From: Caldicellulosiruptor acetigenus
GTDB lineage: Bacteria > Bacillota > Thermoanaerobacteria > Caldicellulosiruptorales > Caldicellulosiruptoraceae
Length of the DNA stretch: 64,000 nucleotides
Direction: 5' to 3'
NCBI RefSeq assembly: GCF_026914305.1
Contig: NZ_CP113866.1
Span: forward strand, 2,608,001 to 2,672,000
The translations under genes and the position numbers were made by a program. Of this stretch, positions 1 to 64,000 are shown piece by piece. Numbering within the stretch: the first letter of the stretch is position 1; every line of letters starts with the position of its first letter. The notes below the pieces were generated by a model. It saw nothing but the letters and a program-made list of their open reading frames with translations. It did no database searches and was not told where the DNA came from.

Positions 1-263
1 ACAACAACGTCTCCAGATACATTTTTCTTGCGTGGCAAGAAACTCCCAGCATAAAAGCCGTAGTAGTTGTAAAAATGAAGAACAATGCCGTATTGAGAGA
101 TATAATTTAGAGCTTTGGTGTTTAAGTCTACCTCTCCAAAGATGTGAATCTGCTCAACATTCTCAATGTCAATAGACCTTTTTTCCACTTCGGTCTCAAA
201 GTATAAGGTGTTTTCGTGCCTTCGGAGCCTTCCGTTAGAAGTAAGATACAAGCTCTTTTGCAT
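1..263 (-). CDS. cas1: Cas1 CRISPR integrase, N-terminal part (cut by window edge)
   Basis: The reverse complement of the first 263 bases reads as a protein beginning MQKSLYLTSNGRLRRHENTL and stays open to the window edge. This matches the N-terminal beta-domain of Cas1, the metal-dependent integrase that works with Cas2 to insert new spacers next to the leader. The ATG is at 263-261, only 6 nt after the cas4 stop, so the genes are co-transcribed. Only about 87 residues are visible; the catalytic Glu/His/Asp residues lie outside, and cas2 is presumably beyond the edge. The call rests on the N-terminal sequence and the operon position. Confidence 0.9.
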   Translation of the reverse strand, partial: MQKSLYLTSNGRLRRHENTLYFETEVEKRSIDIENVEQIHIFGEVDLNTKALNYISQYGIVLHFYNYYGFYAGSFLPRKKNVSGDVV

Positions 264-269
264 ACTATT

Positions 270-797
270 TTACCCCCAGCAAAACTCAAAGTACGCGCAC
301 GACTTGCAAATCTTTTGTTTTTGCGCAGGTGGTGGAATGGGCTTTGTTGTAATTTCTTCTATCTCTTTTAAAGCTTGCTTTACCTTTTCTTTGTACTCAG
401 GGGTCAGCTCCAGCACCTCTTTTCTTTTCTCTTTCGGATAATTGATTATTCCTTGCTTTTGAATTCCTTTTTGCTTGAGATAGTAAAGATAGTACACAAC
501 CTGCATTATATCAGCTTCTTTCATTTTACTGCTATATTTTACTTCTCTGATGCTGCCGTCTGATAAAATATCTATCATGACAAGGTTGTCAATCAAGACT
601 TCTTTTGTGTTTTCTTTTGGATACGAATACTCATGTAAAACTTTGCCCAGAAGAACTTTGTCTGATGTACTTTCAAAAGTTATGTTTTTGCTAAATAGCC
701 AGAGTTTTCTTTTGCAGATGTAAAGGTAGTTGATTTTTATGCCTTGAAATTTGACTTCAGAAAATTCTTGTATATCTTCCATTTTTCTCTCACTCAC
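270..797 (-). CDS. cas4: Cas4 exonuclease, spacer-acquisition accessory (type I-B)
   Basis: This 175-residue protein has the Cas4 layout of a PD-(D/E)XK nuclease core inside an Fe-S cluster fold. Visible are Cys28 (YICKRK), the GKVLHE helix, an acidic residue near 70-76, the EVK catalytic pair at 85-87 and a Q-x3-Y helix at 99-103. The C-terminal cluster cysteines are C164, C167 and C173 (CKSCAYFEFC). Cas4 trims prespacers and helps choose the PAM together with Cas1 and Cas2. It lies between cas3 (4-nt gap) and cas1 (6-nt gap). The length is normal and all expected metal ligands are present. Confidence 0.95.
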   Translation of the reverse strand: MSERKMEDIQEFSEVKFQGIKINYLYICKRKLWLFSKNITFESTSDKVLLGKVLHEYSYPKENTKEVLIDNLVMIDILSDGSIREVKYSSKMKEADIMQVVYYLYYLKQKGIQKQGIINYPKEKRKEVLELTPEYKEKVKQALKEIEEITTKPIPPPAQKQKICKSCAYFEFCWG

Positions 798-801
798 TTA
801 T

Positions 802-3147
802 TTACCATATATCAGATTGTTCTAATCCTTTTGGTGGTATCAAACCTAATTGGTCATCATATTCGCAATCAAGTATATAGATCCCTAAATCTTTGTTATA
901 ACAACTTGCTCCGCCTTTGGCAAAGAAGTATGCCGGGGCTGTAACGGTATATTTTCTGATGGAGGAAATTAATTTCAATTTTTCTATAGACCTTATAGAC
1001 CTTGAATTTATTTTTTTAAGAGCTTCATTTATTTCTTCGATATTTTTATCAAATATTTCTCTCGGTATGCCAGAAATTGTAACAACATCTCTGAAGATCT
1101 TTTGTGCTTCAATTTTTCTATCTGCTCTGAAGCCAAGTTCTAAAAGTTCATATGCCTTTTTGAATTTACTTATAAAATTGGTACTTGAGAGTGCATCAAT
1201 ATCGTATACATATTCATTTAGCTCTTTCTTGTCATATTCTGTAATTTTATTTTCATCAAATTTTTTCAGAAACTCTTCTGTCCTGTCGACAATCTCTCTC
1301 TGATAAACTTTTCCGATTCCACTTGGGTCTTTGGTCAAAATGATAACATTCGGGCATAGCTCATTATATGGTCTTTTTCTATATACCCTTCCCATTCGCT
1401 GAAGTAGCGAATCTGCCGATGCAAGTTCTGTAAACAAGATATCATAATCTATGTCAAGTGAAGCTTCCACAAGCTGAGTTGATATTACAATACCGTTTTT
1501 TCTGTGATTTGAGATAACAATTTGCTCTTTTTGCCTCTTTTGTCCCTCTAAAAACCTTGAATGCAAAAGTTCAACAGGAATCTCTCCAAACCTTTTTAGA
1601 TTTTCCTTTATAACTTGGTAAACTTCCTGTGACCTTTTTACAGTATTGCATATAACAAGCACATTTTTTTGTTTTGCATGTTCAACTATTTCGTCTACGC
1701 AGTCTAAAATTGAAAGTTCTTTGATTGCAATAATATGAGAATATCTCTTTTTCAGTTCTTCATCTGAATATGCTTGCAAATACTCAGCCCACTCTCCAAG
1801 GTGTTTTAGGATAAGCGGGTTAATTGTTGCACTCATTAAGCAAAACTTTCCATTTAAATTTATGATTTCTTCTAAGGTCTTTATTATAATTGCCAAAGAC
1901 TCTGGAGAGTAGCTCTGCGGTTCATCTATTACAATCTTTGAGTATAAGAATAATGAATAAATCTTTTCAAATCCCGGCCACTTCAAAGCTGATGTAAAAA
2001 TCTGGTCTCCTGTTGTAACAATTATTGGAAGACTTAAATTCTTAGCAAGATCAACGCTATCAAACAGAGCTTCTAACTCTTGATTTTCGCGCTCCAAATT
2101 CAAATATTTTTCAAGTAAATATATCATACTATCTGAGTGCAAAATCCCAACCTTATCCTCGCCAAAGATTTTTGCTAATCTCTCATACATTGCATTGATA
2201 GAAACACGAATTGGAAGAGTGTAAATGAGCTTACTTTTGAATGCCCAGTTTAGCCCAAACTCTGTCTTCCCACTGCCAGTTGGAGCAAATAAAATTACGT
2301 TTTTTTCAGAAAGCTCCATCGCCTTTCTCTGAAAATCTTTAAATCCGGTAAAACTGCACTTGCTCTTCAAATAAACTTCAACCTTTTCAGGGAAATTATT
2401 AATCTTTGCCTCTTCTGCACTGATTCCTGCAGAACTTGAATGGTCAATCCTGTGCAAAAGCCCTTTTAAAAAAATTCTAAAAATCACCTTTTTGTCCGAA
2501 AGGTCATATGAGTCTTTGAACATCAATTCTCTTAATTGATTAATTACCCTATATGTATAATTCGAACTTTCCACTACTTTATCCCTGTCAGGGACTGAAG
2601 GAAGTAACTCAAACAGAGGTTTTAGCGTTTGATTCTCTATATACTTTGAAACGTCCTCACAGATGTATTTATTGAAATATTGGAAATTAACATCAAAATC
2701 TCTGTCATGCGAAAATGCAATTGCAAAAAGTAAATTTTGAAAATCTTCACAGGTAATATTACCTTTTTCAATTTCATCTTCCAAATTGACAAAAACTATA
2801 GATATAAAGTTATGAGGCACCTCCTTAGACAAACCCTTAACTTGAGGTACCTCATGCACTTTTGTCTTATCCCTTATTTTTTGCTGAAATTTCGAATTTG
2901 CCTTGCCCAAATCGTGATATATTATCGCTAATCTTAGAAGATACTTGAGCTTCTGATAGTCTATTTGCAGCCTTTTACAACCTTCTTCAATCTCTTCCTT
3001 ATATTCTTCAAACAGCTTTTCCATGTTATTTAACAAATCCATCGTGTGTTGATATATGGTTTGATATTCACTTCCTTTGTCACTTTTAAATTTCTTGGCA
3101 TAAAGTTCTATATCCTTGTAACTATCAATTTTCATACTCCTCATCAC
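802..3147 (-). CDS. cas3: Cas3 HD nuclease-helicase (type I-B)
   Basis: About 780 residues in the normal Cas3 order. The N-terminal HD nuclease has H34, the HD pair at 78-79 (YHDLGK) and a further HD at 147-148. The superfamily 2 helicase follows, with Walker A APTGSGKT at 288-295, motif II DEPQ at 408-411, motif III SAT at 439-441 and motif VI QRMGRVYR near 585. Cas3 is recruited by Cascade to unwind and degrade target DNA. GTG (3147) and ATG (3144) are both possible starts and overlap the cas5 stop by about 20 nt; ATG 3135 is a third option. All catalytic motifs appear intact. Confidence 0.95.
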   Translation of the reverse strand: MMRSMKIDSYKDIELYAKKFKSDKGSEYQTIYQHTMDLLNNMEKLFEEYKEEIEEGCKRLQIDYQKLKYLLRLAIIYHDLGKANSKFQQKIRDKTKVHEVPQVKGLSKEVPHNFISIVFVNLEDEIEKGNITCEDFQNLLFAIAFSHDRDFDVNFQYFNKYICEDVSKYIENQTLKPLFELLPSVPDRDKVVESSNYTYRVINQLRELMFKDSYDLSDKKVIFRIFLKGLLHRIDHSSSAGISAEEAKINNFPEKVEVYLKSKCSFTGFKDFQRKAMELSEKNVILFAPTGSGKTEFGLNWAFKSKLIYTLPIRVSINAMYERLAKIFGEDKVGILHSDSMIYLLEKYLNLERENQELEALFDSVDLAKNLSLPIIVTTGDQIFTSALKWPGFEKIYSLFLYSKIVIDEPQSYSPESLAIIIKTLEEIINLNGKFCLMSATINPLILKHLGEWAEYLQAYSDEELKKRYSHIIAIKELSILDCVDEIVEHAKQKNVLVICNTVKRSQEVYQVIKENLKRFGEIPVELLHSRFLEGQKRQKEQIVISNHRKNGIVISTQLVEASLDIDYDILFTELASADSLLQRMGRVYRKRPYNELCPNVIILTKDPSGIGKVYQREIVDRTEEFLKKFDENKITEYDKKELNEYVYDIDALSSTNFISKFKKAYELLELGFRADRKIEAQKIFRDVVTISGIPREIFDKNIEEINEALKKINSRSIRSIEKLKLISSIRKYTVTAPAYFFAKGGASCYNKDLGIYILDCEYDDQLGLIPPKGLEQSDIW

Positions 3148-3871
3148 CTATTAAATCAATGATTATATTCTCATCATCTACCATAACCTCTTGGTCAACC
3201 ATTGCCATTGGATTTAACTGTTCTAATGTTTCAATAAAAACTACATCTTTTTTGTGAGTAAATATCCTCAAACCATCTTTGGTCTTTTCATATCTATTGT
3301 TGAGTCTGAACCTGATTCCATCAATCATAAGTTTCTCAGCAGTTGAGCTTTTCAAATACATTCCTATCTCTGGTGGTCTTTTCTTTATATATTTTTTGTA
3401 CTCTACTTTACTTGGCTCAAAAAATTTTACTTCGTCTATTCTCATCAAATCCTCTTTTCGGCCCAAACCCCAGTAAGAGTCAAAGATATTTTCATATATT
3501 TTTTCTAAAACATCCTTTTCAGCATTTACATGAATACACAGCTGAACATCAACAAGGTTTGTCACATATATAACGCCATTTACCACTCTTGCAGAAACCT
3601 CATTTACAACAGGAGCAGTGTCATCTTCTCCCCTTAGTCTATCAAACTTTATTATCCTTTGAATATCATAAACAACAGAGTTGAACTTTCCACATATGGA
3701 TACTGCCATTTTGTAATATTTTCCATCTCTTGCACCCAAAATATTGTGAAGCCACCCCTTCACGGTAGATGGTGGTGGTAGAGGATAAGAGTCTATTATT
3801 CCATATGAAAATGGTTTTCTGAAGTTTGCAAAAGGCTGATAAATCTTAATTTTTAGAAGGTTATTGAGCAT
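3125..3871 (-). CDS. cas5: Cas5 Cascade subunit (type I-B)
   Basis: This 248-residue RAMP protein shows the Cas5 N-terminal signature: an FANFRKPF strand followed by YPLPPPSTVKGWLHNILGA. Cas5 caps the 5' handle of the crRNA within Cascade and contacts the large subunit. It lies 2 nt after cas7 and overlaps cas3, so translation is probably coupled. The PPPSTV motif and the gene order identify the Cst/Tneap-like I-B branch. The last residues are acidic (DLIGDEEYEN) and look like an unstructured tail. Confidence 0.93.
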   Translation of the reverse strand: MLNNLLKIKIYQPFANFRKPFSYGIIDSYPLPPPSTVKGWLHNILGARDGKYYKMAVSICGKFNSVVYDIQRIIKFDRLRGEDDTAPVVNEVSARVVNGVIYVTNLVDVQLCIHVNAEKDVLEKIYENIFDSYWGLGRKEDLMRIDEVKFFEPSKVEYKKYIKKRPPEIGMYLKSSTAEKLMIDGIRFRLNNRYEKTKDGLRIFTHKKDVVFIETLEQLNPMAMVDQEVMVDDENIIIDLIGDEEYEN

Positions 3872-3873
3872 CT

Positions 3874-4803
3874 TTAAACTGTCCCCTCTTCGTAATATTT
3901 TCTTGCTCTTTCTTTCAAATTTTCAAAGAAGTAATCAATTGTGCCGCTTGAAGCTGGCAGAAGCTTTTTGAGCTCTTCTTCATTTGCAAAAAAGCCTTCT
4001 AATATTCCTAATAGAGTGTAATCAAAGACCTTCTTGCCATTTGGTAGTGTCAGCTCACATGTGCTATGAAGCAGCCTTGGGTCAATTGCATAGGCTGAAT
4101 TTTCTTTTATAATTCTAATTCTATTTAAGAAAAACGGATTTTTTATTGGATAAAGACCACCTATTGCAAAAAGCGGGCTTAAATTTTCTCTTCTACCCTT
4201 AATTTCTCTGCTCAAAAACTTTATTGCATCAAATAAGCTATAAAGCCTCTTAAGTTTTTCATCAACTGGTATCTCTTCAACCACTTCTCCTTTTTCATTA
4301 AAATCCTTGCCCAGTCTGTCTAAGTCAATTGCCACTGTATAGGTATATAAGGATTTGTGCTGTTCAAGCTGGTATGGATTTGGATTAGTATTTGCTCTTT
4401 TTGCTAAATTTAAGTTTGTTGCAAACTCTATGTCGTTTTTGTACTCTTCCAAAGAAACGGCTGGAGTAATTTTCACAACCGCTGTTCGTGTTTGTGCATT
4501 TTGACCTTGCCCTGAAGTTTTCATGTAACCAAACAAATCTATCTCCGGATACTCAGCAATTGTTGCTTCTTTTTTAAATTGAACTACCTGCTCATCCCCT
4601 GTTACTGGGGTTTCCTTAATACCTGCATTTTCTAACATAAATTTGTACTTTTCAAATCTTAAAGCCTGTCGTGACATGTAGGTGTATATCTTATTTTCTC
4701 TTGTAAGTTTTTTAAGCTCAGAGATGTTCCCCAAACTTTCTCCATAGTTTAAGCTCATTGCTTCAAACACAACTGTAATTGTAATTCCTGCATTTTTATT
4801 CAT
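3874..4803 (-). CDS. cas7: Cas7 Cascade backbone, Cst2/DevR family (type I-B)
   Basis: A RAMP-fold backbone subunit of about 309 residues that polymerises along the crRNA spacer. The DevR/Cst2-type signature is visible: an N-terminal GITITVVFEAMSLNYGE strand, a central segment running DLFGYM into RTAVVKITPAVSL, and a downstream FAIGGLYPIKNPFF strand. A GTG-type frame opens at 4821, but the internal ATG at 4803 (MNKNAGITIT) fits better because the longer version would overlap cas8 by 26 nt. The chosen start still overlaps the cas8 stop by 8 nt, consistent with coupled translation of the two Cascade subunits. Confidence 0.94.
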   Translation of the reverse strand: MNKNAGITITVVFEAMSLNYGESLGNISELKKLTRENKIYTYMSRQALRFEKYKFMLENAGIKETPVTGDEQVVQFKKEATIAEYPEIDLFGYMKTSGQGQNAQTRTAVVKITPAVSLEEYKNDIEFATNLNLAKRANTNPNPYQLEQHKSLYTYTVAIDLDRLGKDFNEKGEVVEEIPVDEKLKRLYSLFDAIKFLSREIKGRRENLSPLFAIGGLYPIKNPFFLNRIRIIKENSAYAIDPRLLHSTCELTLPNGKKVFDYTLLGILEGFFANEEELKKLLPASSGTIDYFFENLKERARKYYEEGTV

Positions 4804-6439
4804 TATCAACAACCTCCTCACTATTTTCTACTTTTTCATCTTTTTCGCTTCCAAGCAGTCCATTTACAAAGCTGTACCCCAGTGCACAAAAATTGTCTCT
4901 GTCATTTATACACGACACAAACAAAGCAGGAACTTCCATGTTATAGCTCATATAGGTTCTAATAATCAGATTCATAAATGTATTTACGTCGCCTATTCTG
5001 AGTGCCGAAATTAGTCTGTAAGCAAGGCTGGTTATTTTGTTTTCAGCTTTTGAGGCTAAGAACTTTTTCTTTAGTTCCTGGCCAAAGAAATACATTTTCC
5101 ACAACCATTTTTCATCCATTAACTCTCCACCTCTTTTTATACTTTTTAGATATTTATACGTAAGGATGTTATACATTTGGAGTCTATAAGGAGAAAGATT
5201 TGTATTTATTTTGGAATTTGGTTTTTGGGAACTCAAATATTGCCCTTCCAAGAATGATAAAAACTGAAAACTCAATGTGTTATTCAAAAATCTTTGCATA
5301 AATCCTCCAAAAGGATATATAGTATTGTCATTTATCCTAATATAATTTCCTGTAATTTTTTCAAACACATCATAGTTTGAGGTTATAAATTCTGCCTTCT
5401 GTTTAGAAATATTAAATCCATAAAGCTTTGGTGCAACAGTTGTTAAATCTATCTCAATGAACAAAATATTGGCCAAGCTAAATTTGCTCTCTTCCCTTAG
5501 CTTCAAAAGCAGATAATCATTGAGAAAATTCAAAATCCCTTTTTCTTTTAATATGTTCTCTTCTCTTGACATCATTTCCATAAATAGCTTATTTGTCTGA
5601 TAGAGCTCCAACATAGAGGTATTCCTATCTACAAAATAAAACTTTTTGGTTTGTCCTATTCTAAATTCGGTCAATCCTGCAAATATGCAAAAATATATCA
5701 ATTCACAAATCTCACAAATGGGCAGCTGCGGCTTGAAATTCCAGAAAAAATTCTTATTGTCTTTATTAGCACCCAGAAAGCTTACAAGCCCAGTGTCTAA
5801 TAAAGCATCCTTTTTAGCAGGTCTTAACCCACAAAAGATGCAGGTGTGATGTTTGTCCTGTTTATTTGTTCTTTGGATTATAGGAGCTTCAAAATCGTTA
5901 TAAAACCTGTTTTTCAATCCAGTGGTAACACTGCGTTGCAAAAAACTCTTTTGCCCATAAATGGAGCTTATGGTTGCTAAGTACGTTTTGACGTCATTTT
6001 CAATAAACTCTTGTTTGTTCTCATTTAACAATCCAATTATTTGAGTAACATATTGCTCGGCATCATCCTTGCTAAAATTTCTTGGCAAAGCTATATTCTG
6101 TGTGTCTGCTAATTGTTTTAATTTTGAAAAACCATCCACTCTTTTTTTAAAATTGCTTACCTCTTGTTTTAAATTTTTATCAAATTCATTATCTTTCAGC
6201 TTTTGCAATAATTTATTGCCTAAATCAATCAACTCATCTGTTCGTGGATACCTCTGGTAAGCTTTTTTGAAAAACTTATCAGAAAACCCTTGCAAACTAT
6301 TTCTATTAAACTCTATGTAGTTTGGCCCGACTGTTATGATATTTTGAGAAGCTATATCCTCTCCATCCAGCATAATCTCAATAAAACCAATAATTCCTGC
6401 ATTATAAGCCCAATCTCCTAAATATACCCTCTCTACCAT
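4796..6439 (-). CDS. cas8: Cas8 large subunit, CxxC-CxxC Cst1 type (type I-B)
   Basis: This 547-residue protein has the paired cysteine motifs that name the Cas8a1/Cst1 family: CIFC at about 200-203 and CEIC at about 242-245, probably a structural zinc site. The large subunit recognises the PAM and recruits Cas3. A frame opening at the TTG at 6493 lies inside cas6. I prefer the ATG at 6439 (MVERVYLGDWAYNAG), which has a GGGGA/GGAG purine stretch just upstream and a typical Cst1 N-terminus. The gene sits between cas6 and cas7 in the operon. Confidence 0.92.
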   Translation of the reverse strand: MVERVYLGDWAYNAGIIGFIEIMLDGEDIASQNIITVGPNYIEFNRNSLQGFSDKFFKKAYQRYPRTDELIDLGNKLLQKLKDNEFDKNLKQEVSNFKKRVDGFSKLKQLADTQNIALPRNFSKDDAEQYVTQIIGLLNENKQEFIENDVKTYLATISSIYGQKSFLQRSVTTGLKNRFYNDFEAPIIQRTNKQDKHHTCIFCGLRPAKKDALLDTGLVSFLGANKDNKNFFWNFKPQLPICEICELIYFCIFAGLTEFRIGQTKKFYFVDRNTSMLELYQTNKLFMEMMSREENILKEKGILNFLNDYLLLKLREESKFSLANILFIEIDLTTVAPKLYGFNISKQKAEFITSNYDVFEKITGNYIRINDNTIYPFGGFMQRFLNNTLSFQFLSFLEGQYLSSQKPNSKINTNLSPYRLQMYNILTYKYLKSIKRGGELMDEKWLWKMYFFGQELKKKFLASKAENKITSLAYRLISALRIGDVNTFMNLIIRTYMSYNMEVPALFVSCINDRDNFCALGYSFVNGLLGSEKDEKVENSEEVVDNE

Positions 6440-6467
6440 CTCCAAATATTCCCCTTTGCTATCTTGC

Positions 6468-7253
6468 TTATTTTGCCACCTCAACAAACCCAAATCCCTG
6501 TCCTCTTCTAAATCCTATCCCATTTTGATACAATTCTTTTAAATCCTCCGGGTCTCCTGATAGTTCAAACAAACCAGAAAATCCTGTCAAAAACATTATG
6601 TCTTTGCCTGTAGTTTCAACAAAATCTGATATTCTGTGTTTTACAACAGTCTTTTGTACATTTATTGGCCTGAAAGTTAACCTCTTTTGCAGTTCTCTGT
6701 TTTGCCCTCGCAAAAGACGAATATTTCTAATCTCAAAGTCAATAACATCGTTGAAGACTTCTTCAAACTCTTCATCAAAAGGCAAAACTGGCACTTTTTT
6801 GTTGCCTTCTTTTTTTTCAATCAAAATTGGAGCAAACGTTTTGAAGGTCATTTTTGAGTCAAACTTTTCTGGCTCTCTTAGCAAATACGTTCGCTTAAGC
6901 GCAATCTTGCAGCTATCTGTTAAAGGGTATGGATAGAGACGATTGTTGAGTAAGCTGTTGTACATGTTTACAAAAAACTCATAGTCAGATGTGGAAAGAT
7001 TAAGCAAAATATCTCCTCTGAAAGAAACGGTATCATCTTGAAAGTTCATATTGGGAAGATTTACTGCAAAGACAAAAGGCTTTTGCCATTTATTCTTTTT
7101 ATCTTCCCACCAGTAAAGCCTGTTGAAATATTCTTGATTGTAAAGTGATAGTGCTCTTTTTAAAAAACTCATAAAAATGGCTCTGTAATAGATAGGAAGT
7201 TCATGAACCTGTCCTTGTTTTTCAGATACTTCAAAGATAAATTTTGCTCTCAT
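6468..7253 (-). CDS. cas6: Cas6 pre-crRNA endoribonuclease (type I-B)
   Basis: A 261-residue double-RAMP protein ending in the glycine-rich loop GIGFRRGQGFGFVEV that typifies Cas6. Cas6 cuts the repeat transcript to leave an 8-nt 5' handle; with repeats ending GATTGAAAC the handle would be ATTGAAAC. A candidate catalytic histidine lies in the N-terminal third (H18 in QVHELPIYY or nearby). It is the first gene of the type I-B operon. It is the only complete Cas6 in the window, so it may serve all five arrays, including those next to type III-A. Confidence 0.93.
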   Translation of the reverse strand: MRAKFIFEVSEKQGQVHELPIYYRAIFMSFLKRALSLYNQEYFNRLYWWEDKKNKWQKPFVFAVNLPNMNFQDDTVSFRGDILLNLSTSDYEFFVNMYNSLLNNRLYPYPLTDSCKIALKRTYLLREPEKFDSKMTFKTFAPILIEKKEGNKKVPVLPFDEEFEEVFNDVIDFEIRNIRLLRGQNRELQKRLTFRPINVQKTVVKHRISDFVETTGKDIMFLTGFSGLFELSGDPEDLKELYQNGIGFRRGQGFGFVEVAK

Positions 7254-7285
7254 GTAAATATCCCACCTTTTTCTTTAACATTAGC

Positions 7286-7308
7286 ATCAATTTGCATTGA
7301 TTATTATA
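7286..7308 (-). promoter_or_regulatory. Putative promoter/operator upstream of cas6
   Basis: On the minus strand a TATAAT hexamer (7308-7303) lies about 50 nt upstream of the cas6 ATG. It is followed by a perfect inverted repeat ATCAAT-TTGC-ATTGAT (7286-7301). I see no convincing -35. The palindrome sits where a repressor could block the operon. The assignment rests on position only. Confidence 0.3.
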
Positions 7309-7400
7309 TTTCGACATTAATTGCTAAAATCCTTCTTTCTTTTTGAAAAAATTTAAAATTTTTAGGTGTTTAAAAATAATCTAATGTTTCAAGAGATAAT

Positions 7401-7427
7401 AAAAAAAGCTACCATATCGAGGCAGCC
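7401..7427 (-). terminator. Rho-independent terminator of the 7465-8052 gene
   Basis: On the minus strand GGCTGCC and GGTAGCT pair (with G-U wobbles) around a 6-nt loop and are followed by seven T residues. It lies about 40 nt after the stop codon of the upstream minus-strand gene and separates it from the cas operon. Confidence 0.65.
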
Positions 7428-7464
7428 TTGAATTGATTTATATTAGTACAATTTACCCTTGACT

Positions 7465-8052
7465 TTATTGCAAAATTTTCTTCTCAACCTTTTTAAAATA
7501 CTCCAAAAGCTCCTTTTCATACTCCTTATATACCTTTTTTGTATTAGAATCTCTGAATGACTGCAAATCTTCATTCAAAGTGTCAAGCAAAAATATTATC
7601 TTTTCGATATCGGGTTTAATTTGCAGAGCAAGGTTTCTGTCTTTGCGCGCAATTATCTTTTCGTTTATCTTTTTTAAAAAATCTCTTACATTAACAACAA
7701 GCTCATACCTTTCATCCATTATCCTGCCAATATCCTTTTCTTCAAAGATATCAGGTTCTTTTGCAATTGACATTGTCAATGTATTGTTTAAAAAATATTC
7801 TTCTGTTCTTCCTCTCAAGTACGAAAAATCAACATTTTGGTCCTCTACAAGATGCTTTAGGATATCCTTTGCATCAGAGAGCTTGTGCGAATATTCAGCA
7901 AAGAAGATATTGGGTATTTTGGCATTGTAATTTGTCTTGAACACTTCTAACTTATTTGCTTTATTGGTAAGAGATATAATTATAACAACACTAAAAATTA
8001 AATATACCAGTAAAACTATTACAAAATAAAATCTGCTTGTTCTCTTTTTCAA
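7465..8052 (-). CDS. Membrane-anchored protein of unknown function
   Basis: I do not recognise this protein. It has one N-terminal membrane segment (VIVLLVYLIFSVVIIISL) preceded by a basic KKRTSR stretch, then about 150 mostly helical, charged residues with coiled-coil character. That suggests a single-span protein with a large soluble domain. A longer frame opens at ATG 8094, but GGAGG lies 8 nt before the TTG at 8052, so I use that start (195 residues). It is monocistronic, with its own terminator, and divergent from the DUF4129 gene. Confidence 0.7.
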   Translation of the reverse strand: MKKRTSRFYFVIVLLVYLIFSVVIIISLTNKANKLEVFKTNYNAKIPNIFFAEYSHKLSDAKDILKHLVEDQNVDFSYLRGRTEEYFLNNTLTMSIAKEPDIFEEKDIGRIMDERYELVVNVRDFLKKINEKIIARKDRNLALQIKPDIEKIIFLLDTLNEDLQSFRDSNTKKVYKEYEKELLEYFKKVEKKILQ

Positions 8053-8437
8053 TTTTATTACCTCCAGAATTTTATAGGCTTTCTCCATCAACATTTAAAT
8101 TCAAAGGCATCATCAGCCATTTTGCTACTTATGCTCTATATTTTTCTGATAGTTATTATATACCCTATCAAGTTTTTTAATGGAGCAGTTGCGCCAAATT
8201 ATATCCGGTTATTTAATGATACTGAAATCTGGGTTATCATATAAGTAGTGGATACTATTTTTTTATGTACCATCTACTACCTTGAAATTTATGGCAATAT
8301 TCTATTCTATACTTTCATGGAATGTCAAAGTTCATTTTAGTTTATAATAATTGATTATTGTTAATTTTTCTTCTTTATTCTTATATTTTCTCATTCTATC
8401 TCAAAATTGCTTTAAGTTTTTAAAGCTAAAAAATTTT

Positions 8438-8467
8438 TTGAAAGTTCTTATCATTTTTTGGTACTAT
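8438..8467 (+). promoter_or_regulatory. Predicted sigma-A promoter for the DUF4129 gene
   Basis: TTGAAA (8438-8443) and TACTAT (8462-8467) are separated by 18 nt and lie about 35 nt upstream of the ATG at 8501. The rest of the roughly 450-bp divergent region (8053-8437) is AT-rich and shows no gene or strong hairpin to my reading. Confidence 0.45.
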
Positions 8468-8500
8468 ATTAATAGCTAATCCTCAATTGGAGTGAAAAAT

Positions 8501-9829
8501 ATGGAGAAAGTCAACCAGTTTATCACAAAATATATATACCTTTTTGCAATAACAAGCCTTGTCTTTCCAATATTTATTATGTTTTCTTCCATGGTTGCTC
8601 CAGTGGACGTATCCAATATTTTTTTGGCATTTGTGGTCATGGACATTTTGTTCTTGCTAATACCACATCTTATTCGCGCAAAAAGCCAGGGAATGTGGGA
8701 AAAGATTTTAAATATCCTGTTTATAATAGTAGTTCCCCAAGGTTTTGCATTAATTGTGTTAAAGCCCTATGGTTTTTTTGAAATGTTTCTCGGTCAAGTT
8801 TTTTGCATGGGACTTTATATACACTCATATTTGATATTCGAAAAAGAGCAGGTCTCGCTCTCACTGGGAGCAATCTTAGCAGGTCTTTGGGCTATAATAA
8901 TCGTGGGAGCAGTTTCAAGTTTTATGAACATCCCAAGAAATATTACAAGCCAATACACTACCTATTCAATAATATTTTTGGTGACAAGTGTTTATCTCAT
9001 AAACAGGGTTAACTTGGAAAATCTGCTGAGCAGAAGATATAGAAGAAAAAATAGCATATCAAACAGTATAAGTTATATTAACCTATTCTTGAGCATTGGG
9101 TTTATCGTGATGCTTCTTCTTCTTTTCAAGTTCAAGGGGCTTGCACCATACATTGTTGCATTTATTGTGGAAGTGGTAAAGTTTGTGCTCAAAGTGATAA
9201 AGAAAATCCTCGACTTTTTAAACTCTTTGTTTGCCACAACAAAACCACAGACAAATACCGGAAATGGATTAGAAGAATTTCTCAAAAATATGAGACCAGC
9301 AAAAAAGAGCTTGCTCTCTCAAATCCTTGACTTTATTGGTTATGTCCTTGCACTGTCAATTTTGGGATTTTTGTTATACAAGACTTTTGGGATTTTTGTA
9401 AACATATTGAAACAGATGATGGCAAACTTTTTGCTCTTTTTGAATAGCATTGCTGGTAATCTTCAGATTGAAGAAAGAGGGCAAAACTACACAGATGTGA
9501 AGACATTTATCTTTGCAAAAAAATCCCCTCATCAAAAATTAAAAAATGCCAGAACAAAAAGAGTAAGCTTTGAGAAAATAAACGATTTAAACCTGCGACT
9601 TCGAATCATCTTCAAACTCACAATGGAATATTTCCATCACAGGAAAAATTATGTGCTCAAAAGTTCTTACACCCCAATTGAGATGGGAAAGACCATCTCA
9701 AAAGGTGAGCTTTTAAACGCTGATGTTGTGAACAAGCTTGTTGAAGAATATAATAAAGTTAGATATAACAGAGAATACAAGGTACTGTCCACTGAGAACT
9801 TTGAGCGCTTTTTGAAAAACCTTAAATAA
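8501..9829 (+). CDS. Polytopic membrane protein with C-terminal DUF4129
   Basis: About 442 residues. The first 310 contain roughly nine hydrophobic segments. The C-terminal cytosolic part (LNLRLRIIFKLTMEYF, then SYTPIEMGKTI) matches the DUF4129 domain found next to transglutaminase-like and MoxR-type genes. GTG at 8492 is possible, but GGAG spaced 8 nt from ATG 8501 decides the start. It is followed by two more cell-envelope genes on the same strand, so a role in envelope or polysaccharide processing is possible. The function of DUF4129 is not established. Confidence 0.75.
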   Translation: MEKVNQFITKYIYLFAITSLVFPIFIMFSSMVAPVDVSNIFLAFVVMDILFLLIPHLIRAKSQGMWEKILNILFIIVVPQGFALIVLKPYGFFEMFLGQVFCMGLYIHSYLIFEKEQVSLSLGAILAGLWAIIIVGAVSSFMNIPRNITSQYTTYSIIFLVTSVYLINRVNLENLLSRRYRRKNSISNSISYINLFLSIGFIVMLLLLFKFKGLAPYIVAFIVEVVKFVLKVIKKILDFLNSLFATTKPQTNTGNGLEEFLKNMRPAKKSLLSQILDFIGYVLALSILGFLLYKTFGIFVNILKQMMANFLLFLNSIAGNLQIEERGQNYTDVKTFIFAKKSPHQKLKNARTKRVSFEKINDLNLRLRIIFKLTMEYFHHRKNYVLKSSYTPIEMGKTISKGELLNADVVNKLVEEYNKVRYNREYKVLSTENFERFLKNLK

Positions 9830-9917
9830 TTCTATTTCTTTTAAACTTGCATACAAAAAGCAATATCCGAATAAGTTATTTATTGAGAGGCTGGATTTTT
9901 GATTTTTAAAAAAGCAA

Positions 9918-10769
9918 ATGAGATTTAAAAGATATGTTCTTGTGATAATAGAAAAAACAAAGCTAAGCAAGTTCTTTATACCCTTTCTTGCTCTTTTGTG
10001 CTGCATGGTACTGCTTTTAGTGTATCTTTTTTACAATCCAAAACCCAAAATAAAAGAAGCTGCCAGCCAAGTATCATCGTATATTGCTATCATTTTTGAA
10101 GATGCTGGAATGGACGAGGAAGAAGTACAAAAGCTTTTGAGTATAAATGTGCCGTTTGACATTGCCATCATTCCCTTTTTGCCTTTTTCCAACAAGATAT
10201 CTCTCATGTGCCATGAAAAAGGAAAGGAAGTTATGCTTCATCTTTCAATGGAACCTGAAGAGGGAAGTACTGTTTGGCTTTGCCCACGAAGTATTATGAA
10301 TGCAACACCAGATGATGAGATTGAAAAAATTTTCAAAGATGCCCTGGCAAATGTAGCAAATAGCAAGGGACTGAGTATTCATCTTGGTACACTTGTCTGC
10401 AAAAATGAAAGAATAGTAAAAAAGCTTTCTACCATTGCAAAAGAAAATAATTTGTTTATAGTAGACTCTACCTTTTCCTCAGAGTCACTCTTTGCAAAAA
10501 TAGGAAAGCAGATGGGACTTCAAGTAGTCATCCCAGACATTGTAGTTGATTCAAGAAATGAGCTAAAACCAATACAAGACAAGTTCAATCTTCTTTTTAA
10601 CATAGCAAAGAAGAAAGGATTTGCAGTGGCAATAGGTCACCTTGGGCTTGATGGTGGTATCACAACAATTGAAGCATTCAAGCAGGCCATTCAAAGGGCT
10701 GAAAAAGAAAATATAAAGTTTGTATTTGTCTCAGAGATTTCAAGGCTTCAAAAGGAAAATATTAAGTAA
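9918..10769 (+). CDS. Divergent polysaccharide deacetylase (YibQ/DUF610 family)
   Basis: A 283-residue protein with an N-terminal membrane anchor (FFIPFLALLCCMVLLLVYLF). Its extracellular domain matches the divergent polysaccharide deacetylase family: IIFEDAGMDEEEV with the metal-type Asp, FDIAIIPFLPFS, EVMLHLSMEPEE, and a late AIGHLGLDGGITT segment. Members adopt the NodB-like barrel, but many lack full catalytic evidence. No strong ribosome site precedes the ATG. It lies 88 nt after the DUF4129 gene and 92 nt before the large secreted protein. Confidence 0.8.
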   Translation: MRFKRYVLVIIEKTKLSKFFIPFLALLCCMVLLLVYLFYNPKPKIKEAASQVSSYIAIIFEDAGMDEEEVQKLLSINVPFDIAIIPFLPFSNKISLMCHEKGKEVMLHLSMEPEEGSTVWLCPRSIMNATPDDEIEKIFKDALANVANSKGLSIHLGTLVCKNERIVKKLSTIAKENNLFIVDSTFSSESLFAKIGKQMGLQVVIPDIVVDSRNELKPIQDKFNLLFNIAKKKGFAVAIGHLGLDGGITTIEAFKQAIQRAEKENIKFVFVSEISRLQKENIK

Positions 10770-10861
10770 TTTTAATTGAATCTTTCTTTTTATCGCAATA
10801 TAATTAATATTCAGGACTACAAAAGAACAAAAAGCAGGAAGGAGAAGATAGAATAGAAGAC

Positions 10862-13084
10862 ATGAAGAAAAACCTTGTTGCAGTTTTGATAACATTTGTC
10901 TTTTTCATAAACTTATTTTCTTTCGGCAGGGTACAAGCAACGCAAAGCGCACCAGAAAAGCATCTATTTTCTGTAAAGCCAAAAGGAAACTATGTTGAGA
11001 TTTTGAAAGGCAGTCAAGTTGTTGCCAAGATATTGCCACCAGAACTTTTAGATGAATCTCCAGCAAAAAAGGAAGAGACCCAAACAATTCTGCTGCCGTT
11101 TATTGAAAATGGAGTAGTTAACTGGAGGTTTGAAAAAAGTGAACCTTCAGACCTTTTATTTTTGTCAGACGGTAAAAATAATACTTTAAAGCTCAACTTT
11201 CATACGTTTGACGTCTTTTATAAAATAACATCACCGTATATTGCCCTCAAAGATGAATATCAATCTGCTCAGATTGCCTTTAGCTACAACTTCGAATTTA
11301 AAAGAACGCCCCAGCTCAAAGACGATGAGACCATCAATGTAGAAATCTCTATTTTTTCTGAAAACAAAACAAAAATACTTCTACTACCTGAAAAGATAAA
11401 ACTAACTTCTGGCAAGGGAACATTTAAAACCTCTTTTTCTGTCCCGGTTGATAGTAAGTTTATAAGCTTTGAGATTTCTCAGACAAGCCGCAATCTTATA
11501 AGCTGTGAGTTTGAAAATTTCAAGATAACCCTTGTAAAACCCTCAAAGTACACCTTCTTGCTGAAAAACGTTCAGGTTTACAACAACTATATTCAGCAGG
11601 ATTTTGAAAATGGTTTCCAAAAGTTTACCAGAAAAATATTTGTATCTTCCTCACAGGATGTCATAAATGTTGAAGAGACTTTAAAAGCAAAAGAAGACCA
11701 TCAAATTTTCAAAGAATACTCCTTAGTTGAATTTGAGTCAAGACCCCTTTTTATTCTGAAAAGAGATTACAAACTCGAAAAATTCACAAAACCTATGTAT
11801 GTTACAGACTCTCTTTCAGATTTTTATTTAAAGCTTGAAAACTGTGCCATAGGTTATGCAAACAATTATGATTCAATCGAAACATATAACCTGAAAAATA
11901 AGGCAAATGTGTTTATGTTTCTTTCAAATTCTGATGATATAAAGTATTTTGTAATTGGAAAAAACAAAGAACATATATACACCACAACACAGCTGTTCAG
12001 AAGAGGATTCGAAAAGACATATGTGTATTCCATCTTTCCTGAGAATTACACATATTCGATAAAATCAAGGTCACCAAACGCCACAAAAGCTATTTTAATC
12101 TTTTCTCATCACTCTGACTCAAATATGATATCAATTATAAAAGCTATGATGTTTGGCACAACAGATACTAAAGACCCTTCTTATATGAAAAAGGGATTTG
12201 TAGGATATAAAATACCAATAACATGGGGATTCTTCTACAAATCAGTAAAGGGAATACCTGGATTTGACAATCCAGAATACAAAAAGCTCATAGAGTTTTT
12301 GGCTCAAAAGAAAATAGAGGTTGTGTTGCACACAGCATCGCCAGTTGCTCAAGAAAACACTGTGCAGCTTATCAAAAAAGCACTGGAAGATACAAGCTAT
12401 TTAAAGCTTGATGACTGGATTGACCACAGTCTATCTGACGGCACACGAAGTGCAGCTTTAAAGAGCGAAGGTGCTATCAAAGGTAGCAAAAACTATTCGT
12501 TTGACCTTTTTTTGAAACACGGGTACAAATACTGCTGGTCGTACCTTGACGTAAAGATAGACTCGCTCAACATGCTTCAGCCTGACAAAGTCACTTGGCA
12601 TCCGCAGATTTTTTTCAAGAACTACAACTTTGGAGAAGGTGACTCGCTTTACCAGTGGAACTCGGTAAGATACAGAAATCTTCCAAAGATGCTCACTCAA
12701 AATCAACTTGACAAACTTATAAATGAAAACGGAGTGTGTATCATCCACGACTACTTTGCACATCCTATGCAGAAAAATAGGCTTTTTGTTGTAAAGAACA
12801 AAAACGTGTATATCTCGCCGCAGTTTGATAAAAGTCTCAGATTAGTCTCAAACCTCATGAGCAAAAAACTTCTGTGGGTACCAACAGTAAAAGAGTTTAT
12901 CGACTATGAGGTTGCATTGAAAAATGTGCAAATAACGCCGCTTGACTCAACAACCCTTGTTGTAGACAATAAAAACTACTCTGAGATAAAAGGTTTTACC
13001 TTAATTACCCTTTTGCCAAATGGTCAGGAAAAAAGAACCACAGTTAATCTGCTTCCAGGTGTAAATCTCATTACAATACCATAA
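10862..13084 (+). CDS. Large exported protein of unknown function
   Basis: A 740-residue protein starting with a clear signal peptide (MKKNLVAVLITFVFFINLFS, then a likely cleavage after VQA). Residues about 40-400 look like beta-rich repeats. About 440-680 contains histidine/aspartate-rich segments (VVLHTASP, WIDHSLSDGTRS, CIIHDYFAHP) that resemble deacetylase or glycosidase barrels without a motif I can name. A GGAG lies 17 nt upstream of the ATG, further than usual. It ends at a terminator and follows a deacetylase-family gene, suggesting a cell-surface carbohydrate role. That is context only. Confidence 0.75.
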   Translation: MKKNLVAVLITFVFFINLFSFGRVQATQSAPEKHLFSVKPKGNYVEILKGSQVVAKILPPELLDESPAKKEETQTILLPFIENGVVNWRFEKSEPSDLLFLSDGKNNTLKLNFHTFDVFYKITSPYIALKDEYQSAQIAFSYNFEFKRTPQLKDDETINVEISIFSENKTKILLLPEKIKLTSGKGTFKTSFSVPVDSKFISFEISQTSRNLISCEFENFKITLVKPSKYTFLLKNVQVYNNYIQQDFENGFQKFTRKIFVSSSQDVINVEETLKAKEDHQIFKEYSLVEFESRPLFILKRDYKLEKFTKPMYVTDSLSDFYLKLENCAIGYANNYDSIETYNLKNKANVFMFLSNSDDIKYFVIGKNKEHIYTTTQLFRRGFEKTYVYSIFPENYTYSIKSRSPNATKAILIFSHHSDSNMISIIKAMMFGTTDTKDPSYMKKGFVGYKIPITWGFFYKSVKGIPGFDNPEYKKLIEFLAQKKIEVVLHTASPVAQENTVQLIKKALEDTSYLKLDDWIDHSLSDGTRSAALKSEGAIKGSKNYSFDLFLKHGYKYCWSYLDVKIDSLNMLQPDKVTWHPQIFFKNYNFGEGDSLYQWNSVRYRNLPKMLTQNQLDKLINENGVCIIHDYFAHPMQKNRLFVVKNKNVYISPQFDKSLRLVSNLMSKKLLWVPTVKEFIDYEVALKNVQITPLDSTTLVVDNKNYSEIKGFTLITLLPNGQEKRTTVNLLPGVNLITIP

Positions 13085-13090
13085 AAACAA

Positions 13091-13132
13091 AAGGGGCTTT
13101 AGGAGCTAATCTATTGCCTAAAGTCCCTTTTT
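13091..13132 (+). terminator. Rho-independent terminator after the secreted-protein gene
   Basis: AAGGGGCTTTAGG pairs with CCTAAAGTCCCTT and is followed by a T-run, 6 nt after the stop codon at 13084. The opposing spoVG gene ends at 13158, so this separates convergent genes. Confidence 0.85.
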
Positions 13133-13157
13133 CTTCCTTTTGATTCTTTCTTTCATT

Positions 13158-13424
13158 TTATTCTCCTGCTGAGATAACAGCTTCATACTTCTCAATCACA
13201 GCTTTTTGAACCATGTCTCGCGTCTCCTGGTTTATTGGATGAGCAATATCTTTAAATTCGCCCTCAGGCGTTTTGCGGCTTGGCATAGCAATGAAAAGCC
13301 CGTTTTGCCCCTCGATAATCTTGATGTCATGAACAACAAAACAGTTGTCAAAGGTCACCGACACAATAGCCTTCATTCTTCCTTCATTTGTAATCTTTCT
13401 AATCCTAACATCTGTCACCTGCAT
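13158..13424 (-). CDS. spoVG: SpoVG RNA-binding regulator
   Basis: An 88-residue protein with a clear SpoVG sequence ([43 protein letters not shown]). SpoVG is a small regulator of sporulation and cell-wall genes, reported to bind RNA or DNA. An ATG at 13439 also opens the frame, but it is part of the GGAGG ribosome site placed 8 nt before the ATG at 13424, which I take as the start. It lies downstream of purR, as in Bacillus. Confidence 0.97.
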
Positions 13425-13544
13425 AAGTCCATCCTCCATGTTAAAATTTAGTGTTGTTATTTTATATAATTCTCCACTTTTTAATCTTTCCCTTTAGCAT
13501 TTTTAACAAAATTTTCTTTCTATTTGGTGCATTTTGTTTAATTT

Positions 13545-14363
13545 TTATGAAATAACCTGAGGGTTGATAGAAAAGGTGATTTTCTTATTTTCGGCATTAA
13601 GTTCCTCAAGAACTAAGAGGCTTTTGTAATCCACATCCACAGACTTTTTATCTTTTGTTGCAATGAGCACTCCAACTCCAACCAAGCTTGATTCAAACTC
13701 AGAAAGAAGGTCTTTCATGCCTCGCACTGTTCCACCGCCGCGCATGAAATCGTCTATGAACAAAACCTTTGCACCTTTTTTAATAGCTTTCTTTGCCATT
13801 GTCATTGTTTCAATCTTGCCTGTTGTGCCTGAGATGTACGAAATATTGACAGTTGAACCTTCTGTGAACTTGCTTGAGTTTCGTGCAACAACAAGTGGTT
13901 TGTTGAAATACTGGGCAACATACGATGCAAGCGCAATACCTTTTGCCTCAACAGTGGCAATGTAGTCTATTTCTTTTTCTAAAAATAACCTCACAAATAT
14001 TCTCGCAGCTTTTTTTATAACCTCTGGATTAAAGACAATGTCGTTTATATATACAAACCCGCCTGACACGATTCTTTCGGGATTTTGCAGCTCATTTTTC
14101 AGAAAGTTTAAAAATTCTATCTCATCCTCTTTTTTCATAACAGGGATGTAATAAACTCCACCGGCAGCCCCGCTAACTGTCTCAAGCCTGCCCTGTCCTG
14201 TCTGCTCGAATATTTGTGATATCAAATCTATATCCTCACTCAAGGTGGATTTTGCACAGCTCAGCTTTTCACAAAAAAAAGTGAGACTAAAAAGCTTCAT
14301 AGGATTTTGCACAAGTGTGCTTGTTATAAAAATGAGCCGTTCTGATTTACCAATCTTTTGCAA
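13545..14363 (-). CDS. purR: Purine operon repressor PurR
   Basis: About 272 residues. The N-terminal winged-helix DNA-binding domain (residues 1-75, with CEKLSCAKSTLSEDI) is followed by a phosphoribosyltransferase-like effector domain with the PRPP loop VLFIDDFMRGGGTVRG. In Bacillus PurR represses purine genes and is released by PRPP. The frame extends to a GTG at 14372, but that GTG is inside a GGAGGTG ribosome site; the TTG at 14363, 6 nt after it, is the better start. It is followed by spoVG on the same strand. Confidence 0.95.
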   Translation of the reverse strand: MQKIGKSERLIFITSTLVQNPMKLFSLTFFCEKLSCAKSTLSEDIDLISQIFEQTGQGRLETVSGAAGGVYYIPVMKKEDEIEFLNFLKNELQNPERIVSGGFVYINDIVFNPEVIKKAARIFVRLFLEKEIDYIATVEAKGIALASYVAQYFNKPLVVARNSSKFTEGSTVNISYISGTTGKIETMTMAKKAIKKGAKVLFIDDFMRGGGTVRGMKDLLSEFESSLVGVGVLIATKDKKSVDVDYKSLLVLEELNAENKKITFSINPQVIS

Positions 14364-14469
14364 AAAAGACACCTCCAGAAAAACAAAAGAACATGGGATA
14401 CTTTTAATATTAAATATTTATTGAAAATAATTATATCACAACTTCCGAATGATACAAAAATTTTTTGAG

Positions 14470-14479
14470 CGAACGTTCG
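14470..14479. promoter_or_regulatory. Candidate operator upstream of purR
   Basis: A perfect 10-bp palindrome CGAACGTTCG flanked by A/T-rich arms lies about 105 nt upstream of the purR start. It contains the CGAA core of Firmicute PurBox half-sites, so autoregulation by PurR is plausible. The head-to-head spacing differs from the classic Bacillus arrangement. Confidence 0.35.
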
Positions 14480-14600
14480 ATTTAAAAAATCTATCTAAAT
14501 CTCTATGTAAATTGTGATATTTCTAAAAAATACCTGAATCAACAAAAGAATAATCTCCAAAACTAATCAGTTGCACTCAATACTGGCAATTTAGATCATT

Positions 14601-16256
14601 TTACAAAACCATTAACTGATTTTCATGTCTTCTATAAAACTCTAAAAACTCACTTCTAAAAAGTGGTTTTGAGAATAGAAAACCTTGAGCAAGGTCACAG
14701 CCAAGATCTTTTGCAATCTTGTAATGAAATGGTGTTTCCACACCTTCAGCAATTACTTTTATCTTCAAAGCATGAGCTATATCAACGACTCCTTTTACTA
14801 TCGTTCCTACACTTTTGTCAAAAACCGCATTTTCTATACATCTGTTATCAACCTTCACTGCATCAACAGGGAAATATCTTATAGTATCAATAGATATATT
14901 ATCGCTGCACCAGTCATCTACAATTATCCTAAAACCTTTTTGTTTAACCTCTTCAGCAACTTTTAAACACTCAGAAAGATTTGTGTCAATATCCTGCTGA
15001 CTTATCTCAAATACCATCATATCATTATACTTGTCACAGTAGGTAAAAACCTTGTTCGAAAAAATGCGTTCAACCACATAAGAGTCTAAAAACGACACAT
15101 TTAATGAGATAAAAAAATCCTCTGTACACGTCTTCTCAAAATCTTCCATATCCTCTGCAACTGTATCTAACACCCATTCTTCAATCTCAGGAATCATACC
15201 TTCTTTCTGGGCAATCGATATAAATTCCTTCGCAGAGACTATCCCTTTTTGTGGGTTTATCCATCTTAAAAACACTTCTGCCCCCGCAACTTTGTGCTTC
15301 TTCAAATCAACCAATGGTTGGTACACAAGCAAAAAGTTCTTTTTGAGCACAGCCTTTTTGAGTTCTTTTGCCACCGAAATGCAGATGGAAAATTTTGAGT
15401 TCTCTTCTTCGCTTGTAAAATGTACCTTCTTATCATCCTTTATTCTCGCCTTCTCAAGCGCTTTTGTAGCAGATTTTAAAACCTCATGGATACTGTTACC
15501 ATCATTAGGATAAAAAGCAACTCCTATAATACTCTTCAGTTCAAGCTCCTCACCAACAAGATACCATCTGCCATCTATGATTTCCTCTATGACCTTTATG
15601 TACTGCAAAAGCAAATCCCTACAACCGTAATCATAAAAGAGTATCGCAAATTTGTTTTCCTCTATTTTGGCAACAAAGCTCTTCTCAGGAAGCCCATTTT
15701 TTAGCTTGTATCCAATATCTTTTAATATTACATTAGAAAGCGAATAAAAATTCACCATTTCAAATTCTGATAAGTTTTCTATATCCACTACAACAACTGC
15801 TATTTCATTAAAATATGAAGGCACATCTTTTCTCAATTTATCAAAGAATATCTCAAGCTGGAGTTTGTTTGGAAGCCCTGTAATCATGTCAAAATATGCA
15901 ATCTCAACTATCTTTGTCTTTTTTCCATTTGGAAACTTTTTATACTCCTTTTTTGTTATCTCAAAAAGTTTTCTTTTGAGAACATCACACTCAGCAGCTG
16001 TCTTGTGCAAAAACATTTTAAGCTTATATTTTTCTTGCAAGAGTTTGTAGAGCACGTAAAATAAATATAAGCTGTCTGCTATAACTACTGCAGTTGTAAA
16101 AATAGCAACAATAAGTTTATACTTTTCAAAAAGTGGTCCTCTAAAAAATACTAAGTAGATTACCCCTGCTAAATAAGCTATGTTCAAGATAAAAAACGCA
16201 AGGGCAGCTTTAAAACCTTTGTTGAAACATTTCGAAAGACAAAGCTTTGAAAACAT
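14601..16256 (-). CDS. Membrane GGDEF-EAL protein, degenerate cyclase with probable c-di-GMP phosphodiesterase
   Basis: 551 residues: two N-terminal membrane segments (about 15-65), a linker, a GGDEF-like domain (about 120-275) and an EAL domain (about 290-545). The GGDEF signature is replaced by IEENKF, so cyclase activity is unlikely. The EAL domain keeps most metal and substrate residues: E in GAEVFLRW (EVF in place of EAL), N in LNVS, E in FEISQ, DD in DDWCSD, K in AVKVD, E in AEGVET and Q in LAQGFLF. It probably degrades or senses c-di-GMP. GGAGG precedes the ATG. It stands alone. Confidence 0.88.
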   Translation of the reverse strand: MFSKLCLSKCFNKGFKAALAFFILNIAYLAGVIYLVFFRGPLFEKYKLIVAIFTTAVVIADSLYLFYVLYKLLQEKYKLKMFLHKTAAECDVLKRKLFEITKKEYKKFPNGKKTKIVEIAYFDMITGLPNKLQLEIFFDKLRKDVPSYFNEIAVVVVDIENLSEFEMVNFYSLSNVILKDIGYKLKNGLPEKSFVAKIEENKFAILFYDYGCRDLLLQYIKVIEEIIDGRWYLVGEELELKSIIGVAFYPNDGNSIHEVLKSATKALEKARIKDDKKVHFTSEEENSKFSICISVAKELKKAVLKKNFLLVYQPLVDLKKHKVAGAEVFLRWINPQKGIVSAKEFISIAQKEGMIPEIEEWVLDTVAEDMEDFEKTCTEDFFISLNVSFLDSYVVERIFSNKVFTYCDKYNDMMVFEISQQDIDTNLSECLKVAEEVKQKGFRIIVDDWCSDNISIDTIRYFPVDAVKVDNRCIENAVFDKSVGTIVKGVVDIAHALKIKVIAEGVETPFHYKIAKDLGCDLAQGFLFSKPLFRSEFLEFYRRHENQLMVL

Positions 16257-16444
16257 AAATTAAATGCCTCCAGTCCCCCTCGAATGTTTAATATATTTTT
16301 ACCCCTGCCTTTGATGGATATAACCTCAATATTTATTCATTTCCTATTTCTTAACCGCTTTCATTATACCTTAATACTTTCTAAAATGGCAAGATTGTGC
16401 TCAAAAAAAACATACAACTTTTCAAATTTTCTTCCCTTGCACTT

Positions 16445-18289
16445 TTACACCACTGCAAACTGGCTCATATAGAGGTTGTAATAGAATCCTTTCCTTGCTA
16501 AAAGCTCTTCATGAGTTCCCTGTTCAATAATTCTGCCGTTGTATATGACAAGGATGAGGTCTGCATTTCTGATGGTGGAAAGTCTGTGGGCTATCACAAA
16601 ACTTGTTCTTCCCTGCATGAGCTTTAGCATTGCCTCTTGCACAAGCTTTTCTGTTCTCGTATCGATGTTACTTGTTGCCTCATCCAAGATGAGTATTGCC
16701 GGGTCAGATAAGATTGCCCTGGCTAAAGCCAAAAGCTGTCTCTGGCCTTGGCTAAGGTCTGCTCCTCCATCTGTGAGTACTGTGTCATACCCGTGTGGAA
16801 GATGTCTTATAAACTCATGAGCATTGGCAGTCTTGGCAGCCATTATCACCTCATCATCTGTTGCAGAAAGTTTACCATACCGGATATTCTCTTTTACAGG
16901 TTCAGAAAAAAGATATGTGTCCTGAAGCACAATACCAAGGTTTTTCCTCAAAGATTCTCTACTGATTTTTCGAATGTCGATACCATCAATCAGTATTTGG
17001 CCACTGTCGATATCATAAAATCGGGTAAGTAAATTGACAATTGTTGTCTTGCCACTGCCTGTGGGACCTACCAGTGCTACCATCTGCCCCGGCTTTACAT
17101 GAAAGCTAATATCTTTCAAAACAGGCTGACCTTTGTTGTATGAAAACCAAACGTTTTTAAATTCCACCTCACCTTTTAAGCTATCTATCTCAGTCTCATC
17201 CTCTGCATGCTTTTCTTCTTCCTCATCCATTATCTCAAACACTCTTTCTGCTGCGGCAAAAGCAGACTGGATTTGATTGAACTGGTTGGCAAGTTCGTTT
17301 AAAGGTCTTGTAAACTGCCTTGCATACTGAATAAAACTTGCAATTGTACCAACCGTGATAAAGCCTTTGAGTGCCAAAAAACCACCCGATGCTGCAACAA
17401 TGATAAACGCAAGGTTGTTCAAAAGGTTCATAAGAGGCGGAATGATTCCTGAAAATATCTGCGCTCTTATCCCAACCTGTGTAAGCTCTCTGTTTACCTT
17501 TTCGAATTTTTCAATCTCATTTTTCTCTCTTGTGAATACTTTGATGACCTTCTGCCCTGTGATGTCTTCTTCAATCACGCTGTTCAAACTTCCAAGAAGC
17601 TTCTGGTTCTGTGAAAAAAGCTTCCTTGTCCTGGTTGCAATCAGGTTTGTAAGACCGAACATCAAAGGAACAACAAGCAGGGTAAGGATTGTAAGAACTG
17701 GACTTAAACTTAACATAACCAAAATAGAGCCCGCAAGGGTGATAATGCTTGAAAATATCGATGTTAAGCTTGCACTCAAAGTGTTGCTGACAACATCTAT
17801 GTCGTTTGTAAGACGCGACATCAAATCTCCATGTGCCCTGGTGTCAAAAATCTTTATAGGAATTTTCTGGAGCTTTGAAAACAGGTCGTTTCGCATCTTG
17901 AAAACTGCTCTTTGCGAGACTATCATCATCCCATAGCCCTGGATATAAGCAAAGATTGAATTTAAGATATACAGAATAATCATTGCCAAAATTATTTTAA
18001 AAAGCCCTTCAAGCCTTCTTGGGATGATGTACTGGTCTATGGCTTTTTTTATCAAAAGAGGCGATACTATCTGGATGAAAGAGCCAACCAGTATCACCAA
18101 AAATATTCCAAAAAGCAAAAGTTTAAATTCTTCAAAGTACTTCCAAAGCCTTCTGAATGTATTTTTCAAATCCTTTGGTTTTGCACTTTTGGCAGAAAAT
18201 CTGTGACCAGGTCCTCTTCCCGGTGCAGGTCCTGGTCCAAACGCAGGTGGCTGAAAAGAAGATGAAGCTTTATTTCTTTCTTCAGGCAC
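16445..18289 (-). CDS. Heterodimeric ABC exporter, half with catalytic Walker B (BmrD/TM288-like)
   Basis: 614 residues: a G/P-rich N-terminal extension, a six-helix exporter domain and a C-terminal ATPase. Walker A is VGPTGSGKTT, Walker B LILDEATSNID keeps the catalytic Glu, and the switch His is present (IAHRLS). The signature is LSQGQ rather than LSGGQ. This is the partner that supplies the canonical Walker motifs in heterodimeric exporters. Its GTG start overlaps the upstream ABC gene by 8 nt behind GAGGGGGA, so the two halves are translationally coupled. Multidrug or lipid export is likely; the substrate is unknown. Confidence 0.92.
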   Translation of the reverse strand: MPEERNKASSSFQPPAFGPGPAPGRGPGHRFSAKSAKPKDLKNTFRRLWKYFEEFKLLLFGIFLVILVGSFIQIVSPLLIKKAIDQYIIPRRLEGLFKIILAMIILYILNSIFAYIQGYGMMIVSQRAVFKMRNDLFSKLQKIPIKIFDTRAHGDLMSRLTNDIDVVSNTLSASLTSIFSSIITLAGSILVMLSLSPVLTILTLLVVPLMFGLTNLIATRTRKLFSQNQKLLGSLNSVIEEDITGQKVIKVFTREKNEIEKFEKVNRELTQVGIRAQIFSGIIPPLMNLLNNLAFIIVAASGGFLALKGFITVGTIASFIQYARQFTRPLNELANQFNQIQSAFAAAERVFEIMDEEEEKHAEDETEIDSLKGEVEFKNVWFSYNKGQPVLKDISFHVKPGQMVALVGPTGSGKTTIVNLLTRFYDIDSGQILIDGIDIRKISRESLRKNLGIVLQDTYLFSEPVKENIRYGKLSATDDEVIMAAKTANAHEFIRHLPHGYDTVLTDGGADLSQGQRQLLALARAILSDPAILILDEATSNIDTRTEKLVQEAMLKLMQGRTSFVIAHRLSTIRNADLILVIYNGRIIEQGTHEELLARKGFYYNLYMSQFAVV

Positions 18290-20018
18290 TTTTTTGGTCC
18301 CCCTCTCCCATCTGAGTATAGTAAATTTCCTGGTAAATGGGGCATGTTTTCAAAAGCTCTTCATGTGTTCCCATTGCCACAACTTTGCCAGCGTCCATGA
18401 CCAAAATCTTATCTGCATGCTTTATAGAAGATATCCTCTGGGCGATTATAAAGGTGGTTGTGCCCTCAATATACTCTTTCAAAGCTGCTTGAATTTTCTT
18501 TTCTGTTGCCATGTCAACAGCAGATGTACAGTCGTCCAAAATCAAAATTTTCGGCTTTTTTAAAATAGCTCTTGCAATTGATATTCTCTGTTTCTGCCCG
18601 CCAGAGAGGTTCACACCCCGCTCAGAAACGTCTGTGTCATACCCTTTTTCAAAGCTCATTATAAAATCGTGCGCCTGTGCAGCTCTTGCCGCTTGTATTA
18701 TCTCGTCCATTGAGGCTTCTTCATTTCCCCATGCAATGTTTTCTTTTAAGCTTCCTGTGAAAAGTATTGTTTCCTGCAAAACCATGCTGATGCTCTTTCT
18801 TAAAACATCAACGTCGTAGTCTTTCACATTTATATCGTCTATCAAAACCTCTCCATATGTTGCATCGTAAAGCCTCGGGATAAGACTTACCAAGGTGGAC
18901 TTTCCAGCACCTGTTGTGCCAATGATTCCAATAACCTCGCCCGGGTTTGCAACAAATGAGATGTTCTCAAGAGCGGGACCTTCTTCATTTTCGTTGTAAT
19001 AAAACGTGACATTTCTAAACTCTACCTTGCCAAACTCAATGGGCTTTTTGACTGCATTCTCTTTACTCTTTATATCAATCTCACACTCTAATACCTCATT
19101 GATTCTTTCAGCAGATGCACTTGCCCTTGTGATGAACAAGAATATATTTCCTATCATCATGAGGGAAAATAAAATCTGCATTGTGTAGTTTATAAATGCC
19201 ATGAGCTGACCAACTTCCATATCACCATATTTTACTTGAAATCCGCCAAACCACACAACACCTACCATCGCCATGTTCATCACAAGTCCAAAAAGAGGCA
19301 TTGAGATGACCACAAACCCAAATGCTTTGAGTGACGTTTGCAAAAGCTGCTGGTTTGCATCATAAAATCTGTTTTTCTCATGTTCGTGCCTTACAAATGC
19401 CTTGACAACACGGCTACCTAAAAGGTTTTCGCGCATAACAGCGTTTACCCTGTCAATTCTATTTTGCAGCACTGAAAACATGGGAAAGCTCTTTTTTATC
19501 ATGAAATAGAAAATCAAGATGACAAAGGGTATTGAAACAAATAACACCAAGGAAAGTTTGACGTTTATGGTAAGAGCCATCACAAGCCCGCCAATGAAAA
19601 GAAGTGGAGCTCGCACAACAATCCTCAGCATCATCATGACAACGTTTTGCATTTGCATAACATCGTTTGTAAGCCTTGTGATGAGAGTCTCTGGCCTGAA
19701 CCTGTCAACATTTTTAAACGAAAACGACATAACCTTTCTGAAAAGGTCACATCTCAAATCATACGCAAAGTTCTGGCTTGCAATGCTTGAAAACACAACA
19801 CATCCGCCGCCACCAACCATCCCAAGAAACGCTGCAAAAATCATCAAAAGCCCGGTTTTGAAAATGTATGCCATATCCCCGTTTTTAAGTCCAACATCTA
19901 TTATTCTTTCCAAAAACCTTGGCTGCATGAGGTCCATCACAACCTCTAAAAGCATAAAAAGCGGAGCTAATACCACCGCCCACATATACGGTTTTAGATA
20001 CCTAAAAAGCTTTATCAT
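18282..20018 (-). CDS. Heterodimeric ABC exporter, half with degenerate Walker B (BmrC/TM287-like)
   Basis: 578 residues: an N-terminal six-helix exporter domain and a C-terminal ATPase. Walker A IGTTGAGKST and signature NLSGGQKQR are canonical. Walker B reads ILILDDCTSAVD, with Asp in place of the catalytic Glu, and the switch His is Gln (IAQRIS). These are the hallmarks of the degenerate-site half of BmrCD/TM287-288-type exporters and complement the deviations in the next gene. It starts inside the marR 3' end (17-nt overlap), placing the pair under MarR control. Confidence 0.92.
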   Translation of the reverse strand: MIKLFRYLKPYMWAVVLAPLFMLLEVVMDLMQPRFLERIIDVGLKNGDMAYIFKTGLLMIFAAFLGMVGGGGCVVFSSIASQNFAYDLRCDLFRKVMSFSFKNVDRFRPETLITRLTNDVMQMQNVVMMMLRIVVRAPLLFIGGLVMALTINVKLSLVLFVSIPFVILIFYFMIKKSFPMFSVLQNRIDRVNAVMRENLLGSRVVKAFVRHEHEKNRFYDANQQLLQTSLKAFGFVVISMPLFGLVMNMAMVGVVWFGGFQVKYGDMEVGQLMAFINYTMQILFSLMMIGNIFLFITRASASAERINEVLECEIDIKSKENAVKKPIEFGKVEFRNVTFYYNENEEGPALENISFVANPGEVIGIIGTTGAGKSTLVSLIPRLYDATYGEVLIDDINVKDYDVDVLRKSISMVLQETILFTGSLKENIAWGNEEASMDEIIQAARAAQAHDFIMSFEKGYDTDVSERGVNLSGGQKQRISIARAILKKPKILILDDCTSAVDMATEKKIQAALKEYIEGTTTFIIAQRISSIKHADKILVMDAGKVVAMGTHEELLKTCPIYQEIYYTQMGEGDQKSA

Positions 20019-20499
20019 CTTTAGTCACTTCCTCCTTTTGCGGGCTTGAGCCTATCATCTTTATGACAAGTTTTTTAAGCCTCTTTAGCACATACCACAG
20101 CTCTTCAATCTCATCATCAGATAGCTTCTGTAGATGCTTTTTCAAGTTGTGGTTGACCCACTGGGTGTGAAGATGGGTAAGCTCTTTTCCCTTTTGAGTT
20201 ATCTCAATAATAGATACTCTTCTATCTGATTCATCCTGGCTTCTTTTGACATACCCTTGTAAAATCAGCTTGTCAATAAGTGGCGTCATGTTCGGAGCAA
20301 GAATAGAAAGCCTTTTTGATATCTCGCTTATGGACATTGGCCCAAAATCGTCTAAAATGTGCAGGATGTGGATAAAACGCGGTGAAAGTCCGTACTTTTC
20401 GGTAAATTCGTCTTTTTTGAGCACATTTTTTGTGAGCATCGGAAATATGGAAAGAATATTATCTGCAATCTGGTTTAAAAGCTCTTGAGTTATTTGCAC
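20002..20499 (-). CDS. MarR-family regulator of the ABC exporter operon
   Basis: About 165 residues with a MarR winged helix: FIHILHILDDFGPMSISEISKR, with the recognition helix around LAPNMTPLIDKLI and the wing QDESDRRVSIIEIT. MarR proteins repress drug-efflux genes and are released by ligand. The frame opens at TTG 20505, but GGAG lies 9 nt before the GTG at 20499, which I prefer. It is the first gene of the marR-ABC-ABC operon, the usual arrangement for autoregulated exporters. Confidence 0.92.
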   Translation of the reverse strand: MQITQELLNQIADNILSIFPMLTKNVLKKDEFTEKYGLSPRFIHILHILDDFGPMSISEISKRLSILAPNMTPLIDKLILQGYVKRSQDESDRRVSIIEITQKGKELTHLHTQWVNHNLKKHLQKLSDDEIEELWYVLKRLKKLVIKMIGSSPQKEEVTKDDKAF

Positions 20500-20739
20500 C
20501 CTCAATCACTCCTTAAACTTTTGTTTGAAAAAAATTCTGGAAAGTAATATAATAATCAAAAATGCACTTTTGAACAAATCCTCAAAAAGGCAATTAGCTT
20601 ATAAAAACATAATTTTTTGTTTTTTTGTAGTTGTGAGGTTGGTAAAATTCAAGAAATCATGATTTATACTTTCATAATTATTATACTAACATAACTATCT
20701 GCCAGTCAAAAAATTTTTATCAAGAAGGAGAGGGCATCA

Positions 20740-21477
20740 ATGATAGGTCTTGGGACCATTGTAAACGCTGCTGCTGTGATTGTAGGCTCGATTTTGGGGC
20801 TTGTGTTAAAGTTTGGTATCCCGGAAAGGTTCAAATCTACAATCATGCAGGCAATATCGCTATCTGTCATCTTCATTGGAACATCAGGTGTGCTGCAGGG
20901 CATATTCAAAGTTTTAAATAGTGGTAAGATTGACAGGCAGTACATAATGCTTATGATATTTTCGCTTGTAATTGGCGGGCTTGTAGGCGAAATATTGAGG
21001 ATTGAAGATTTTTTGGACAGGCTGGGCGAAAGAATAAAAAAGGCTATATCGAAGGTGATAAAATCAGAAAATTCTACATTTACAGAAGGGTTTGTCACGG
21101 CAAGCCTTGTGTTCTGTGTTGGAGCCATGGCAATTGTAGGCAGCTTAGAAGACGGGCTGAACCGCAATTTTAGTATTCTCTTTGCAAAGTCAATATTAGA
21201 TGGTGTGACCTCTGTGATATTTTCTGCAACACTGGGAATAGGCGTTATGTTTTCAAGCGTTGCTGTGCTTTTATACCAGGGTTCAATTACACTTCTTGCC
21301 GGGCTTTTGAAACCTCTTTTGACAGACACTGTGGTGCTTCAGATGTCAATGGTGGGGTCAGTTTTGATATTTGCAATAGGCCTCAACATGCTTGGAGTTT
21401 CAAAGATAAAAGTTGGCAATCTTCTCCCTGCAATATTTGTGCCGGCCCTGTGGTATGTTGTGACTATGTTTATTTAG
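20740..21477 (+). CDS. DUF554 membrane protein (YqgA/YdfK family)
   Basis: A 245-residue polytopic protein with the DUF554 pattern: GLGTIVNAAAVIVGSILG at the N-terminus, a glycine-rich GGLVGEILRIEDFLDRLG segment, and VFCVGAMAIVGSLEDGL followed by DGVTSVIFSATLGIGV. It is a putative transporter with six or seven membrane segments; its substrate is not established. AGAAGGAGAGGG precedes the ATG. It is apparently monocistronic and divergent from marR. Confidence 0.9.
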   Translation: MIGLGTIVNAAAVIVGSILGLVLKFGIPERFKSTIMQAISLSVIFIGTSGVLQGIFKVLNSGKIDRQYIMLMIFSLVIGGLVGEILRIEDFLDRLGERIKKAISKVIKSENSTFTEGFVTASLVFCVGAMAIVGSLEDGLNRNFSILFAKSILDGVTSVIFSATLGIGVMFSSVAVLLYQGSITLLAGLLKPLLTDTVVLQMSMVGSVLIFAIGLNMLGVSKIKVGNLLPAIFVPALWYVVTMFI

Positions 21478-21534
21478 CATATTCACAAAAAACAAAGCCA
21501 AAAGGTATAATTATTTTTGAGTATTGGATAAGAG

Positions 21535-21933
21535 GTGTATGAATTGGATTATTTGGAAATTTTGAGAAGCTTTTTTGAAAAGCAAGATGATGTATTAATG
21601 GCTTTTCTGTTTGGTTCTGTTGCGAAGAATATAAGTATAAAAGAATCAGACGTAGATATAGCCGTTTATTTCACAAAATATGAGCAAAAAAGAGTTTTTA
21701 AGCTTTGGAATGAACTTGAAGATTTGTTAAAGAAAAATGTAGATTTGATTGTATTAAACAAAGCAAATTGTGACATTGCATGGGAAGCTATAAAAGGAAA
21801 GAAAATTCTAATAAGAGATAATCAATTTTTCATTAATTATTTCTTAGAAGTTTCTCAGGAAGCAGAAGATTTTAGAGAAGATCTTTTAGAAATTTTTAAA
21901 ATAAGACAGGAGAGAAGGAATAAAAGTGCTTGA
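21535..21933 (+). CDS. MNT-domain nucleotidyltransferase, antitoxin-like
   Basis: A 132-residue minimal nucleotidyltransferase. The motif GSVAKNISIKESDVDIAVY contains the GS loop and the D-x-D metal pair, and the third acidic residue is in VDLIVL. In MntA/HepT modules this protein AMPylates and neutralises the HEPN toxin encoded next to it. Start uncertain: GTG 21535 or TTG 21544, the latter 8 nt after AGAGG. It overlaps the start of the HEPN remnant by 8 nt, the usual arrangement, but the partner is broken here. Confidence 0.85.
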   Translation: MYELDYLEILRSFFEKQDDVLMAFLFGSVAKNISIKESDVDIAVYFTKYEQKRVFKLWNELEDLLKKNVDLIVLNKANCDIAWEAIKGKKILIRDNQFFINYFLEVSQEAEDFREDLLEIFKIRQERRNKSA

Positions 21934-22218
21934 GTATCAAAACAAATTAAGTATATTGATATATCAAAAATTATTATTGCAACCTCAGATATTCAAGTAC
22001 CTGACTCTTACAGAGAGATGATCTTAAAGCTTTCTGAACTCAATATAATAGACACTGAGCTTGCAACATCCATTGCAGAAGTTGCAAGATTACGTAATAT
22101 TCTTGCTCACCAGTATTTAGACATTCGATGGGAATATTTAAAAAATTTTATTGATGAAAAAGTTGAATATGTTTATAAATTTTTAAAAACAGTTTCGGAT
22201 TTTGTAAACTCAATTTGA
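21926..22218 (+). pseudogene. Broken HEPN (HepT/DUF86-like) toxin partner
   Basis: The C-terminal half of a HEPN protein is readable (YIDISKIII, PDSYREMILKLSELNIID, then the RNase motif RNILAH in ARLRNILAHQYL), ending in a stop at 22218. A GTG at 21926, 7 nt after AAGG, starts MLEYQNKL, then the frame stops at 22018. The toxin-matching frame resumes two bases shifted, near 21951. About 60 residues of the usual N-terminal helices are missing. This looks like an internal deletion with frameshift. The RNA-cleaving motif survives, but no intact protein can be made from the normal start. Confidence 0.75.
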
Positions 22219-22313
22219 TTGGTTTTAATTATGAAATATTGTCGATTTAAAATAAGGTTTTAGTCATAATTTAAAGTAGAGAAAGAAATTTTTCATTAGC
22301 AAGTTTTGTCGGT

Positions 22314-22410
22314 AACCGGCACCCGACTAATAAAATGCCGGTTCGTAAGTTCTCAACAAAGAAAGGGGCAGTGGCAAAGGATAAAACCCCTTTGCTAATT
22401 GCCGCCCCTT
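22314..22410. other. Structured intergenic stretch with two hairpins
   Basis: In the 420-bp gap before the ABC gene, AACCGGCA (22314) pairs with TGCCGGTT (22336-22343). A second hairpin pairs AAGGGGC (22363-22369) with GCCCCTT (22404-22410), enclosing GCAAAGG/CCTTTGC. No T-run follows directly, so a plain terminator is not certain. It may end the MNT-HEPN transcript or be a small RNA or leader. The remaining flanks (22219-22313, 22411-22638) show no gene. Confidence 0.4.
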
Positions 22411-22638
22411 CCAAAATCTATTCTAAAAGGAGGAGTCTCTTTTTTGCATCATCTGCTCTTTTCTTATCAGCCTTTCTACTTAATATTTAACCCAAAATTT
22501 TTTAAAAAAGTATAAAGAAATATTTAAAAATTTGTAAACAATCTTTTAACAAAAATATGACAAATGTCACTACAAAAAAGTTTTGGATTGATATACCATA
22601 AAAATATAAAAACCTTTTCAAAGGATGGATGGAATTAT

Positions 22639-23604
22639 ATGGTTGCACTTGAGGTTAAAAACCTTGTTAAAAGGTATGGAAATCTTCTTGCGCTTGACAA
22701 TCTTTCGCTGAAGATAAAAGAGGGTGAAGTGTTTGGGCTTTTAGGACCAAATGGTGCAGGAAAGACAACCTTTATAAACTGTATACTTGGTCTTACCCCC
22801 GTCGACAGAGGAGAAATCTATATTTTCGAAAAACCTCTTAAGAAAGCTTTGCACAAAATAAAACCAGAGATTGGCGTTGTTACACAGGAAATCTCTCTTT
22901 ACAACAATCTTACCGTCTACGAAAACCTCAGCTTTTTCGGTTCTCTTTACAATCTTTCTGGAAAACTCTTAAAAGAAAGAATCGATTTTGCGCTTGAGTT
23001 TGTTCAGCTAAAAGACGCAGCCAGAAAGTATGTAAAAAATCTCTCTGGAGGGATGAAAAGAAGACTAAACATTGCTGCAGCGCTTCTTCACAGCCCGAAA
23101 TTTTTAATTATGGATGAGCCAACAGTTGGAATTGACATACAATCTAGAAAGCTCATACTTGATTCTGTGACAAAGCTTGCAAGAAGCGGTGTTACAATTC
23201 TTTATACCACCCATTACATTGAAGAGGCTGACAAAATCTGCACATCTGTTGCCTTTATAAACAAAGGAAGCATAATTGAGTGTGGAACAAAAGAAGAGCT
23301 TTTTGGAAAGCTTTCTGAAACAAACATACTGAAAATAAAGCTTTCTAAATCTTCTGAAAGTTTAGTAGACAAAATTAAAAAACTCGAAGGTGTTGAAAGC
23401 TGTGTACTTTCAAATGATGACCTCATCGTTTCAATTGATAAGACAAAGAATTTGATTAAAGAACTGGTTGAGACAGTCTCGCACGATGGCTGTGAAATAC
23501 TTTCAATCTCATTTGAAAAACCTACTATGGAAAAGCTCTATTTTGCGATAATGGGATATTCCATAGATGAAAAAGGAGAGATAAAATATGAAAGCTTTAA
23601 CTAA
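22639..23604 (+). CDS. ABC-2 type exporter, ATP-binding protein
   Basis: About 321 residues. Walker A is LGPNGAGKTT, the Q-loop VVTQEIS, the signature LSGGMKRR, Walker B FLIMDEPTVGID and the switch His TTHYIEE, followed by a C-terminal regulatory extension. This is the DrrA/NatA-like class driving ABC-2 permeases in drug, antibiotic or lipid export. A longer frame runs from 22564, but ATG 22639 (MVALEVKNLVKRYG) is the conserved start. It overlaps the first permease by 17 nt and heads a three-gene operon. Confidence 0.92.
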   Translation: MVALEVKNLVKRYGNLLALDNLSLKIKEGEVFGLLGPNGAGKTTFINCILGLTPVDRGEIYIFEKPLKKALHKIKPEIGVVTQEISLYNNLTVYENLSFFGSLYNLSGKLLKERIDFALEFVQLKDAARKYVKNLSGGMKRRLNIAAALLHSPKFLIMDEPTVGIDIQSRKLILDSVTKLARSGVTILYTTHYIEEADKICTSVAFINKGSIIECGTKEELFGKLSETNILKIKLSKSSESLVDKIKKLEGVESCVLSNDDLIVSIDKTKNLIKELVETVSHDGCEILSISFEKPTMEKLYFAIMGYSIDEKGEIKYESFN

Positions 23605-24727
23605 AGCCTTCTTATATACCATCAAAGAAGACATTCAAAACGTGCCGCTTATCGCAATAATGCTCTTTTTCCCTATTGTTTTGATACTTATTCTGGGAAG
23701 CGCGCTCTCTACTTACTTTTCAGAGGTACAACTGCCAAAGACACAGATTTTGGTTGTTGAAGAGCCCTCGCAGTTTAGCATCTACAAAAACATTTTACTT
23801 ACTGACAAAACATTCCAAAAACTATTTGACCCTGATTATTCCTCTTCATACAACCAATCAAAACTGCAGTTTGAAAAATCCAGCAAGTTTTCAGCACTTA
23901 TTCATATTAAATATCTCAAAAACAGCCCAGCAAATACCCGCTACCTTCCCAGTTTTGATATTGAAATTTTTACAAAAGAAAATTCCACAAATGTTGCTTT
24001 TGTGAAAGCTTACTTTAACATATTTTCAAACTACTATAAAACATTGCAGCACCGCCAAAACGATTTCCAAATACCAGATATTATTTTTGAGTCTGCAATG
24101 GCCACACGCTTGCCAAGAGCGCTTGACTACTATGCAGTCACAATGGTTGTGATGATAGCTCTCTATGGTGCAATGGGTGGAAGTGCAGTCATAGAAACTG
24201 AAAAAAGGCAAAATACCATTACTCGTCTTTACATATCACCGCAAAATCCTCTCATGATTCTAATGTCAAAAGCAATGGCTCAGCTTGTATTCTTGTATGC
24301 TCAGCTTTGTATAATAGTCTTGTTCTCAAAGTACATTTACAAGGCAAACTGGGGAAATAACATTTCAGCAATATTGCTAGTACTTCTTATATACTCCATA
24401 TTTGCAGTATTTTTTGGACTGTGTATTGCGCTTCTGACAAGGAATTTGTTGCTTTCAAATGTCTTGATAAGCTCATTTGCAGTTGCATCAACATTTATAG
24501 CAGGAGGATATTTCATTGTTGATATTCGCCCAGGGCTTTTGCAAACAATAAGAAACCTTTTGCCAAACTATGTTGTCCAAAGCAGTCTTTTTACTCTTAT
24601 TTACAATCCTTCAGAAGTTGGATATGTAAAACATTCTGTCATATACCTCATTGTTCTTTGCTTAAGCTTGGCTGTGATTTCTTTATTTCTTCTGAGGAAG
24701 GTGAAAGTATGCCAATTTTTAAGGTAA
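23588..24727 (+). CDS. ABC-2 type exporter permease 1
   Basis: 379 residues: an N-terminal membrane helix (about 20-42), a large extracytoplasmic domain to about 180, then five or six membrane segments containing ETEKRQNTITRLYISP, the cytosolic coupling motif of ABC-2 permeases. GGAG lies 9 nt upstream of the ATG, within the end of the ATPase gene. It overlaps the second permease by 19 nt. The two permeases are distant paralogues and probably form a heterodimer on the shared ATPase. Confidence 0.9.
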   Translation: MKALTKAFLYTIKEDIQNVPLIAIMLFFPIVLILILGSALSTYFSEVQLPKTQILVVEEPSQFSIYKNILLTDKTFQKLFDPDYSSSYNQSKLQFEKSSKFSALIHIKYLKNSPANTRYLPSFDIEIFTKENSTNVAFVKAYFNIFSNYYKTLQHRQNDFQIPDIIFESAMATRLPRALDYYAVTMVVMIALYGAMGGSAVIETEKRQNTITRLYISPQNPLMILMSKAMAQLVFLYAQLCIIVLFSKYIYKANWGNNISAILLVLLIYSIFAVFFGLCIALLTRNLLLSNVLISSFAVASTFIAGGYFIVDIRPGLLQTIRNLLPNYVVQSSLFTLIYNPSEVGYVKHSVIYLIVLCLSLAVISLFLLRKVKVCQFLR

Positions 24728-25818
24728 ATATAAAAAGACTTTTGCAAGACAAACTGAACCTGTTTCTTACCATTGTTCTTCCAGCTATAATAATCGTTCT
24801 GTCAGTTGCATTTGCATCAAACATTGAGTCGCCGTACAAAGTAGGAATTGTGGTGGAAGAGGAAAATAGCATATCAAAAATCATAAAATCTGAGCTTCAA
24901 AAATGTTTTGATGTGGTAGTATTCTCAAAAGACAAGTCTATTGTAAGCCAGATGATTCAAACTGGAGTTGACTGTGCTATTGTGCTTGATAAAAATATAG
25001 AAGATGCAATGCTTTCAAGAAAAAATATTAAACTCAAAATATATGCATTGGGAAAATCAGAAGCTCATGTTTACTTGAAAGAATATCTTACCAGCGTATT
25101 TAAAATGATACTTTCTCAGAACTTTTCAAGCAAAGCTGAACTTTTGAATGTGGCAAAAAGTTTGTCCACCTCTTCACCAAAAGTGATTAGCAAAAAGCTT
25201 GTGGAAAACTCAAAATATATAAGCATCAGCTTTGCATCAGGATTTTTTGTAATGTCACTTTTCTGGCTTGCACTCAACGCATCAAGCGTTCTTTTGAAAG
25301 ACTATCATGAAAAAGTTATAATCAGAATTTTGTGCTCACCACTTTCAAAGCAAAACTACATTTTTCAGTCAATCCTCAGCATTTTTGCAGTAACATTTGT
25401 GCAGCTCTGCTTGTTTGTAGGAATCTCCAAATACGTTTTTAATCTAACCTTTGGGTCAAACCCTGCTATTGTAATTCTTGTTTTATCTCTTTGCAGCTTT
25501 ATGTTTGTTTCATTTTCTGTGATGTTCATAAGCACAGTCAGCGACATCAAAAAACTCTCTTCACTAAACTCCATGGTAGTGACCATAATGTGCATGCTCG
25601 GAGGCTGTTACTGGCCTCTCAGCATTATGCCAAAGTTTCTTCAAAAGATTGCATTAATTTTTCCAACAACATACGCAGTAAACTTGACAAAGAATGTGTT
25701 AACTGGAAAATTCATAGAAAGTATGATGGTTGACATTGCGTTAGTGGCAGCATTTTGTCTGTTTTTTGCACTTGCGGGCATAAAGCAGCTTTCTAAAAAT
25801 GTAATATCAAAGCTGTGA
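24709..25818 (+). CDS. ABC-2 type exporter permease 2
   Basis: About 369 residues with the same layout as permease 1: an N-terminal helix (LNLFLTIVLPAIIIVLSVAF), an outside domain, then a C-terminal membrane block with the coupling-helix sequence DYHEKVIIRILCSP. The frame opens at 24658, but ATG 24709 with AGGAAGGTG just upstream is the better start. It is the last gene of the operon, 137 nt before a convergent M48 peptidase gene and separated from it by a shared terminator. Confidence 0.9.
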   Translation: MPIFKVNIKRLLQDKLNLFLTIVLPAIIIVLSVAFASNIESPYKVGIVVEEENSISKIIKSELQKCFDVVVFSKDKSIVSQMIQTGVDCAIVLDKNIEDAMLSRKNIKLKIYALGKSEAHVYLKEYLTSVFKMILSQNFSSKAELLNVAKSLSTSSPKVISKKLVENSKYISISFASGFFVMSLFWLALNASSVLLKDYHEKVIIRILCSPLSKQNYIFQSILSIFAVTFVQLCLFVGISKYVFNLTFGSNPAIVILVLSLCSFMFVSFSVMFISTVSDIKKLSSLNSMVVTIMCMLGGCYWPLSIMPKFLQKIALIFPTTYAVNLTKNVLTGKFIESMMVDIALVAAFCLFFALAGIKQLSKNVISKL

Positions 25819-25898
25819 GTTAATAGAAAAACCGTTCAAAAGATTTTTGAAATTTGTACTCCCACAATATGTAGTTAAAACTAAATATTATAAAAAAT

Positions 25899-25930
25899 GG
25901 GGCTAACCAATTATCTTTTTGGACAGCCCC
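25899..25930. terminator. Bidirectional terminator between convergent genes
   Basis: GGGGCT (25899) pairs with AGCCCC (25925-25930), extended inside by CCAA/TTGG. A T-run follows on the plus strand and ATTTTTTAT on the minus strand, so it can end both the exporter operon and the M48 peptidase gene. Confidence 0.75.
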
Positions 25931-25954
25931 TGCTTTTATCTTTTAATTATTTTC

Positions 25955-26740
25955 TTAAACAGACTCAACACTAAAAACCTCTGAATTCTCTTGAGCTGGG
26001 CTAATATATCGCACAAACTCTGTCACAGCTTCTATTCTCTTCACTAAATGAGGATGAGAAGAAAAAAGTTCTGAAAAATTTACCCAAAAACCTTTGTCCT
26101 CTCTCGCCTGTTTTAAAATCTGTTCAATATCTATGTTATTGTATAACTTTTTTCCGGCAGCAAGCAAAATCAAGCCTCTAACAGCTCCCTTAGGTGAGTA
26201 ATAAGCTCCGTATCTGTCAGCTGTGTATTCACATGCCCTCAAATACGCTTGGCCAAGCAAAGGAATCATAAAACCTAACTGAATAAGCCATCTGTATTTT
26301 AAATGATTTGCTCTAAGATGACCAAGTTCATGAGCAAGAATAAACTTCACCTCATCCATCCCTTGCTGGTAAGCTAATTCTAAAACGTCAGCATAAATAA
26401 TAACAAAATTTCTTCCAATAAATCTCGTAGCAAATGCATTCAATAGTCCCCCACCTTGAATCAAGTAAATATCTGGTACCTCATCAAATCCCATCTGTCT
26501 TGCCACTTGTTCGTATTCATTATAAATATCGCCAAGCTGCTGAGGTGAAAGTTTTACCGCATTTCCCTTGATGTTGCCAATAAAAATTCCATTTGTTATT
26601 AAAATGGTAAGGGCTATTAGAATCAAGTAAACTAAACCTACCATGCTGACTATGAGAACTATGTAGGAAATAATACTGAAAAACGCTAAAACACCAAAGA
26701 GGAATTTCTCACTTGACACCTTTAAATTAACTTCCTTCAT
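25955..26740 (-). CDS. M48-family membrane metallopeptidase (HtpX-like)
   Basis: 261 residues. Two N-terminal membrane segments (about 14-55) are followed by a peptidase domain with the zinc motif HELGH in FILAHELGHLRANH and the third ligand Glu in CEYTADRYGAYY. Such proteases degrade misfolded or signalling membrane proteins. A GGAGGGG ribosome site is 8 nt before the ATG. It is shorter than HtpX (about 290 residues) and stands alone between an exporter operon and a two-component system. Confidence 0.9.
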   Translation of the reverse strand: MKEVNLKVSSEKFLFGVLAFFSIISYIVLIVSMVGLVYLILIALTILITNGIFIGNIKGNAVKLSPQQLGDIYNEYEQVARQMGFDEVPDIYLIQGGGLLNAFATRFIGRNFVIIYADVLELAYQQGMDEVKFILAHELGHLRANHLKYRWLIQLGFMIPLLGQAYLRACEYTADRYGAYYSPKGAVRGLILLAAGKKLYNNIDIEQILKQAREDKGFWVNFSELFSSHPHLVKRIEAVTEFVRYISPAQENSEVFSVESV

Positions 26741-26920
26741 TTGGAGAGCCCCTCCGTCTTTTTGAGTTGTTGGTAAACTTAGTCCTATTGAAATAATACC
26801 AGTTATATATAATTATAAATTTACATTGTGAATTTCAGCAAGATGGAATGTTTGCAGGAGATTTCTAATGTTTTTTTGAAACAGCTGTTAAAAGAATATG
26901 TTCACTAAATTCCTTTCAAT

Positions 26921-28075
26921 ATGATAAAATGGGTCTTAGCAATAACAACTTTGTGTGAAAAGAAAATGTTTTCATTCATTGTAAGCGCCTATACTCTTTG
27001 GGGTTTATATGAGGACGGCAAGCTTTCCAAAATAGCCATTTTGTTTTTGCTTCTATTTTTGTCATTAGAATTCTTAAAAACTGAATATCTAAAATCTATA
27101 TACCATACAGCAGCGGCAGTCTTTGCAGAGCTGACTATAATATGTCTTGCTATTTTTCTCTGCGGATGGGAATTCTCTTTTTTAATTCCAGCCGCTGTGT
27201 GTACATTTTTGCACCATAGAAACAAGTTATCAATTTACTCAATTGCCTCTATACTCTTTATTGGCCTCTTTCTTATCCCTTCAAATCTGGCAAGAGAATA
27301 TGTTTTTGTCTGTGTTTTTGTTTTTTCTCTAAGATTAGTCACACAGATGCTGAAGGATAGCAAGCATGAATACTTAGAAAAAATTGACAATCTTAGACTT
27401 TTAAACCTGCAGCTGAGCAAGCTAAAAACACAGCTTTTAGAGTCCCAGCAGACAATAGAACGTCTTTCTGCACAAAATCAGAAGATGAAAATAGCAACTT
27501 CTTTGCACGATACAGTCGGGCACAACTTGGCAGCGCTGAATATCCAGCTCAATGCCATCAAGAGTTTGCTGGAGAAAAAAGGAGTACTTGAAGATACTCA
27601 AATAAGGCAAATTATATCTTCATGCTTGCAGCAGACCCAAACATCTTACGAAAGTTTGAGAAAGTTTGTCTATTCAATGAAAAACTCTTTTGAAACCAAA
27701 GAAAAGTACTTATCTCAATTGATAGAAAATTTTAACTTCTGCAACATAACATTAAACTGCAGCGGAGATATTGAAAACATACCATCACACGTATTTGAAA
27801 ACCTGATGGCAATTCTTAAAGAAGCTCTTTTAAACGTTGCAAAACATTCAAATGCTACTCTTGTGACTGTAAAGCTTGAAGTGAAACCAACATATGTACG
27901 TCTTGCTGTGCATGACAATGGCAAGAACAAAGGAGAAATAAAAGAGGGCGTTGGGCTTATGAGCATAAAACTTCGAGCAAAGTCCATGGGCGCAACAGTC
28001 AACATTGACAACCATGCTGGATTTTCAATAGTGGTATTTGTGCCAATGAAAAGCAGGAGGGAAGAATTACCGTGA
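26921..28075 (+). CDS. NarL-class sensor histidine kinase
   Basis: 384 residues: four or five N-terminal membrane helices (to about 140) with almost no extracellular domain, a coiled-coil linker (about 145-190), the HisKA_3 box SLHDTVGHNLAALNIQ and a C-terminal ATPase (HSNATLVTVKLE, HDNGKNKG, GVGLMSIKLRA). This is the intramembrane-sensing DesK/LiaS-like type. No ribosome site precedes ATG 26921; ATG 26966 is an alternative. The stop overlaps the regulator start (GTGA), so the pair is coupled. Confidence 0.9.
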   Translation: MIKWVLAITTLCEKKMFSFIVSAYTLWGLYEDGKLSKIAILFLLLFLSLEFLKTEYLKSIYHTAAAVFAELTIICLAIFLCGWEFSFLIPAAVCTFLHHRNKLSIYSIASILFIGLFLIPSNLAREYVFVCVFVFSLRLVTQMLKDSKHEYLEKIDNLRLLNLQLSKLKTQLLESQQTIERLSAQNQKMKIATSLHDTVGHNLAALNIQLNAIKSLLEKKGVLEDTQIRQIISSCLQQTQTSYESLRKFVYSMKNSFETKEKYLSQLIENFNFCNITLNCSGDIENIPSHVFENLMAILKEALLNVAKHSNATLVTVKLEVKPTYVRLAVHDNGKNKGEIKEGVGLMSIKLRAKSMGATVNIDNHAGFSIVVFVPMKSRREELP

Positions 28076-28719
28076 AAAAACCTAAGGTCTTAATTGTGGA
28101 TGATAACCCCGCTGTTTTGGATGGTCTTAAAATCATCCTTGAGCTTGAAAAGTTTGAGGTGGTTGGTCTTTTCACAAATGCAAAAGAGGCTGTAGAATTT
28201 CTTGAAAAGGGAAATGCAGATGTTGTTCTCATGGATATCAGAATGCCTGTTATGGATGGCATTGAGGGAACTTTCAATATAAAAACCAAATTTCCAAATG
28301 TCAAAGTGATAATACTAACAACATTCTGTGAAGAAGATTACATAAAAAAGAGCCTGAGCTTTGGCGCAGACGGGTACATCCTCAAAAGCTCAGACGCTCA
28401 ACACATCATAGATACAATATACGCTGTTTTGGACGGCAAAGTTGTCTTCGACAGAGAAATTGCACTTTTCATTTCAAATACCCTGAAAAAGGAGGCTTCA
28501 AGCTTTTCTGGCAATGTAAATGTTTTGAAAAATGAACTGACAGAAAGAGAACTTGACATTGTGAAGCTCATCGCGCAAGGGTATTCCAACAAAGAAATCG
28601 CAAACTTTCTTTTCATCTCAGAAGGAACAGTCAGAAATTATATATCTTCAATTCTTCAAAAGCTTCAGCTTCAAAATAGAACACAGATTGCAATTTATTA
28701 TTATAAAAATTTTTTCTGA
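28072..28719 (+). CDS. NarL/LuxR-family response regulator
   Basis: 215 residues: a receiver domain with DD at 10-11 (IVDDNPA), phospho-acceptor Asp in VVLMDIRMPVMDG and Lys in GYILKSS, then a LuxR-type helix-turn-helix (LTERELDIVKLIAQGYSNKE, FISEGTVRNYISSI). GTG start overlapping the kinase stop. It is presumably activated by the upstream kinase. Targets are not visible; the neighbouring ABC-2 exporter is a natural candidate because such modules are often adjacent. Confidence 0.95.
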   Translation: MKKPKVLIVDDNPAVLDGLKIILELEKFEVVGLFTNAKEAVEFLEKGNADVVLMDIRMPVMDGIEGTFNIKTKFPNVKVIILTTFCEEDYIKKSLSFGADGYILKSSDAQHIIDTIYAVLDGKVVFDREIALFISNTLKKEASSFSGNVNVLKNELTERELDIVKLIAQGYSNKEIANFLFISEGTVRNYISSILQKLQLQNRTQIAIYYYKNFF

Positions 28720-28960
28720 ACCCTAAAAATTTAATTTAGAAAAATACAAAGTGATAAAATAGTGTAGTGATAATTTCTCCACTCTTTTATTTCCGATTTC
28801 GCTATTCTCAAGCTTTTTTTAAATTTAACATTTGACAAAGTCAAGAAAATATGCTTTCGAAAGTATTAAAATAAAGAGGTCTCTTCTTTTGTTATCTTTT
28901 TAATGTTTTTACAATTGGGAAGGAGCTTTTTGAATTACATGTTATTTTTATTTTATTACT

Positions 28961-29107
28961 TTAATGAACAATATCATATATTAGCCTGCCCACAACTTCT
29001 CCAATTTTCAAAGCTATAAAAAATAATAAACCAAAAACAATGAAAATTAAAGATACCTTTATTATAGGTGGAAATTTATTCAATCTTTCTATAATTTGTT
29101 TTAGCAT
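28961..29107 (-). CDS. Small single-span membrane protein (48 residues)
   Basis: ATG 29107 has a strong ribosome site (AAAGAGGTGATT) 9 nt upstream and encodes MLKQIIERLNKFPPIIKVSL followed by a hydrophobic segment and GEVVGRLIYDIVH. A longer frame from 29158 lacks such a site. One membrane helix with a short amphipathic N-terminus. No family recognised. It lies between a response regulator and an AraC gene, with AT-rich, apparently gene-free DNA (28720-28960) downstream. Confidence 0.6.
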   Translation of the reverse strand: MLKQIIERLNKFPPIIKVSLIFIVFGLLFFIALKIGEVVGRLIYDIVH

Positions 29108-29230
29108 TTTTTTAATCACCTCTTTCAAGACAATCGCTTTGTATGATATTAACTCCAATATATTTAAACTTCTTCATAAGCAACATAAAAATTTGACAAA
29201 AATTCTGAAGGTTTTAGCTATACATTAAAC

Positions 29231-30148
29231 CTACCCAGCTCCCCCTCTTTTCCTGAATTCCTGGGCGCTCATGCCTTTGTGCTTGTGAAAAACCCTGGCA
29301 AAGGTGGAATATGAATCAAAGCCAACCTCAAGCGCAATGTCTGTTACAGGTTTGTCGGTTGAAAGAAGCAGGCTGCATGCGTGCTGAAGCCTAACTTCAT
29401 TCAAAAAGTTGTGAAAGTTGCTGCCAACAAGCTTTTTAAAAAGCTGGCTTATGTAAGAGGGACTTAAGTGAAACTCTTTTGACAAAACCTTGAGGTCTAT
29501 GTTCTGATTATAATTCTTATGTACATAGTACACAAGCTGCCAGTAGTCTGTCGGAACATGAATGCTCTCTTTATAAGCTCTGTTTTGGACAAAGTCAGAG
29601 GCATGTTTTTGAGAGTTTTTAGCACATGCCAAATTTCTGCACCTGTCAAAATACGCAACTATCTCAACAATCTTGGCTTTGAGTATTATCTCTGCCCACA
29701 CATCATCCTGGTTAAAATACGTCCACGCTTCTTTAAAGAGCCTGTCCATCACCTCTTTTTCCTTGCCTTCAAAGTAGTAATAAGGAAGAATATTTTCGTC
29801 ATAGCTCAAAAGAAGCTCACCTATTCTGTAAAAAATGCTTGATGGTGCTAAAAGCTCCTCAAACGAAATGGCAACAACATAGATTGAAAGAGGGTTTTGC
29901 TCTGAATACTCTATCTTGTGAATCTGGTACGGCATGACAATTGAAAATGTGCCGGGTTTTAAGCTGTAGCTGATTGAATTTATGTGTTCTGTCCCCTCGC
30001 CTTTTACAACATACATAAACTCAACAAAGTTGTGCCTGTGAAGTTTAAAATATCTTGGGTCTTCCCAGAAATTCAGGGCAAACTTCTGTGGCCGCTGGCT
30101 AACATAGTCAAAAATCTCTTCTATGTAAAGAGGCTCTTTTTCAGGCAT
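29231..30148 (-). CDS. AraC-family regulator with cupin sensor domain
   Basis: 305 residues: an N-terminal cupin-like ligand domain (LHRHNFVEFMYVVKGEGTEH, to about 130), a helical linker and a C-terminal pair of AraC helix-turn-helix motifs (LSKEFHLSPSYISQLFKK and VTDIALEVGFDSYSTFARVF, then HKGMSAQEFRK). Typically controls sugar-use genes. GGAG is 9 nt before the ATG. It is divergent from queF. The sugar ABC operon 2 kb away is a possible but unproven target. Confidence 0.93.
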   Translation of the reverse strand: MPEKEPLYIEEIFDYVSQRPQKFALNFWEDPRYFKLHRHNFVEFMYVVKGEGTEHINSISYSLKPGTFSIVMPYQIHKIEYSEQNPLSIYVVAISFEELLAPSSIFYRIGELLLSYDENILPYYYFEGKEKEVMDRLFKEAWTYFNQDDVWAEIILKAKIVEIVAYFDRCRNLACAKNSQKHASDFVQNRAYKESIHVPTDYWQLVYYVHKNYNQNIDLKVLSKEFHLSPSYISQLFKKLVGSNFHNFLNEVRLQHACSLLLSTDKPVTDIALEVGFDSYSTFARVFHKHKGMSAQEFRKRGGAG

Positions 30149-30261
30149 TTATCATTTCTCCTTGATAATTTTAAATTCTCGTGCTAGTTTTTATTATACC
30201 CCAATTTGCAATGCAAATTAAAGTGTGCTAAAATCTTTTTTGCAGGTGCATCAAAGCGCTG

Positions 30262-30298
30262 CCCGGGTCGCGGCAAACCCCGGTCAAAAAAACAAGGA
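30262..30298 (+). promoter_or_regulatory. preQ1-I riboswitch upstream of queF
   Basis: CCGGG (30263-30267) pairs with CCCGG (30279-30283) across a loop with the preQ1-I core (GGGTCGCGGCAAACCCC). It is followed by the A-rich L3 strand TCAAAAAAACAAGGA. Loop sequence, length and tail match the class I pseudoknot. The tail runs into the AAGGAAAGGAAG ribosome site of queF, so control is probably at translation. The downstream gene, a queuosine-pathway reductase, is the expected target. Confidence 0.8.
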
Positions 30299-30315
30299 AA
30301 GGAAGTGTAAATTCT

Positions 30316-30711
30316 ATGGCTGACAAATACCAGCAAAGAAGATTTGACATCTATGGGTATGAAAAGATTGACACAGAAGTTTTAGAAGCAATCCCATACG
30401 AATATCCTGAAAAAAGCACTGTTGTTGAATATGTAACAGAAGAGTTTTCATCAGTCTGTCCGTGGACAGGTCTTCCTGATACGGCAAAACTCACAATTCG
30501 ATATATCCCTCACCAAAAACTTGTTGAGCTAAAATCTCTGAAGTATTATCTAACTTCATACAGAAACGTTGGGATACTACAGGAGCATGCAGTAAACAGA
30601 ATCCTGGATGATCTTGTAAAACTGCTTGAGCCAAAGTTCATGGAAGTGATTGGAGAGTTCCATGAGCGCGGGGGAATATCAACAAAAGTAGTGGCAAGGT
30701 ACGAAAAATAA
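30316..30711 (+). CDS. queF: NADPH-dependent preQ0 reductase QueF
   Basis: A 131-residue unimodular QueF. The catalytic Cys lies in [11 protein letters not shown], with the conserved Asp seven residues on. The QueF motif is in [15 protein letters not shown], and the C-terminal [10 protein letters not shown] holds the second substrate-binding segment. It reduces 7-cyano-7-deazaguanine to preQ1 in queuosine synthesis. It is preceded by a preQ1 riboswitch and ends inside its own terminator hairpin. A decayed copy lies 4 kb downstream. Confidence 0.97.
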
Positions 30712-30728
30712 CACCTTGCCACTTTTTT
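30691..30728 (+). terminator. Terminator overlapping the end of queF
   Basis: GTGGCAAGGT (30691-30700) pairs perfectly with ACCTTGCCAC (30713-30722), followed by TTTTTT. The queF stop codon is in the loop, so the stem begins within coding sequence. Confidence 0.9.
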
Positions 30729-30751
30729 GGTCTCTTTTTAATTCGCAACTG

Positions 30752-31711
30752 TCACTTTTCCCTCTGTCTTCTTTTTCTCAGGATATCAAAGGCAACAGCA
30801 GCTACAATAATTGCACCTTTTATCATTCTCTGAGGACCCTGCGGAACAGCTAAAAGATTGAGACCATTATTAACAATTCCTATAATAAGAGCACCAATAA
30901 ATGTTCCACTTATCTTGCCTTCACCACCCATCATGCTTGTACCACCAATTACCACAGCTGCAATAGCGTCAAGTTCGTATCCATCTGCTGCAACTGGTAC
31001 TGCGGAGTCAAGCCTTGCCGTAAGTAATATAGATGAAATTGCACAACAAAGACCTGAAATTACATATACAGCTATCTTATATAATTTTACATTTATACCA
31101 GATAAAATTGTTGCAACTTCATTTCCACCAATTGCATATGTATATCTACCAAGTTTCGTATATTTTAACACATAACTTGCCAATAGGTATATACCAATCA
31201 TAATTAAGGCTGGAATAGGAATTATTCCTATTTTTCCACTTATAGCGTCAAAACTCTCAGGCAAAGTGTAAATGGGCTGGCCTCCAGAAATAGTAAATGC
31301 TGCACCCCTTGCAAGAGACATCATACCAAGTGTAGCGATAAAAGGAGGAAGTTTAACCTCAGCAACCAACACGCCATTTATAAGACCAAGAACTACTCCT
31401 ACCAAAATTCCAGTGAGAACAGAGATCCCAACATTCCAGCCTTCATTTTTCATTAAGCCCGCCATGATAAGACCTGTGAATGCTACAATAGAGCCGACTG
31501 ACAGGTCAATTCCACCTTGAATAATTACAAATGTCATTCCAACTGCAATAATTGAAATTACTGAAATTTGCTGAAGAATATTTAGCAGGTTGTTTACTGT
31601 CAAAAAAGTAGGTGATAGGATTGTCATAATGATACAAAGCCCTATCAGTGCTACAATAATTCCGATATCATCACTTCTACTTTTCAAAAAAAGCTTCACA
31701 TTATTAGGCAA
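30752..31711 (-). CDS. Sugar ABC transporter permease (RbsC-like)
   Basis: About 319 residues with eight to ten membrane segments and typical RbsC-family sequences (GGIDLSVGSIVAFTGLI, LGMMSLARGAAFTISGG, VAADGYELDAIAAVVIGGTS, GGEGKISGTFIGALIIGI). Imports a sugar such as ribose or xylose with the two upstream genes. The frame opens at 31786, but the TTG at 31711 lies 9 nt after a perfect AGGAGGTG and overlaps rbsA by only 8 nt, so I use it. It is the last gene of the operon. Confidence 0.92.
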   Translation of the reverse strand: MPNNVKLFLKSRSDDIGIIVALIGLCIIMTILSPTFLTVNNLLNILQQISVISIIAVGMTFVIIQGGIDLSVGSIVAFTGLIMAGLMKNEGWNVGISVLTGILVGVVLGLINGVLVAEVKLPPFIATLGMMSLARGAAFTISGGQPIYTLPESFDAISGKIGIIPIPALIMIGIYLLASYVLKYTKLGRYTYAIGGNEVATILSGINVKLYKIAVYVISGLCCAISSILLTARLDSAVPVAADGYELDAIAAVVIGGTSMMGGEGKISGTFIGALIIGIVNNGLNLLAVPQGPQRMIKGAIIVAAVAFDILRKRRQREK

Positions 31712-33212
31712 TGTTTTTGCCACCTCCTGCTGCATAGTATAAAATTTTCTCTTGAGTTGCTTCTTCGCGCGAAAGCTCAGCAGCAATTTCGCCCCTGCAC
31801 ATAACTAAGATTCTATCACACATACCAAGTATTTCTGGAAGCTCTGAAGAAATCAAAATTACTCCTGCACCATTTTTTGCAAGCTCGTTAATGAGTAAAT
31901 ACACTTCTAATTTCCCTCCAACGTCAATACCGCGCGTGGGTTCATCTAAAATGAAAACCTTTGAATTTGCCAAAAGCCACTTTGCCAGCACCACTTTTTG
32001 CTGATTCCCACCGCTCAAGTACATAACCTTCTGGTTATGATGGGGGGTTTTTACCTTTAGTTTTTGTATAAATTCCTTGACTGTTGCTAACTCTTTGCTA
32101 AGGTTAACCTTCTGTAAACCTGCAAACTTATCTAAGGTAGCCAGCGTAATGTTGTGAGCTACACTCATGGAAAGCACCAAACCCTGTCCTTTTCTATCTT
32201 CTGGAACAAGTGCAATTCCGCAATTTATAGCATCCTTTGGCTTAGAAATATTTACTTTCTTCCCCCCTACATAAATCTCACCCTTGTCAATCTTATCAGC
32301 ACCAAAAATGGCTCTTGCAAGCTCAGTTCTGCCAGCACCAACCAACCCGGCAATACCTACTATCTCACCTTCTCTTACTGAAAATGAGATATTTTTCAGC
32401 ACCCCTTTTCTTTCAAGGTTTTTTATCTTAAATATCTCCTTGCCAATAGGAATAGAAATCTTGGGATATTTCTCCTTCAGTTCGCGTCCCACCATCAATC
32501 TGATGAGTTCTTCAATGCTTGTATCTTTTACATTTAATGTAGCTATTGTTTTGCCATCTCGCATAACTGTTACTCTGTCTCCAATCTCAGCATACTCTTC
32601 AAGTCGGTGAGAAATGTAAATTATCGAAACACCTTCATTTTTTATTCTCTTTATAATCTCAAATAGATTTTCTATTTCTTGTTTTGTCAAAGCTGCCGTC
32701 GGTTCGTCCATTATAATGATATCCGAGTTCAAAGAAAGCGCCTTTGCTATCTCTACCATCTGCTGTTTTGCTATACCAAGGTCCTTTACAATTATTCTGG
32801 GGTTTATATCAATATGTAAACCTTCTAAAATCTCCTTGGTCTTTTTATACATCTGTTGCCAGTCTATATGAAAAGGAGCTTTTTGAGAAATTGGTTCTCT
32901 TCCTAAAAATATGTTCTCTGCAACAGTTAGATATGGAACCAAATTGAGCTCTTGATAAATCATACTTATTCCCAAATCCTGTGCATGTTTAGGAGAAAGA
33001 ATCTCAACCCTTTTCCCTTTCAAGACTATCTCACCGCTGTCTTTTTTGTAAGCTCCTGCTAATATCTTCATCAGGGTTGATTTTCCTGCACCATTTTCAC
33101 CTGCCAAAATATGAACCTCGCCCTTTTTCACTTCAAGGTAAGCATTGTCAAGGGCTAAAACGCCCGGAAATTCTTTCCGAATATTTCTCATCTCAAGGAT
33201 TGTCTCAGCCAC
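31704..33212 (-). CDS. Sugar ABC transporter ATP-binding protein (RbsA-like, two NBDs)
   Basis: 502 residues with tandem ATPase domains. Domain 1: Walker A GENGAGKST, Walker B IIIMDEPTAAL. Domain 2: degenerate P-loop GLVGAGRTEL, signature YLSGGNQQK, Walker B FILDEPTRGID. This is the RbsA/MglA/XylG architecture. GTG start with AGGTG 8 nt upstream. It lies downstream of the binding-protein gene, separated by a stable hairpin. Sugar specificity cannot be read from the sequence. Confidence 0.94.
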   Translation of the reverse strand: MAETILEMRNIRKEFPGVLALDNAYLEVKKGEVHILAGENGAGKSTLMKILAGAYKKDSGEIVLKGKRVEILSPKHAQDLGISMIYQELNLVPYLTVAENIFLGREPISQKAPFHIDWQQMYKKTKEILEGLHIDINPRIIVKDLGIAKQQMVEIAKALSLNSDIIIMDEPTAALTKQEIENLFEIIKRIKNEGVSIIYISHRLEEYAEIGDRVTVMRDGKTIATLNVKDTSIEELIRLMVGRELKEKYPKISIPIGKEIFKIKNLERKGVLKNISFSVREGEIVGIAGLVGAGRTELARAIFGADKIDKGEIYVGGKKVNISKPKDAINCGIALVPEDRKGQGLVLSMSVAHNITLATLDKFAGLQKVNLSKELATVKEFIQKLKVKTPHHNQKVMYLSGGNQQKVVLAKWLLANSKVFILDEPTRGIDVGGKLEVYLLINELAKNGAGVILISSELPEILGMCDRILVMCRGEIAAELSREEATQEKILYYAAGGGKNIA

Positions 33213-33254
33213 TTTGTCATCACCTCAAAAACAATATAAAAACTTATGAGAATT

Positions 33255-33296
33255 AAGCTTCCACAAGTAGCCAGAGAAGACTACCTGTGGAAGCTT
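33255..33296 (-). other. Intra-operon hairpin between the binding-protein and ATPase genes
   Basis: AAGCTTCCACA and TGTGGAAGCTT form a perfect 11-bp stem, extended inside by GTAG/CTAC. On the transcribed strand no clear T-run follows. Such hairpins commonly stabilise the binding-protein mRNA and reduce read-through into the transporter genes. Confidence 0.7.
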
Positions 33297-33311
33297 CAAA
33301 TTATTCCCTTT

Positions 33312-34304
33312 TTATTTTTTCTTCAAGAACTTGTCGACATTTGTTTTATCAACTATAACAGTAGGTGTCACTATAAACTTATTCACCTTCTGACCTCTTA
33401 TAACCTTGTCCAGAGCCTCAATAGCTTTTGCTCCAATAACATCCGGGTAGACATACAATGTAGCTGTAAGTTCGCCTTTTGTAATTGCCTCCAAAGCATT
33501 TGGATTACCATCTATTCCAATTGTTAAGATGTCCTTTCTACCTGCAGCTTTGCATGCCTGAGCAGCACCAAGTGCCATTTCATCAGAAAGACCATAGAAT
33601 ACTTCTATGTCAGGATGTGCCTGAAGCATATTCATTGCAGCATTCATGGACTTTTCTCGCTCCCAATCACCCGGCTGAACTGCAACTACTTTGATTCCAG
33701 GATACTTCTTCTTTATCTGGTCCATAAATCCTCCTTCTCTTTCACGTGTGTGATAACCTGGCAGCCCTTCGATGATTGCTACCTTAGCCTTGCCTTTTTT
33801 TACTTTTGCAATATAATCTGCAACCTTTTTGCCGCCTTCTCGTTGATTGTACCCAACATATGCTTCTACTTTACATTTTGGAAGTTCAGTAAGTGAATTG
33901 AACACAACAACTGGAATTTTAGCTTCGTTTGCTTTTCTGACTGCTGCCGCAATAGCATCAGCGTTTATAGCACAAAGAGCTATTCCTTTTACCTTCTTTG
34001 TGACAAGGTCCTCTACAATCTTGACTTGTCCTGCAAAATCACTTTCTCTCTCTGGTGCTAAAACAGTAAACTTATACCCCAACTTTTCTGCCATGGGTTT
34101 TGCACCACTGATGGTTCCTGCATAAAATGGCGAAACCATTCCTGGTGGAACAAAAGCTATTTCTCCTTTTGTAGCTTTCTTGGAAGCTGCAACAACCTTA
34201 CCCGAATCAGAAACTATCAAACCAATTCCAATCACAGCAACAAGAAAAACCACTGCCAACAAAATACCTACAACTCTGCTAATTTTAAAATTTCTAACCC
34301 TCAT
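33312..34304 (-). CDS. Sugar ABC transporter substrate-binding protein (RbsB-like)
   Basis: About 330 residues, periplasmic-binding-protein family 1. It has an N-terminal membrane/signal segment (VGILLAVVFLVAVIGIGLIV) without a lipobox Cys, so it may be anchored by an uncleaved helix. The two-lobed domain shows FVPPGMVSPFYAGTISGA, GIALCAINADAIAAAV, YGLSDEMALGAAQA and TIGIDGNPNALEAI. ATG 34304 has AGGAGGAG 6 nt upstream; a longer frame from 34340 does not. It is the first gene of the operon and the most strongly supported start. Confidence 0.94.
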   Translation of the reverse strand: MRVRNFKISRVVGILLAVVFLVAVIGIGLIVSDSGKVVAASKKATKGEIAFVPPGMVSPFYAGTISGAKPMAEKLGYKFTVLAPERESDFAGQVKIVEDLVTKKVKGIALCAINADAIAAAVRKANEAKIPVVVFNSLTELPKCKVEAYVGYNQREGGKKVADYIAKVKKGKAKVAIIEGLPGYHTREREGGFMDQIKKKYPGIKVVAVQPGDWEREKSMNAAMNMLQAHPDIEVFYGLSDEMALGAAQACKAAGRKDILTIGIDGNPNALEAITKGELTATLYVYPDVIGAKAIEALDKVIRGQKVNKFIVTPTVIVDKTNVDKFLKKK

Positions 34305-34402
34305 TTTAACTCCTCCTCGCTTTTGGAATTTATTGTTCAACTAAATTATATGAATTTTCTATAAAAAAGTCAATTTATCACTCCCTATTTTTTATGCTAA
34401 AG

Positions 34403-34416
34403 TTGTATACGTACAA
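34403..34416. promoter_or_regulatory. Candidate operator upstream of the sugar ABC operon
   Basis: TTGTATACGTACAA is a near-perfect palindrome (TTGTA/TACAA arms) about 100 nt upstream of the binding-protein start. It resembles operators of GntR-type pentose regulators such as AraR. Position and symmetry are the only evidence. The rest of 34305-34740 is AT-rich and without a visible gene. Confidence 0.35.
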
Positions 34417-34749
34417 GTAATGAATCATTTTTAAAAACTTTTCGAACATATAATATGAACAATTAGATAATGATTTAGAACATTTTTTCAGTAAAAATTC
34501 AAAAGTAATCATATAAAATTCTAAGTCCTTTTACCATCATAATAATAGTGGTGGTAATTCTCTGTATAAATTGTTTATTATTTCATTGATTTGCTGGCTT
34601 TTGAATGAACTTCTTTTTATGACCAAATTATTTTAATATTGTCGGTTAAATGCTTTTGCACTCTGCATAACAATCAATCTTATATCTTTTCTTACTTATG
34701 TTTAAATTTTTGAGTTTTTCAGTTTAGTTTAAGATTTCGAATATAAATC

Positions 34750-34870
34750 CCAGTAAAGAAGATTTGACATTTATGGACACGAACTACTTGACCAAAGTTC
34801 ATGGAAGTGATTGGAGAGTTCCATGAGCGCGGGGGAATATCAACAAAAGTAGTGGCAAGGTACGAAAAAT
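34750..34870 (+). pseudogene. Decayed partial copy of queF
   Basis: The first 30 bp (from CAGTAAAGAAGATTTGACAT) match the queF 5' coding region near 30331 with a few changes. From about 34776 the sequence jumps to the queF 3' end (matching 30622 onward), with nearly perfect identity through the stop region and terminator. About 260 bp of the middle are deleted and no start remains. The intact queF and this relic bracket the sugar ABC operon, so a duplication or recombination event accompanied its insertion. Confidence 0.85.
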
Positions 34871-34889
34871 GACACCTTGCCACTTTTTT
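34852..34889 (+). terminator. Duplicated queF terminator
   Basis: Same hairpin as at 30691-30728 (GTGGCAAGGT/ACCTTGCCAC plus TTTTTT), with one changed base in the loop. It belongs to the queF relic. Confidence 0.8.
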
Positions 34890-34902
34890 GATCCTCTATC
34901 TT

Positions 34903-35553
34903 TTATTCCGCCCCTTCAAACATATTCACTACAAACTGTAGATTGTCAAGCCTAAAAAGCGAGAAGTTGTCCCAGAAGATGCAGCTTCCACACACAATGA
35001 GTTTTCCGCCACTTTCAAATCTTCTTTGAGCAATGAGCACAGGCGATTTTTTGCCGCTGTCTGTGAGGCTTGTCTTTCTTGCCCTCAGCACAATCTCAGC
35101 TCCCTTTCCTACCTCAAGAGGAGCTGAGTACGGGAACACAACCTCTTTTACACCTTCGCGGTAAAGTTTTACTTCATCTGTTGTTATTATAAAAAGGTCA
35201 TCTTCTAAATGGTGAATCTCATCCTTTATACCTTCTGGCAGTATGTCTATTCCATATTCTCTTGTTATGCTATTGCAAATCTCAGAAACACCATCTTTGT
35301 TTTTGAAATGCGCTGTGAAGACGATTCTTTTGCCCTTTTGTACCAAGGCTTCTCTTATTTTTTCCTTCTCATCATCGCTGAAAGGATTTTCTGGATAGTT
35401 GAAAACTATGACATCATACTCAAAAAGCCTGTCAAAATGGTCTACCTCTTCAATTTCAATTTTTCTTTTACAAAGCTCCTTGTAAAGCCCTGAAAAGTAA
35501 TAGCCGTCTGTGAGCAGAAACTCCTGGTGAGTTGCGCTCCATGCAACCTTCAT
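34903..35553 (-). CDS. Conserved protein of unknown function, DUF4350/GATase-like fold suspected
   Basis: About 216 residues, soluble. The start VAWSATHQEFLLTDGYYFSG, the middle YDVIVFNYPENPFSDDEKE and the end GGKLIVCGSCIFWDNF resemble the flavodoxin-like/GATase-like modules of DUF4350 proteins, in which an open-ended Rossmann-type domain precedes a beta-rich tail. I cannot confirm a family. ATG 35553 has GGGTG 9 nt upstream; a GTG at 35565 is the alternative. Monocistronic. Confidence 0.7.
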   Translation of the reverse strand: MKVAWSATHQEFLLTDGYYFSGLYKELCKRKIEIEEVDHFDRLFEYDVIVFNYPENPFSDDEKEKIREALVQKGKRIVFTAHFKNKDGVSEICNSITREYGIDILPEGIKDEIHHLEDDLFIITTDEVKLYREGVKEVVFPYSAPLEVGKGAEIVLRARKTSLTDSGKKSPVLIAQRRFESGGKLIVCGSCIFWDNFSLFRLDNLQFVVNMFEGAE

Positions 35554-35777
35554 CCTTTTTCTCACCCTGTGTGCTTTAGTTTTTTCAATATTTGGTTAGT
35601 CAAATTCTCATTTAATACTTTATATAATTTATTTTACCATCCTCAAAATTCTTCTCAAAAGCCTTAAAATGTGCAAAATTGTTCTTCATAGGTGTATTTA
35701 TTTTTTGTCAGAAAGTGATATTATTATATGTGTAATCCTGAAAAACTCAAAGTACTTAAAAATTTTGAAGGGAGCGA

Positions 35778-37205
35778 TTGACAGGGACAATGCACGGTCA
35801 AGAAAACAGAAAAATAAACAAAAATATACTCATCGCAACAACACTTTCTTCTTTTTTGGTGCCGTTTATGTCAAGTGCAGTCAACATTGCAGCACCAGAT
35901 ATAGCAAAAAGTTTCAAGCTCAACGCTGAAGAGCTGAACCTTGTGATAAGCATATTTTTGATATTCTCTGCAGCCTTCATTCTACCCATGGGAAAACTTT
36001 CTGACACATTTGACAGAACAAAGATATTCAAAACAGGACTTTTGCTGTTTACCCTTTCAACCCTGATGTGTGCACTTTCAAACACGGTAGAAATTCTTTT
36101 TGTTTTCCGCGCACTGCAGGGATTTTTCTCAGCATTCACATTTGTGACCTCAATGGCAATATTGATTGAGAATCACTCACCACAAATACGAGGAAGGCTT
36201 TTGGGGATAAACACAGCAGTTGTGTACCTTGGAACATCTTTAGGACCTTTTTTGGGTGGCGTGCTTGTAAAGCTGTGGGGATACAGGAGCATATTTTTGT
36301 TCGGATTTGCCATAGGACTTGTTGGATCATTTGTGAGCCTGTTTTTGCTTCACAAAGAAGTGAAAAATACAAGGCAGGCAAAATTACTCGACAGTCTCAA
36401 ATCGCTTGACAAAATAGGTACAATCCTGTCGATGACAGGGCTTTTTCTTTTGATGTACGGAGCATCTACATTTGAGCTTAGGAATACCTCTAAAATTCTG
36501 TTTTTTGCAGGGCTAATTTTGATGATAATTTTTGTTGTTGCAGAGGCAAAACTTCAAAATCCTATTTTGGACGTAAAACTGTTTGTAAAAATCCCGCAGT
36601 TTGGATTTTCAAACTTAGCAGCACTTATAAATTACAGCTGCACATTTTCTGCATCTTACCTTCTGTCACTGTACCTCCAGCTTGTAAAAGCTCTGCCCTC
36701 CCAGCTTGCCGGCTCAGTCTTGATTGTCCAGCCACTTTCGCAGGTTATAACCTCATTGATTTCTGGTAGAGCATCTGAAAAGATAGAACCGCGAAAGTTC
36801 GCAACAGCCGGCATGGTCCTTACAACCATAGGTCTTTTTGTTTTTTCGCTCTTTAGCAGCAAGACAAGCCTTGTCTTGGCAGTAGCCAACCTTCTTTTGA
36901 TGGGAATTGGTTTTGGACTTTTTTCATCGCCAAACACAAATGTTGTCATGAGCTGTGTGCCAAAATCGCTCTATGGCACGGCATCATCAACAATATCTGT
37001 CATGAGAGTTGTAGGTCAGGCATTCTCAATGGCAATTGTTTCTTTTGTATCAATCATGTTTTTGAAGGGTGTAAAGCTTTCACACGAAAACTATCTTCTT
37101 ATTCTGAAGAGCATGAAGACAAGCTTTTTAGTGTTCGCAAGCCTTTCCATTCTGGGAATTGTTGCGTCGTACAAGAGAGGTAACATATATGGTAGAAATA
37201 GCTGA
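35778..37205 (+). CDS. MFS transporter, DHA2 (14-helix) drug:H+ antiporter type
   Basis: 475 residues with about 14 hydrophobic segments. Family motifs: GKLSDTFDRTKIF (motif A, loop 2-3), FRALQGFFSAF (motif B) and GINTAVVYLGTSLGPFLGGVL (motif C of antiporters). Probably exports drugs or metabolites. The start is TTG 35778 (after GGGAG) or ATG 35790. It ends at a terminator shared with the next, convergent gene. Confidence 0.92.
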   Translation: MTGTMHGQENRKINKNILIATTLSSFLVPFMSSAVNIAAPDIAKSFKLNAEELNLVISIFLIFSAAFILPMGKLSDTFDRTKIFKTGLLLFTLSTLMCALSNTVEILFVFRALQGFFSAFTFVTSMAILIENHSPQIRGRLLGINTAVVYLGTSLGPFLGGVLVKLWGYRSIFLFGFAIGLVGSFVSLFLLHKEVKNTRQAKLLDSLKSLDKIGTILSMTGLFLLMYGASTFELRNTSKILFFAGLILMIIFVVAEAKLQNPILDVKLFVKIPQFGFSNLAALINYSCTFSASYLLSLYLQLVKALPSQLAGSVLIVQPLSQVITSLISGRASEKIEPRKFATAGMVLTTIGLFVFSLFSSKTSLVLAVANLLLMGIGFGLFSSPNTNVVMSCVPKSLYGTASSTISVMRVVGQAFSMAIVSFVSIMFLKGVKLSHENYLLILKSMKTSFLVFASLSILGIVASYKRGNIYGRNS

Positions 37206-37210
37206 GCAGA

Positions 37211-37250
37211 AAAAGGGGCAGTACTTTGAAAAAAGTGAACTGCCCCTTTT
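37211..37250. terminator. Bidirectional terminator
   Basis: AAAAGGGGCAGT pairs with ACTGCCCCTTTT around a 16-nt loop, with A- and T-runs on either side. It serves the MFS gene (plus) and the 37250-37951 gene (minus). Confidence 0.85.
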
Positions 37251-37951
37251 CATTTCAGAACCTTTATATCCTCAACAACCGGATTTGACTGGGGATTTTG
37301 TTGATTTGTCTTAAAAGTAACCTCAACATCGGTATTTTCATCAAGATAAGAGACCTTGTCTGCAACATTGCTTATCTGCAGAACAACATGTTTTTGGTCA
37401 AACACAAACTCTGCAAAGTTGTTGTCTGCAAGCCCCACAAACTTACCCTTTAGAGTCACCTTGTCAGGCTTTTTTAAGCTTACAATTCGGGGGTTGCCAT
37501 CATCTTGAGGTTTTTCAAAGTCAATTTCAACAATCTCACCCTCTGAAAGCTCTACCCCTTTTTTGACCTTCTCATCAATCTCAAATTCTTTGTAGTCAAA
37601 CTCAGTATTAAGAAGCGAAAGCTGTATAGTATGTGCATCAACACCGCCATCAAATCTTGCAAAAGCTTTGTAAACCTCTGATGAAATGGTTGTATCCTGC
37701 TGTTGCTGTTCGGATGGCTGCGAGTTTGTAGTCTGCTCCTTTTGCGCTTGGCTGGTTGCGTTCTGGTCATTTTCCTCTTGCAATTGCTGGGACGGCTTAT
37801 TTCCCTGTAAAGTTTGGTCGACAGTAGCAGGTTTTTTAGCAAAATGTCCTGCCATGTAATATCCAGCCAAAATACCAAGAGCACATACTGCCACGATCAA
37901 AACCACAAGCCAAACTTTTTTGGTATTGTCTTTACCTCTTTTCATAGACAT
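37250..37951 (-). CDS. Membrane-anchored exported protein with Q/N-rich linker, unknown function
   Basis: 233 residues: a basic N-terminus (MKRGKDNTKK), one membrane segment (VWLVVLIVAVCALGILAGYY), a 55-residue Q/N/S-rich linker (about 45-95) and a C-terminal beta-rich domain of about 135 residues. No motif identified. The layout fits a cell-surface or periplasm-facing protein. GGGAG precedes the ATG by 6 nt. It is monocistronic and shares its terminator with the opposing MFS gene. Confidence 0.75.
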   Translation of the reverse strand: MSMKRGKDNTKKVWLVVLIVAVCALGILAGYYMAGHFAKKPATVDQTLQGNKPSQQLQEENDQNATSQAQKEQTTNSQPSEQQQQDTTISSEVYKAFARFDGGVDAHTIQLSLLNTEFDYKEFEIDEKVKKGVELSEGEIVEIDFEKPQDDGNPRIVSLKKPDKVTLKGKFVGLADNNFAEFVFDQKHVVLQISNVADKVSYLDENTDVEVTFKTNQQNPQSNPVVEDIKVLK

Positions 37952-38045
37952 TCCAAACTCCCTTTCGGCTGCAAAAAAAACAAACCCACATTCTTAATTT
38001 ATACCTATTAGTCTACAGCAAAGCCAAAGCAAAATCAATGGAATT

Positions 38046-39101
38046 TTAAGACGCAGCAGCTCTTTTGTAGTGCCTGCTCTGACCTTTCCCCTGTCCTACT
38101 TTTCTTCCAAGCGAAACAATGATTGACTCAATACAGCCTCTACACTTTGTCGCATCTTCATTTATGCAAATCTTACCAGGATATAGCTCATATTTGAGCT
38201 TGTACTTGAGGTCATTTACATTTGGCATCACAATGTTTGCACCGCACATAAGTCCCTTTTGTCTTCCAAGAGGGTCTAAAGTGCCAAGCGCAGTTGTTGC
38301 CGGAATATTGGCATCTGGAATCAAAAGCCTCAAAATGGCAATGCTCTTGAGTGTCAAATCAACCGACCCTTCCTTTGCATCTTTTAGAGGCGTCTGCGGA
38401 TGAGGAATAAAAGGTCCGATGCCTATCATATCTGCATCCAGCTCTTTTACAAGAAGTATGTCCTGTGCCAAATCATCAATAGTCTGCCCCGGAAGGCCTA
38501 TCAAAAAACCTGTCCCAAGCTCATACCCAAGGCTTTTGATCCATTTGAGACATTCTATCCTGTTTTCAAAGCTCATTCCGGGATGATATTTTTCATATAG
38601 CTGCCTGTTTGAAGTTTCAAACCTCATCAAAAACCTGTCCGCCCCAGCATCTTTGAAAGCTTTGTACTCATCATATGACCTTTCACCAATCGAAAGGGTT
38701 ATAGCAACATCCACGCTGCTTTTTATCTTTTTTATGATTGAACACAGCATGTCTTTATTGTAATACATATCCTCACCAGACTGTAGAACTACCGTTCGAT
38801 ATCCCATTTGATATGCCCTTTTTGCAACCTCTACTATCTCATCTTCCTGCATTCTGTATCGCTGAGCTTGGTTATTGCTTCGTCTCAGGCCACAGTAAAA
38901 ACAATCGTTTTTGCAGTAGCTTGAAAACTCAATAAGCCCTCTTAAAAAGACCTCGTCACCAACATGCTCTTTCCTAACCCTGTCTGCTGTTTTAAAAAGA
39001 AGATCTTTATCCTCACCTTCTGCCATCAGCAAAATCTTTATTTCATCCTTTGTAAGAATATTCTCATGACACGCTTTTTCTAAAATATCTCTCACTTTCA
39101 T
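38046..39101 (-). CDS. hydE: [FeFe]-hydrogenase maturase HydE (radical SAM)
   Basis: 351 residues. The radical-SAM cluster motif is C63-x3-C67-x2-C70 (SYCKNDCFYCGLR). The C-terminal CINEDATKCRGC reproduces the C-x7-C-x2-C spacing of the second Fe-S site described for Thermotoga HydE. GTGFLIGLPGQT and IGIGPFIPHPQTPL are further HydE/BioB-like segments. It helps build the dithiomethylamine-bridged di-iron cluster. hydF and hydG are not adjacent here, so the maturation genes are scattered. An anaerobic, H2-metabolising host is implied. Confidence 0.93.
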   Translation of the reverse strand: MKVRDILEKACHENILTKDEIKILLMAEGEDKDLLFKTADRVRKEHVGDEVFLRGLIEFSSYCKNDCFYCGLRRSNNQAQRYRMQEDEIVEVAKRAYQMGYRTVVLQSGEDMYYNKDMLCSIIKKIKSSVDVAITLSIGERSYDEYKAFKDAGADRFLMRFETSNRQLYEKYHPGMSFENRIECLKWIKSLGYELGTGFLIGLPGQTIDDLAQDILLVKELDADMIGIGPFIPHPQTPLKDAKEGSVDLTLKSIAILRLLIPDANIPATTALGTLDPLGRQKGLMCGANIVMPNVNDLKYKLKYELYPGKICINEDATKCRGCIESIIVSLGRKVGQGKGQSRHYKRAAAS

Positions 39102-39247
39102 CTTATCGGCTCTCTCCTGTCATAAAGAAAATTTTGAGTATTTCTATCTACTTTGCCGGTATTGATTTTATTATACCACATTTTAAACAGGTTTAAAAGT
39201 CAATTTCCATCCACCTTTTCCCAGAATGGTATACATATTTATTTTTG

Positions 39248-39256
39248 TGGTATAAT
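39248..39256 (+). promoter_or_regulatory. Extended -10 promoter of the penicillin-binding protein gene
   Basis: TGGTATAAT is an extended -10 with no good -35. Transcription would begin near 39262, which rules out a TTG at 39256 as the start codon and supports TTG 39286. Confidence 0.5.
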
Positions 39257-39285
39257 TGAATAAGGAAAGAGGGGAGGAATATTCG

Positions 39286-41736
39286 TTGCAAAGCAAAAAT
39301 AAAAAAGTAAAAAAACAAACGCCGTTTAGGCTTTTTCTCAAAAGCTTTGTAAGAACTCTTCTTGTGCTTTTGATTGCAAGCATGGCAGTTTTAATCGGTG
39401 CCGGTTTTGGAATGGTCACAGGATACATAAAGGCAATACCGCCAAACGCTCTGGATATCATAACCTCTTCAGCAGATAGCCAGACAACAATTGTCTACGA
39501 CCAGAGCGGAAACGAAATTGCCCGGCTTCATGGGAATGAAAACAGAATAAGAGTGCCGTACAGCAAGATTCCAAAAAACCTTATAAACGCTTTTGTTGCA
39601 ATCGAGGATGAGAGGTTCTGGCAGCACAACGGGATTGACATCAAAAGAATATTCGGTGCAATATTCAAAAACATCAAAACCGGCTCTCTTTCAGAAGGTG
39701 CAAGTACAATCACCCAGCAGCTTGTAAGAAACAAACTTTTAACCTTTGAAAAGTCCTTCAAGCGAAAGATTCAAGAGCAGTACCTTGCCATCCAGCTTGA
39801 AAAAAGATGGACAAAAGAACAGATTTTGGAAGAGTATCTCAACACAATTAACCTTGGAAGCGGAGCATACGGTGTTGGGGCGGCAGCGTACACCTATTTC
39901 GGAAAGGATGTATCGCAGCTGACCTTGGCAGAGTGCGCTCTCATTGCAGGAATTACCCAAAACCCTTCATATTACAACCCTTATGTATTTCCAGACCATG
40001 CAAAGAAAAAGCAGGAAGTTGTTCTCAAGAAGATGCTTGAGCTTGGATATATAACCGAACAAGAGTACTTAGAGGCAAAAAATCAGCCTCTTGTTTATGT
40101 AAAAAAAGATATATCTGCTCAAAACGCATACAAACATCCGTACTTTGTTGACTCTGTGATTGATGAAGCCATTGAAATTCTATCTGAAAAGAAAAGAATT
40201 TCCGAGGATGAGGCAGAAAACTTAATCTATGGTGGCGGGCTTAAAATCTATACAACAATGGACGAAGCTATACAAAGCACAATGGAAGATGTCTTTTCAG
40301 ACCCGTCAATCATGCCAAAGATAAGACACTACGATGCATCCGGCGTACCGCAGCCACAGGCAGCAGCTGTTTTGATTGATTTTAGAACAGGTGCTGTGAA
40401 AGGTATCATGGGCGGAAGAGGAAATTTAAAAGGCGTGCGGCTTTTAAACCGCGCAACAATGTCTGTGCGCCAGCCGGGATCTAGCATAAAGCCAATTGCT
40501 GACTATGCTCTTGCGCTTGAAAATGGATATACTGCTGCAACTGTTATAGACGATGTACCTTTTTCCATTGGTGGCTACACACCGCGAAACTGGTATAAAA
40601 GCAATGTTGTGTCTGGCAAGCGTGGATACAAAGGGTTTATGACAGTAAGAGAAGCTCTGCAGTGGTCGGCAAACGTCCCTGCTGTAAAGGTTGCATACAA
40701 TCTGGGAATTCAAAATGTCTACAGGAACTTAAAAAGGTTTGGGTTCACCACCTTAGCTCCGCAGGATATGAACAGTCTTTCAATTGCAATTGGTGGATTT
40801 ACCTATGGTGTGAAACCCATTGAGCTGACTGCCGCGTTTGCCGCAGTTGCCAACAGTGGTGTGTATATAAAGCCATATTTTATAACAAAAATTGAAGACA
40901 AAAACGGTATCACAATATTTGAAAGAACGCCCTATAAAAGAAGAGTGATGGACGAAAAGAATGCATATATACTTACAAATATGTTGCAAAGCGTTGTCAC
41001 CGCAAGGATAACAGTTGGCGTCAGATTTTCATACCCTGTTGCAGGGAAAACCGGTACCACTGATGATAGCAAAGACAGATGGTTTGTGGGATACACCCCA
41101 AACTATGCGCTTGGCGTATGGGTTGGAGAAGACAAGCCTGTTGCTTTGAACTATCTTACCGGCACAAACCCAGCTTTGAAAATCTTCAAGGGAATAATGG
41201 ATAAGGTTGTTAGCAAAAAGGGTGTAAGCCCGGAGTTTTTAAGACCTGCCGGGATTGTTGAGAGGTACATCTGCAAAGAGTCTGGGAAACTTGCAACAAG
41301 CCTTTGCAAACAAGACCCCCGCGGAAGCCAGGTTATAAAAGAGATATTTGCCGAGGGAACAGAACCAACAGAGTACTGCGACAGGCATGTAAAACTCAAA
41401 GTTTGTACAGAGTCTAAAAAGCTTGCAACACAGTACTGTCCAACTACAATCGAAAAGGTATTTATAAAAAGAGATAATCCTATTTGGCCAAGCAAAAACT
41501 CCTCAGTTGTACCACCTGATGATTATATGTACCAGGCACCCACAGAATATTGTGATATTCACAAAGCACCGCAAGAGGTGGTTGTACCGCAGGAAGGCAA
41601 TACATCGCAGCAAGAGTCTTCATCCCAAGAAGAACAGATACCTTCTTCCGGGCAAAATGTTCAGCAAAACCCTCAAGAAGGCCAGTCTACTGAAAACAGC
41701 ACAACAACAGAGAGTACCTACACTACTCAACAGTAA
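39286..41736 (+). CDS. Class A penicillin-binding protein 1A (transglycosylase/transpeptidase)
   Basis: About 816 residues: a short basic tail, one membrane anchor (about 25-48), a GT51 transglycosylase (EDERFWQHNGID, GASTITQQLVRNKL) and a penicillin-binding transpeptidase with SxxK in GSSIKPIAD, SxN in WSANVPAV and KTG in AGKTGTTDDS. The C-terminus adds cysteine-bearing repeats (YICKESGKLATSLC, KVCTESKKLATQYC) and a Q/S-rich tail. Polymerises and cross-links peptidoglycan outside the membrane. Start: TTG 39286, 8 nt after GGGGAGG. A terminator follows. Confidence 0.93.
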   Translation: MQSKNKKVKKQTPFRLFLKSFVRTLLVLLIASMAVLIGAGFGMVTGYIKAIPPNALDIITSSADSQTTIVYDQSGNEIARLHGNENRIRVPYSKIPKNLINAFVAIEDERFWQHNGIDIKRIFGAIFKNIKTGSLSEGASTITQQLVRNKLLTFEKSFKRKIQEQYLAIQLEKRWTKEQILEEYLNTINLGSGAYGVGAAAYTYFGKDVSQLTLAECALIAGITQNPSYYNPYVFPDHAKKKQEVVLKKMLELGYITEQEYLEAKNQPLVYVKKDISAQNAYKHPYFVDSVIDEAIEILSEKKRISEDEAENLIYGGGLKIYTTMDEAIQSTMEDVFSDPSIMPKIRHYDASGVPQPQAAAVLIDFRTGAVKGIMGGRGNLKGVRLLNRATMSVRQPGSSIKPIADYALALENGYTAATVIDDVPFSIGGYTPRNWYKSNVVSGKRGYKGFMTVREALQWSANVPAVKVAYNLGIQNVYRNLKRFGFTTLAPQDMNSLSIAIGGFTYGVKPIELTAAFAAVANSGVYIKPYFITKIEDKNGITIFERTPYKRRVMDEKNAYILTNMLQSVVTARITVGVRFSYPVAGKTGTTDDSKDRWFVGYTPNYALGVWVGEDKPVALNYLTGTNPALKIFKGIMDKVVSKKGVSPEFLRPAGIVERYICKESGKLATSLCKQDPRGSQVIKEIFAEGTEPTEYCDRHVKLKVCTESKKLATQYCPTTIEKVFIKRDNPIWPSKNSSVVPPDDYMYQAPTEYCDIHKAPQEVVVPQEGNTSQQESSSQEEQIPSSGQNVQQNPQEGQSTENSTTTESTYTTQQ

Positions 41737-41753
41737 GAACGTACAAAAAAGCA

Positions 41754-41797
41754 AAGCCACAGATGTTGTGAACTTCTCAACGTCTGTGGCTTTTTTT
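41754..41797 (+). terminator. Terminator of the penicillin-binding protein gene
   Basis: AAGCCACAGATGTTG pairs with CAACGTCTGTGGCTT (one wobble), followed by a run of seven T, 17 nt after the stop. Confidence 0.9.
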
Positions 41798-41852
41798 AAA
41801 TTTATTTCTCTTTTGTGCTCTAATTATATAAGCATTAGAAAATGGTAAACTA

Positions 41853-41960
41853 AAATAGCTCCACATACAGGACATTCCCACATCTGCTCTGATAATTTGA
41901 ACTCTCGGTAAATATAGCCCATCTGCTACACACTTTTGACGATGGAAGTGTCCTATCTAC
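41853..41960 (-). pseudogene. TnpB-like zinc-finger fragment (IS200/IS605-type remnant)
   Basis: On the minus strand VDRTLPSSKVCSRW, then after a frameshift YREFKLSEQMWECPVCGA, match the TnpB C-terminal zinc finger (consensus PSSKxCSxCG ... LSERxWxCPxCGxxHDRD). Both CxxC halves are nearby but out of frame with each other. The rest of the gene is absent. A 9-bp inverted repeat CAGGACATT/AATGTCCTG (41868 and 41968) brackets the fragment. Too short to name a subfamily. Confidence 0.55.
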
Positions 41961-42002
41961 CGCAACAAATGTCCTGCAATACCAAGCTGCTTTATATATT
42001 TT

Positions 42003-42908
42003 CTAAGAGCTTAAGCCTTTTCCCTCAATATTGATGTCAGGGAGCGTCTCAATCATATTTTCATCTATTTGAGGAATTTTTACTTTTTCGCCACTTTCGA
42101 GAACTTCTGATAATGATTTAATCAGATATGGCTGATTGCTTACATTTATGGTATAGAAAGACTCAATTAAGCGTATATTTTTGTCTTTCTTATCAATAAA
42201 GTATACATAAACGAGATCGCTGAATTTAAATTGAGCTAAATACATGTCAAGCTGTTTTTCCCATGTCTTCACATCGTTTGATGAATATTTAGGATTTAAA
42301 ATCTTTAGCCTTTCAAGAGAATACGACTTTAAATACTCTTTCATAACACCTTCAAAATATTTAGCAGGTACTTGGACCTTGACCTTGTATACAGGGATTT
42401 TTGTGTTGTTGGTATTCAAATAGGTCTCTTCAACTACTGTTTTTTGTTTTAAAACGAGCTCATAAATCTTTTTCTCTCTTTTCTCAAAAACTGGATTTAT
42501 TTCAGACAGTCCTGAAGAAGCAAAAAATAACTTATATATCTGGCTATTTTCTGGAACTTCGCAAATAATAAAAGAATCTGCTGGACTTTTTATGTAAAGT
42601 TTTTTATCCCTCACAAAATAGATAGTATCATCCGTTTGTGAAATGATATAAAATTGATTATTTTTCCTATCCAGAATCAGTTCTTCCTGATAACTCAACA
42701 ACCCAAGCTCATAACTTTGAGGAGTTATCACTGTTGTTTGTTTGAACCTAACTTTAGATGCTTTATTTAAGCTATCTAACGCATCTTTCAAGGAAATATT
42801 AAACGCTGTTTTGTTAGATTGCGCATTTCCTGTGGAACTTGAATATAAAATAGTTAAAAGGCAAATTGAAAGGAAAATACATAATACAAAGGCGGCTTTC
42901 TTTCTCAT
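42003..42908 (-). CDS. Exported protein of unknown function
   Basis: 301 residues with an N-terminal signal segment (KKAAFVLCIFLSICLLTILY, likely cleaved after GNA). The mature part alternates strands and charged helices (RFKQTTVITPQSYELGLLSY, LILDRKNNQFYIISQTDD) in a manner reminiscent of LolA-like or outer-surface carrier folds. No motif proves this. No lipobox. It is followed by a TnpB remnant and preceded by a strongly structured 5' region (42932-43212) on its transcribed strand. Confidence 0.7.
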   Translation of the reverse strand: MRKKAAFVLCIFLSICLLTILYSSSTGNAQSNKTAFNISLKDALDSLNKASKVRFKQTTVITPQSYELGLLSYQEELILDRKNNQFYIISQTDDTIYFVRDKKLYIKSPADSFIICEVPENSQIYKLFFASSGLSEINPVFEKREKKIYELVLKQKTVVEETYLNTNNTKIPVYKVKVQVPAKYFEGVMKEYLKSYSLERLKILNPKYSSNDVKTWEKQLDMYLAQFKFSDLVYVYFIDKKDKNIRLIESFYTINVSNQPYLIKSLSEVLESGEKVKIPQIDENMIETLPDINIEGKGLSS

Positions 42909-42931
42909 GGTTACTTTCCCCCTTAGGTTAT

Positions 42932-43212
42932 GAATAGTGTTTAAAGTATTAAAAACTATTCATAATTTTATTAAACACTATTCTTTGTTAGGCTACATTC
43001 AACCTAACTGGGTGTAACCCCACACCCTCTATCCCCTCTGCAAACGCTTTGGGGAATACTTTCTAATTCTTGATTGGTTAACTCCCTTATGCACACCATT
43101 ATTTTGGCGTCTAACTATACAAGACTTTTAGTCTTGCAGTGAGCGAATCCCACCAAGGGGCTCTCAACCTCTGTGCATAAGTTCATAGTCCCTTAGAATT
43201 AAGAAAGTACAA
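42932..43212. other. Structured non-coding region, class unknown
   Basis: A chain of hairpins: GAATAGTGTTTAA/TTAAACACTATTC (42932, 42971), GTTAGG/CCTAAC (42987, 43003), GGGTGT/ACACCC (43010-43027), CCCC/GGGG near 43034-43054, and ACAAGACT/AGTCTTG near 43120. A long-range pair TTATGCACA/TGTGCATAA encloses the last. An outer near-match, TACTTTCTAATTCT versus AGAATTAAGAAAGTA, closes about 145 nt. No coding frame. It could be a long 5' leader of the 42908 gene, a mobile-element end or a guide-like RNA. Strand not certain. Confidence 0.5.
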
Positions 43213-43389
43213 GTATATTTTAACAAAAATTTTTAATATATCTCAATAGATTTATTAAAGTTTTTAACTATATAAAGAAGCTGTAAACTTTCTCAAATAA
43301 TTATGTAAAAATTATAATGTTTACTACAAAATATTTCAACTCCTTTTTTTGTTAACTTAGTATAGAAGATTTAGGGTATTCATTTTCTA

Positions 43390-43726
43390 TCATAGCTGCA
43401 TACCTTGCAAGATAGGATTGAAGGCACGTGGTGTTCTCCCATTCATTCTTTTATCATTATGAGGCCTGAAGAAATTCCATGTATCTTGCCATCTTTGAGC
43501 TCTTTGGATAAATTCATCTTTTGTTTTGCATCTTTTAACATGAATCATCAAAAAATACTCATCATCCGCTCTATGTGAACTTTCAATTATACCCATCAAG
43601 CATTTTGCTTATAGTGGAACGGGAGACTTTCTTTGTCTAAAAGATGCCTCTCTTTTTAATTATATCAAACAGGATGGTGGCTGCCTCAACTCTTTTTATA
43701 ACTTTCTCCTTAGTGTTTTCGTACAT
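43390..43726 (-). pseudogene. Remnant DDE transposase (IS481/IS3-like)
   Basis: The C-terminal 69 residues are intact (GIIESSHRADDEYF, DTWNFFRPHNDKRMNGRTP), the typical end of an rve integrase core. Near 43726 an ATG opens MYENTKEKVIKRVEAATILF as an N-terminus, and VSRSTISKMLDGY appears between, interrupted by stops. The central catalytic region is missing, so the element is dead. No terminal repeats or target duplication were seen. Confidence 0.75.
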
Positions 43727-43812
43727 TCTTTTTCTGTGGTAAATATCTTTATATCTATTTGAATACTTTAAAGTATAATAATTTGTGGTATAATAATTTT
43801 GAGGTGAAAATA

Positions 43813-45207
43813 TTGAAAAAATTCGTGGATAGAGAAGTTGAGCTACGGTTTTTAGAAAACCAATTTTCCCAAAACGGTTCAGCTTTTGTTGTTATTTATG
43901 GAAGACGACGGGTTGGCAAAACTGCCCTAATAAAGGAGTTCATAAAAGACAAAAAAGCAATATACTTTTTGGCCACCGAAGAAGTTGAAAGTCAAAATAT
44001 CAATAATTTCAAAACTCTGGTTGCAAAATTTTTTAATAATAGCCTGTTAGATAAGGTTCAAAATATTACGTGGGAGGAAATTTTTGGGTTTATAGCTAAT
44101 AACATTAAAAACGAAAAAGTAGTTATAGTTATTGATGAATTTCAATACCTTTGCAAAGTAAACTCGTCTTTTGCATCAATTTTACAAAAAATTTGGGACA
44201 AAAGGTTAAAAGAAAAAAACCTCTTTTTAATTCTTTGTGGTTCCCTTGTTAATATGATGGAACAACAAGTTTTGAACTACTCCAGCCCTTTGTATGGAAG
44301 AAGGACGGGGCAGATAAAGTTGAAACCTTTAAAATTCAAATATTTGAAAGAGTTCTTCCCACAGTCAACAGAAGATGAACTTATCTGGCTTTACGCCATC
44401 TTGGGAGGTGTTCCAAAGTATTTAGAAGTATTTAATTACAGGGATGATATTTTTGAATCTATAAGAGAAAACGTTTTAAACAAGCAAAGTTTTTTATATG
44501 AAGAGCCTTTGTTTTTGCTTGAAAGAGAAATTCAAGATATTGGTACTTACTTTTCTCTCATTAAAATTATTTCTTTGGGTAATCATAAGCTTCACCAAAT
44601 AGCTCAAAACCTTTCTGTTCCCCAGACAAGACTGACAAAGTATATAAGTAACTTGATAGACTTAGATATACTCCGCAGAGAAACTCCTGTGACTGAAGAA
44701 TATCCTGAAAAAAGTAAAAAGGGCTTATATTTTATCAACGACAACTTTTTAAGCTTCTGGTTCAAATTTGTTTATCCTTACAAAGAAGATTTAGAACTTG
44801 ATAATGTGGAATTTGTTTTGGAAAATATAAAGAGAAGAATTGTGACTGAACACATAAGTTATGTGTACGAAGATATTTGCAGAGAATATGTGTCAGAACT
44901 ATCATATAGGAATGAATTGCCTTTAAAAGTGAATAAGATTGGGAAATGGTGGGACAAAGATAATGAAATTGACATTGTGGGAATAGACCAAACTTCTGGT
45001 TCTATACTGTACGGGGAATGCAAATATACAAATGCTAAAGTAGATATTGACCTGTTTTATTCTCTCAAACAAAAAGCAAGTAAAGTAAATGTGAAAAATA
45101 AAACCAAGGAGTATTATGTTATATTTAGTAAATCTGGATTTACAGAGAGATTTTTGGATTTTGCAAATGAAATGAAAAATCTAATACTTATTAATTTCCC
45201 AAAATAA
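43813..45207 (+). CDS. AAA ATPase with DUF234-type nuclease-like C-terminus
   Basis: About 464 residues. Residues 1-220 are a P-loop ATPase_2 domain (Walker A GRRRVGKTAL, Walker B VVIVIDEFQYL, sensor LILCGSL). After a winged-helix segment (HQIAQNLSVPQTRLTKYI), the DUF234 domain follows with a PD-(D/E)XK-like pattern (DNEIDIVGID, GECKYT). Common in archaea and anaerobic bacteria, of unknown role, often in defence or mobile regions. TTG start 6 nt after GAGGTG; a TTG at 43759 is less likely. Extended -10 TGGTATAAT lies just upstream. Confidence 0.88.
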   Translation: MKKFVDREVELRFLENQFSQNGSAFVVIYGRRRVGKTALIKEFIKDKKAIYFLATEEVESQNINNFKTLVAKFFNNSLLDKVQNITWEEIFGFIANNIKNEKVVIVIDEFQYLCKVNSSFASILQKIWDKRLKEKNLFLILCGSLVNMMEQQVLNYSSPLYGRRTGQIKLKPLKFKYLKEFFPQSTEDELIWLYAILGGVPKYLEVFNYRDDIFESIRENVLNKQSFLYEEPLFLLEREIQDIGTYFSLIKIISLGNHKLHQIAQNLSVPQTRLTKYISNLIDLDILRRETPVTEEYPEKSKKGLYFINDNFLSFWFKFVYPYKEDLELDNVEFVLENIKRRIVTEHISYVYEDICREYVSELSYRNELPLKVNKIGKWWDKDNEIDIVGIDQTSGSILYGECKYTNAKVDIDLFYSLKQKASKVNVKNKTKEYYVIFSKSGFTERFLDFANEMKNLILINFPK

Positions 45208-45249
45208 GCTAAATTGTAAACAAGCAATGCAACACCATCAATATAATAA

Positions 45250-45558
45250 TAACAATTTAAAAATTATGCGAAGATAAATTATGATAAATGTTTTCTATTT
45301 CTATTTTATGCTATTTTTGTATCGCTATTATATTACAAATCAATGTGTGTACTTAGAATGAACAGTTACAGCCAAATCTTGTATTTACCAATTGCTGTCG
45401 ACCTGCAATCCCCCCAAAAACCCCCGGGGGTCGACAGCAAAAGGTAATTTCTGGCATGTGTTGACTTTCAAGAGTTTGTGGGGTATAATAGAAATAACCT
45501 ACAGCAGCTTGAAAACTTAACCATTTGTTCCTTGCGGCTTTTTTCAAACTATCTACGG
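45250..45558 (+). promoter_or_regulatory. CRISPR leader A with promoter
   Basis: Shares a long block of sequence with leaders B and D. It contains TTATGCGAAG (45264), an inverted repeat TGCTGTCGACC/GGTCGACAGCA around CCCCC/GGGGG, and a sigma-A promoter TTGACT (45461) - 17 nt - TATAAT (45484). It ends directly at repeat 1 of array A, giving transcription in the repeat direction. Confidence 0.85.
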
Positions 45559-45954
45559 GTTTGTAGCCTTCCCGTTGGGGATTGAAACACCTCGTCCAAA
45601 ACTTCTGGCAATTCACTCTCGGCGGTTTGTAGCCTTCCCTTTGGGGATTGAAATTGCGATAGGAGGCGTTGACCTGTCAAGCACTACAGAGTTTGTAGCC
45701 TTCCCTTTGGGGATTGAAACGGCACTATAAACAGTGCCACTTTCCACCAATTCATTGTTTGTAGCCTCCCCTTTGGGGATTGAGGAGGGAGAGGAGTTAT
45801 AGCCTTCCAGTTGGGGATTGAAAGCCATTCTGATTTTGCTTTAGGTGTCTTAATAGGTATGTTCGTAGCCTCCTCTTTGGAAATTGAAACCCGCATAAGG
45901 TGAGATACTTGTCATAAACTCCAGTTTGTAGCATCCCCCTTTGTGGATTGAAAA
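45559..45954 (+). CRISPR. CRISPR array A (7 repeats, progressively degenerate)
   Basis: 30-nt repeats at 45559, 45625, 45691, 45757, 45796, 45861 and 45924. The first three are near-consensus (repeat 1 has T16G; repeat 2 ends in T). Repeat 4 is the mutated terminal form (T12C, end AGGA). Repeats 5-7 are fossil. The three proximal spacers are 36 nt each; after repeat 4 they are about 11, 36 and 33 nt. Spacer 3 contains a GGCACT/AGTGCC palindrome. Repeat direction is plus, read from leader A. Confidence 0.95.
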
Positions 45955-46074
45955 GAGAAGAGGGTAAGCCATCTCTTGGGAACTGTATTTAGCAAAGTAT
46001 TTTTTTGTTTTTTTAGTGTGGTATAATAAAAGTGTACAGAAAAATATACAACCTGAGAAAAAGGAGAAAAAACT

Positions 46075-47028
46075 GTGTGCGAGAAATTACCACCAAAAGA
46101 GCACGATACAACGTTCAAGTTTTTGTTTGCAGGCAAAGAGGAAATACTTTTGCTGGTAAAAGACATACTGCACTATACATGGGCAGACAGCATTGAAGAA
46201 GACACAATTGAGCTTGTCAAGACAAACTATGTCACCCAGCAGTTTTCGCAGGTTGAAGCTGACGTTGTAGCAAAAGCAAAACTAAAGGATAGAGAAGTAT
46301 ATTTTTATATCCTGATTGAGAACCAGTCGAAGGTAAAAAAAGAGATGCAGCAAAAGATTTTAAAGTACATGATAAGTTTATGGGCAGAAGAAATAAGAAA
46401 AGGGGTACAAATCCTGCCGGCAATTATACCGATAGTTGTGTACAACGGAATAGGTGAGAGATGGAATGTATCAACAGACCTTATGGAAGCGTTTGACATA
46501 TTCAAGGATGATGTATTCAGGTACAGAGTAGTTGACATAATAGAGCTTGATGTGAAGAAGCTTTTAGAAAGAGAAGAGGATGTGCTGACACCGATAGTGT
46601 TTTATCTTGAGCAGGCAAGAGAAGACAGGAGTGAGCTTATAGGAAGGCTTTTGGAAGTTGAGAAGAACTTAAAGAAGCTGAGTAAAAAGAATGTAGACAG
46701 ATTTTTGGAGTGGTCGTATCATATTATAAGACCGAGGCTGGCTGAAGAGCAAAACTCAGAGTATGATGAGATTGCAAAAAGGGTAAAACAGGAGGGAGTG
46801 GAGGCTATGGGTGAGTTTATATCAAATGTTGCAAGACTTTTGGATGAGGCAAAAACAAAAGATTTTTTGGCAGGTAAACTTGAAGGTAAACTTGAAGGGA
46901 AACTTGAAGCAACAATCGAGTTTGCGAAAAGGTTAATACAAAAGGGTTTTAACGATGAAGAGGTTGCAGAACTTACAGAACTTCAGATTGAAAAAGTTAA
47001 AGAGTTGAGAAAATCCATGGTAAATTGA
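46075..47028 (+). CDS. Rpn/YhgA-family PD-(D/E)XK nuclease
   Basis: 317 residues, recombination-promoting nuclease (Transposase_31) family: KEHDTTFKFLFAGKEE at the start, then EADVVAKAKLKDREVYFYILIENQSK with the D...E-x-Q nuclease pattern, and PIVVYNGIGERW. The C-terminus has repeated GKLEG units from a 12-bp tandem repeat (46872-46907) and an EFAKRLIQKGF...VAELTEL helix pair. GTG start 8 nt after GGAG; extended -10 TGGTATAAT at 46019. Such genes copy themselves and recombine; a 3' fragment lies at 51970. Confidence 0.9.
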   Translation: MCEKLPPKEHDTTFKFLFAGKEEILLLVKDILHYTWADSIEEDTIELVKTNYVTQQFSQVEADVVAKAKLKDREVYFYILIENQSKVKKEMQQKILKYMISLWAEEIRKGVQILPAIIPIVVYNGIGERWNVSTDLMEAFDIFKDDVFRYRVVDIIELDVKKLLEREEDVLTPIVFYLEQAREDRSELIGRLLEVEKNLKKLSKKNVDRFLEWSYHIIRPRLAEEQNSEYDEIAKRVKQEGVEAMGEFISNVARLLDEAKTKDFLAGKLEGKLEGKLEATIEFAKRLIQKGFNDEEVAELTELQIEKVKELRKSMVN

Positions 47029-47054
47029 GATGGTTTAAACATAAAATAGTTAGG

Positions 47055-47090
47055 GGGTTGTCCAAAACGATAGTTGGATAGCCCTTTTCT
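47055..47090 (+). terminator. Terminator of the Rpn gene
   Basis: GGGTTGTCCAA pairs with TTGGATAGCCC (G-U wobbles) followed by TTTTCTT, about 30 nt after the stop. Confidence 0.8.
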
Positions 47091-47235
47091 TACAATTTAA
47101 ATCAAAATAAACTGTTGAATAATCAAATGCAGGTATGGTTATATTCTGCTTTATCCTTACAAATTGATTAGACTGACTTTTTTCATGCTGGCTCAATTTT
47201 TATTTTGCATCTTTTATTTTGTTTAACTTATTAAT

Positions 47236-47543
47236 AAAAATGTAAAAATTATGTGAATATAAAATATGATTAACGTTTTCTGTTCTATTTCCTGTCATTT
47301 TTGTATTGCTAATATATTGCAATTCAATTTGTGTGCTTTGTATTTTCACATACAGCCAAATCTTGTATTTACCAATTGCTGTCGACCTGTAATCTCCCCA
47401 AAAACCCCCGGGGGGTGACAGCAAGAGGTAATTTCTTGCATGTGTTGACTTTCAAGAGTTTGTGGGGTATAATAGAAACAACCTACAGCAGCTTGAAAAC
47501 TTAACCATTTGTTCCTTGTGGCTTTCTTCAACCTATCTACGGG
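47236..47543 (+). promoter_or_regulatory. CRISPR leader B with promoter
   Basis: Copy of leader A with scattered changes. The upstream motif reads TTATGTGAAT, the inverted repeat has lost one base, and the promoter TTGACT (47445) - 17 nt - TATAAT (47468) is intact. Confidence 0.8.
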
Positions 47544-47691
47544 GTTTGTAGCCTCCCCTTTGGGGATTGAGGAGTAAGAATTGTTTGTAGCCTATCCTTG
47601 GAAAATTGAGAATGGAGAAAGAGTTTACAACCTTTCTGTGGAAATCTATATGCGGTTCATGGATTATAGTTTCCCCTTTAGGAATTGAGAA
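47544..47691 (+). CRISPR. CRISPR array B (spacerless, fossil repeats)
   Basis: The leader runs straight into the mutated terminal repeat (47544-47573; T12C, end AGGA). Three increasingly decayed repeats follow at 47583, 47623 and 47662, separated by only 9-10 nt. No normal spacer remains. Period about 40 nt. Confidence 0.75.
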
Positions 47692-47766
47692 GAAGAGAAG
47701 ATTTGTTATCTTTTGCTTTTATAAATTTTTTAGTGGTGGTATAATGAAAGGGGATAATAAAAATTT

Positions 47767-48090
47767 ATGAAGCGTTTAGTAATAAAGTACATTCAAGAAT
47801 GCTTCAAAAAGGATATGTTTACATTATCAGCACATGCTTTGCAAAGAATGAAGGAAAGAAAAATAACTCTTGAAGAAATAAAAGACTGTATTATAAAAGG
47901 GGAAACAATTGAAATACAAGATTTTTTTAAAGATGTACACGTTTTGTTTCAGGAAAGTTCTGATAGACCTGGTATTTACGTTGTTGTAGCAGCTTGTAAT
48001 CCCCCAATGGTTGTAACTGTTTGTAGAACAAAAGATGAAATATGGGAAGTGTGTAATGGAATATTGAAGAGGAGGAAAAAGGGGAAATGA
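47767..48090 (+). CDS. DUF4258 protein, probable toxin of a toxin-antitoxin pair
   Basis: 107 residues: FTLSAHALQRMKERKITLEE, then GIYVVVAACNPPMVVTVCRTK. This is the DUF4258 pattern related to RelE/BrnT RNase folds. It overlaps the next gene by 4 nt (ATGA), and DUF4258-YgiT pairs are a known arrangement. Extended -10 TGGTATAAT lies about 30 nt upstream; ribosome site weak. It follows CRISPR array B directly. Confidence 0.8.
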   Translation: MKRLVIKYIQECFKKDMFTLSAHALQRMKERKITLEEIKDCIIKGETIEIQDFFKDVHVLFQESSDRPGIYVVVAACNPPMVVTVCRTKDEIWEVCNGILKRRKKGK

Positions 48091-48500
48091 GTAAAAAATG
48101 CTTTTTTTGTGGAGCAGAAATGAAGAAAGAAATAACAAATGTTGAAAGCGGATGGGGAGAATACACTTTCAAAATAGAGGGTGTTCATGCTTATGTTTGT
48201 TATGAATGTGGGGAAAAAATATTTGAACCAAAAGAAGCTGAAATGATTCTGGAGTTAGGCAGAGCTTTAAGTTTCTTGCCAAATGAAGAAAGACCTGCTC
48301 CAAATGAAGTCCTCGACATCAATGGAATTCACGATTTCTTGAAAATTTTGAGCAGCTCAATATTTAGTTTGATAACTAATAAAGATATCAAACTACAGAG
48401 AAAAAAAAATAAATGGTTTTTTCAAACAGAAAATTTACTCAAAGTTCTGTACAACGGGACTAGTCTTCATAATAACGACTACAATGCCCTGGGATTATGA
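48087..48500 (+). CDS. YgiT-type zinc-finger protein, probable antitoxin
   Basis: 137 residues. The N-terminal 65 carry two CxxC pairs (KCFFCGAEM, YVCYECGEKIF) of a YgiT/MqsA-like zinc finger, with EPKEAEMILELGRALS after. The usual antitoxin ends near residue 75-80. Here about 60 further residues (DINGIHDFLKILSSSI, then DYNALGL) continue without recognisable similarity, perhaps an altered or read-through C-terminus. ATGA overlap with the DUF4258 gene indicates coupling. Confidence 0.75.
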   Translation: MSKKCFFCGAEMKKEITNVESGWGEYTFKIEGVHAYVCYECGEKIFEPKEAEMILELGRALSFLPNEERPAPNEVLDINGIHDFLKILSSSIFSLITNKDIKLQRKKNKWFFQTENLLKVLYNGTSLHNNDYNALGL

Positions 48501-48684
48501 TTATTAGTATTCAAAATCAAATATCAAATTCTTAGTTAAATTTTTATTAATTATTGGTTGGCAATTTTTTATTATTCAGTTTTGGCATTAATGGCATATA
48601 TTTTATTCTAATTAAATAAGTATAAAAGTATAATAATTTGGAAAAACAAAATGCAACCTTTAATATGTATCTAATTACAAGATA

Positions 48685-48766
48685 TGTTAGGGTATAATAG
48701 AAATAACCTACAGCAGCTTGAAAACTTAACCATTTGTTCCTTGCGGCTTTTTCAAACTATCTATGG
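48685..48766 (+). promoter_or_regulatory. Truncated CRISPR leader C
   Basis: Only the promoter-proximal end of the A/B/D leader remains: GGTATAATAGAAATAACC and the following ACAGCAGCTTGAAAAC block, up to repeat 1. TATAAT is at 48693, but the -35 position holds TCTAAT, so the promoter looks disabled. The 48501-48684 stretch shows no gene. Confidence 0.75.
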
Positions 48767-48976
48767 GTTTGTAGCCTTCCCTTTGGGGATTGAAACTCTA
48801 CAAATTCCAAAATACCTGGTACTCAGAGAGGGTTTGTAGCCTCCCCTTTGGGGATTGAGGAGGGGGTTTTAGCCCTCCTTTTTGGAGTTTGAAGGCTTGA
48901 AAAAGCGTTTTATAGCCTTCTTTTCGGAGATTGAGGGGGAAGGAGAGAGTTTAGCCTTCCCAAGTGGTGATTGAGG
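48767..48976 (+). CRISPR. CRISPR array C (one spacer, then fossil repeats)
   Basis: Consensus repeat 48767-48796, a 35-nt spacer, then the mutated terminal repeat at 48832 (T12C, end AGGA). Fossil repeats follow at about 48866, 48907 and 48949, separated by roughly 4-12 nt. Confidence 0.85.
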
Positions 48977-49112
48977 TGAGAGGAATTTAGAACAAAAGAT
49001 TTATTGCTTGTGTATTGGAAGTATTAATAATAAAAGTTATTTTTATGGTTTCAGTGTGGAAAATGAAAAAAGCAGTCGTCAAATTATTCTTGACGCTGCC
49101 TTTTTTAAACTC

Positions 49113-49604
49113 TCATTTTTCTTTTGCTTGTTTTAGAATTTCTTCAACAAGTTGAGGAGAAATTCTTATGTTCTCTTCAATCAACTTTTTTATAAGCGGT
49201 TCTATTTGACTAACAAGCCCAACTTCTTTTGCTTTTAATAAAATTCCCAAGGAACCTGTTAGTCTCAGCCCCAATAGTTTGGCAACACTCCTTCCTTTCT
49301 TCTCGTCCATTATTAATAAATCCGCATTTGATTCCTTTGCCAATATAATGGTTTCGCTTTCTCCTTTATCGATGGCCTGTGTTCTTTGCAAGATTTCTGC
49401 TGCAAATTCATTTCTTAACTCTTTAATTTTTAAAAATGCAGCATTCATTATTCTACCTTTTTCTTCCTCAAACTTTGAACTGTACGTAAGTTCGTGATAA
49501 ACACTTGGAGAAATATATACAGTACCAAACAAATTTTCTAAAATATCTAATCTCTCCAGTTTCGCAAATACTATTATAGGTGTGGTATTAGAAACTACTA
49601 TCAC
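49113..49604 (-). CDS. DUF3368 PIN-like toxin
   Basis: 163 residues of the DUF3368 family, PIN-fold RNases: N-terminal VVSNTTPIIVFAKLE (first acidic position), IDKGESETIILAKE and LLIMDEKKGRSVAKLLGL hold the conserved acidic residues. It lies 10 nt downstream of a UPF0175 gene, forming a well-known toxin-antitoxin pair. Lies opposite in strand to the CRISPR cassettes on both sides. Confidence 0.9.
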   Translation of the reverse strand: MIVVSNTTPIIVFAKLERLDILENLFGTVYISPSVYHELTYSSKFEEEKGRIMNAAFLKIKELRNEFAAEILQRTQAIDKGESETIILAKESNADLLIMDEKKGRSVAKLLGLRLTGSLGILLKAKEVGLVSQIEPLIKKLIEENIRISPQLVEEILKQAKEK

Positions 49605-49614
49605 ATTCTATCAC

Positions 49615-49881
49615 CTACATTTTCTCGATTGCATTCTTGTCCTCTATCACTTCTTCAATTGATTGGTCAAAATAATTGATACCATATTCACTTAGTTCCT
49701 TAATCAACTCAATTTTTGACATACCTAAAATTTCTGCTCCCTTACCAAACGAAATCTTCTCATCTTTTATCAATTTATAGATAATCAACTCTTTTAATAC
49801 CTTATCGTTGGTTATTTCATTTAGAGAAATGTAGTTTAATATTTCCTTTGGAAGTTCTATCTCAATTTTTATTCCTTCCAT
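49615..49881 (-). CDS. UPF0175 antitoxin
   Basis: 88 residues of the UPF0175 family: an N-terminal strand EIELPKEILNYI, then the helix-turn-helix-like KISFGKGAEILGMSKIELIKEL. These small proteins bind DNA and neutralise DUF3368 toxins. It is the first gene of the pair. Confidence 0.9.
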   Translation of the reverse strand: MEGIKIEIELPKEILNYISLNEITNDKVLKELIIYKLIKDEKISFGKGAEILGMSKIELIKELSEYGINYFDQSIEEVIEDKNAIEKM

Positions 49882-50094
49882 TTTTAATCTCTCCCATTTA
49901 ATTTATTATCATCTAAAAATATTATATATCCTTCATATAAAAAATACACTCCTATTTTAGCGAACAAAAATTTTTGAAATCAGTCATTAATTACCGCTGC
50001 TCCGTCCATCTTCACCTAAATCATCAGGATATAGGTGTTCAGAGGCAGAGTAATTATCAGCTTCGATTTTATATTTTTTCAATCTATTAGCTCA

Positions 50095-50402
50095 AACAAA
50101 TCATAATTTATGCGAAGACCTTTTGCGATTATTACTATTACATCTGTATATTACCTTTTATGTATTGCTATATTATGGTAGATTGCCATTTGTATCTTGA
50201 AATATAAGCCAATACTTTATTTTGTATTTTCCAATTGCTGTCGACCTGTAATCTCCCCTAAAAACCCCCGGGGGACGACAGCAAAAGGTAATTTCTGTAA
50301 TGTGTTGACTTTCAAGCTTTTGTGGGGTATAATAGAAATAACCTACAGCAGCTTGAAAACTTAACCATTTGTTCCTTGCGGCTTTTTTCAAACTATCTAC
50401 GG
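50095..50402 (+). promoter_or_regulatory. CRISPR leader D with promoter
   Basis: Copy of leader A: TTATGCGAAG (50108), inverted repeat TGCTGTCGACC/GGACGACAGCA, promoter TTGACT (50305) - 17 nt - TATAAT (50328), ending at repeat 1. The DNA before it (49882-50094) shows no gene. Confidence 0.8.
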
Positions 50403-50497
50403 GTTTGTAGCCTTCCCTTTGGGGATTGAAACATAACTGAATCATCCACAACAACCCCTTTCTTTCCGTTTGTAGCCTCCCCTTTGGGGATTGATGA
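50403..50497 (+). CRISPR. CRISPR array D (two repeats, one spacer)
   Basis: Consensus repeat 50403-50432, a 35-nt spacer and a terminal repeat at 50468-50497 with T12C and end ATGA, close to the terminal form in arrays A-C. No fossil repeats follow. Confidence 0.85.
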
Positions 50498-50520
50498 GAG
50501 AGCATTTTCTTTATTAACTC

Positions 50521-50549
50521 TTGACACTATCTAAAGTTATTGATAAAAT
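50521..50549 (+). promoter_or_regulatory. Predicted sigma-A promoter after array D
   Basis: TTGACA (50521-50526) and TAAAAT (50544-50549) with a 17-nt spacer, directly downstream of array D and upstream of the small ORF and MFS gene. Confidence 0.55.
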
Positions 50550-50726
50550 ATGTTTGTTTTTTTAGAATATGCTATAGTATCTATTGCTGTTGCAAAAGGA
50601 TGGGCTATCCATAGAGTTGATAATAAGAAATTAATCAATATACTGGATAATATGGTGCATATTAGTGCCATATTATCTTATTTTTTTATAATCTACTTGC
50701 TCGGTTTTGCATATAAAAGAAATTGA
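50550..50726 (+). other. Small membrane ORF or gene fragment (58 codons)
   Basis: Reads MFVFLEYAIVSIAVAKGWAI, a charged stretch and a membrane helix (ISAILSYFFIIYLLGFAY), ending in TGA at 50726. The ATG abuts a -10 element and has no ribosome site, so it is more likely a fragment of a larger membrane gene than a working gene. Confidence 0.3.
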
Positions 50727-50782
50727 AAAAGAAATTTCCAAAAGATTGATTGAGTATAGGATGATTGCAGGTGTAATGTTAA

Positions 50783-51982
50783 ATGGTGGCAAAATCAAGT
50801 GTAATAAAAAACATATATACATATTATGTTTCATTAGTACTTCTTACAATTGCTATTTCATTGCCGCATTCTGTGCTGACAGTTTTATTATTGGCCAAAG
50901 GCATAACATTATCTCAAATAATGATAATACAAGCAGGTTACAGTTTCGCTGTTCTTATCAGCGAATATCCCAGTGGCTTGATAGCAGATATGTATTCTAA
51001 AAAAATGGTATTTATATGTTCTAAGCTCTTTCTACTATTGATGTTTTGTCTTGTTATTTCAATGAATAATTTTTGGATGTTGTTAATAGCCTGGTTTATG
51101 TATGGTATTTCGTCGGCACTTGATACTGGAACAATAGAAGCAGAAATAATTAATCAGCTTAAATTGTCTGGGATGCAGATAGACAAGTTTATAAGCAACT
51201 CAAATAGATTAAACTTTATAGCATTGTTAATCGGAAGTTCTATAGGATCTTTTATTTATTATGCAATAGGCATTAAATTATACTGTATAAGTATAATACT
51301 TACTATTATTTCAACTATTTGTGTGGGAATTTTTTACAAAGGGGAAACAAGTGAAAAGACAAAAATTTCTTTATTTGAAATCCTCAAAAGAATGCTTGCA
51401 CAAAGTAAAGATGGAATTAAAGAAATGAGAAAGAAAGAATCTTTGAAGCTAATGATTGCTCTGACGTTTGTTGGACAATTCTTCTTTCAAACACATTTTC
51501 AATTGTGGCAAGCCCTATTTCTAAGTAGGGGAATTAATAAGCACAATTTTTACTTATTTTATGTGGTCTTTCAACTTTTAAGTATTGTTGCCTACAGTAT
51601 TCAGGTTTCAAAAGTATCCAGTAACAAACTTGGCAGGCATTTTGGCATTTTAGCTATGTTGCTCATACTCTTTTTAGGTTTATTAAAGACTACAAATAAT
51701 ATCCTATTCATTCTTGTTTATATAACTTGGGTATTTATTTTTACAGTATTTGACTTTATCAGTAATTATATATTTGCAAAAAACGTTTCTAATGAACGTA
51801 TTTCTTCGTTGACTTCCTTAAAATCAAGTTGTGGAAGAGTTGGCTCTTTGCTATGTATGTTAGAAAGTGGGCTAATTTTAAAATTAACAAGCGTATCAAA
51901 CATTGTTATTATTAATTTTGCTTTTGCAATGGTGATGAGTACGTTAATTGTTATAAGATATATGAGAAATGGGGCTGGCTGA
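50783..51982 (+). CDS. MFS transporter, 3' end joined to an Rpn fragment
   Basis: 399 residues with about 12 hydrophobic segments. ISEYPSGLIADMYSKKMVF is the MFS loop 2-3 motif (usually G-x3-D-R/K-x-G-R-R/K). The last residues (RYMRNGAG) run into DNA identical to the internal part of the Rpn nuclease gene (GGCTGGCTGAAGAGCAAAA), so the native C-terminus may be truncated by a few residues. AT-rich codons like the neighbours. Substrate unknown. Confidence 0.85.
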   Translation: MVAKSSVIKNIYTYYVSLVLLTIAISLPHSVLTVLLLAKGITLSQIMIIQAGYSFAVLISEYPSGLIADMYSKKMVFICSKLFLLLMFCLVISMNNFWMLLIAWFMYGISSALDTGTIEAEIINQLKLSGMQIDKFISNSNRLNFIALLIGSSIGSFIYYAIGIKLYCISIILTIISTICVGIFYKGETSEKTKISLFEILKRMLAQSKDGIKEMRKKESLKLMIALTFVGQFFFQTHFQLWQALFLSRGINKHNFYLFYVVFQLLSIVAYSIQVSKVSSNKLGRHFGILAMLLILFLGLLKTTNNILFILVYITWVFIFTVFDFISNYIFAKNVSNERISSLTSLKSSCGRVGSLLCMLESGLILKLTSVSNIVIINFAFAMVMSTLIVIRYMRNGAG

Positions 51983-52277
51983 AGAGCAAAAGTCAGAGTA
52001 TGATGGTATTGCAAAACGGGTAAAACAGGAGGGAGTGGAAGCTATGGGTGAGTTTATTTCAAATGTTGCAAGACTTTTGGATGAGGCAAAGACAAAAGAT
52101 TTTTTGGCAGGTAAACTTGAAGGGAAAATTGAAGGAAAACTTGAAGGAAAACTTGAAGCAACAATCGAGTTTGCAAAAAGGTTAATACAAAAGGGTTTTA
52201 GCGATGAAGAGGTTGCAGAACTTACAGATCTTCAGATTGAAAAAGTTAAAGAGTTGAGAAAATCCATGGTAAATTAA
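51970..52277 (+). pseudogene. 3' fragment of a second Rpn nuclease gene
   Basis: About 100 codons matching the C-terminal third of the Rpn protein at 46075-47028 (LAEEQKSEYDGIAKRVKQEG, GEFISNVARLLDEAKTKDFL, GKLEG repeats, ELRKSMVN), with one extra 12-bp GKxEG unit. The nuclease domain is absent. It is joined to the 3' end of the MFS gene. Could be a standalone helical peptide if translated from ATG 51969, but more likely a relic. Confidence 0.85.
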
Positions 52278-52307
52278 CATAACTTGATTGTTAAATAATT
52301 CGCATTC

Positions 52308-54104
52308 TTATTGAAGAGTCCTTAAAAACTCAAGCACAGCATCGTTTGCGTTCTGAACATAGATGGGCAGTGGTACAGCCTCCAGCCCAATTGCATCATA
52401 GCTCACAAGAAGCCAGCACCCTTTTTTGAACTTGAATGTCTGCTTGAACATATCCTCACTTATACCAAAAGCGTCTGTTATTCTCTCTTGGTCAGATTTT
52501 CTTGGAAGCTTGCTAACAAAGTATGTGTGAGGCTGTGCCATTATGTTTGTGTTAAGATAAGTTATTCTCTGGGTTGCAATACCTATCCCTAAGCCAAATT
52601 TTCTTCCGCGCCTTGCCAAATGCATCACAACTTCGCTTGAACGCTCGTATGAATCCTTTGCATCCTGTGGAATGAACTCGTCAGCCTCGTCAAATATGAA
52701 ACTCACAACAGGGTCAATCTTGCCGCTTCGACGCCTGTCTTCAAAAATGGCCATGCCAATCTGATACGCAAGATTTCTCAGCTCATCCGGGTCGTGCGAC
52801 TGAAATATCACAAGCGCCTTGTCATCTGGATTGTTGAGAATGTCAATAAGTTTTTTCTGGTCAATAACATTTTCATTTGAAAATCCGAACTCTTTCAGTT
52901 CGTCATATCTCTTTTCAAGCTCACTTACAAAAAGCTCCAAATTTGAAAGAGCAATTGAGCCAAGCTTCCCACCCGAAAGATACTTATCTTTAATGTACTG
53001 AATAAGTTTTTGACAATTGTTGGCATCTAAAGGGGTTGTACTTTTCAAAAGTTGTTCATAGAGCTTTTTCACTACAGCTTCGCTCTTGCCTAAATAACCT
53101 TTAAAAAGCGTCCTCTCATGAATTCTGACAAAATCAGCAACAGTTATATCGCCACTCTGCCAAACCTTCACTTTCTTGCTCAGCAAAATCTTGAAAAAGG
53201 CTTTTTTGAACAAATCCTTGTGGCTTACTAATCCTTTGGGATATAATGAAGAATTTACAACATCAATTGTTGCTTTTTTCAAAAGATCTTTGTACTCAGG
53301 TAGGCTTCTGTCTGCCTTCATAAGGGAAATAAGAGAACCTACAAACGTTTTCTCCCCAATGCCCACAATCATGCTATTGTTGAGTTTCACCAAAAGGTCC
53401 ACAAGCAGTGTTGAATACTCACCCATCAGGTCAAATATTACAATTTTCACGGGAAGATTTGATTCTGTTAATATCTTTCTTACAAGAGTGCTAAGAAGGT
53501 TTGATTTACCTGCTCCTGTAAAACCAAACACGCCAAAGTGCACTCTCAAAAGCTCTTCTACTTTCAGCAAAATCTTAACATTTTCATCCCTTATCAGATG
53601 ACCAATCTCAATCACATCACCGCTTTTGTCTATGTCATAGTTCAAGATACGATTTGTCAGCTCCTCATCAAGCAAAAATGCCTCTGCACCAACCATGGGA
53701 AGATTTGACTCTATCCCTATCGAAACTTTTTGGTCCTTGTCGATTATAATCTCAAAATTTGTCGGAATTGCAAGGCATCTTATTTTTGTGGCATCGTCTA
53801 AAGGCTCTTCTTCTTGCTCTTCCCAGTCACGATAAATATTTTCTGCTGCCTCGGTCAAAAATCCCGGATACCCCGAAAGGTCGTTGTCAAGCCCATAGTG
53901 AAGCGGTATCACAGATGTAATTTCCAATATGCAGTATCGAATCTTGTCAGACGTTGACGAAAAATTCTGAACCGCCAGAAGTGCGCCTTCCTTTATTTCA
54001 TTCATAGCCTTTTTTGTATAATCAAACCAGATTTCAGCTCTGTATCTTGAATATACATCGCTATCATATTTCATCATACGCCCAACAATCTCAGTGTTGA
54101 ACAT
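52308..54104 (-). CDS. herA: HerA-like hexameric DNA translocase ATPase
   Basis: About 598 residues. An N-terminal HAS-type beta-barrel region (to about 170) precedes a RecA-like FtsK/HerA motor: Walker A GFTGAGKS at 194-201, VIFDLMGEY after it, Walker B SFIFDEADEFIP and the later motif GIATQRITYLN. It pumps DNA to the NurA nuclease. ATG 54104 is 8 nt after GGAG and 5 nt after the nurA stop, so the two are co-translated. It is the last gene on this strand before convergent mobile DNA. Confidence 0.92.
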   Translation of the reverse strand: MFNTEIVGRMMKYDSDVYSRYRAEIWFDYTKKAMNEIKEGALLAVQNFSSTSDKIRYCILEITSVIPLHYGLDNDLSGYPGFLTEAAENIYRDWEEQEEEPLDDATKIRCLAIPTNFEIIIDKDQKVSIGIESNLPMVGAEAFLLDEELTNRILNYDIDKSGDVIEIGHLIRDENVKILLKVEELLRVHFGVFGFTGAGKSNLLSTLVRKILTESNLPVKIVIFDLMGEYSTLLVDLLVKLNNSMIVGIGEKTFVGSLISLMKADRSLPEYKDLLKKATIDVVNSSLYPKGLVSHKDLFKKAFFKILLSKKVKVWQSGDITVADFVRIHERTLFKGYLGKSEAVVKKLYEQLLKSTTPLDANNCQKLIQYIKDKYLSGGKLGSIALSNLELFVSELEKRYDELKEFGFSNENVIDQKKLIDILNNPDDKALVIFQSHDPDELRNLAYQIGMAIFEDRRRSGKIDPVVSFIFDEADEFIPQDAKDSYERSSEVVMHLARRGRKFGLGIGIATQRITYLNTNIMAQPHTYFVSKLPRKSDQERITDAFGISEDMFKQTFKFKKGCWLLVSYDAIGLEAVPLPIYVQNANDAVLEFLRTLQ

Positions 54105-54109
54105 TCTTT

Positions 54110-55960
54110 TCACTCCTCGTCTTCAAACTCAAGTTTATCCCTAAATTTTCTGAAAGTCATGTTCAGTGGGTCTTTTCTGTAAAGCTGCTGGCTGCTATGG
54201 ATTATTCCCTTTGCAAATCTTAAGAGGGTTTTAGCACCTCTGTCTGCCTTGTGAAGCGGTTCTGGATATCCAATCACTTCCGGAAAGTGGTTTCTTGTAA
54301 GAACATCTAAAAAATAGATGTTCATTGCCTGGCCCCAGTTGATAACCTTCTTGTCAAGGTGAATAAAAGGCGATAGTCTCCCCAGCTTGCTGTTTTCAAG
54401 CAGTATCACATCCAAAAACTGTCTGTCAAGACTGGGATGCAGCAGCCTTTCAACAAAAATGGCATGACCCATCTTGCACTGCTTTTTTGACCTTTGCAGA
54501 TAAAACTGGGCTATTGACTTTGCAAATATTCTGTCATCTGCTACTATGTGGCCTTTCACGCCTGTGACGCTGTTATTCCTGTCCACAAACAAAGTAGCAA
54601 ATGCAGAGTCAAACTCAACAGAAGACCATGGGGCACAAAGTTCAGTGCTCAAAGCTGCGCAGTTTTCGAAAACAAGCCTATCGCTCATGGCTATCTGAAA
54701 GTTCTTTATATCAACATTTTCATTTCCGTCTCCCAGCATGTTCTGACTTGAAAGCACGTTTAAAAAATTTCGACAAAAATAGCGCGATTTTGAGTCTTTC
54801 ACAATCCCAATTAAAAAGACATTCTTCTCCCAGCACTTTTCAATCAGAGCTCTTATGCCAATTGAAATCAAAAAATTTATATCATCATGAGAAATCAGCT
54901 TTTTAATATTGCTTTCTTCAGAGAAATTAGAAAACTCTAACGCTGTCGGATTTTTGCGGATAAATATCTGATTGCAGATATAATCAAAAAAGCTTACAAG
55001 ATAGCTCCATCGTTGGCTTAAGTTTACCAATAGTTTTATTCCCGCCGCTTCATCATCTTCCACAACTCCTGTTGCATCTAAAAATCTTACGATTTCTTTT
55101 ACATCTTCTATGGAAAGATGGCAAATTTCTGTAAGCTCTCTGTATGTAAAGTAGTTTTTCTGGTTCTGGCTGCAAACCTCATCTAATTTTGACAAAAGCA
55201 GAGCATATCTGCGATACTTTTTCCTTGAAGGAACTCCAAGTAGACTATTATACGGATGTGAAAGTGCAACTATAACATCTGACAACTTTATCGTGTCGTT
55301 GAGATACTTATATCCCAGATAGTTTGTACTCTTGTAGTTTACATATGGCACTCTCAAGAGTGTGCTCGGTGCCAAGTCCAACAGGATTATTTGCGGCATG
55401 TCAACCGTCGATGATGACACAACATGGTAGGCAAGGTAAATCTCTGCAAGCTTCATGAGCGATGTGTGAAGGTTTAAAATCTCCTGTATGTCTTTATCCG
55501 AATAAAACTGCATCTGGCTCAGCTCGGGCGAATTTGCCACAAATTCTATCTCGTAAGGAAACACTGGAATCTGTGCCACCATGGTTACATCTCGTGCAAA
55601 ATCCCACCGCTCGTACTTGATCTTTTCACCTTCATGCTTGATTATTATCTTTCCTCTTGCGCCATAAGCACCCGCAAAGAAGGTTATAAAATCGCTGCCT
55701 TCATCTTTAACACATGTCCCATCTATTGCAACAAAGTTTATCTCATTCTTACCAAAAAAGCTTTCTATCTTCTGCCTGAGGCTGTGTCTGAAAGGCTGGC
55801 TCTCAAAATATCTGCTCCAGTCGATTATGTAATACTTCAACACCGTGCTGTAAAAGTTTTGTAGGTGTTTTAAACTTCTTTCCATGTTCTCATCATATCT
55901 CTTCATTGAAGCCTTGATAGAATTTTTCCAGTATCCATATATCTGAGAGAGCTTTGACAT
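54110..55960 (-). CDS. nurA: NurA-like 5'-3' DNA nuclease
   Basis: About 616 residues, larger than archaeal NurA (about 340). The N-terminal part has the NurA metal motif FVAIDGT with Asp80 and a following GAYGARGKIIIKHE strand. Later QIILLDLAPS, IGIVKDSKSRYF and a C-terminal VIGYPEPLHKADRGAK segment match the NurA RNase H-like fold. It resects DNA ends when loaded by HerA. A winged-helix-like insert (FTYRELTEICHLSIEDVKE) lies in the middle. ATG 55960 or TTG 55966 behind GAGAGGAAAG. Confidence 0.8.
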   Translation of the reverse strand: MSKLSQIYGYWKNSIKASMKRYDENMERSLKHLQNFYSTVLKYYIIDWSRYFESQPFRHSLRQKIESFFGKNEINFVAIDGTCVKDEGSDFITFFAGAYGARGKIIIKHEGEKIKYERWDFARDVTMVAQIPVFPYEIEFVANSPELSQMQFYSDKDIQEILNLHTSLMKLAEIYLAYHVVSSSTVDMPQIILLDLAPSTLLRVPYVNYKSTNYLGYKYLNDTIKLSDVIVALSHPYNSLLGVPSRKKYRRYALLLSKLDEVCSQNQKNYFTYRELTEICHLSIEDVKEIVRFLDATGVVEDDEAAGIKLLVNLSQRWSYLVSFFDYICNQIFIRKNPTALEFSNFSEESNIKKLISHDDINFLISIGIRALIEKCWEKNVFLIGIVKDSKSRYFCRNFLNVLSSQNMLGDGNENVDIKNFQIAMSDRLVFENCAALSTELCAPWSSVEFDSAFATLFVDRNNSVTGVKGHIVADDRIFAKSIAQFYLQRSKKQCKMGHAIFVERLLHPSLDRQFLDVILLENSKLGRLSPFIHLDKKVINWGQAMNIYFLDVLTRNHFPEVIGYPEPLHKADRGAKTLLRFAKGIIHSSQQLYRKDPLNMTFRKFRDKLEFEDEE

Positions 55961-56160
55961 GGTCAATCTTTCCTCTCAAAATCTGATTTTTCACTTAAAT
56001 ATTTTAATACCCTTTCTGTTTGTTTTCTGTCCTTGACAGCTATTCTTTATTATAACTTTCGACACATATTGACAAAATCCTCTTTATTATATATTTTTCA
56101 GAAAAAATAATTTTCACTAAGTTTAAGGTTTAATTTTTCAACGATATCTGGTATCAAAAG

Positions 56161-56238
56161 AAAAAAGCCATAGCTTCAAACCAAAAATTAAAGTGACAAA
56201 ATAAAAGTCATGTCTGGAATAGGGTTTGAAGCTATGGC
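56161..56238 (-). terminator. Inverted repeat/terminator after the type III-A operon
   Basis: GCCATAGCTTCAAACC (56167) and its exact complement (56223-56238) form a 16-bp stem with a 40-nt loop. On the minus strand the stem is followed by TTTTTT. The loop is long for a terminator. It ends the csm operon and separates it from nurA-herA; 55961-56160 holds nothing else I can see. Confidence 0.65.
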
Positions 56239-56267
56239 AATTTGATTTTTAAAACATTATTTAACTT

Positions 56268-56405
56268 TCAAGCAAGCTCCTTTTTAAATCCCTGCCAAAG
56301 TCCTTTTATAACAAACCCAAGGACAACAACAACTGCAAAAACTTTTAGTCCCTGAACAAGCCCATGCATCATTATTGATGCGCCAAGAAGAGCACTCAGC
56401 GACAT
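56268..56405 (-). CDS. Small membrane protein (45 residues) between type III-A and nurA
   Basis: ATG 56405 has GAGGTGAAAAGGG immediately upstream and encodes MSLSALLGASIMMHGLVQGL followed by a hydrophobic helix and KGLWQGFKKELA. One or two membrane helices. No family recognised. It sits 128 nt after the cas6-like gene on the same strand, before the terminator, so it may be the last gene of the csm transcript. Confidence 0.55.
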   Translation of the reverse strand: MSLSALLGASIMMHGLVQGLKVFAVVVVLGFVIKGLWQGFKKELA

Positions 56406-56532
56406 CCCTTTTCACCTCGCAGTACTTTCCTGCTACTTATAATTTACCCTCTATAAAAAGCTTACAAAAGTCAATTTTTATGCGAAGAAAATTTAATCTT
56501 ATGAACAAGCTGAAAAGCAAAGTTTTATAAAC

Positions 56533-57156
56533 CTACTTCACACAGAACATCTGGCAGAACATGTCAAGAAGCTCGCTTGAAGCAAAAATTTCGTACCTGC
56601 CAAAATATTCAATTCTTGATTTAATCAAATGCTGCTTTTTCAAGCCATCTTTTATAACAAAGAAAAACCTCTGGTCTTCTGGATATGTCCCAAACCTCTG
56701 GTAGTAGATGTTCAAAAGCTGTCTTCTCAACCCATCAGAAAAAATCTCTGGCTGCCTGTCATATTCCAAGCAAACACCGTCTTTTTGAGCAAACACACCG
56801 CTGAGCAAAATTCCACTTGACTTTGGCTGCTGCCCCTTGCATGAAATTTTCTTCAAGTAAATACCTTCAAACAAGCCATTTAATGTTTCATAAACCTTTA
56901 ATATGTTCTGTGCGACAAGTTCTAAAAAAGGTGTTGCAAGGTATATTCTAAAATCTTCAAACACCCATACGCCATCTTCAACCTCTTTTTTGTTCTTTGT
57001 TTTAATGGGAGAGATGGTAAACTGCTCGGTTGCAAGAAGACTTTTCAAAACTTCATATACCTTAGAGTAATAAGAGGATGGCAAAAACACGCCATCCTCC
57101 CTTGCCCAGAAATGAAATGTAAAGTATTTTGCCACTTTTTCATCACAGCCCATCAT
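56533..57156 (-). CDS. Cas6-like RAMP protein lacking the C-terminal Gly-rich loop
   Basis: 207 residues. Despite low similarity, the order of segments follows Cas6: YYSKVYEVLKSLL, TISPIK, FRIYLATPFLELVAQNIL, ILLSGVFAQKDGVCLEYD, LRRQLLNIYYQRFGTYPEDQ and YFGRYEIFASSELLDMF. The protein then stops exactly where Cas6 normally continues into the GhGxxxxxGFG loop. Downstream frames show no such loop. It overlaps csm5 by 4 nt (ATGA). It may be a degenerate or non-catalytic crRNA-binding protein, or an unusual RAMP. Not certain. Confidence 0.6.
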   Translation of the reverse strand: MMGCDEKVAKYFTFHFWAREDGVFLPSSYYSKVYEVLKSLLATEQFTISPIKTKNKKEVEDGVWVFEDFRIYLATPFLELVAQNILKVYETLNGLFEGIYLKKISCKGQQPKSSGILLSGVFAQKDGVCLEYDRQPEIFSDGLRRQLLNIYYQRFGTYPEDQRFFFVIKDGLKKQHLIKSRIEYFGRYEIFASSELLDMFCQMFCVK

Positions 57157-58337
57157 TTGATAGTTACCTTTATCCAGCCTGGTACTGTCCAGACCTGTCC
57201 GTTTTTGAACACAAGCCTCCTTGTCTTTGGGAAAAGCTCAGGATAAATCTTTGACTGTCTGTCAACTTTTGCAAGTTTTTCAAAGTGGTTTTTGTTGAAA
57301 AATATTCCGACAGTCTTTGAAAGATATCCAGTGGAAAATCCTATCTGAATCAAAAACTGGTTCTTATCAAGAGAATTTAGAACATTCAAAAGCTTCTGAT
57401 ACTCCGAAACAATCTGAGCTTGCTTATATCTTGTGTAAAAATTGATTTCCCTCTGGATGTAATCTTTAGAGACAGCTTTCAAAACATCTGCTAAAAACTC
57501 TGTCGGAGAAGTTGCTGTAGCATTCACACCGATTTTTTCTTTTATCCCTCTGACAACTTGATTGCCCTCAACAAAGTCTTTTTCAATCTTGATGCTGCCG
57601 ATAAGTTTTGCACCAGGCTTTATTCCTTCTGCAATTATAGAAACAGCTCTGTCCGGGTCATCTTCATTGCTTCTGCCAGCAAACCATTTAACCTGGCCGC
57701 CACATATGTTCATAACCTTTATTTCATAAACACCTGCATTTTCAGAACTTACAAAATCGCTATCGCTTATTTTAAGATGCTTAAACGGTGACTCGTAAGG
57801 GGTTGCAAAAATTTTTTCTTCCGCGTCTTTGCTGACATATTTGGGATCAACACTATTTCTTCTATCAGCAGAATTCAAAGTCTTCTGGTACGCACTTGAA
57901 AGATCATTCTCATACAGCTGTATAAAGTTCCTGTTCAAAGCCTTTGTCACAAAAGACCTTATCGCACCTTTTAAGGATGAGCCTGGAATATAAAACCTGC
58001 CTGCGCTCTTGACAAAAGGAACAACTTCTTTTGAGAGCCTTTTAACCCCTTCAAGTTTTAACTTGTACTTTGAAGAATTCTTAAAATCTATGTTATAGCG
58101 CGCCAAAACATCTTTTATATTAAAATCCCTGCCACCGGTTGAAAGCCCGCGCGAAAGCTCATCAATAAAACTTTCCTTGAAAAGATTTTCTTCAAGCAGT
58201 CTGTCAAAGTTTATAAAATACAAATAATCTCCATCTTTGACAAACTCAAAACTCTGGATTTTGTCCTGCCCACCAATTATTGTTGGGGTCAAAACTTCTA
58301 TCTCATAAGTCCTGCTTTCAAATGGTTCATGAGCCAA
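57153..58337 (-). CDS. csm5: Csm5 type III-A effector subunit
   Basis: 394 residues with the Csm5 RAMP motifs: LTPTIIGGQDKIQSFEF at the N-terminus, RFYIPGSSLKGAIRSFV, and C-terminal IQIGFSTGYLSKTVG. Csm5 caps the head of the Csm complex and helps crRNA maturation. It overlaps csm4 by 11 nt and the Cas6-like gene by 4 nt, so all are one operon. No sign of decay. Confidence 0.93.
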   Translation of the reverse strand: MAHEPFESRTYEIEVLTPTIIGGQDKIQSFEFVKDGDYLYFINFDRLLEENLFKESFIDELSRGLSTGGRDFNIKDVLARYNIDFKNSSKYKLKLEGVKRLSKEVVPFVKSAGRFYIPGSSLKGAIRSFVTKALNRNFIQLYENDLSSAYQKTLNSADRRNSVDPKYVSKDAEEKIFATPYESPFKHLKISDSDFVSSENAGVYEIKVMNICGGQVKWFAGRSNEDDPDRAVSIIAEGIKPGAKLIGSIKIEKDFVEGNQVVRGIKEKIGVNATATSPTEFLADVLKAVSKDYIQREINFYTRYKQAQIVSEYQKLLNVLNSLDKNQFLIQIGFSTGYLSKTVGIFFNKNHFEKLAKVDRQSKIYPELFPKTRRLVFKNGQVWTVPGWIKVTIK

Positions 58338-59337
58338 TCATCATCACCCCTTCCGGCAGGGGAAGCAAAAACGCAAGTGCAAAACAATATACCCTGTGCT
58401 GAGAAAACTTCTGTGGTGTCACATCAACCACCCTGCCGCAAACTTTCCCTGAAAATACAGTCCCTTCTGAAAATACTCGCACAGCTTTTCTCTTTATACC
58501 AAGCCCTGCCTTTGAGTAAATGTAGCCGCTTCGCGTCAAAATTTCGTAGCTGATCGCGCTCTTTATCTCATCTTCACTTTTAGGATTTACAAGTGACAGG
58601 CTCATGTAGTACTTTGCGTTGTCATTTTCTTCTGGCATGCTACTTTCTTCAAAATTAGCCTCAAAGCTTCCAAGCCCGCAGGTTCTGTCGCCGCCAAGTC
58701 CTTCGTCTCCCAAAAGCCTTATTGCTGCTTTGATTTTCTCTTCCAAGCTCTGGTCGTTTATTCTGAGATAAAACCACAAACCCGCACTGCTTTCAAACTC
58801 AAAGTGAGAAAAATAGTAAATGTTTGAGGAAGAACTCAGCCTGTCTATTGAAACCCTTGCCCTTTCTTTGACTTTTCCTAATGAGATTGCTTTTTTGCTT
58901 TCAACAAATTTGTAAAGCATATCTTTGGGCAGCAAGAAACTCCCTGCTACTTTGTATTTATCTGGAAAATTGTAAAGCAGGTCGTTTTCTCTTATGAATT
59001 TTATCTTTTTTAGTTCTTTATCATTTTCAACCTCGATTTTCCCTTCATCTTTGTAATGATGAAGGTTCAAACCTACCGGTTTTGGAACAAAAAACTCGCC
59101 CTGAACATACGGCATGGTAGATGAAACCTCAAAAGGCGGACTTTTTCGCAAAAAACCATCTAAAAGTTCATTTGTGCTGCTATTCCCATACAGCAAAGAG
59201 TATGCGTTTATTATTCCTGACATTAGCGTGTCTGAATGTGCAAATGTCTGGGTTATGTTGTATATCTTCTCCTTTTCGCCGATGTGAAGGGGGTTGGTAA
59301 AGCGCATTGATACCCTGTACAGTTTTCCTTTGCTCAT
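58327..59337 (-). CDS. csm4: Csm4 type III-A effector subunit
   Basis: About 336 residues. RAMP features: LYRVSMRFTNPLHIGE, DTLMSGIINAYSLLYG, and a glycine-rich LGDEGLGGDRTCGLGSFE. Csm4 holds the 5' end of the crRNA and contacts Cas10. A longer frame opens at 59361, but ATG 59337 with AAAAAGGTGAT upstream is clearly better. 27 nt after csm3. Confidence 0.93.
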   Translation of the reverse strand: MSKGKLYRVSMRFTNPLHIGEKEKIYNITQTFAHSDTLMSGIINAYSLLYGNSSTNELLDGFLRKSPPFEVSSTMPYVQGEFFVPKPVGLNLHHYKDEGKIEVENDKELKKIKFIRENDLLYNFPDKYKVAGSFLLPKDMLYKFVESKKAISLGKVKERARVSIDRLSSSSNIYYFSHFEFESSAGLWFYLRINDQSLEEKIKAAIRLLGDEGLGGDRTCGLGSFEANFEESSMPEENDNAKYYMSLSLVNPKSEDEIKSAISYEILTRSGYIYSKAGLGIKRKAVRVFSEGTVFSGKVCGRVVDVTPQKFSQHRVYCFALAFLLPLPEGVMMIGS

Positions 59338-59364
59338 CTTTATCACCTTTTTAAACAACAAATT

Positions 59365-60192
59365 CTAATTTGTTGAAAGCTTTAACTGGTCTAAACTGTC
59401 TGCTTTTGCAATTGGTTTTAGGTCGCTACTATCCTTTTCATAGTCGCTTGAATCTTTATAAACTATTTCAATGTCCACAAACTTGACCTTGCCGTTTCCT
59501 CTTGAACCCTGTCCGCCCAAGTAATCATCTTCTAAAAGCTTCATCGCTTTGATAAACTTACTCAAGTAACGCTGACCATCATCGCTGCCGTCAACCTCGT
59601 ACCTGTTGACAACAAACTCTGCCAAAAACTGCGCACCTGCCGGTACTCTTTCGCTCTGTCTGGGATTTGCCTTTGAGGTTATTCTGTCTATGTTGTTTTC
59701 AAACTTTACTTCTGTCCACTCAAGGTCAAGGTTCTCTTTCATTTCATCTGTGATTGAGCTTTCTATCAGCTTTGCATCGCGAACAATGAGCCTTGTAGGG
59801 ATGACTGCGTCTGAAAAGTCTTTGCCCTCTGCGTTAGGATTTCTTATAAATTCCTCTTTGGTAACATGCTTGCCGTGGTTTCGACCAAAAAGACCACAAA
59901 CAGGACAGTCTATATCTTCACACATGTGAATACATATCTCTGGTTTTCCGCTTCTTTTAACTGATACAATAAGCAAATTATCCTTTACCTTGCCCTCAGC
60001 AAACTCCATTAAAGCCCTCATCTTACCCTTGAGAGAAGAACCTGGAATGTAAGGCTTGCCTTCTGCATCTTTCACAACTGAATTGTCAATTCCGCCTATC
60101 TCAATGCTGTTGTTGCCCTCACCAATGTGAAGACCTGTAACAGCTTTAATCTTGCACTTTATAATGTATTTTCCTTTTAAGATTACATCCAT
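59365..60192 (-). CDS. csm3: Csm3 type III-A backbone RNase
   Basis: 275 residues. The backbone subunit that cuts target RNA every 6 nt; the catalytic Asp is probably D36 in GGIDNSVVKD. IPGSSLKGKMRALME, the zinc-type CEDIDCPVCGLFG and the glycine-rich GGQGSRGNGKVKF complete the family pattern. The tail (about 250-275) is charged and unstructured. 27 nt after csm2. Confidence 0.95.
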   Translation of the reverse strand: MDVILKGKYIIKCKIKAVTGLHIGEGNNSIEIGGIDNSVVKDAEGKPYIPGSSLKGKMRALMEFAEGKVKDNLLIVSVKRSGKPEICIHMCEDIDCPVCGLFGRNHGKHVTKEEFIRNPNAEGKDFSDAVIPTRLIVRDAKLIESSITDEMKENLDLEWTEVKFENNIDRITSKANPRQSERVPAGAQFLAEFVVNRYEVDGSDDGQRYLSKFIKAMKLLEDDYLGGQGSRGNGKVKFVDIEIVYKDSSDYEKDSSDLKPIAKADSLDQLKLSTN

Positions 60193-60219
60193 GGCAATAC
60201 TTTCCCCCTTTTGAGATTA

Positions 60220-60630
60220 TTATTCTTTACCACCGAAGTACTTGTGATATGCAACAGCTGCTTCAAAAAAGTCTTTAAACCTGTTTAGAGCCTCTGGGCT
60301 CTTTTCTGCAACAGGTAAAGCTTTGTTAATTATTTCCTGAAAGTCTTTCATTTTATTAAATCTTCCTGCTGTGTATGCAAGTTTTGCTTTCAAAAGCTTT
60401 AATTTGTACTTATAATTAGCATCTTCTGGCGAAAGCCTCTTTACCTCAGTGAATACCTTTCTTATCTGAGTAACAGTAACTCCAGATTCTTTCAGAAGCT
60501 GCCCTGTCTTTTCGGCAACATCTGAAAAAGCCTTGCCGTCCTTGTCTTTTTCAGGGTCAATAGCAGTCTCAATCTTGCTCAGAATATCATTTTTCAATGA
60601 CAATGCAACGTTACCACCTTGTGCTGGCAT
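60220..60630 (-). CDS. csm2: Csm2 type III-A small subunit
   Basis: About 136 residues, all helical: TVTQIRKVFTEVKRLS, KYKLKLLKAKLAYTAGRF, FKDFFEAAVAYHKYFGG. Csm2 lines the target-RNA channel of the complex. ATG 60630 has GAGGGTGA upstream; the ATG at 60651 has only a weak site. It lies between cas10 and csm3. Confidence 0.93.
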   Translation of the reverse strand: MPAQGGNVALSLKNDILSKIETAIDPEKDKDGKAFSDVAEKTGQLLKESGVTVTQIRKVFTEVKRLSPEDANYKYKLKLLKAKLAYTAGRFNKMKDFQEIINKALPVAEKSPEALNRFKDFFEAAVAYHKYFGGKE

Positions 60631-60662
60631 AACCACTTCACCCTCTCCCATAAAATTAATTT

Positions 60663-63146
60663 TTATCTTCTCAGCTCAAGTTCAGCCCAGCGTGCTGCCA
60701 GGTAAGAGTGTTTGTAAAGAGTATTTGTCTTCTTATCAATAATTTTGTCTAAAACATCTTCAAGCTCGGCTGAGAATTTGGAATGTCTCTCTTTCAGTCT
60801 TGCCATGAAATACACAAATCTCCATGCCTTGAATAGTTCTTTTTGGGCCTGTGCCACTTTTTTAAGATTGCAAACGGCATAGATGCCGTTTATAAGCGCT
60901 TTTGAGACGTTCTTGTTCCCAACAAGGTCAGCAATTGCTTCTTTGAGCTTTTTCAAATCTTCAAACTCTTCCCAGCCAACAAAGTTTGCACCAAATGCAA
61001 AACAGTCCTTTTTCTTTCCATCTTCTCTTTCATACTCTTTTGCCTGGTCCAGATGATCACCGCAAACCATCGCTACCCTGTAAATGGGGTATTTTTTATC
61101 TGGTGCTATTTCAAAGCCCATCGAAAGGGTAACGTCTGGGTTGTGGCAAGAAAAGTTTCTAAACTCTGTGTAAATTTTATACGCTATCTGTGGAAGCACA
61201 TCCCACTGGCCAAGTATGCAAAAGTCATCCCCGCCTGCGTAGATGACCATGATATTACCATCTTGCTTTTTTACCAGTTTATTGAAGTAGTAGCCAAAGA
61301 AAAGCGAAAACTCCTCCGATAGAGTCATTACTCTTGAAATTGAATTATCTTTCCCAAGACCATCTTTAAAGATGCTTCCAAGATTGTCAACATCGCCTCG
61401 AACAATGCCCCATGTTTTAATTCCTTTTGCTGACTCTGCTATGTCATCTATAAGCATCAATACTTCTTCATTTACATCTTTGAACGGTACATGGGTTGAG
61501 ATGTCAAGGTCTTCATAAAACTCGCTCTCAAAACCCTGCTTTGAACCTTTTTGCCCTCTTTCAATTTCTTTTTTCTTTATCTGCAAATCTTCTATCCTGC
61601 TTCTGTCCAAAATCAGCGTGTTCGCAACGCTTTCATAGTGATTGGAAAATTCAATGGTTCTGCCAAACGCTTTAAGCACATTGTGAATGTTAAAAAATTC
61701 TGAAAACTCTTTTTCTTCTCCCCATGAGTCTATAATGAACAAACTTTTCATAAGCTCATCGCCAAGCTTTACAAAACTGTCACAAAATCTACAATAATCT
61801 GGGTTATCTTCCTTTGGCTCTATCTTCCTTCCACAGTGAGGGCATTTTAGGTCATGGTCTTCCCACGACTCGAAAAATTCCATTTTCTTCTCTTCCAGCA
61901 CATTCTTGAGCTTGCAAGCCTTCTTTTTCTGGATATTCCTTGAGACCCTATCAAAACAGTCTCCAAAGTTGCGTGCAAAGTCGTAAAGATCAACCTCTGC
62001 AGCTTCTAAAAGCACGTTAAGTGCTCCTCTGTGCGCAGAAAAGAGAATTTTGTCGATTTTTTGTTGATAATGTGAAATTTTTTCCATAAAATACCTCGGC
62101 ATCAAAAGGTAAAAGTGCCCTCCACCGTTGTATATAAGATTGCATACTGGCATGTTTTCTTCTTTTAGAATGTATCTTGCAATGGTGTCAAGCAAAAATG
62201 AGATGTAAAATGATTTTGCCTTTAGTGCTTTCAGAGCACCGTCCATACTTGTGTCAAAAACAAAGTCTTGAATTCCAGAGACATCGCCTTTCACAAGGCA
62301 AAAGTATGGGTAGTCACCTTTTTTTATCACAGATTCATTTCCAGGCAAAAGCTTTGTGTTGATTGCCTCCAAATCTCTTATTCTTTCATTTTCCTGCGAA
62401 AACTCTTTTTTCAGCTGCCTGTCCAGGCAAAATGCAATTGCAGCAGTTGATTTGCTGTGCGCCCAGAGAGAAATATCAGGCTGCGAATGGTAAAAGGCTG
62501 ATGGTACATTGTATGTGTAAATTCTAAGCAAGTTGTAAACGGCTGTTGCAAAGTCTTCTAAGTCAAATGAACTTTCAAAGCCATCTCTCAAAATGCTTAT
62601 CTTCCTTGAAAACTCTGCCCATAGGCTTTGGTAATCTTCTTTTGCACTTGAGCTAAAACCTTCTATAGGATTTTCAACATTATACCTTTTCTTGAGAAGC
62701 TTATAAAAAGGCTTTTTCGGTTCTTTTTTATCTCTGTCAAGGCTTATCTGGGACAAAACAGAAATTAAGTACTTTGACTTGTCACCTGTTGATTCTTCTT
62801 CGCTTATGTCTTTCCTGTCAACTTTTGCTGAAATCTTGTCAGCAACGCTTATTAAAAGCTGCTGGTATGAAGATGGTCTGTGATGATACAGAACAAGAGA
62901 TGTGACTCCTTTTAAGCTTTCTGGCAAAAAATGTTCGACAAAAAACGCGCCCCACTCCTGATGTCGCGGAGCATACTTCCCTTCTGCCTGGTAAAATGCT
63001 TCATATTCTTTTGAGATGTTCTTTTTAGCATCTGGATTTTCTGTTCTTATATAAAATTTGCCGATATCGTGCAAAATCGCGCCAAGAAAGAGAGTATAGT
63101 CAAAGTTCCTATCTTCTTCTCTTTGATGAGCACTGTAAAAAATCAT
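60663..63146 (-). CDS. cas10: Cas10/Csm1 with HD and GGDD (type III-A)
   Basis: About 827 residues. The HD nuclease motif is at 26-27 (AILHDIGKF), zinc-finger cysteines at about 435, 438, 452 and 455, and the second Palm domain has GGDD at 638-641 (IYAGGDDFCIL). Both DNase and cyclic-oligoadenylate synthase sites look intact. ATG 63146 (AAGGTGG 9 nt upstream) is preferred over a longer frame from 63197. First gene of the operon, divergent from array E. No Csm6/Csx1 effector is present nearby. Confidence 0.95.
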   Translation of the reverse strand: MIFYSAHQREEDRNFDYTLFLGAILHDIGKFYIRTENPDAKKNISKEYEAFYQAEGKYAPRHQEWGAFFVEHFLPESLKGVTSLVLYHHRPSSYQQLLISVADKISAKVDRKDISEEESTGDKSKYLISVLSQISLDRDKKEPKKPFYKLLKKRYNVENPIEGFSSSAKEDYQSLWAEFSRKISILRDGFESSFDLEDFATAVYNLLRIYTYNVPSAFYHSQPDISLWAHSKSTAAIAFCLDRQLKKEFSQENERIRDLEAINTKLLPGNESVIKKGDYPYFCLVKGDVSGIQDFVFDTSMDGALKALKAKSFYISFLLDTIARYILKEENMPVCNLIYNGGGHFYLLMPRYFMEKISHYQQKIDKILFSAHRGALNVLLEAAEVDLYDFARNFGDCFDRVSRNIQKKKACKLKNVLEEKKMEFFESWEDHDLKCPHCGRKIEPKEDNPDYCRFCDSFVKLGDELMKSLFIIDSWGEEKEFSEFFNIHNVLKAFGRTIEFSNHYESVANTLILDRSRIEDLQIKKKEIERGQKGSKQGFESEFYEDLDISTHVPFKDVNEEVLMLIDDIAESAKGIKTWGIVRGDVDNLGSIFKDGLGKDNSISRVMTLSEEFSLFFGYYFNKLVKKQDGNIMVIYAGGDDFCILGQWDVLPQIAYKIYTEFRNFSCHNPDVTLSMGFEIAPDKKYPIYRVAMVCGDHLDQAKEYEREDGKKKDCFAFGANFVGWEEFEDLKKLKEAIADLVGNKNVSKALINGIYAVCNLKKVAQAQKELFKAWRFVYFMARLKERHSKFSAELEDVLDKIIDKKTNTLYKHSYLAARWAELELRR

Positions 63147-63299
63147 CTTTCTTGCCCACCTTCTTTTTTGTTGTGTATTCGACAGATTCAGTAACAAAGT
63201 TACACTTTATTCCATTATACAACAAAATATATTTGAAGAAAAGATTTACAGTCAAAAAACCTTATCTTAGTTCGAGCAGTTTTTTTCGATTATATAATA

Positions 63300-63719
63300 A
63301 AATACACTCAGTTTTGTAAACTGCAAAGTTCAAAAAATATGCGAAGTTGAAATTGCTATTTTCCAAGCAATAGCGATTCGATTTGCTGAGATCTGGAATA
63401 TTTGTGGCAAGGAAAAGGGCAGCGCTGAAATTTTATTCATTGTTTTTGAATATTTTGCGTATTTTTATTAATTTTGACCAAAAGTCATATCCGTCGACCT
63501 CAGGTGCAAAATTTTAAGAAGCTGATTTGTATTCGGTTTCATGCATGTGGACTGTAGGTTTGAATGGATTTCTGGCAGCAGCTGGATAGACGGAAAGGTT
63601 TGAAAGGCTTCTTTTCTTTTATGCAACTGGGTTTGTGTTGATTTTGAGGGGATGTATTAAAATAAAAACATTGACAGGGGTGCATAAAGTTGATATAATA
63701 AAATCAAGCTTTTCAACCT
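63300..63719 (+). promoter_or_regulatory. CRISPR leader E with strong promoter
   Basis: Between cas10 and array E. Contains ATATGCGAAG (63338), as in leaders A and D, an AGCAAT/ATTGCT hairpin, and a consensus promoter TTGACA (63671) - 17 nt - TATAAT (63694) placed 20 nt before repeat 1. Otherwise unlike leaders A-D; no gene in 63198-63719. Confidence 0.85.
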
Positions 63720-64000
63720 GTTTGTAGCCTTCCCTTTGGGGATTGAAACATAAGCATGGTTTCAACATAACGTATGCTAACTGCAGTTTGTAGCCTTCCC
63801 TTTGGGGATTGAAACCCTCTTGTTTTGGTTTAATGCTTCACAACTCCACACTTAGTTTGTAGCCTTCCCTTTGGGGATTGAAACAGAAGAACAAGGAAAG
63901 GGGGTATTACGATGACGGTGTGTTTGTAGCCTTCCCTTTGGGGATTGAAACTTTTTGTCAATTATCCTTGCCATCCTATCAATTTCGAGTTTGTAGCCTT
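63720..64000 (+). CRISPR. CRISPR array E (intact, continues past the window)
   Basis: Perfect 30-nt repeats at 63720, 63786, 63855 and 63922, and a fifth at 63989 cut by the edge. Spacers are 36, 39, 37 and 37 nt, all different. The repeat carries a TCCC/GGGGA stem and ends GATTGAAAC. Transcribed from leader E, away from cas10. Confidence 0.98.

Follow-up and report, generated by a model that had tools for sequence, protein, structure and literature searches.

The hairpin-rich block at positions 42932-43212 of the window (the whole stretch of 64,000 nucleotides of Caldicellulosiruptor acetigenus DNA that was analyzed) makes up most of a 343-bp mobile element at 42926-43268, and the strand that matters is the minus strand. 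The element has IS607 ends, has lost both genes of that family except for 24 codons of tnpB, and carries a covarying 153-nt RNA domain; sites empty of it were found in related genomes. We consider it probable that the block is a satellite (non-autonomous) IS607 element, which depends on TnpA in trans for movement and on TnpB in trans for guidance, and whose RNA has gained a 5' domain. A first-pass annotation had taken 42932-43212 as the unit and placed it in a region without genes. The real unit proved larger, and although the region contains no complete gene, a TnpB C-terminus of 24 residues, with its stop, is encoded at 43062-42988. The parts of the element are as follows.

42926..43268, minus strand: whole non-autonomous IS607-family element, 343 bp (8-copy alignment, exact empty site of the sister copy L002, and empty site at the window locus in genomes G005 and G009)
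43210..43268, minus strand: left end, common to complete IS607 elements (sequence comparison)
43057..43209, minus strand: 5' structured RNA domain, 153 nt, class unassigned (nine aligned copies, covariation, no convincing Rfam match)
42988..43062, minus strand: last 24 codons and stop of an IS607-type TnpB (tblastn, 24 of 25 positions identical, stop counted)
42926..43056, minus strand: putative TnpB omega-RNA scaffold and right end, 131 nt (24 distinct tails aligned, five helices counted; it ends tnpB copies)
42932..42983, minus strand: right-end hairpin GAAUAGUGUUUAA/UUAAACACUAUUC (helix counting in tails)

The element thus consists of an IS607-family left end, the structured domain (43209-43057), and the TnpB C-terminal codons with the right end (43062-42926). 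It has no transposase or nuclease gene, the 24 codons being the sole remnant of tnpB, and since it encodes no TnpA itself it is a non-autonomous derivative.

Relatives without the element were found for three of its sites, those of the window copy, L002, and L058. The L002 site is empty in all seven relatives examined, of 11 matching the flank (exactly in three, with small changes in four). Three relatives read GAATATGATGTAT there, and the filled site consists of GAATATG, the element, and TGATGTAT, an exact junction with a shared TG dinucleotide. Because this empty site fixes the ends, those of the window copy were set at 42926-43268, with TA dinucleotides flanking it at 42924-42925 and 43269-43270. 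The window site is empty in G005 and G009, which have the same gene and promoter-like site; read by eye, the empty site has the expected length in G009 and about 24 extra bases in G005. At the L058 site, the element is absent from all nine relatives examined, of 13 matching the flank. Insertion is precise and leaves no long target-site duplication. The target dinucleotide at the ends is TA or TG, and by eye it is equal at both ends in five of eight copies, differing in L049, L032, and L034. The window copy was placed inside the 5' untranslated region of a host gene, between its promoter-like site and start codon and in the same orientation.

42003..42908, minus strand: host gene with the 5' untranslated region that received the element (Pfam and NCBIfam searched, no match)
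43311..43339, minus strand: the host gene's promoter-like site, TTGAAA-17-TATAAT, present also at empty sites (read by eye)

Other copies adjoin unrelated genes. Three of the nine (L002, L050, and L058) were found within the final codons, or at the stop, of a gene that points the same way; named by eye, these genes are a lytic-transglycosylase-like gene, a PRPP-synthetase-like gene, and rho. All three obtain a stop codon from the left end within 14 nt, and by eye the change to the product in L002 and L058 is limited to its last few residues. Outside these three and the window copy, no co-oriented open reading frame of at least 60 aa ends less than 30 nt away, and for L032 and L034 none appears. 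Mid-gene insertion was not observed for any copy.

The suggestion that the block is a transposon-end or guide-RNA-like RNA was borne out, as the same tail ends tnpB genes elsewhere in the genome and in relatives, but the family named, IS200/IS605, was the wrong one. In L066, a relative that is almost complete, the left end is the same and is followed by a frameshifted serine recombinase and then TnpB. Against the NCBIfam model NF033518 for IS607 transposases (cut-off 110), L099, an intact 219-aa recombinase that belongs to this subfamily, reaches 187.7 bits, and the TnpB of L003 reaches 221.1 bits against the NCBIfam RNA-guided TnpB model (cut-off 100). These scores and the layout of L066 identify the parent family as IS607 and not IS200/IS605; the window element belongs to it by ends held in common with an element that encodes an IS607 serine-recombinase TnpA.

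The supply of these proteins differs between the host and its relatives. In the host genome, a search for TnpA of the subfamily (E up to 1e-10) found one 51-aa piece only, elsewhere than the element, so the window copy cannot now be moved there by a TnpA of its own subfamily. The intact TnpA reading frame of L099 is in a relative, and other relatives have open frames of about 240 aa. The host does have four TnpB reading frames of about 400 aa, three with all three RuvC-region strings searched and one (L006) without the third as written. Use of TnpB in trans is thus possible in the host strain today.

The first-pass annotation had also seen a TnpB relic 1 kb away on the minus strand. The L066 TnpB, run by tblastn against the whole window (E up to 0.01), matched only 43062-42988, inside the block itself. 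Minus-strand positions 43390-43760 hold the relic of a multi-copy insertion sequence that is not TnpB; for a full relative of this relic (L088), the best model was an IS481 transposase at 117.6 bits, below the cut-off of 224. Elsewhere in the window, CRISPR-DR2 repeats lie on the minus strand at 45559-45720, 48767-48796, 50403-50432, and 63720-63951, some as single or very short groups, and two small gene pairs at 47767-48500 (plus strand) and 49113-49881 (minus strand) gave a toxin-antitoxin-like impression from the translations of their open reading frames.

Looking for the block in other genomes had been proposed as the check on its nature, and it turned out to be multi-copy, with its 3' part also ending tnpB genes. 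The host genome has one more full copy (91% identity over 324 bp) and four further occurrences of the 3' part alone, and 19 of 61 genomes, the host and relatives, have some match to the block at E up to 0.001. The copies are of two kinds. In the first, represented by L003 to L006 among others, the block's final ~138 nt form the end of a TnpB gene, whose ~400 codons are intact in most copies and broken in some. The second kind comprises nine copies: the window copy, L002, L031, L049, L032, L033, L050, L034, and the damaged L058. In all nine, the 153-nt domain runs directly into the tail, which leaves no space for tnpB. Mean pairwise identity among eight copies was 0.87 for the domain, 0.90 for the tail, and 0.64 for a 75-nt slice at the left that includes host flank.

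A model of the domain (R1) found the nine copies in five of 37 genomes of the class and two of its eight genera. Run with stricter filters on 398 sampled genomes from the phylum, R1 found the same two genera and no further genus; with such filters and sampling, weak or rare relatives of the domain may escape. Scanning genome_contigs with a core pattern returned four stretches from two assemblies, Caldanaerobacter subterraneus DSM 13054 and one Clostridia metagenome-assembled genome, a non-exhaustive result and no census, since copies in G005 and G030 that fit the pattern were not returned. Among phages and plasmids, the domain together with its left end was matched only over short stretches, with E no lower than 0.05, and viral contigs scanned with two patterns gave no match.

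Decayed copies also exist. L058 has internal deletions, and L044 (positions 1416-1579, minus strand, in G003) is a fragment, left out of the nine copies, that retains the left end with the beginning of the domain. A fluoride riboswitch (RF01734, 49.4 bits) follows immediately, and the fragment may lend it a promoter. Other derivatives arose by deletion within tnpB: in L129 (G030) and L043/L130 (G023), TnpB residues 1 to about 122 or 126 are joined to a shortened tail. L129 and L043 have no 5' domain, so the domain is no general feature of tnpB loss.

The stems claimed for the block are real. As RNA, 42932-43212 folds with z = -7.35 on the plus strand and -6.31 on the minus strand, and on neither strand did any of 200 dinucleotide shuffles fold equally well. 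Both the outer pair and the TTATGCACA/TGTGCATAA pair lie as originally placed, the latter within a 10-bp helix of 43181-43172 with 43095-43086. The 153- to 163-nt domain alone gave z of -3.9, -4.8, -4.2, -2.6, and -2.6 in the five copies tried. Within the domain, the following pairings were counted in the nine-copy alignment.

43196..43209, minus strand: outer closing helix, 5' strand (partner 43057-43069), 13 pairs, 98.2% of cells paired, one pair changed on both sides
43057..43069, minus strand: outer closing helix, 3' strand (partner 43196-43209)
43172..43181, minus strand: long-range helix CUUAUGCACA, 5' strand (partner 43086-43095), three of 10 pairs changed on both sides
43086..43095, minus strand: long-range helix, 3' strand (partner 43172-43181)
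43118..43138, minus strand: apical AAGACU hairpin, two of nine pairs changed on both sides
43155..43194, minus strand: possible pseudoknot of AAGGG (43194-43190) with CCCUU (43159-43155), crossing the long-range helix, five pairs, 90.5% of cells paired, one changed on both sides

With the structure supplied to the model, pairing is kept in 96.9% of cells, and it falls to 32 to 46% when partners are slid by 1 to 3 columns. Six pairs of the domain changed on both sides, against a shuffled mean of 1.7 and none of 500 shuffles as high, and such changes occur in each of the outer helix, the long-range helix, and the apical hairpin. Kinship among the copies inflates these counts, so we take the covariation as good, but not overwhelming, evidence that the 5' domain is a conserved RNA structure. 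The inner pairing is ambiguous, with an alternative folding that scores almost equally and minimum-energy folds that differ between single copies, and the 5-bp pseudoknot is suggestive only.

The domain had no convincing match in Rfam (window copy at E up to 5; L049 and L034 at E up to 10). One candidate, ARRPOF RNA (RF02933), scored 23.6 bits over a short stretch of the window copy against a cut-off of 127.2 and was rejected, as it appeared in one copy only and not in L049 or L034. Genome-wide, ARRPOF had no match in the host and two in G012, one of 21.0 bits that covers the tail of tnpA and one of 18.3 bits in DNA that looks coding by eye. A peptide read from the AUG in GACGAUGAAC was likewise rejected because 1-nt gaps in L049, L032, and L050 (by eye) shift its frame.

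Downstream of the domain, the tail resembles a TnpB guide (omega) RNA: a conserved structured RNA spans the 3' end of tnpB and the right end of the transposon. Its five helices are kept in 99.2% of cells across 24 distinct tails. Because the tail varies little, its covariation is modest, with two pairs changed on both sides and 13 of 500 shuffles as high; in one tnpB copy (L041), the two strands of one helix each have an additional base, and these two are able to pair. The 5' domain joins just before the first helix of the tail, and so the small element retains the full tail structure. Binding and guiding of TnpB by this putative scaffold are our proposal. Two further stretches would matter for such an RNA.

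43217..43246, minus strand: left-end promoter-like site of the window copy, TTGAGA-18-TAAAAT (consensus match only)
42904..42925, minus strand: flank that would be read as guide if the tail is an omega RNA, overlapping the host gene's ribosome-binding site and start codon (assigned by position)

The left end of four of eight small copies contains TTGACA-17-TAAAAT or TAGAAT, with a start expected close to the 5' end of the domain, and the others have related sites (TTGATA-17-TAAAAT in L050, TTGAAT-17-TAAAAT in L002, and TTGACA with a poor -10 in L034); the site of the window copy is weaker than in other copies. TTGACA was found at that place in none of six left ends examined from complete or tnpB-bearing copies. 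By consensus match, then, the left end carries a candidate promoter from which transcription would start near the domain.

Guide RNAs of TnpB are thought to aid the persistence of transposons, and the small element could exploit this as follows. Since its ends are shared and no such gene lies inside it, we infer that IS607 TnpA supplied in trans would move it. Its RNA would be initiated by the left-end promoter, so as to start with the 5' domain or slightly ahead of it, or come by read-through from the upstream gene, and would continue as one molecule through the tail, which would serve as omega-RNA scaffold, the adjoining host sequence being the guide. Complete copies could provide TnpB that binds this RNA in trans and cuts alleles that have no element, and retention of the element would be favored. 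The conserved 5' domain, which has no assigned class, may form a compact, closed 5' end that stabilizes or insulates a guide RNA no longer derived from tnpB mRNA, a role that we put forward tentatively. A bolder and rather doubtful idea is that the domain represents a new functional RNA class fused to the TnpB guide RNA, in a two-part satellite RNA that makes use of two proteins from another transposon and whose 5' half has an activity of its own, such as protein binding, catalysis, or recruitment of TnpA or TnpB.

Three other explanations were weighed. The element might be a dead relic that arose by deletion, picked up a structured RNA by accident, and has no present function; the lack of an intact TnpA of the subfamily in this genome and the decay of L058 and L044 would fit. 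However, copies in two genera differ by changes on both sides of pairs, and the domain is conserved almost as well as the tail. Both observations point to selection that acted once the element existed, and a promoter-like site is retained in several copies; we judge a relic unlikely. The first-pass annotation had also offered a regulatory 5' leader of the gene at 42003-42908, which would suit a block that shares the orientation of this gene, follows its promoter-like site, and precedes its start codon. That position stood, but conserved regulation was rejected: the two orthologues among the matches listed (G005 and G009) have no element, so the gene came to lie downstream by insertion. With other copies beside unrelated genes and a tail that is multi-copy, a leader function is very improbable.

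The 5' domain might instead be a catalytic or splicing RNA that makes insertions harmless, as in an IStron with another ribozyme in place of the group I intron. The layout is that of IS607-type (group B) IStrons, for which the available text of PMC4227781 lists copies with no open reading frame, the domain has a candidate pseudoknot, and three of the nine copies (L002, L050, and L058) touch the end of a co-oriented gene. At precisely those three, though, splicing is not needed, because the left end gives a stop within 14 nt and, in L002 and L058, few last residues are changed. Moreover, the domain is just 153 nt long, Rfam intron and ribozyme families gave no match at E up to 5 or 10, and mid-gene copies were not seen. 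We therefore think a splicing role quite improbable and favor a satellite element served in trans. If that is correct, a gene-less copy that keeps a guide RNA and has added a conserved RNA domain would be a satellite of another element's transposase and RNA-guided nuclease, and it would offer a natural test of whether TnpB serves elements that do not encode it, and of how an extra 5' domain affects the supply of guide RNA.

A literature search by title and start of abstract, with subscription papers mostly beyond reach, found no description of this element, and its nearest relations lie among several known systems. PATEs and other TnpB-derived miniature elements are gene-less and have the ends of TnpB-bearing insertion sequences; the present element differs from PATEs in its added conserved RNA domain and in having IS607 rather than IS605 ends. 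With IS607 insertion sequences it shares the left and right ends, the lack of a long target duplication, the C-terminal codons of TnpB, and the 3' tail, but it has no tnpA, keeps only 24 codons of tnpB, and has the extra 153-nt domain. Its ends also show TA or TG, in contrast to the GG-containing targets given for IS607 in the available text of PMC4227781. The tail resembles TnpB omega RNAs or reRNAs, such as the RAGATH-18 RNAs of IS607 (PMC11061315, available text), in its position at the 3' end of tnpB and the right end, its richness in stems, and the host flank that follows; unlike them, it is detached from tnpB and joined to a new 5' domain. RAGATH-18 reRNAs are reported there as independent of coding sequence; the present tail, by contrast, overlaps the tnpB terminus, and neither RAGATH-18 nor another Rfam family appeared for the tail among the matches listed. 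IStrons, which combine a group I intron with IS605 or IS607, likewise join a structured RNA to IS607 ends, and a type with no open reading frame is listed in the available text of PMC4227781. They differ in that no group I intron was detected here (Intron_gpI at E up to 5 for the window copy and up to 10 for L049 and L034) and in that the domain has only about 150 nt. As far as that text goes, IStrons of the IS607 type are the closest published arrangement that we found.

Follow-up and report, generated by a model that had tools for sequence, protein, structure and literature searches.

A short-spaced tail of decayed, purine-linked repeats behind CRISPR arrays of Caldicellulosiruptor

In known CRISPR arrays the repeat at the trailer end has diverged mainly at its 3′ side, is conserved among related arrays and marks the leader-distal end (PMC4466440, PMC8047081). 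Degenerate ectopic repeats of the local CRISPR type are also carried by CreTA antitoxin RNAs (PMC9458426). Recombination between the first and last repeats of an array would give a leader and a terminal repeat without spacers (PMC8047081), and natural collapse and repopulation of arrays have been described in Legionella (Deecker and Ensminger 2020, as reviewed in PMC8047081).

The arrays described here end in a terminal repeat of the known kind, with 3′ divergence and a leader-distal position, but up to four more decayed repeats follow it, mostly at steps of about 38 nt, with purine-rich linkers and genus-wide. Degenerate repeats of the local type are shared with CreTA; here, however, there are many units with linkers of about 10 nt, they lie at array ends, and no guide-length spacer separates the short units. 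We did not find such a tail described in the literature on trailer ends, short spacers, minisatellites or Caldicellulosiruptor CRISPR, and judge it a modest new form of the known degenerate trailer end.

Arrays of the window and the repeats behind them

The window, the whole stretch of DNA analysed, comprises 64,000 nt of the complete Caldicellulosiruptor acetigenus chromosome (2,739,610 bases), which was compared with 11 congeners in a set of 12 genomes, one per species. The repeat GTTTGTAGCCTYCCCTTTGGGGATTGAAAC forms four short arrays (A-D) at 45.5-50.5 kb of the window. A homologous leader stands ahead of each, and homologues of this leader, about 118 nt long, occur at arrays A-D and in 10 of the 12 genomes. 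In a test for CRISPR arrays, A, C and D showed 30-nt repeats, 65-66-nt steps and spacers of constant length; array B and the tails of the arrays lacked a regular repeat-spacer pattern. The type I-B cas genes of the same window are probably the partners of arrays A-D.

270..7253, - strand: type I-B cas operon (cas6, cas8b, cas7, cas5, cas3, cas4)
45556..45786, + strand: array A, three 36-nt spacers between four near-intact 30-nt repeats, of which the last (45757-45783 plus GGA) is of the terminal type
47422..47543, + strand: leader of array B, with 95% identity to that of A across 118 nt
48767..48861, + strand: array C, an intact repeat, a single spacer and a terminal-type repeat (48832-48858 plus GGA)
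50403..50497, + strand: array D, a repeat, a spacer and a terminal-type repeat (ATTGATGAGAGAGC), without fossil repeats behind

A type III-A csm operon (56533-63197, - strand) with a cas6 of its own is also present in the window, adjoined by a gene for a HerA/DUF87 ATPase (52308-54113, - strand) that matches the PADLOC model 'Type III coevolved'. Two toxin-antitoxin-like pairs lie between the arrays: DUF4258 with an MqsA-like zinc-finger protein (47767-48500, + strand), and DUF3368 (PIN-like) with UPF0175 (49113-49881, - strand).

We scored fossil repeats, allowing gaps, against the 27-nt core GTTTGTAGCCTYCCCTTTGGGGATTGA (match +1, mismatch -1, gap -2). Four degenerate repeats were found behind the terminal repeat of array A and three each behind those of B and C; the same scoring found none behind that of D. 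A preliminary description of this DNA had arrays A, B and C running on into decayed repeats, and had named a match no better than chance as the outcome that would speak against it. Indeed, none of 1000 dinucleotide-keeping shuffles of the three tails attained the observed maximum or summed score (the 95th percentile of the shuffled maximum was 8), and the decayed repeats are thus borne out. Genus-wide, the density of matches scoring at least 8 is 1.65 per kb over the 350 nt behind arrays versus a background of 0.106 per kb (about 16 times), and none was found in the 350 nt upstream of arrays. Two copies scoring 6, the third in the row of B and the last of A, are weak singly and were counted as members of a register.

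45784..45795, + strand: short linker of array A, purine-rich (ggagggagagga)
45796..45821, + strand: fossil repeat 1 of A, score 18 of 27
45861..45887, + strand: fossil repeat 2 of A, score 19, with an old spacer of normal length on each side
45924..45951, + strand: fossil repeat 3 of A, score 21
45960..45987, + strand: fossil repeat 4 of A, score 6, very decayed, behind a second purine linker
47544..47570, + strand: leader-adjacent terminal-type repeat of B, with CTCCCC, and ATTGA then GGA
47583..47609, + strand: fossil repeat of B, score 15, behind the 12-nt linker ggagtaagaatt
47623..47648, + strand: fossil repeat of B, score 6, weak but in register
47662..47688, + strand: fossil repeat of B, score 15
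48866..48892, + strand: fossil repeat of C, score 14, behind the 7-nt linker ggagggg
48908..48934, + strand: fossil repeat of C, score 15
48947..48974, + strand: fossil repeat of C, score 13, behind the linker gggggaaggaga

The four repeats in a row at steps of about 40 nt that had been described for array B are indeed present, starting at 47544, 47583, 47623 and 47662. Measured after a 30-nt repeat, successive gaps are 9, 36, 33 and 5 nt in A, 9, 10 and 10 nt in B, and 4, 12 and 9 nt in C. The 4-12-nt gaps reported earlier for B and C were thus recovered, but A has two of them (9 and 5 nt) and not one, the order there being a short gap, two spacers of normal length and a second short gap. The tail that includes fossil repeat 4 of A is homologous to tails of other arrays and species.

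The repeating unit and its spread in the genus

The CRISPR regions of the 12 genomes were parsed into 95 array loci. Gaps between repeats are bimodal: about 1040 of them measure 32-44 nt, with a mode of 36, and 57, once chance matches within spacers were removed, measure 13 nt or less, with almost none at 14-31 nt. The 95 loci take in related ones, and these counts are not independent. The 57 short units lie at 35 of the 95 loci, in 11 of the 12 genomes, while 60 loci have none. In units with little decay in either repeat, the step is 36-41 nt.

Linkers of the short units are mostly 9-13 nt (about 11 nt) long and are 88% purine and 53% G, in contrast to 46% purine and 16% G in 972 distinct spacers; a purine content of at least 80% is found in 78% of linkers versus 4% of spacer 11-mers. 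Spacer-like length and composition, when sought in the tail linkers, were not seen, and matches of linker ends to spacer ends stay at the level given by shuffled linkers. In 16 of 17 cases the repeat to the left of a short linker has GGx or GAx at its end, whereas canonical repeats end in AAC or AAT (1020 of 1030). This ending, together with purine linkers unlike spacers, indicates that the replaced piece is AAC plus the spacer. The unit is a repeat truncated at ...GATTGA (27 nt, without AAC) followed by a G-rich linker of about 11 nt, of the type GGAGGGAGGGG, which gives the step of about 38 nt. The linkers are one recurring sequence type, not leftovers of many spacers.

CRISPR integration copies the whole 30-nt repeat. 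Because the left repeat lacks AAC, we reject acquisition of short spacers via Cas1-Cas2.

About 21 arrays with related repeats from other genera of the class showed no 36-40-nt step, and a class-wide search for short-gap patterns found no GGAGG-type linker in other genera. An exact-pattern scan of contigs returned nothing, with a pattern that does not match the known linkers and in a collection that may omit records close to the window; a second such scan returned two matches, both in unrelated metagenome bins, from a collection with the same possible omission. A distinct short-spaced repeat element, one of two readings offered in the preliminary description, is upheld by the truncated repeat and G-rich linker, by their spread across the genus and by their absence from the other-genus arrays checked. 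The attached suggestion that the terminal repeat derives from this element is not supported; the terminal repeat is simply the first unit.

Two families of tails could be followed between species. In family T4, the locus in genome G005 equals that in G001 plus exactly one unit, and unit numbers are lower at the two loci of G006. The end of array A belongs to family T1, whose tails are homologous across four to five species; at array A this tail leads into a Transposase_31 (PF04754) gene. This Transposase_31/YhgA-like (Rpn-type) gene occupies 46075-47028 (+ strand); the T1 tail with the upstream region is also present at G000:2702868 and in G004, G009 and G010, and the upstream part of the gene occurs alone, away from arrays, at G000:775431. 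An old spacer behind the short unit of A, the second beside fossil repeat 2, also occurs in the array that ends at G000:2672900. G009 and G010 carry a near-identical 32-nt unit in two or three copies, which is recent tandem growth.

At one locus common to two species (G001:2857602-2858127, L067, and G005:2709434-2709959, L084), about 500 possibly coding nucleotides separate the last canonical repeat from the tail repeat, resembling a gene inserted in the last spacer. A further region of G001 (2828426-2831003, L065/L066) has 40 repeats, many ending in AAT and not AAC, and several of its spacers appear twice in the same order, suggesting block duplication.

Origin and decay of the tail

The fossil repeats are probably an inherited array-end (trailer) module, a mostly neutral relic that marks the array end, spread by array duplication and altered by gain and loss of units, an account we favour with some reservation. 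Most likely a single event, or very few, gave rise to the module in an array ancestral to the genus, and it would then have been copied with leader and tail as whole arrays duplicated within and between genomes, as the shared leaders and tails T1 and T4 suggest. Units, which differ as wholes between species, may have been gained and lost via unequal recombination or replication slippage. CRISPR adaptation adds spacers and repeats next to the leader only, so that the tail is never renewed and decays. This decay would be mostly neutral, consistent with a linker G fraction that falls (0.75, 0.52, 0.48, 0.45) as the next repeat decays and with the lack of compensatory pairing described below. The purine fraction of linkers drops along the same series from 0.94 to 0.82-0.86, much as purines are retained in the repeats.

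About nine arrays have one or two normal spacers beyond a short unit, and the unit is thus not always at the very end of an array. This counts against a module that is purely an end, and demands a second step; arrays may have been fused by recombination between repeats.

A single origin is also opposed by the purine-rich linkers behind the terminal ATTGA that precede several unrelated 3′ flanks, which are compatible with repeated origin. Recurrent mutation, by which each array end would gain its G-rich linker independently, for example through slippage or templated filler synthesis beside the GGGGA of the repeat, would explain these flanks, the differences in detail among linkers and the near-identical 32-nt copies of G009 and G010. 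We nevertheless consider it unlikely, as the length and composition of linkers are very alike in distant arrays, intact units converge on the same G-rich form, and nothing of the kind is seen in other-genus arrays with similar repeats.

Less likely still is a functional end element. As RNA it would form 3′ hairpins that protect or end the pre-crRNA, or serve as a decoy for Cas6; as DNA it would block recombination or integration at the wrong place. Its genus-wide place at the tail would fit, as would the conservation of the 3′ ATTGA motif in decayed repeats. In 48 decayed tail repeats from 11 genomes, ATTGA has 23 mismatches versus 60 expected, or 0.09 per site versus 0.26 at other A/T positions, a difference to which end-alignment effects may contribute. 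This over-conservation does not fit neutral decay and hints at some constraint; it stands against the neutral module, as do the loci without a short unit. Linkers also showed slightly better pairing with the pyrimidine tract of the repeat that follows them than with those of other repeats (p 0.009). The signal for such a hairpin, however, was gone after removal of near-duplicates, when linker and next repeat showed no covariation (permutation p 0.16) and the repeat's own stem no compensatory changes (permutation p 0.39). A selected RNA structure is thus not supported. Furthermore, linkers decay in step with repeats, most arrays lack the element, and a strict rule found a G-quadruplex motif in none of the 57 units. 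The decay pattern and the absence of covariation are what neutral, transition-rich decay predicts. We are more doubtful again that the purine-linked tail is a selected end element, kept for stabilising the end of the array or for an effect on pre-crRNA ends or on integration, with ATTGA as its core.

Shrinkage of spacers by deletion of the middles of old 36-nt spacers, the other reading in the preliminary description, is very improbable: short gaps do lie at the oldest array end, and one homologous pair (G001:2831003, G006:2736629) has an intermediate gap of 27 nt, but gaps are bimodal without a length gradient, linkers are purine-biased with ends that match spacer ends only at shuffle level, the left repeat lacks AAC, and sister loci differ by whole units.

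Empty arrays and what they offer

Array B had been described as an array that continues into its tail. Its leader, however, is joined directly to the terminal-type repeat and tail with zero spacers, and the array part is therefore missing. Further spacerless loci, with leader, terminal-type repeat and short units, are found at G001:2783376, G004:2513088 and G004:2518082. Array B has the structure of a natural collapsed array, probably left when recombination between the leader-adjacent and terminal repeats dropped all spacers and kept leader, terminal repeat and tail. It thereby resembles the product expected of array collapse, a leader and terminal-type repeat without spacers. The Legionella arrays are of type I-F, whereas those here are of type I-B, and here we infer the route from one genome per species.

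At G004:2542325 the leader-adjacent repeat ends in GAGAG (terminal type) and is followed by a normal spacer, a terminal-type repeat and a short unit, the order that repopulation would leave. This is the sole case with a terminal-type repeat at the leader end, its two repeats differ at other positions, and it may be a collapsed array that was repopulated.

Short distances between repeats at the end of an array do not have to come from spacer erosion, a point that bears on the detection of arrays and on their use as timelines. In the genus, arrays that share leader and tail range naturally from full through nearly empty to empty, and this series makes it testable that differences in the terminal repeat limit collapse and that collapsed arrays can be refilled.
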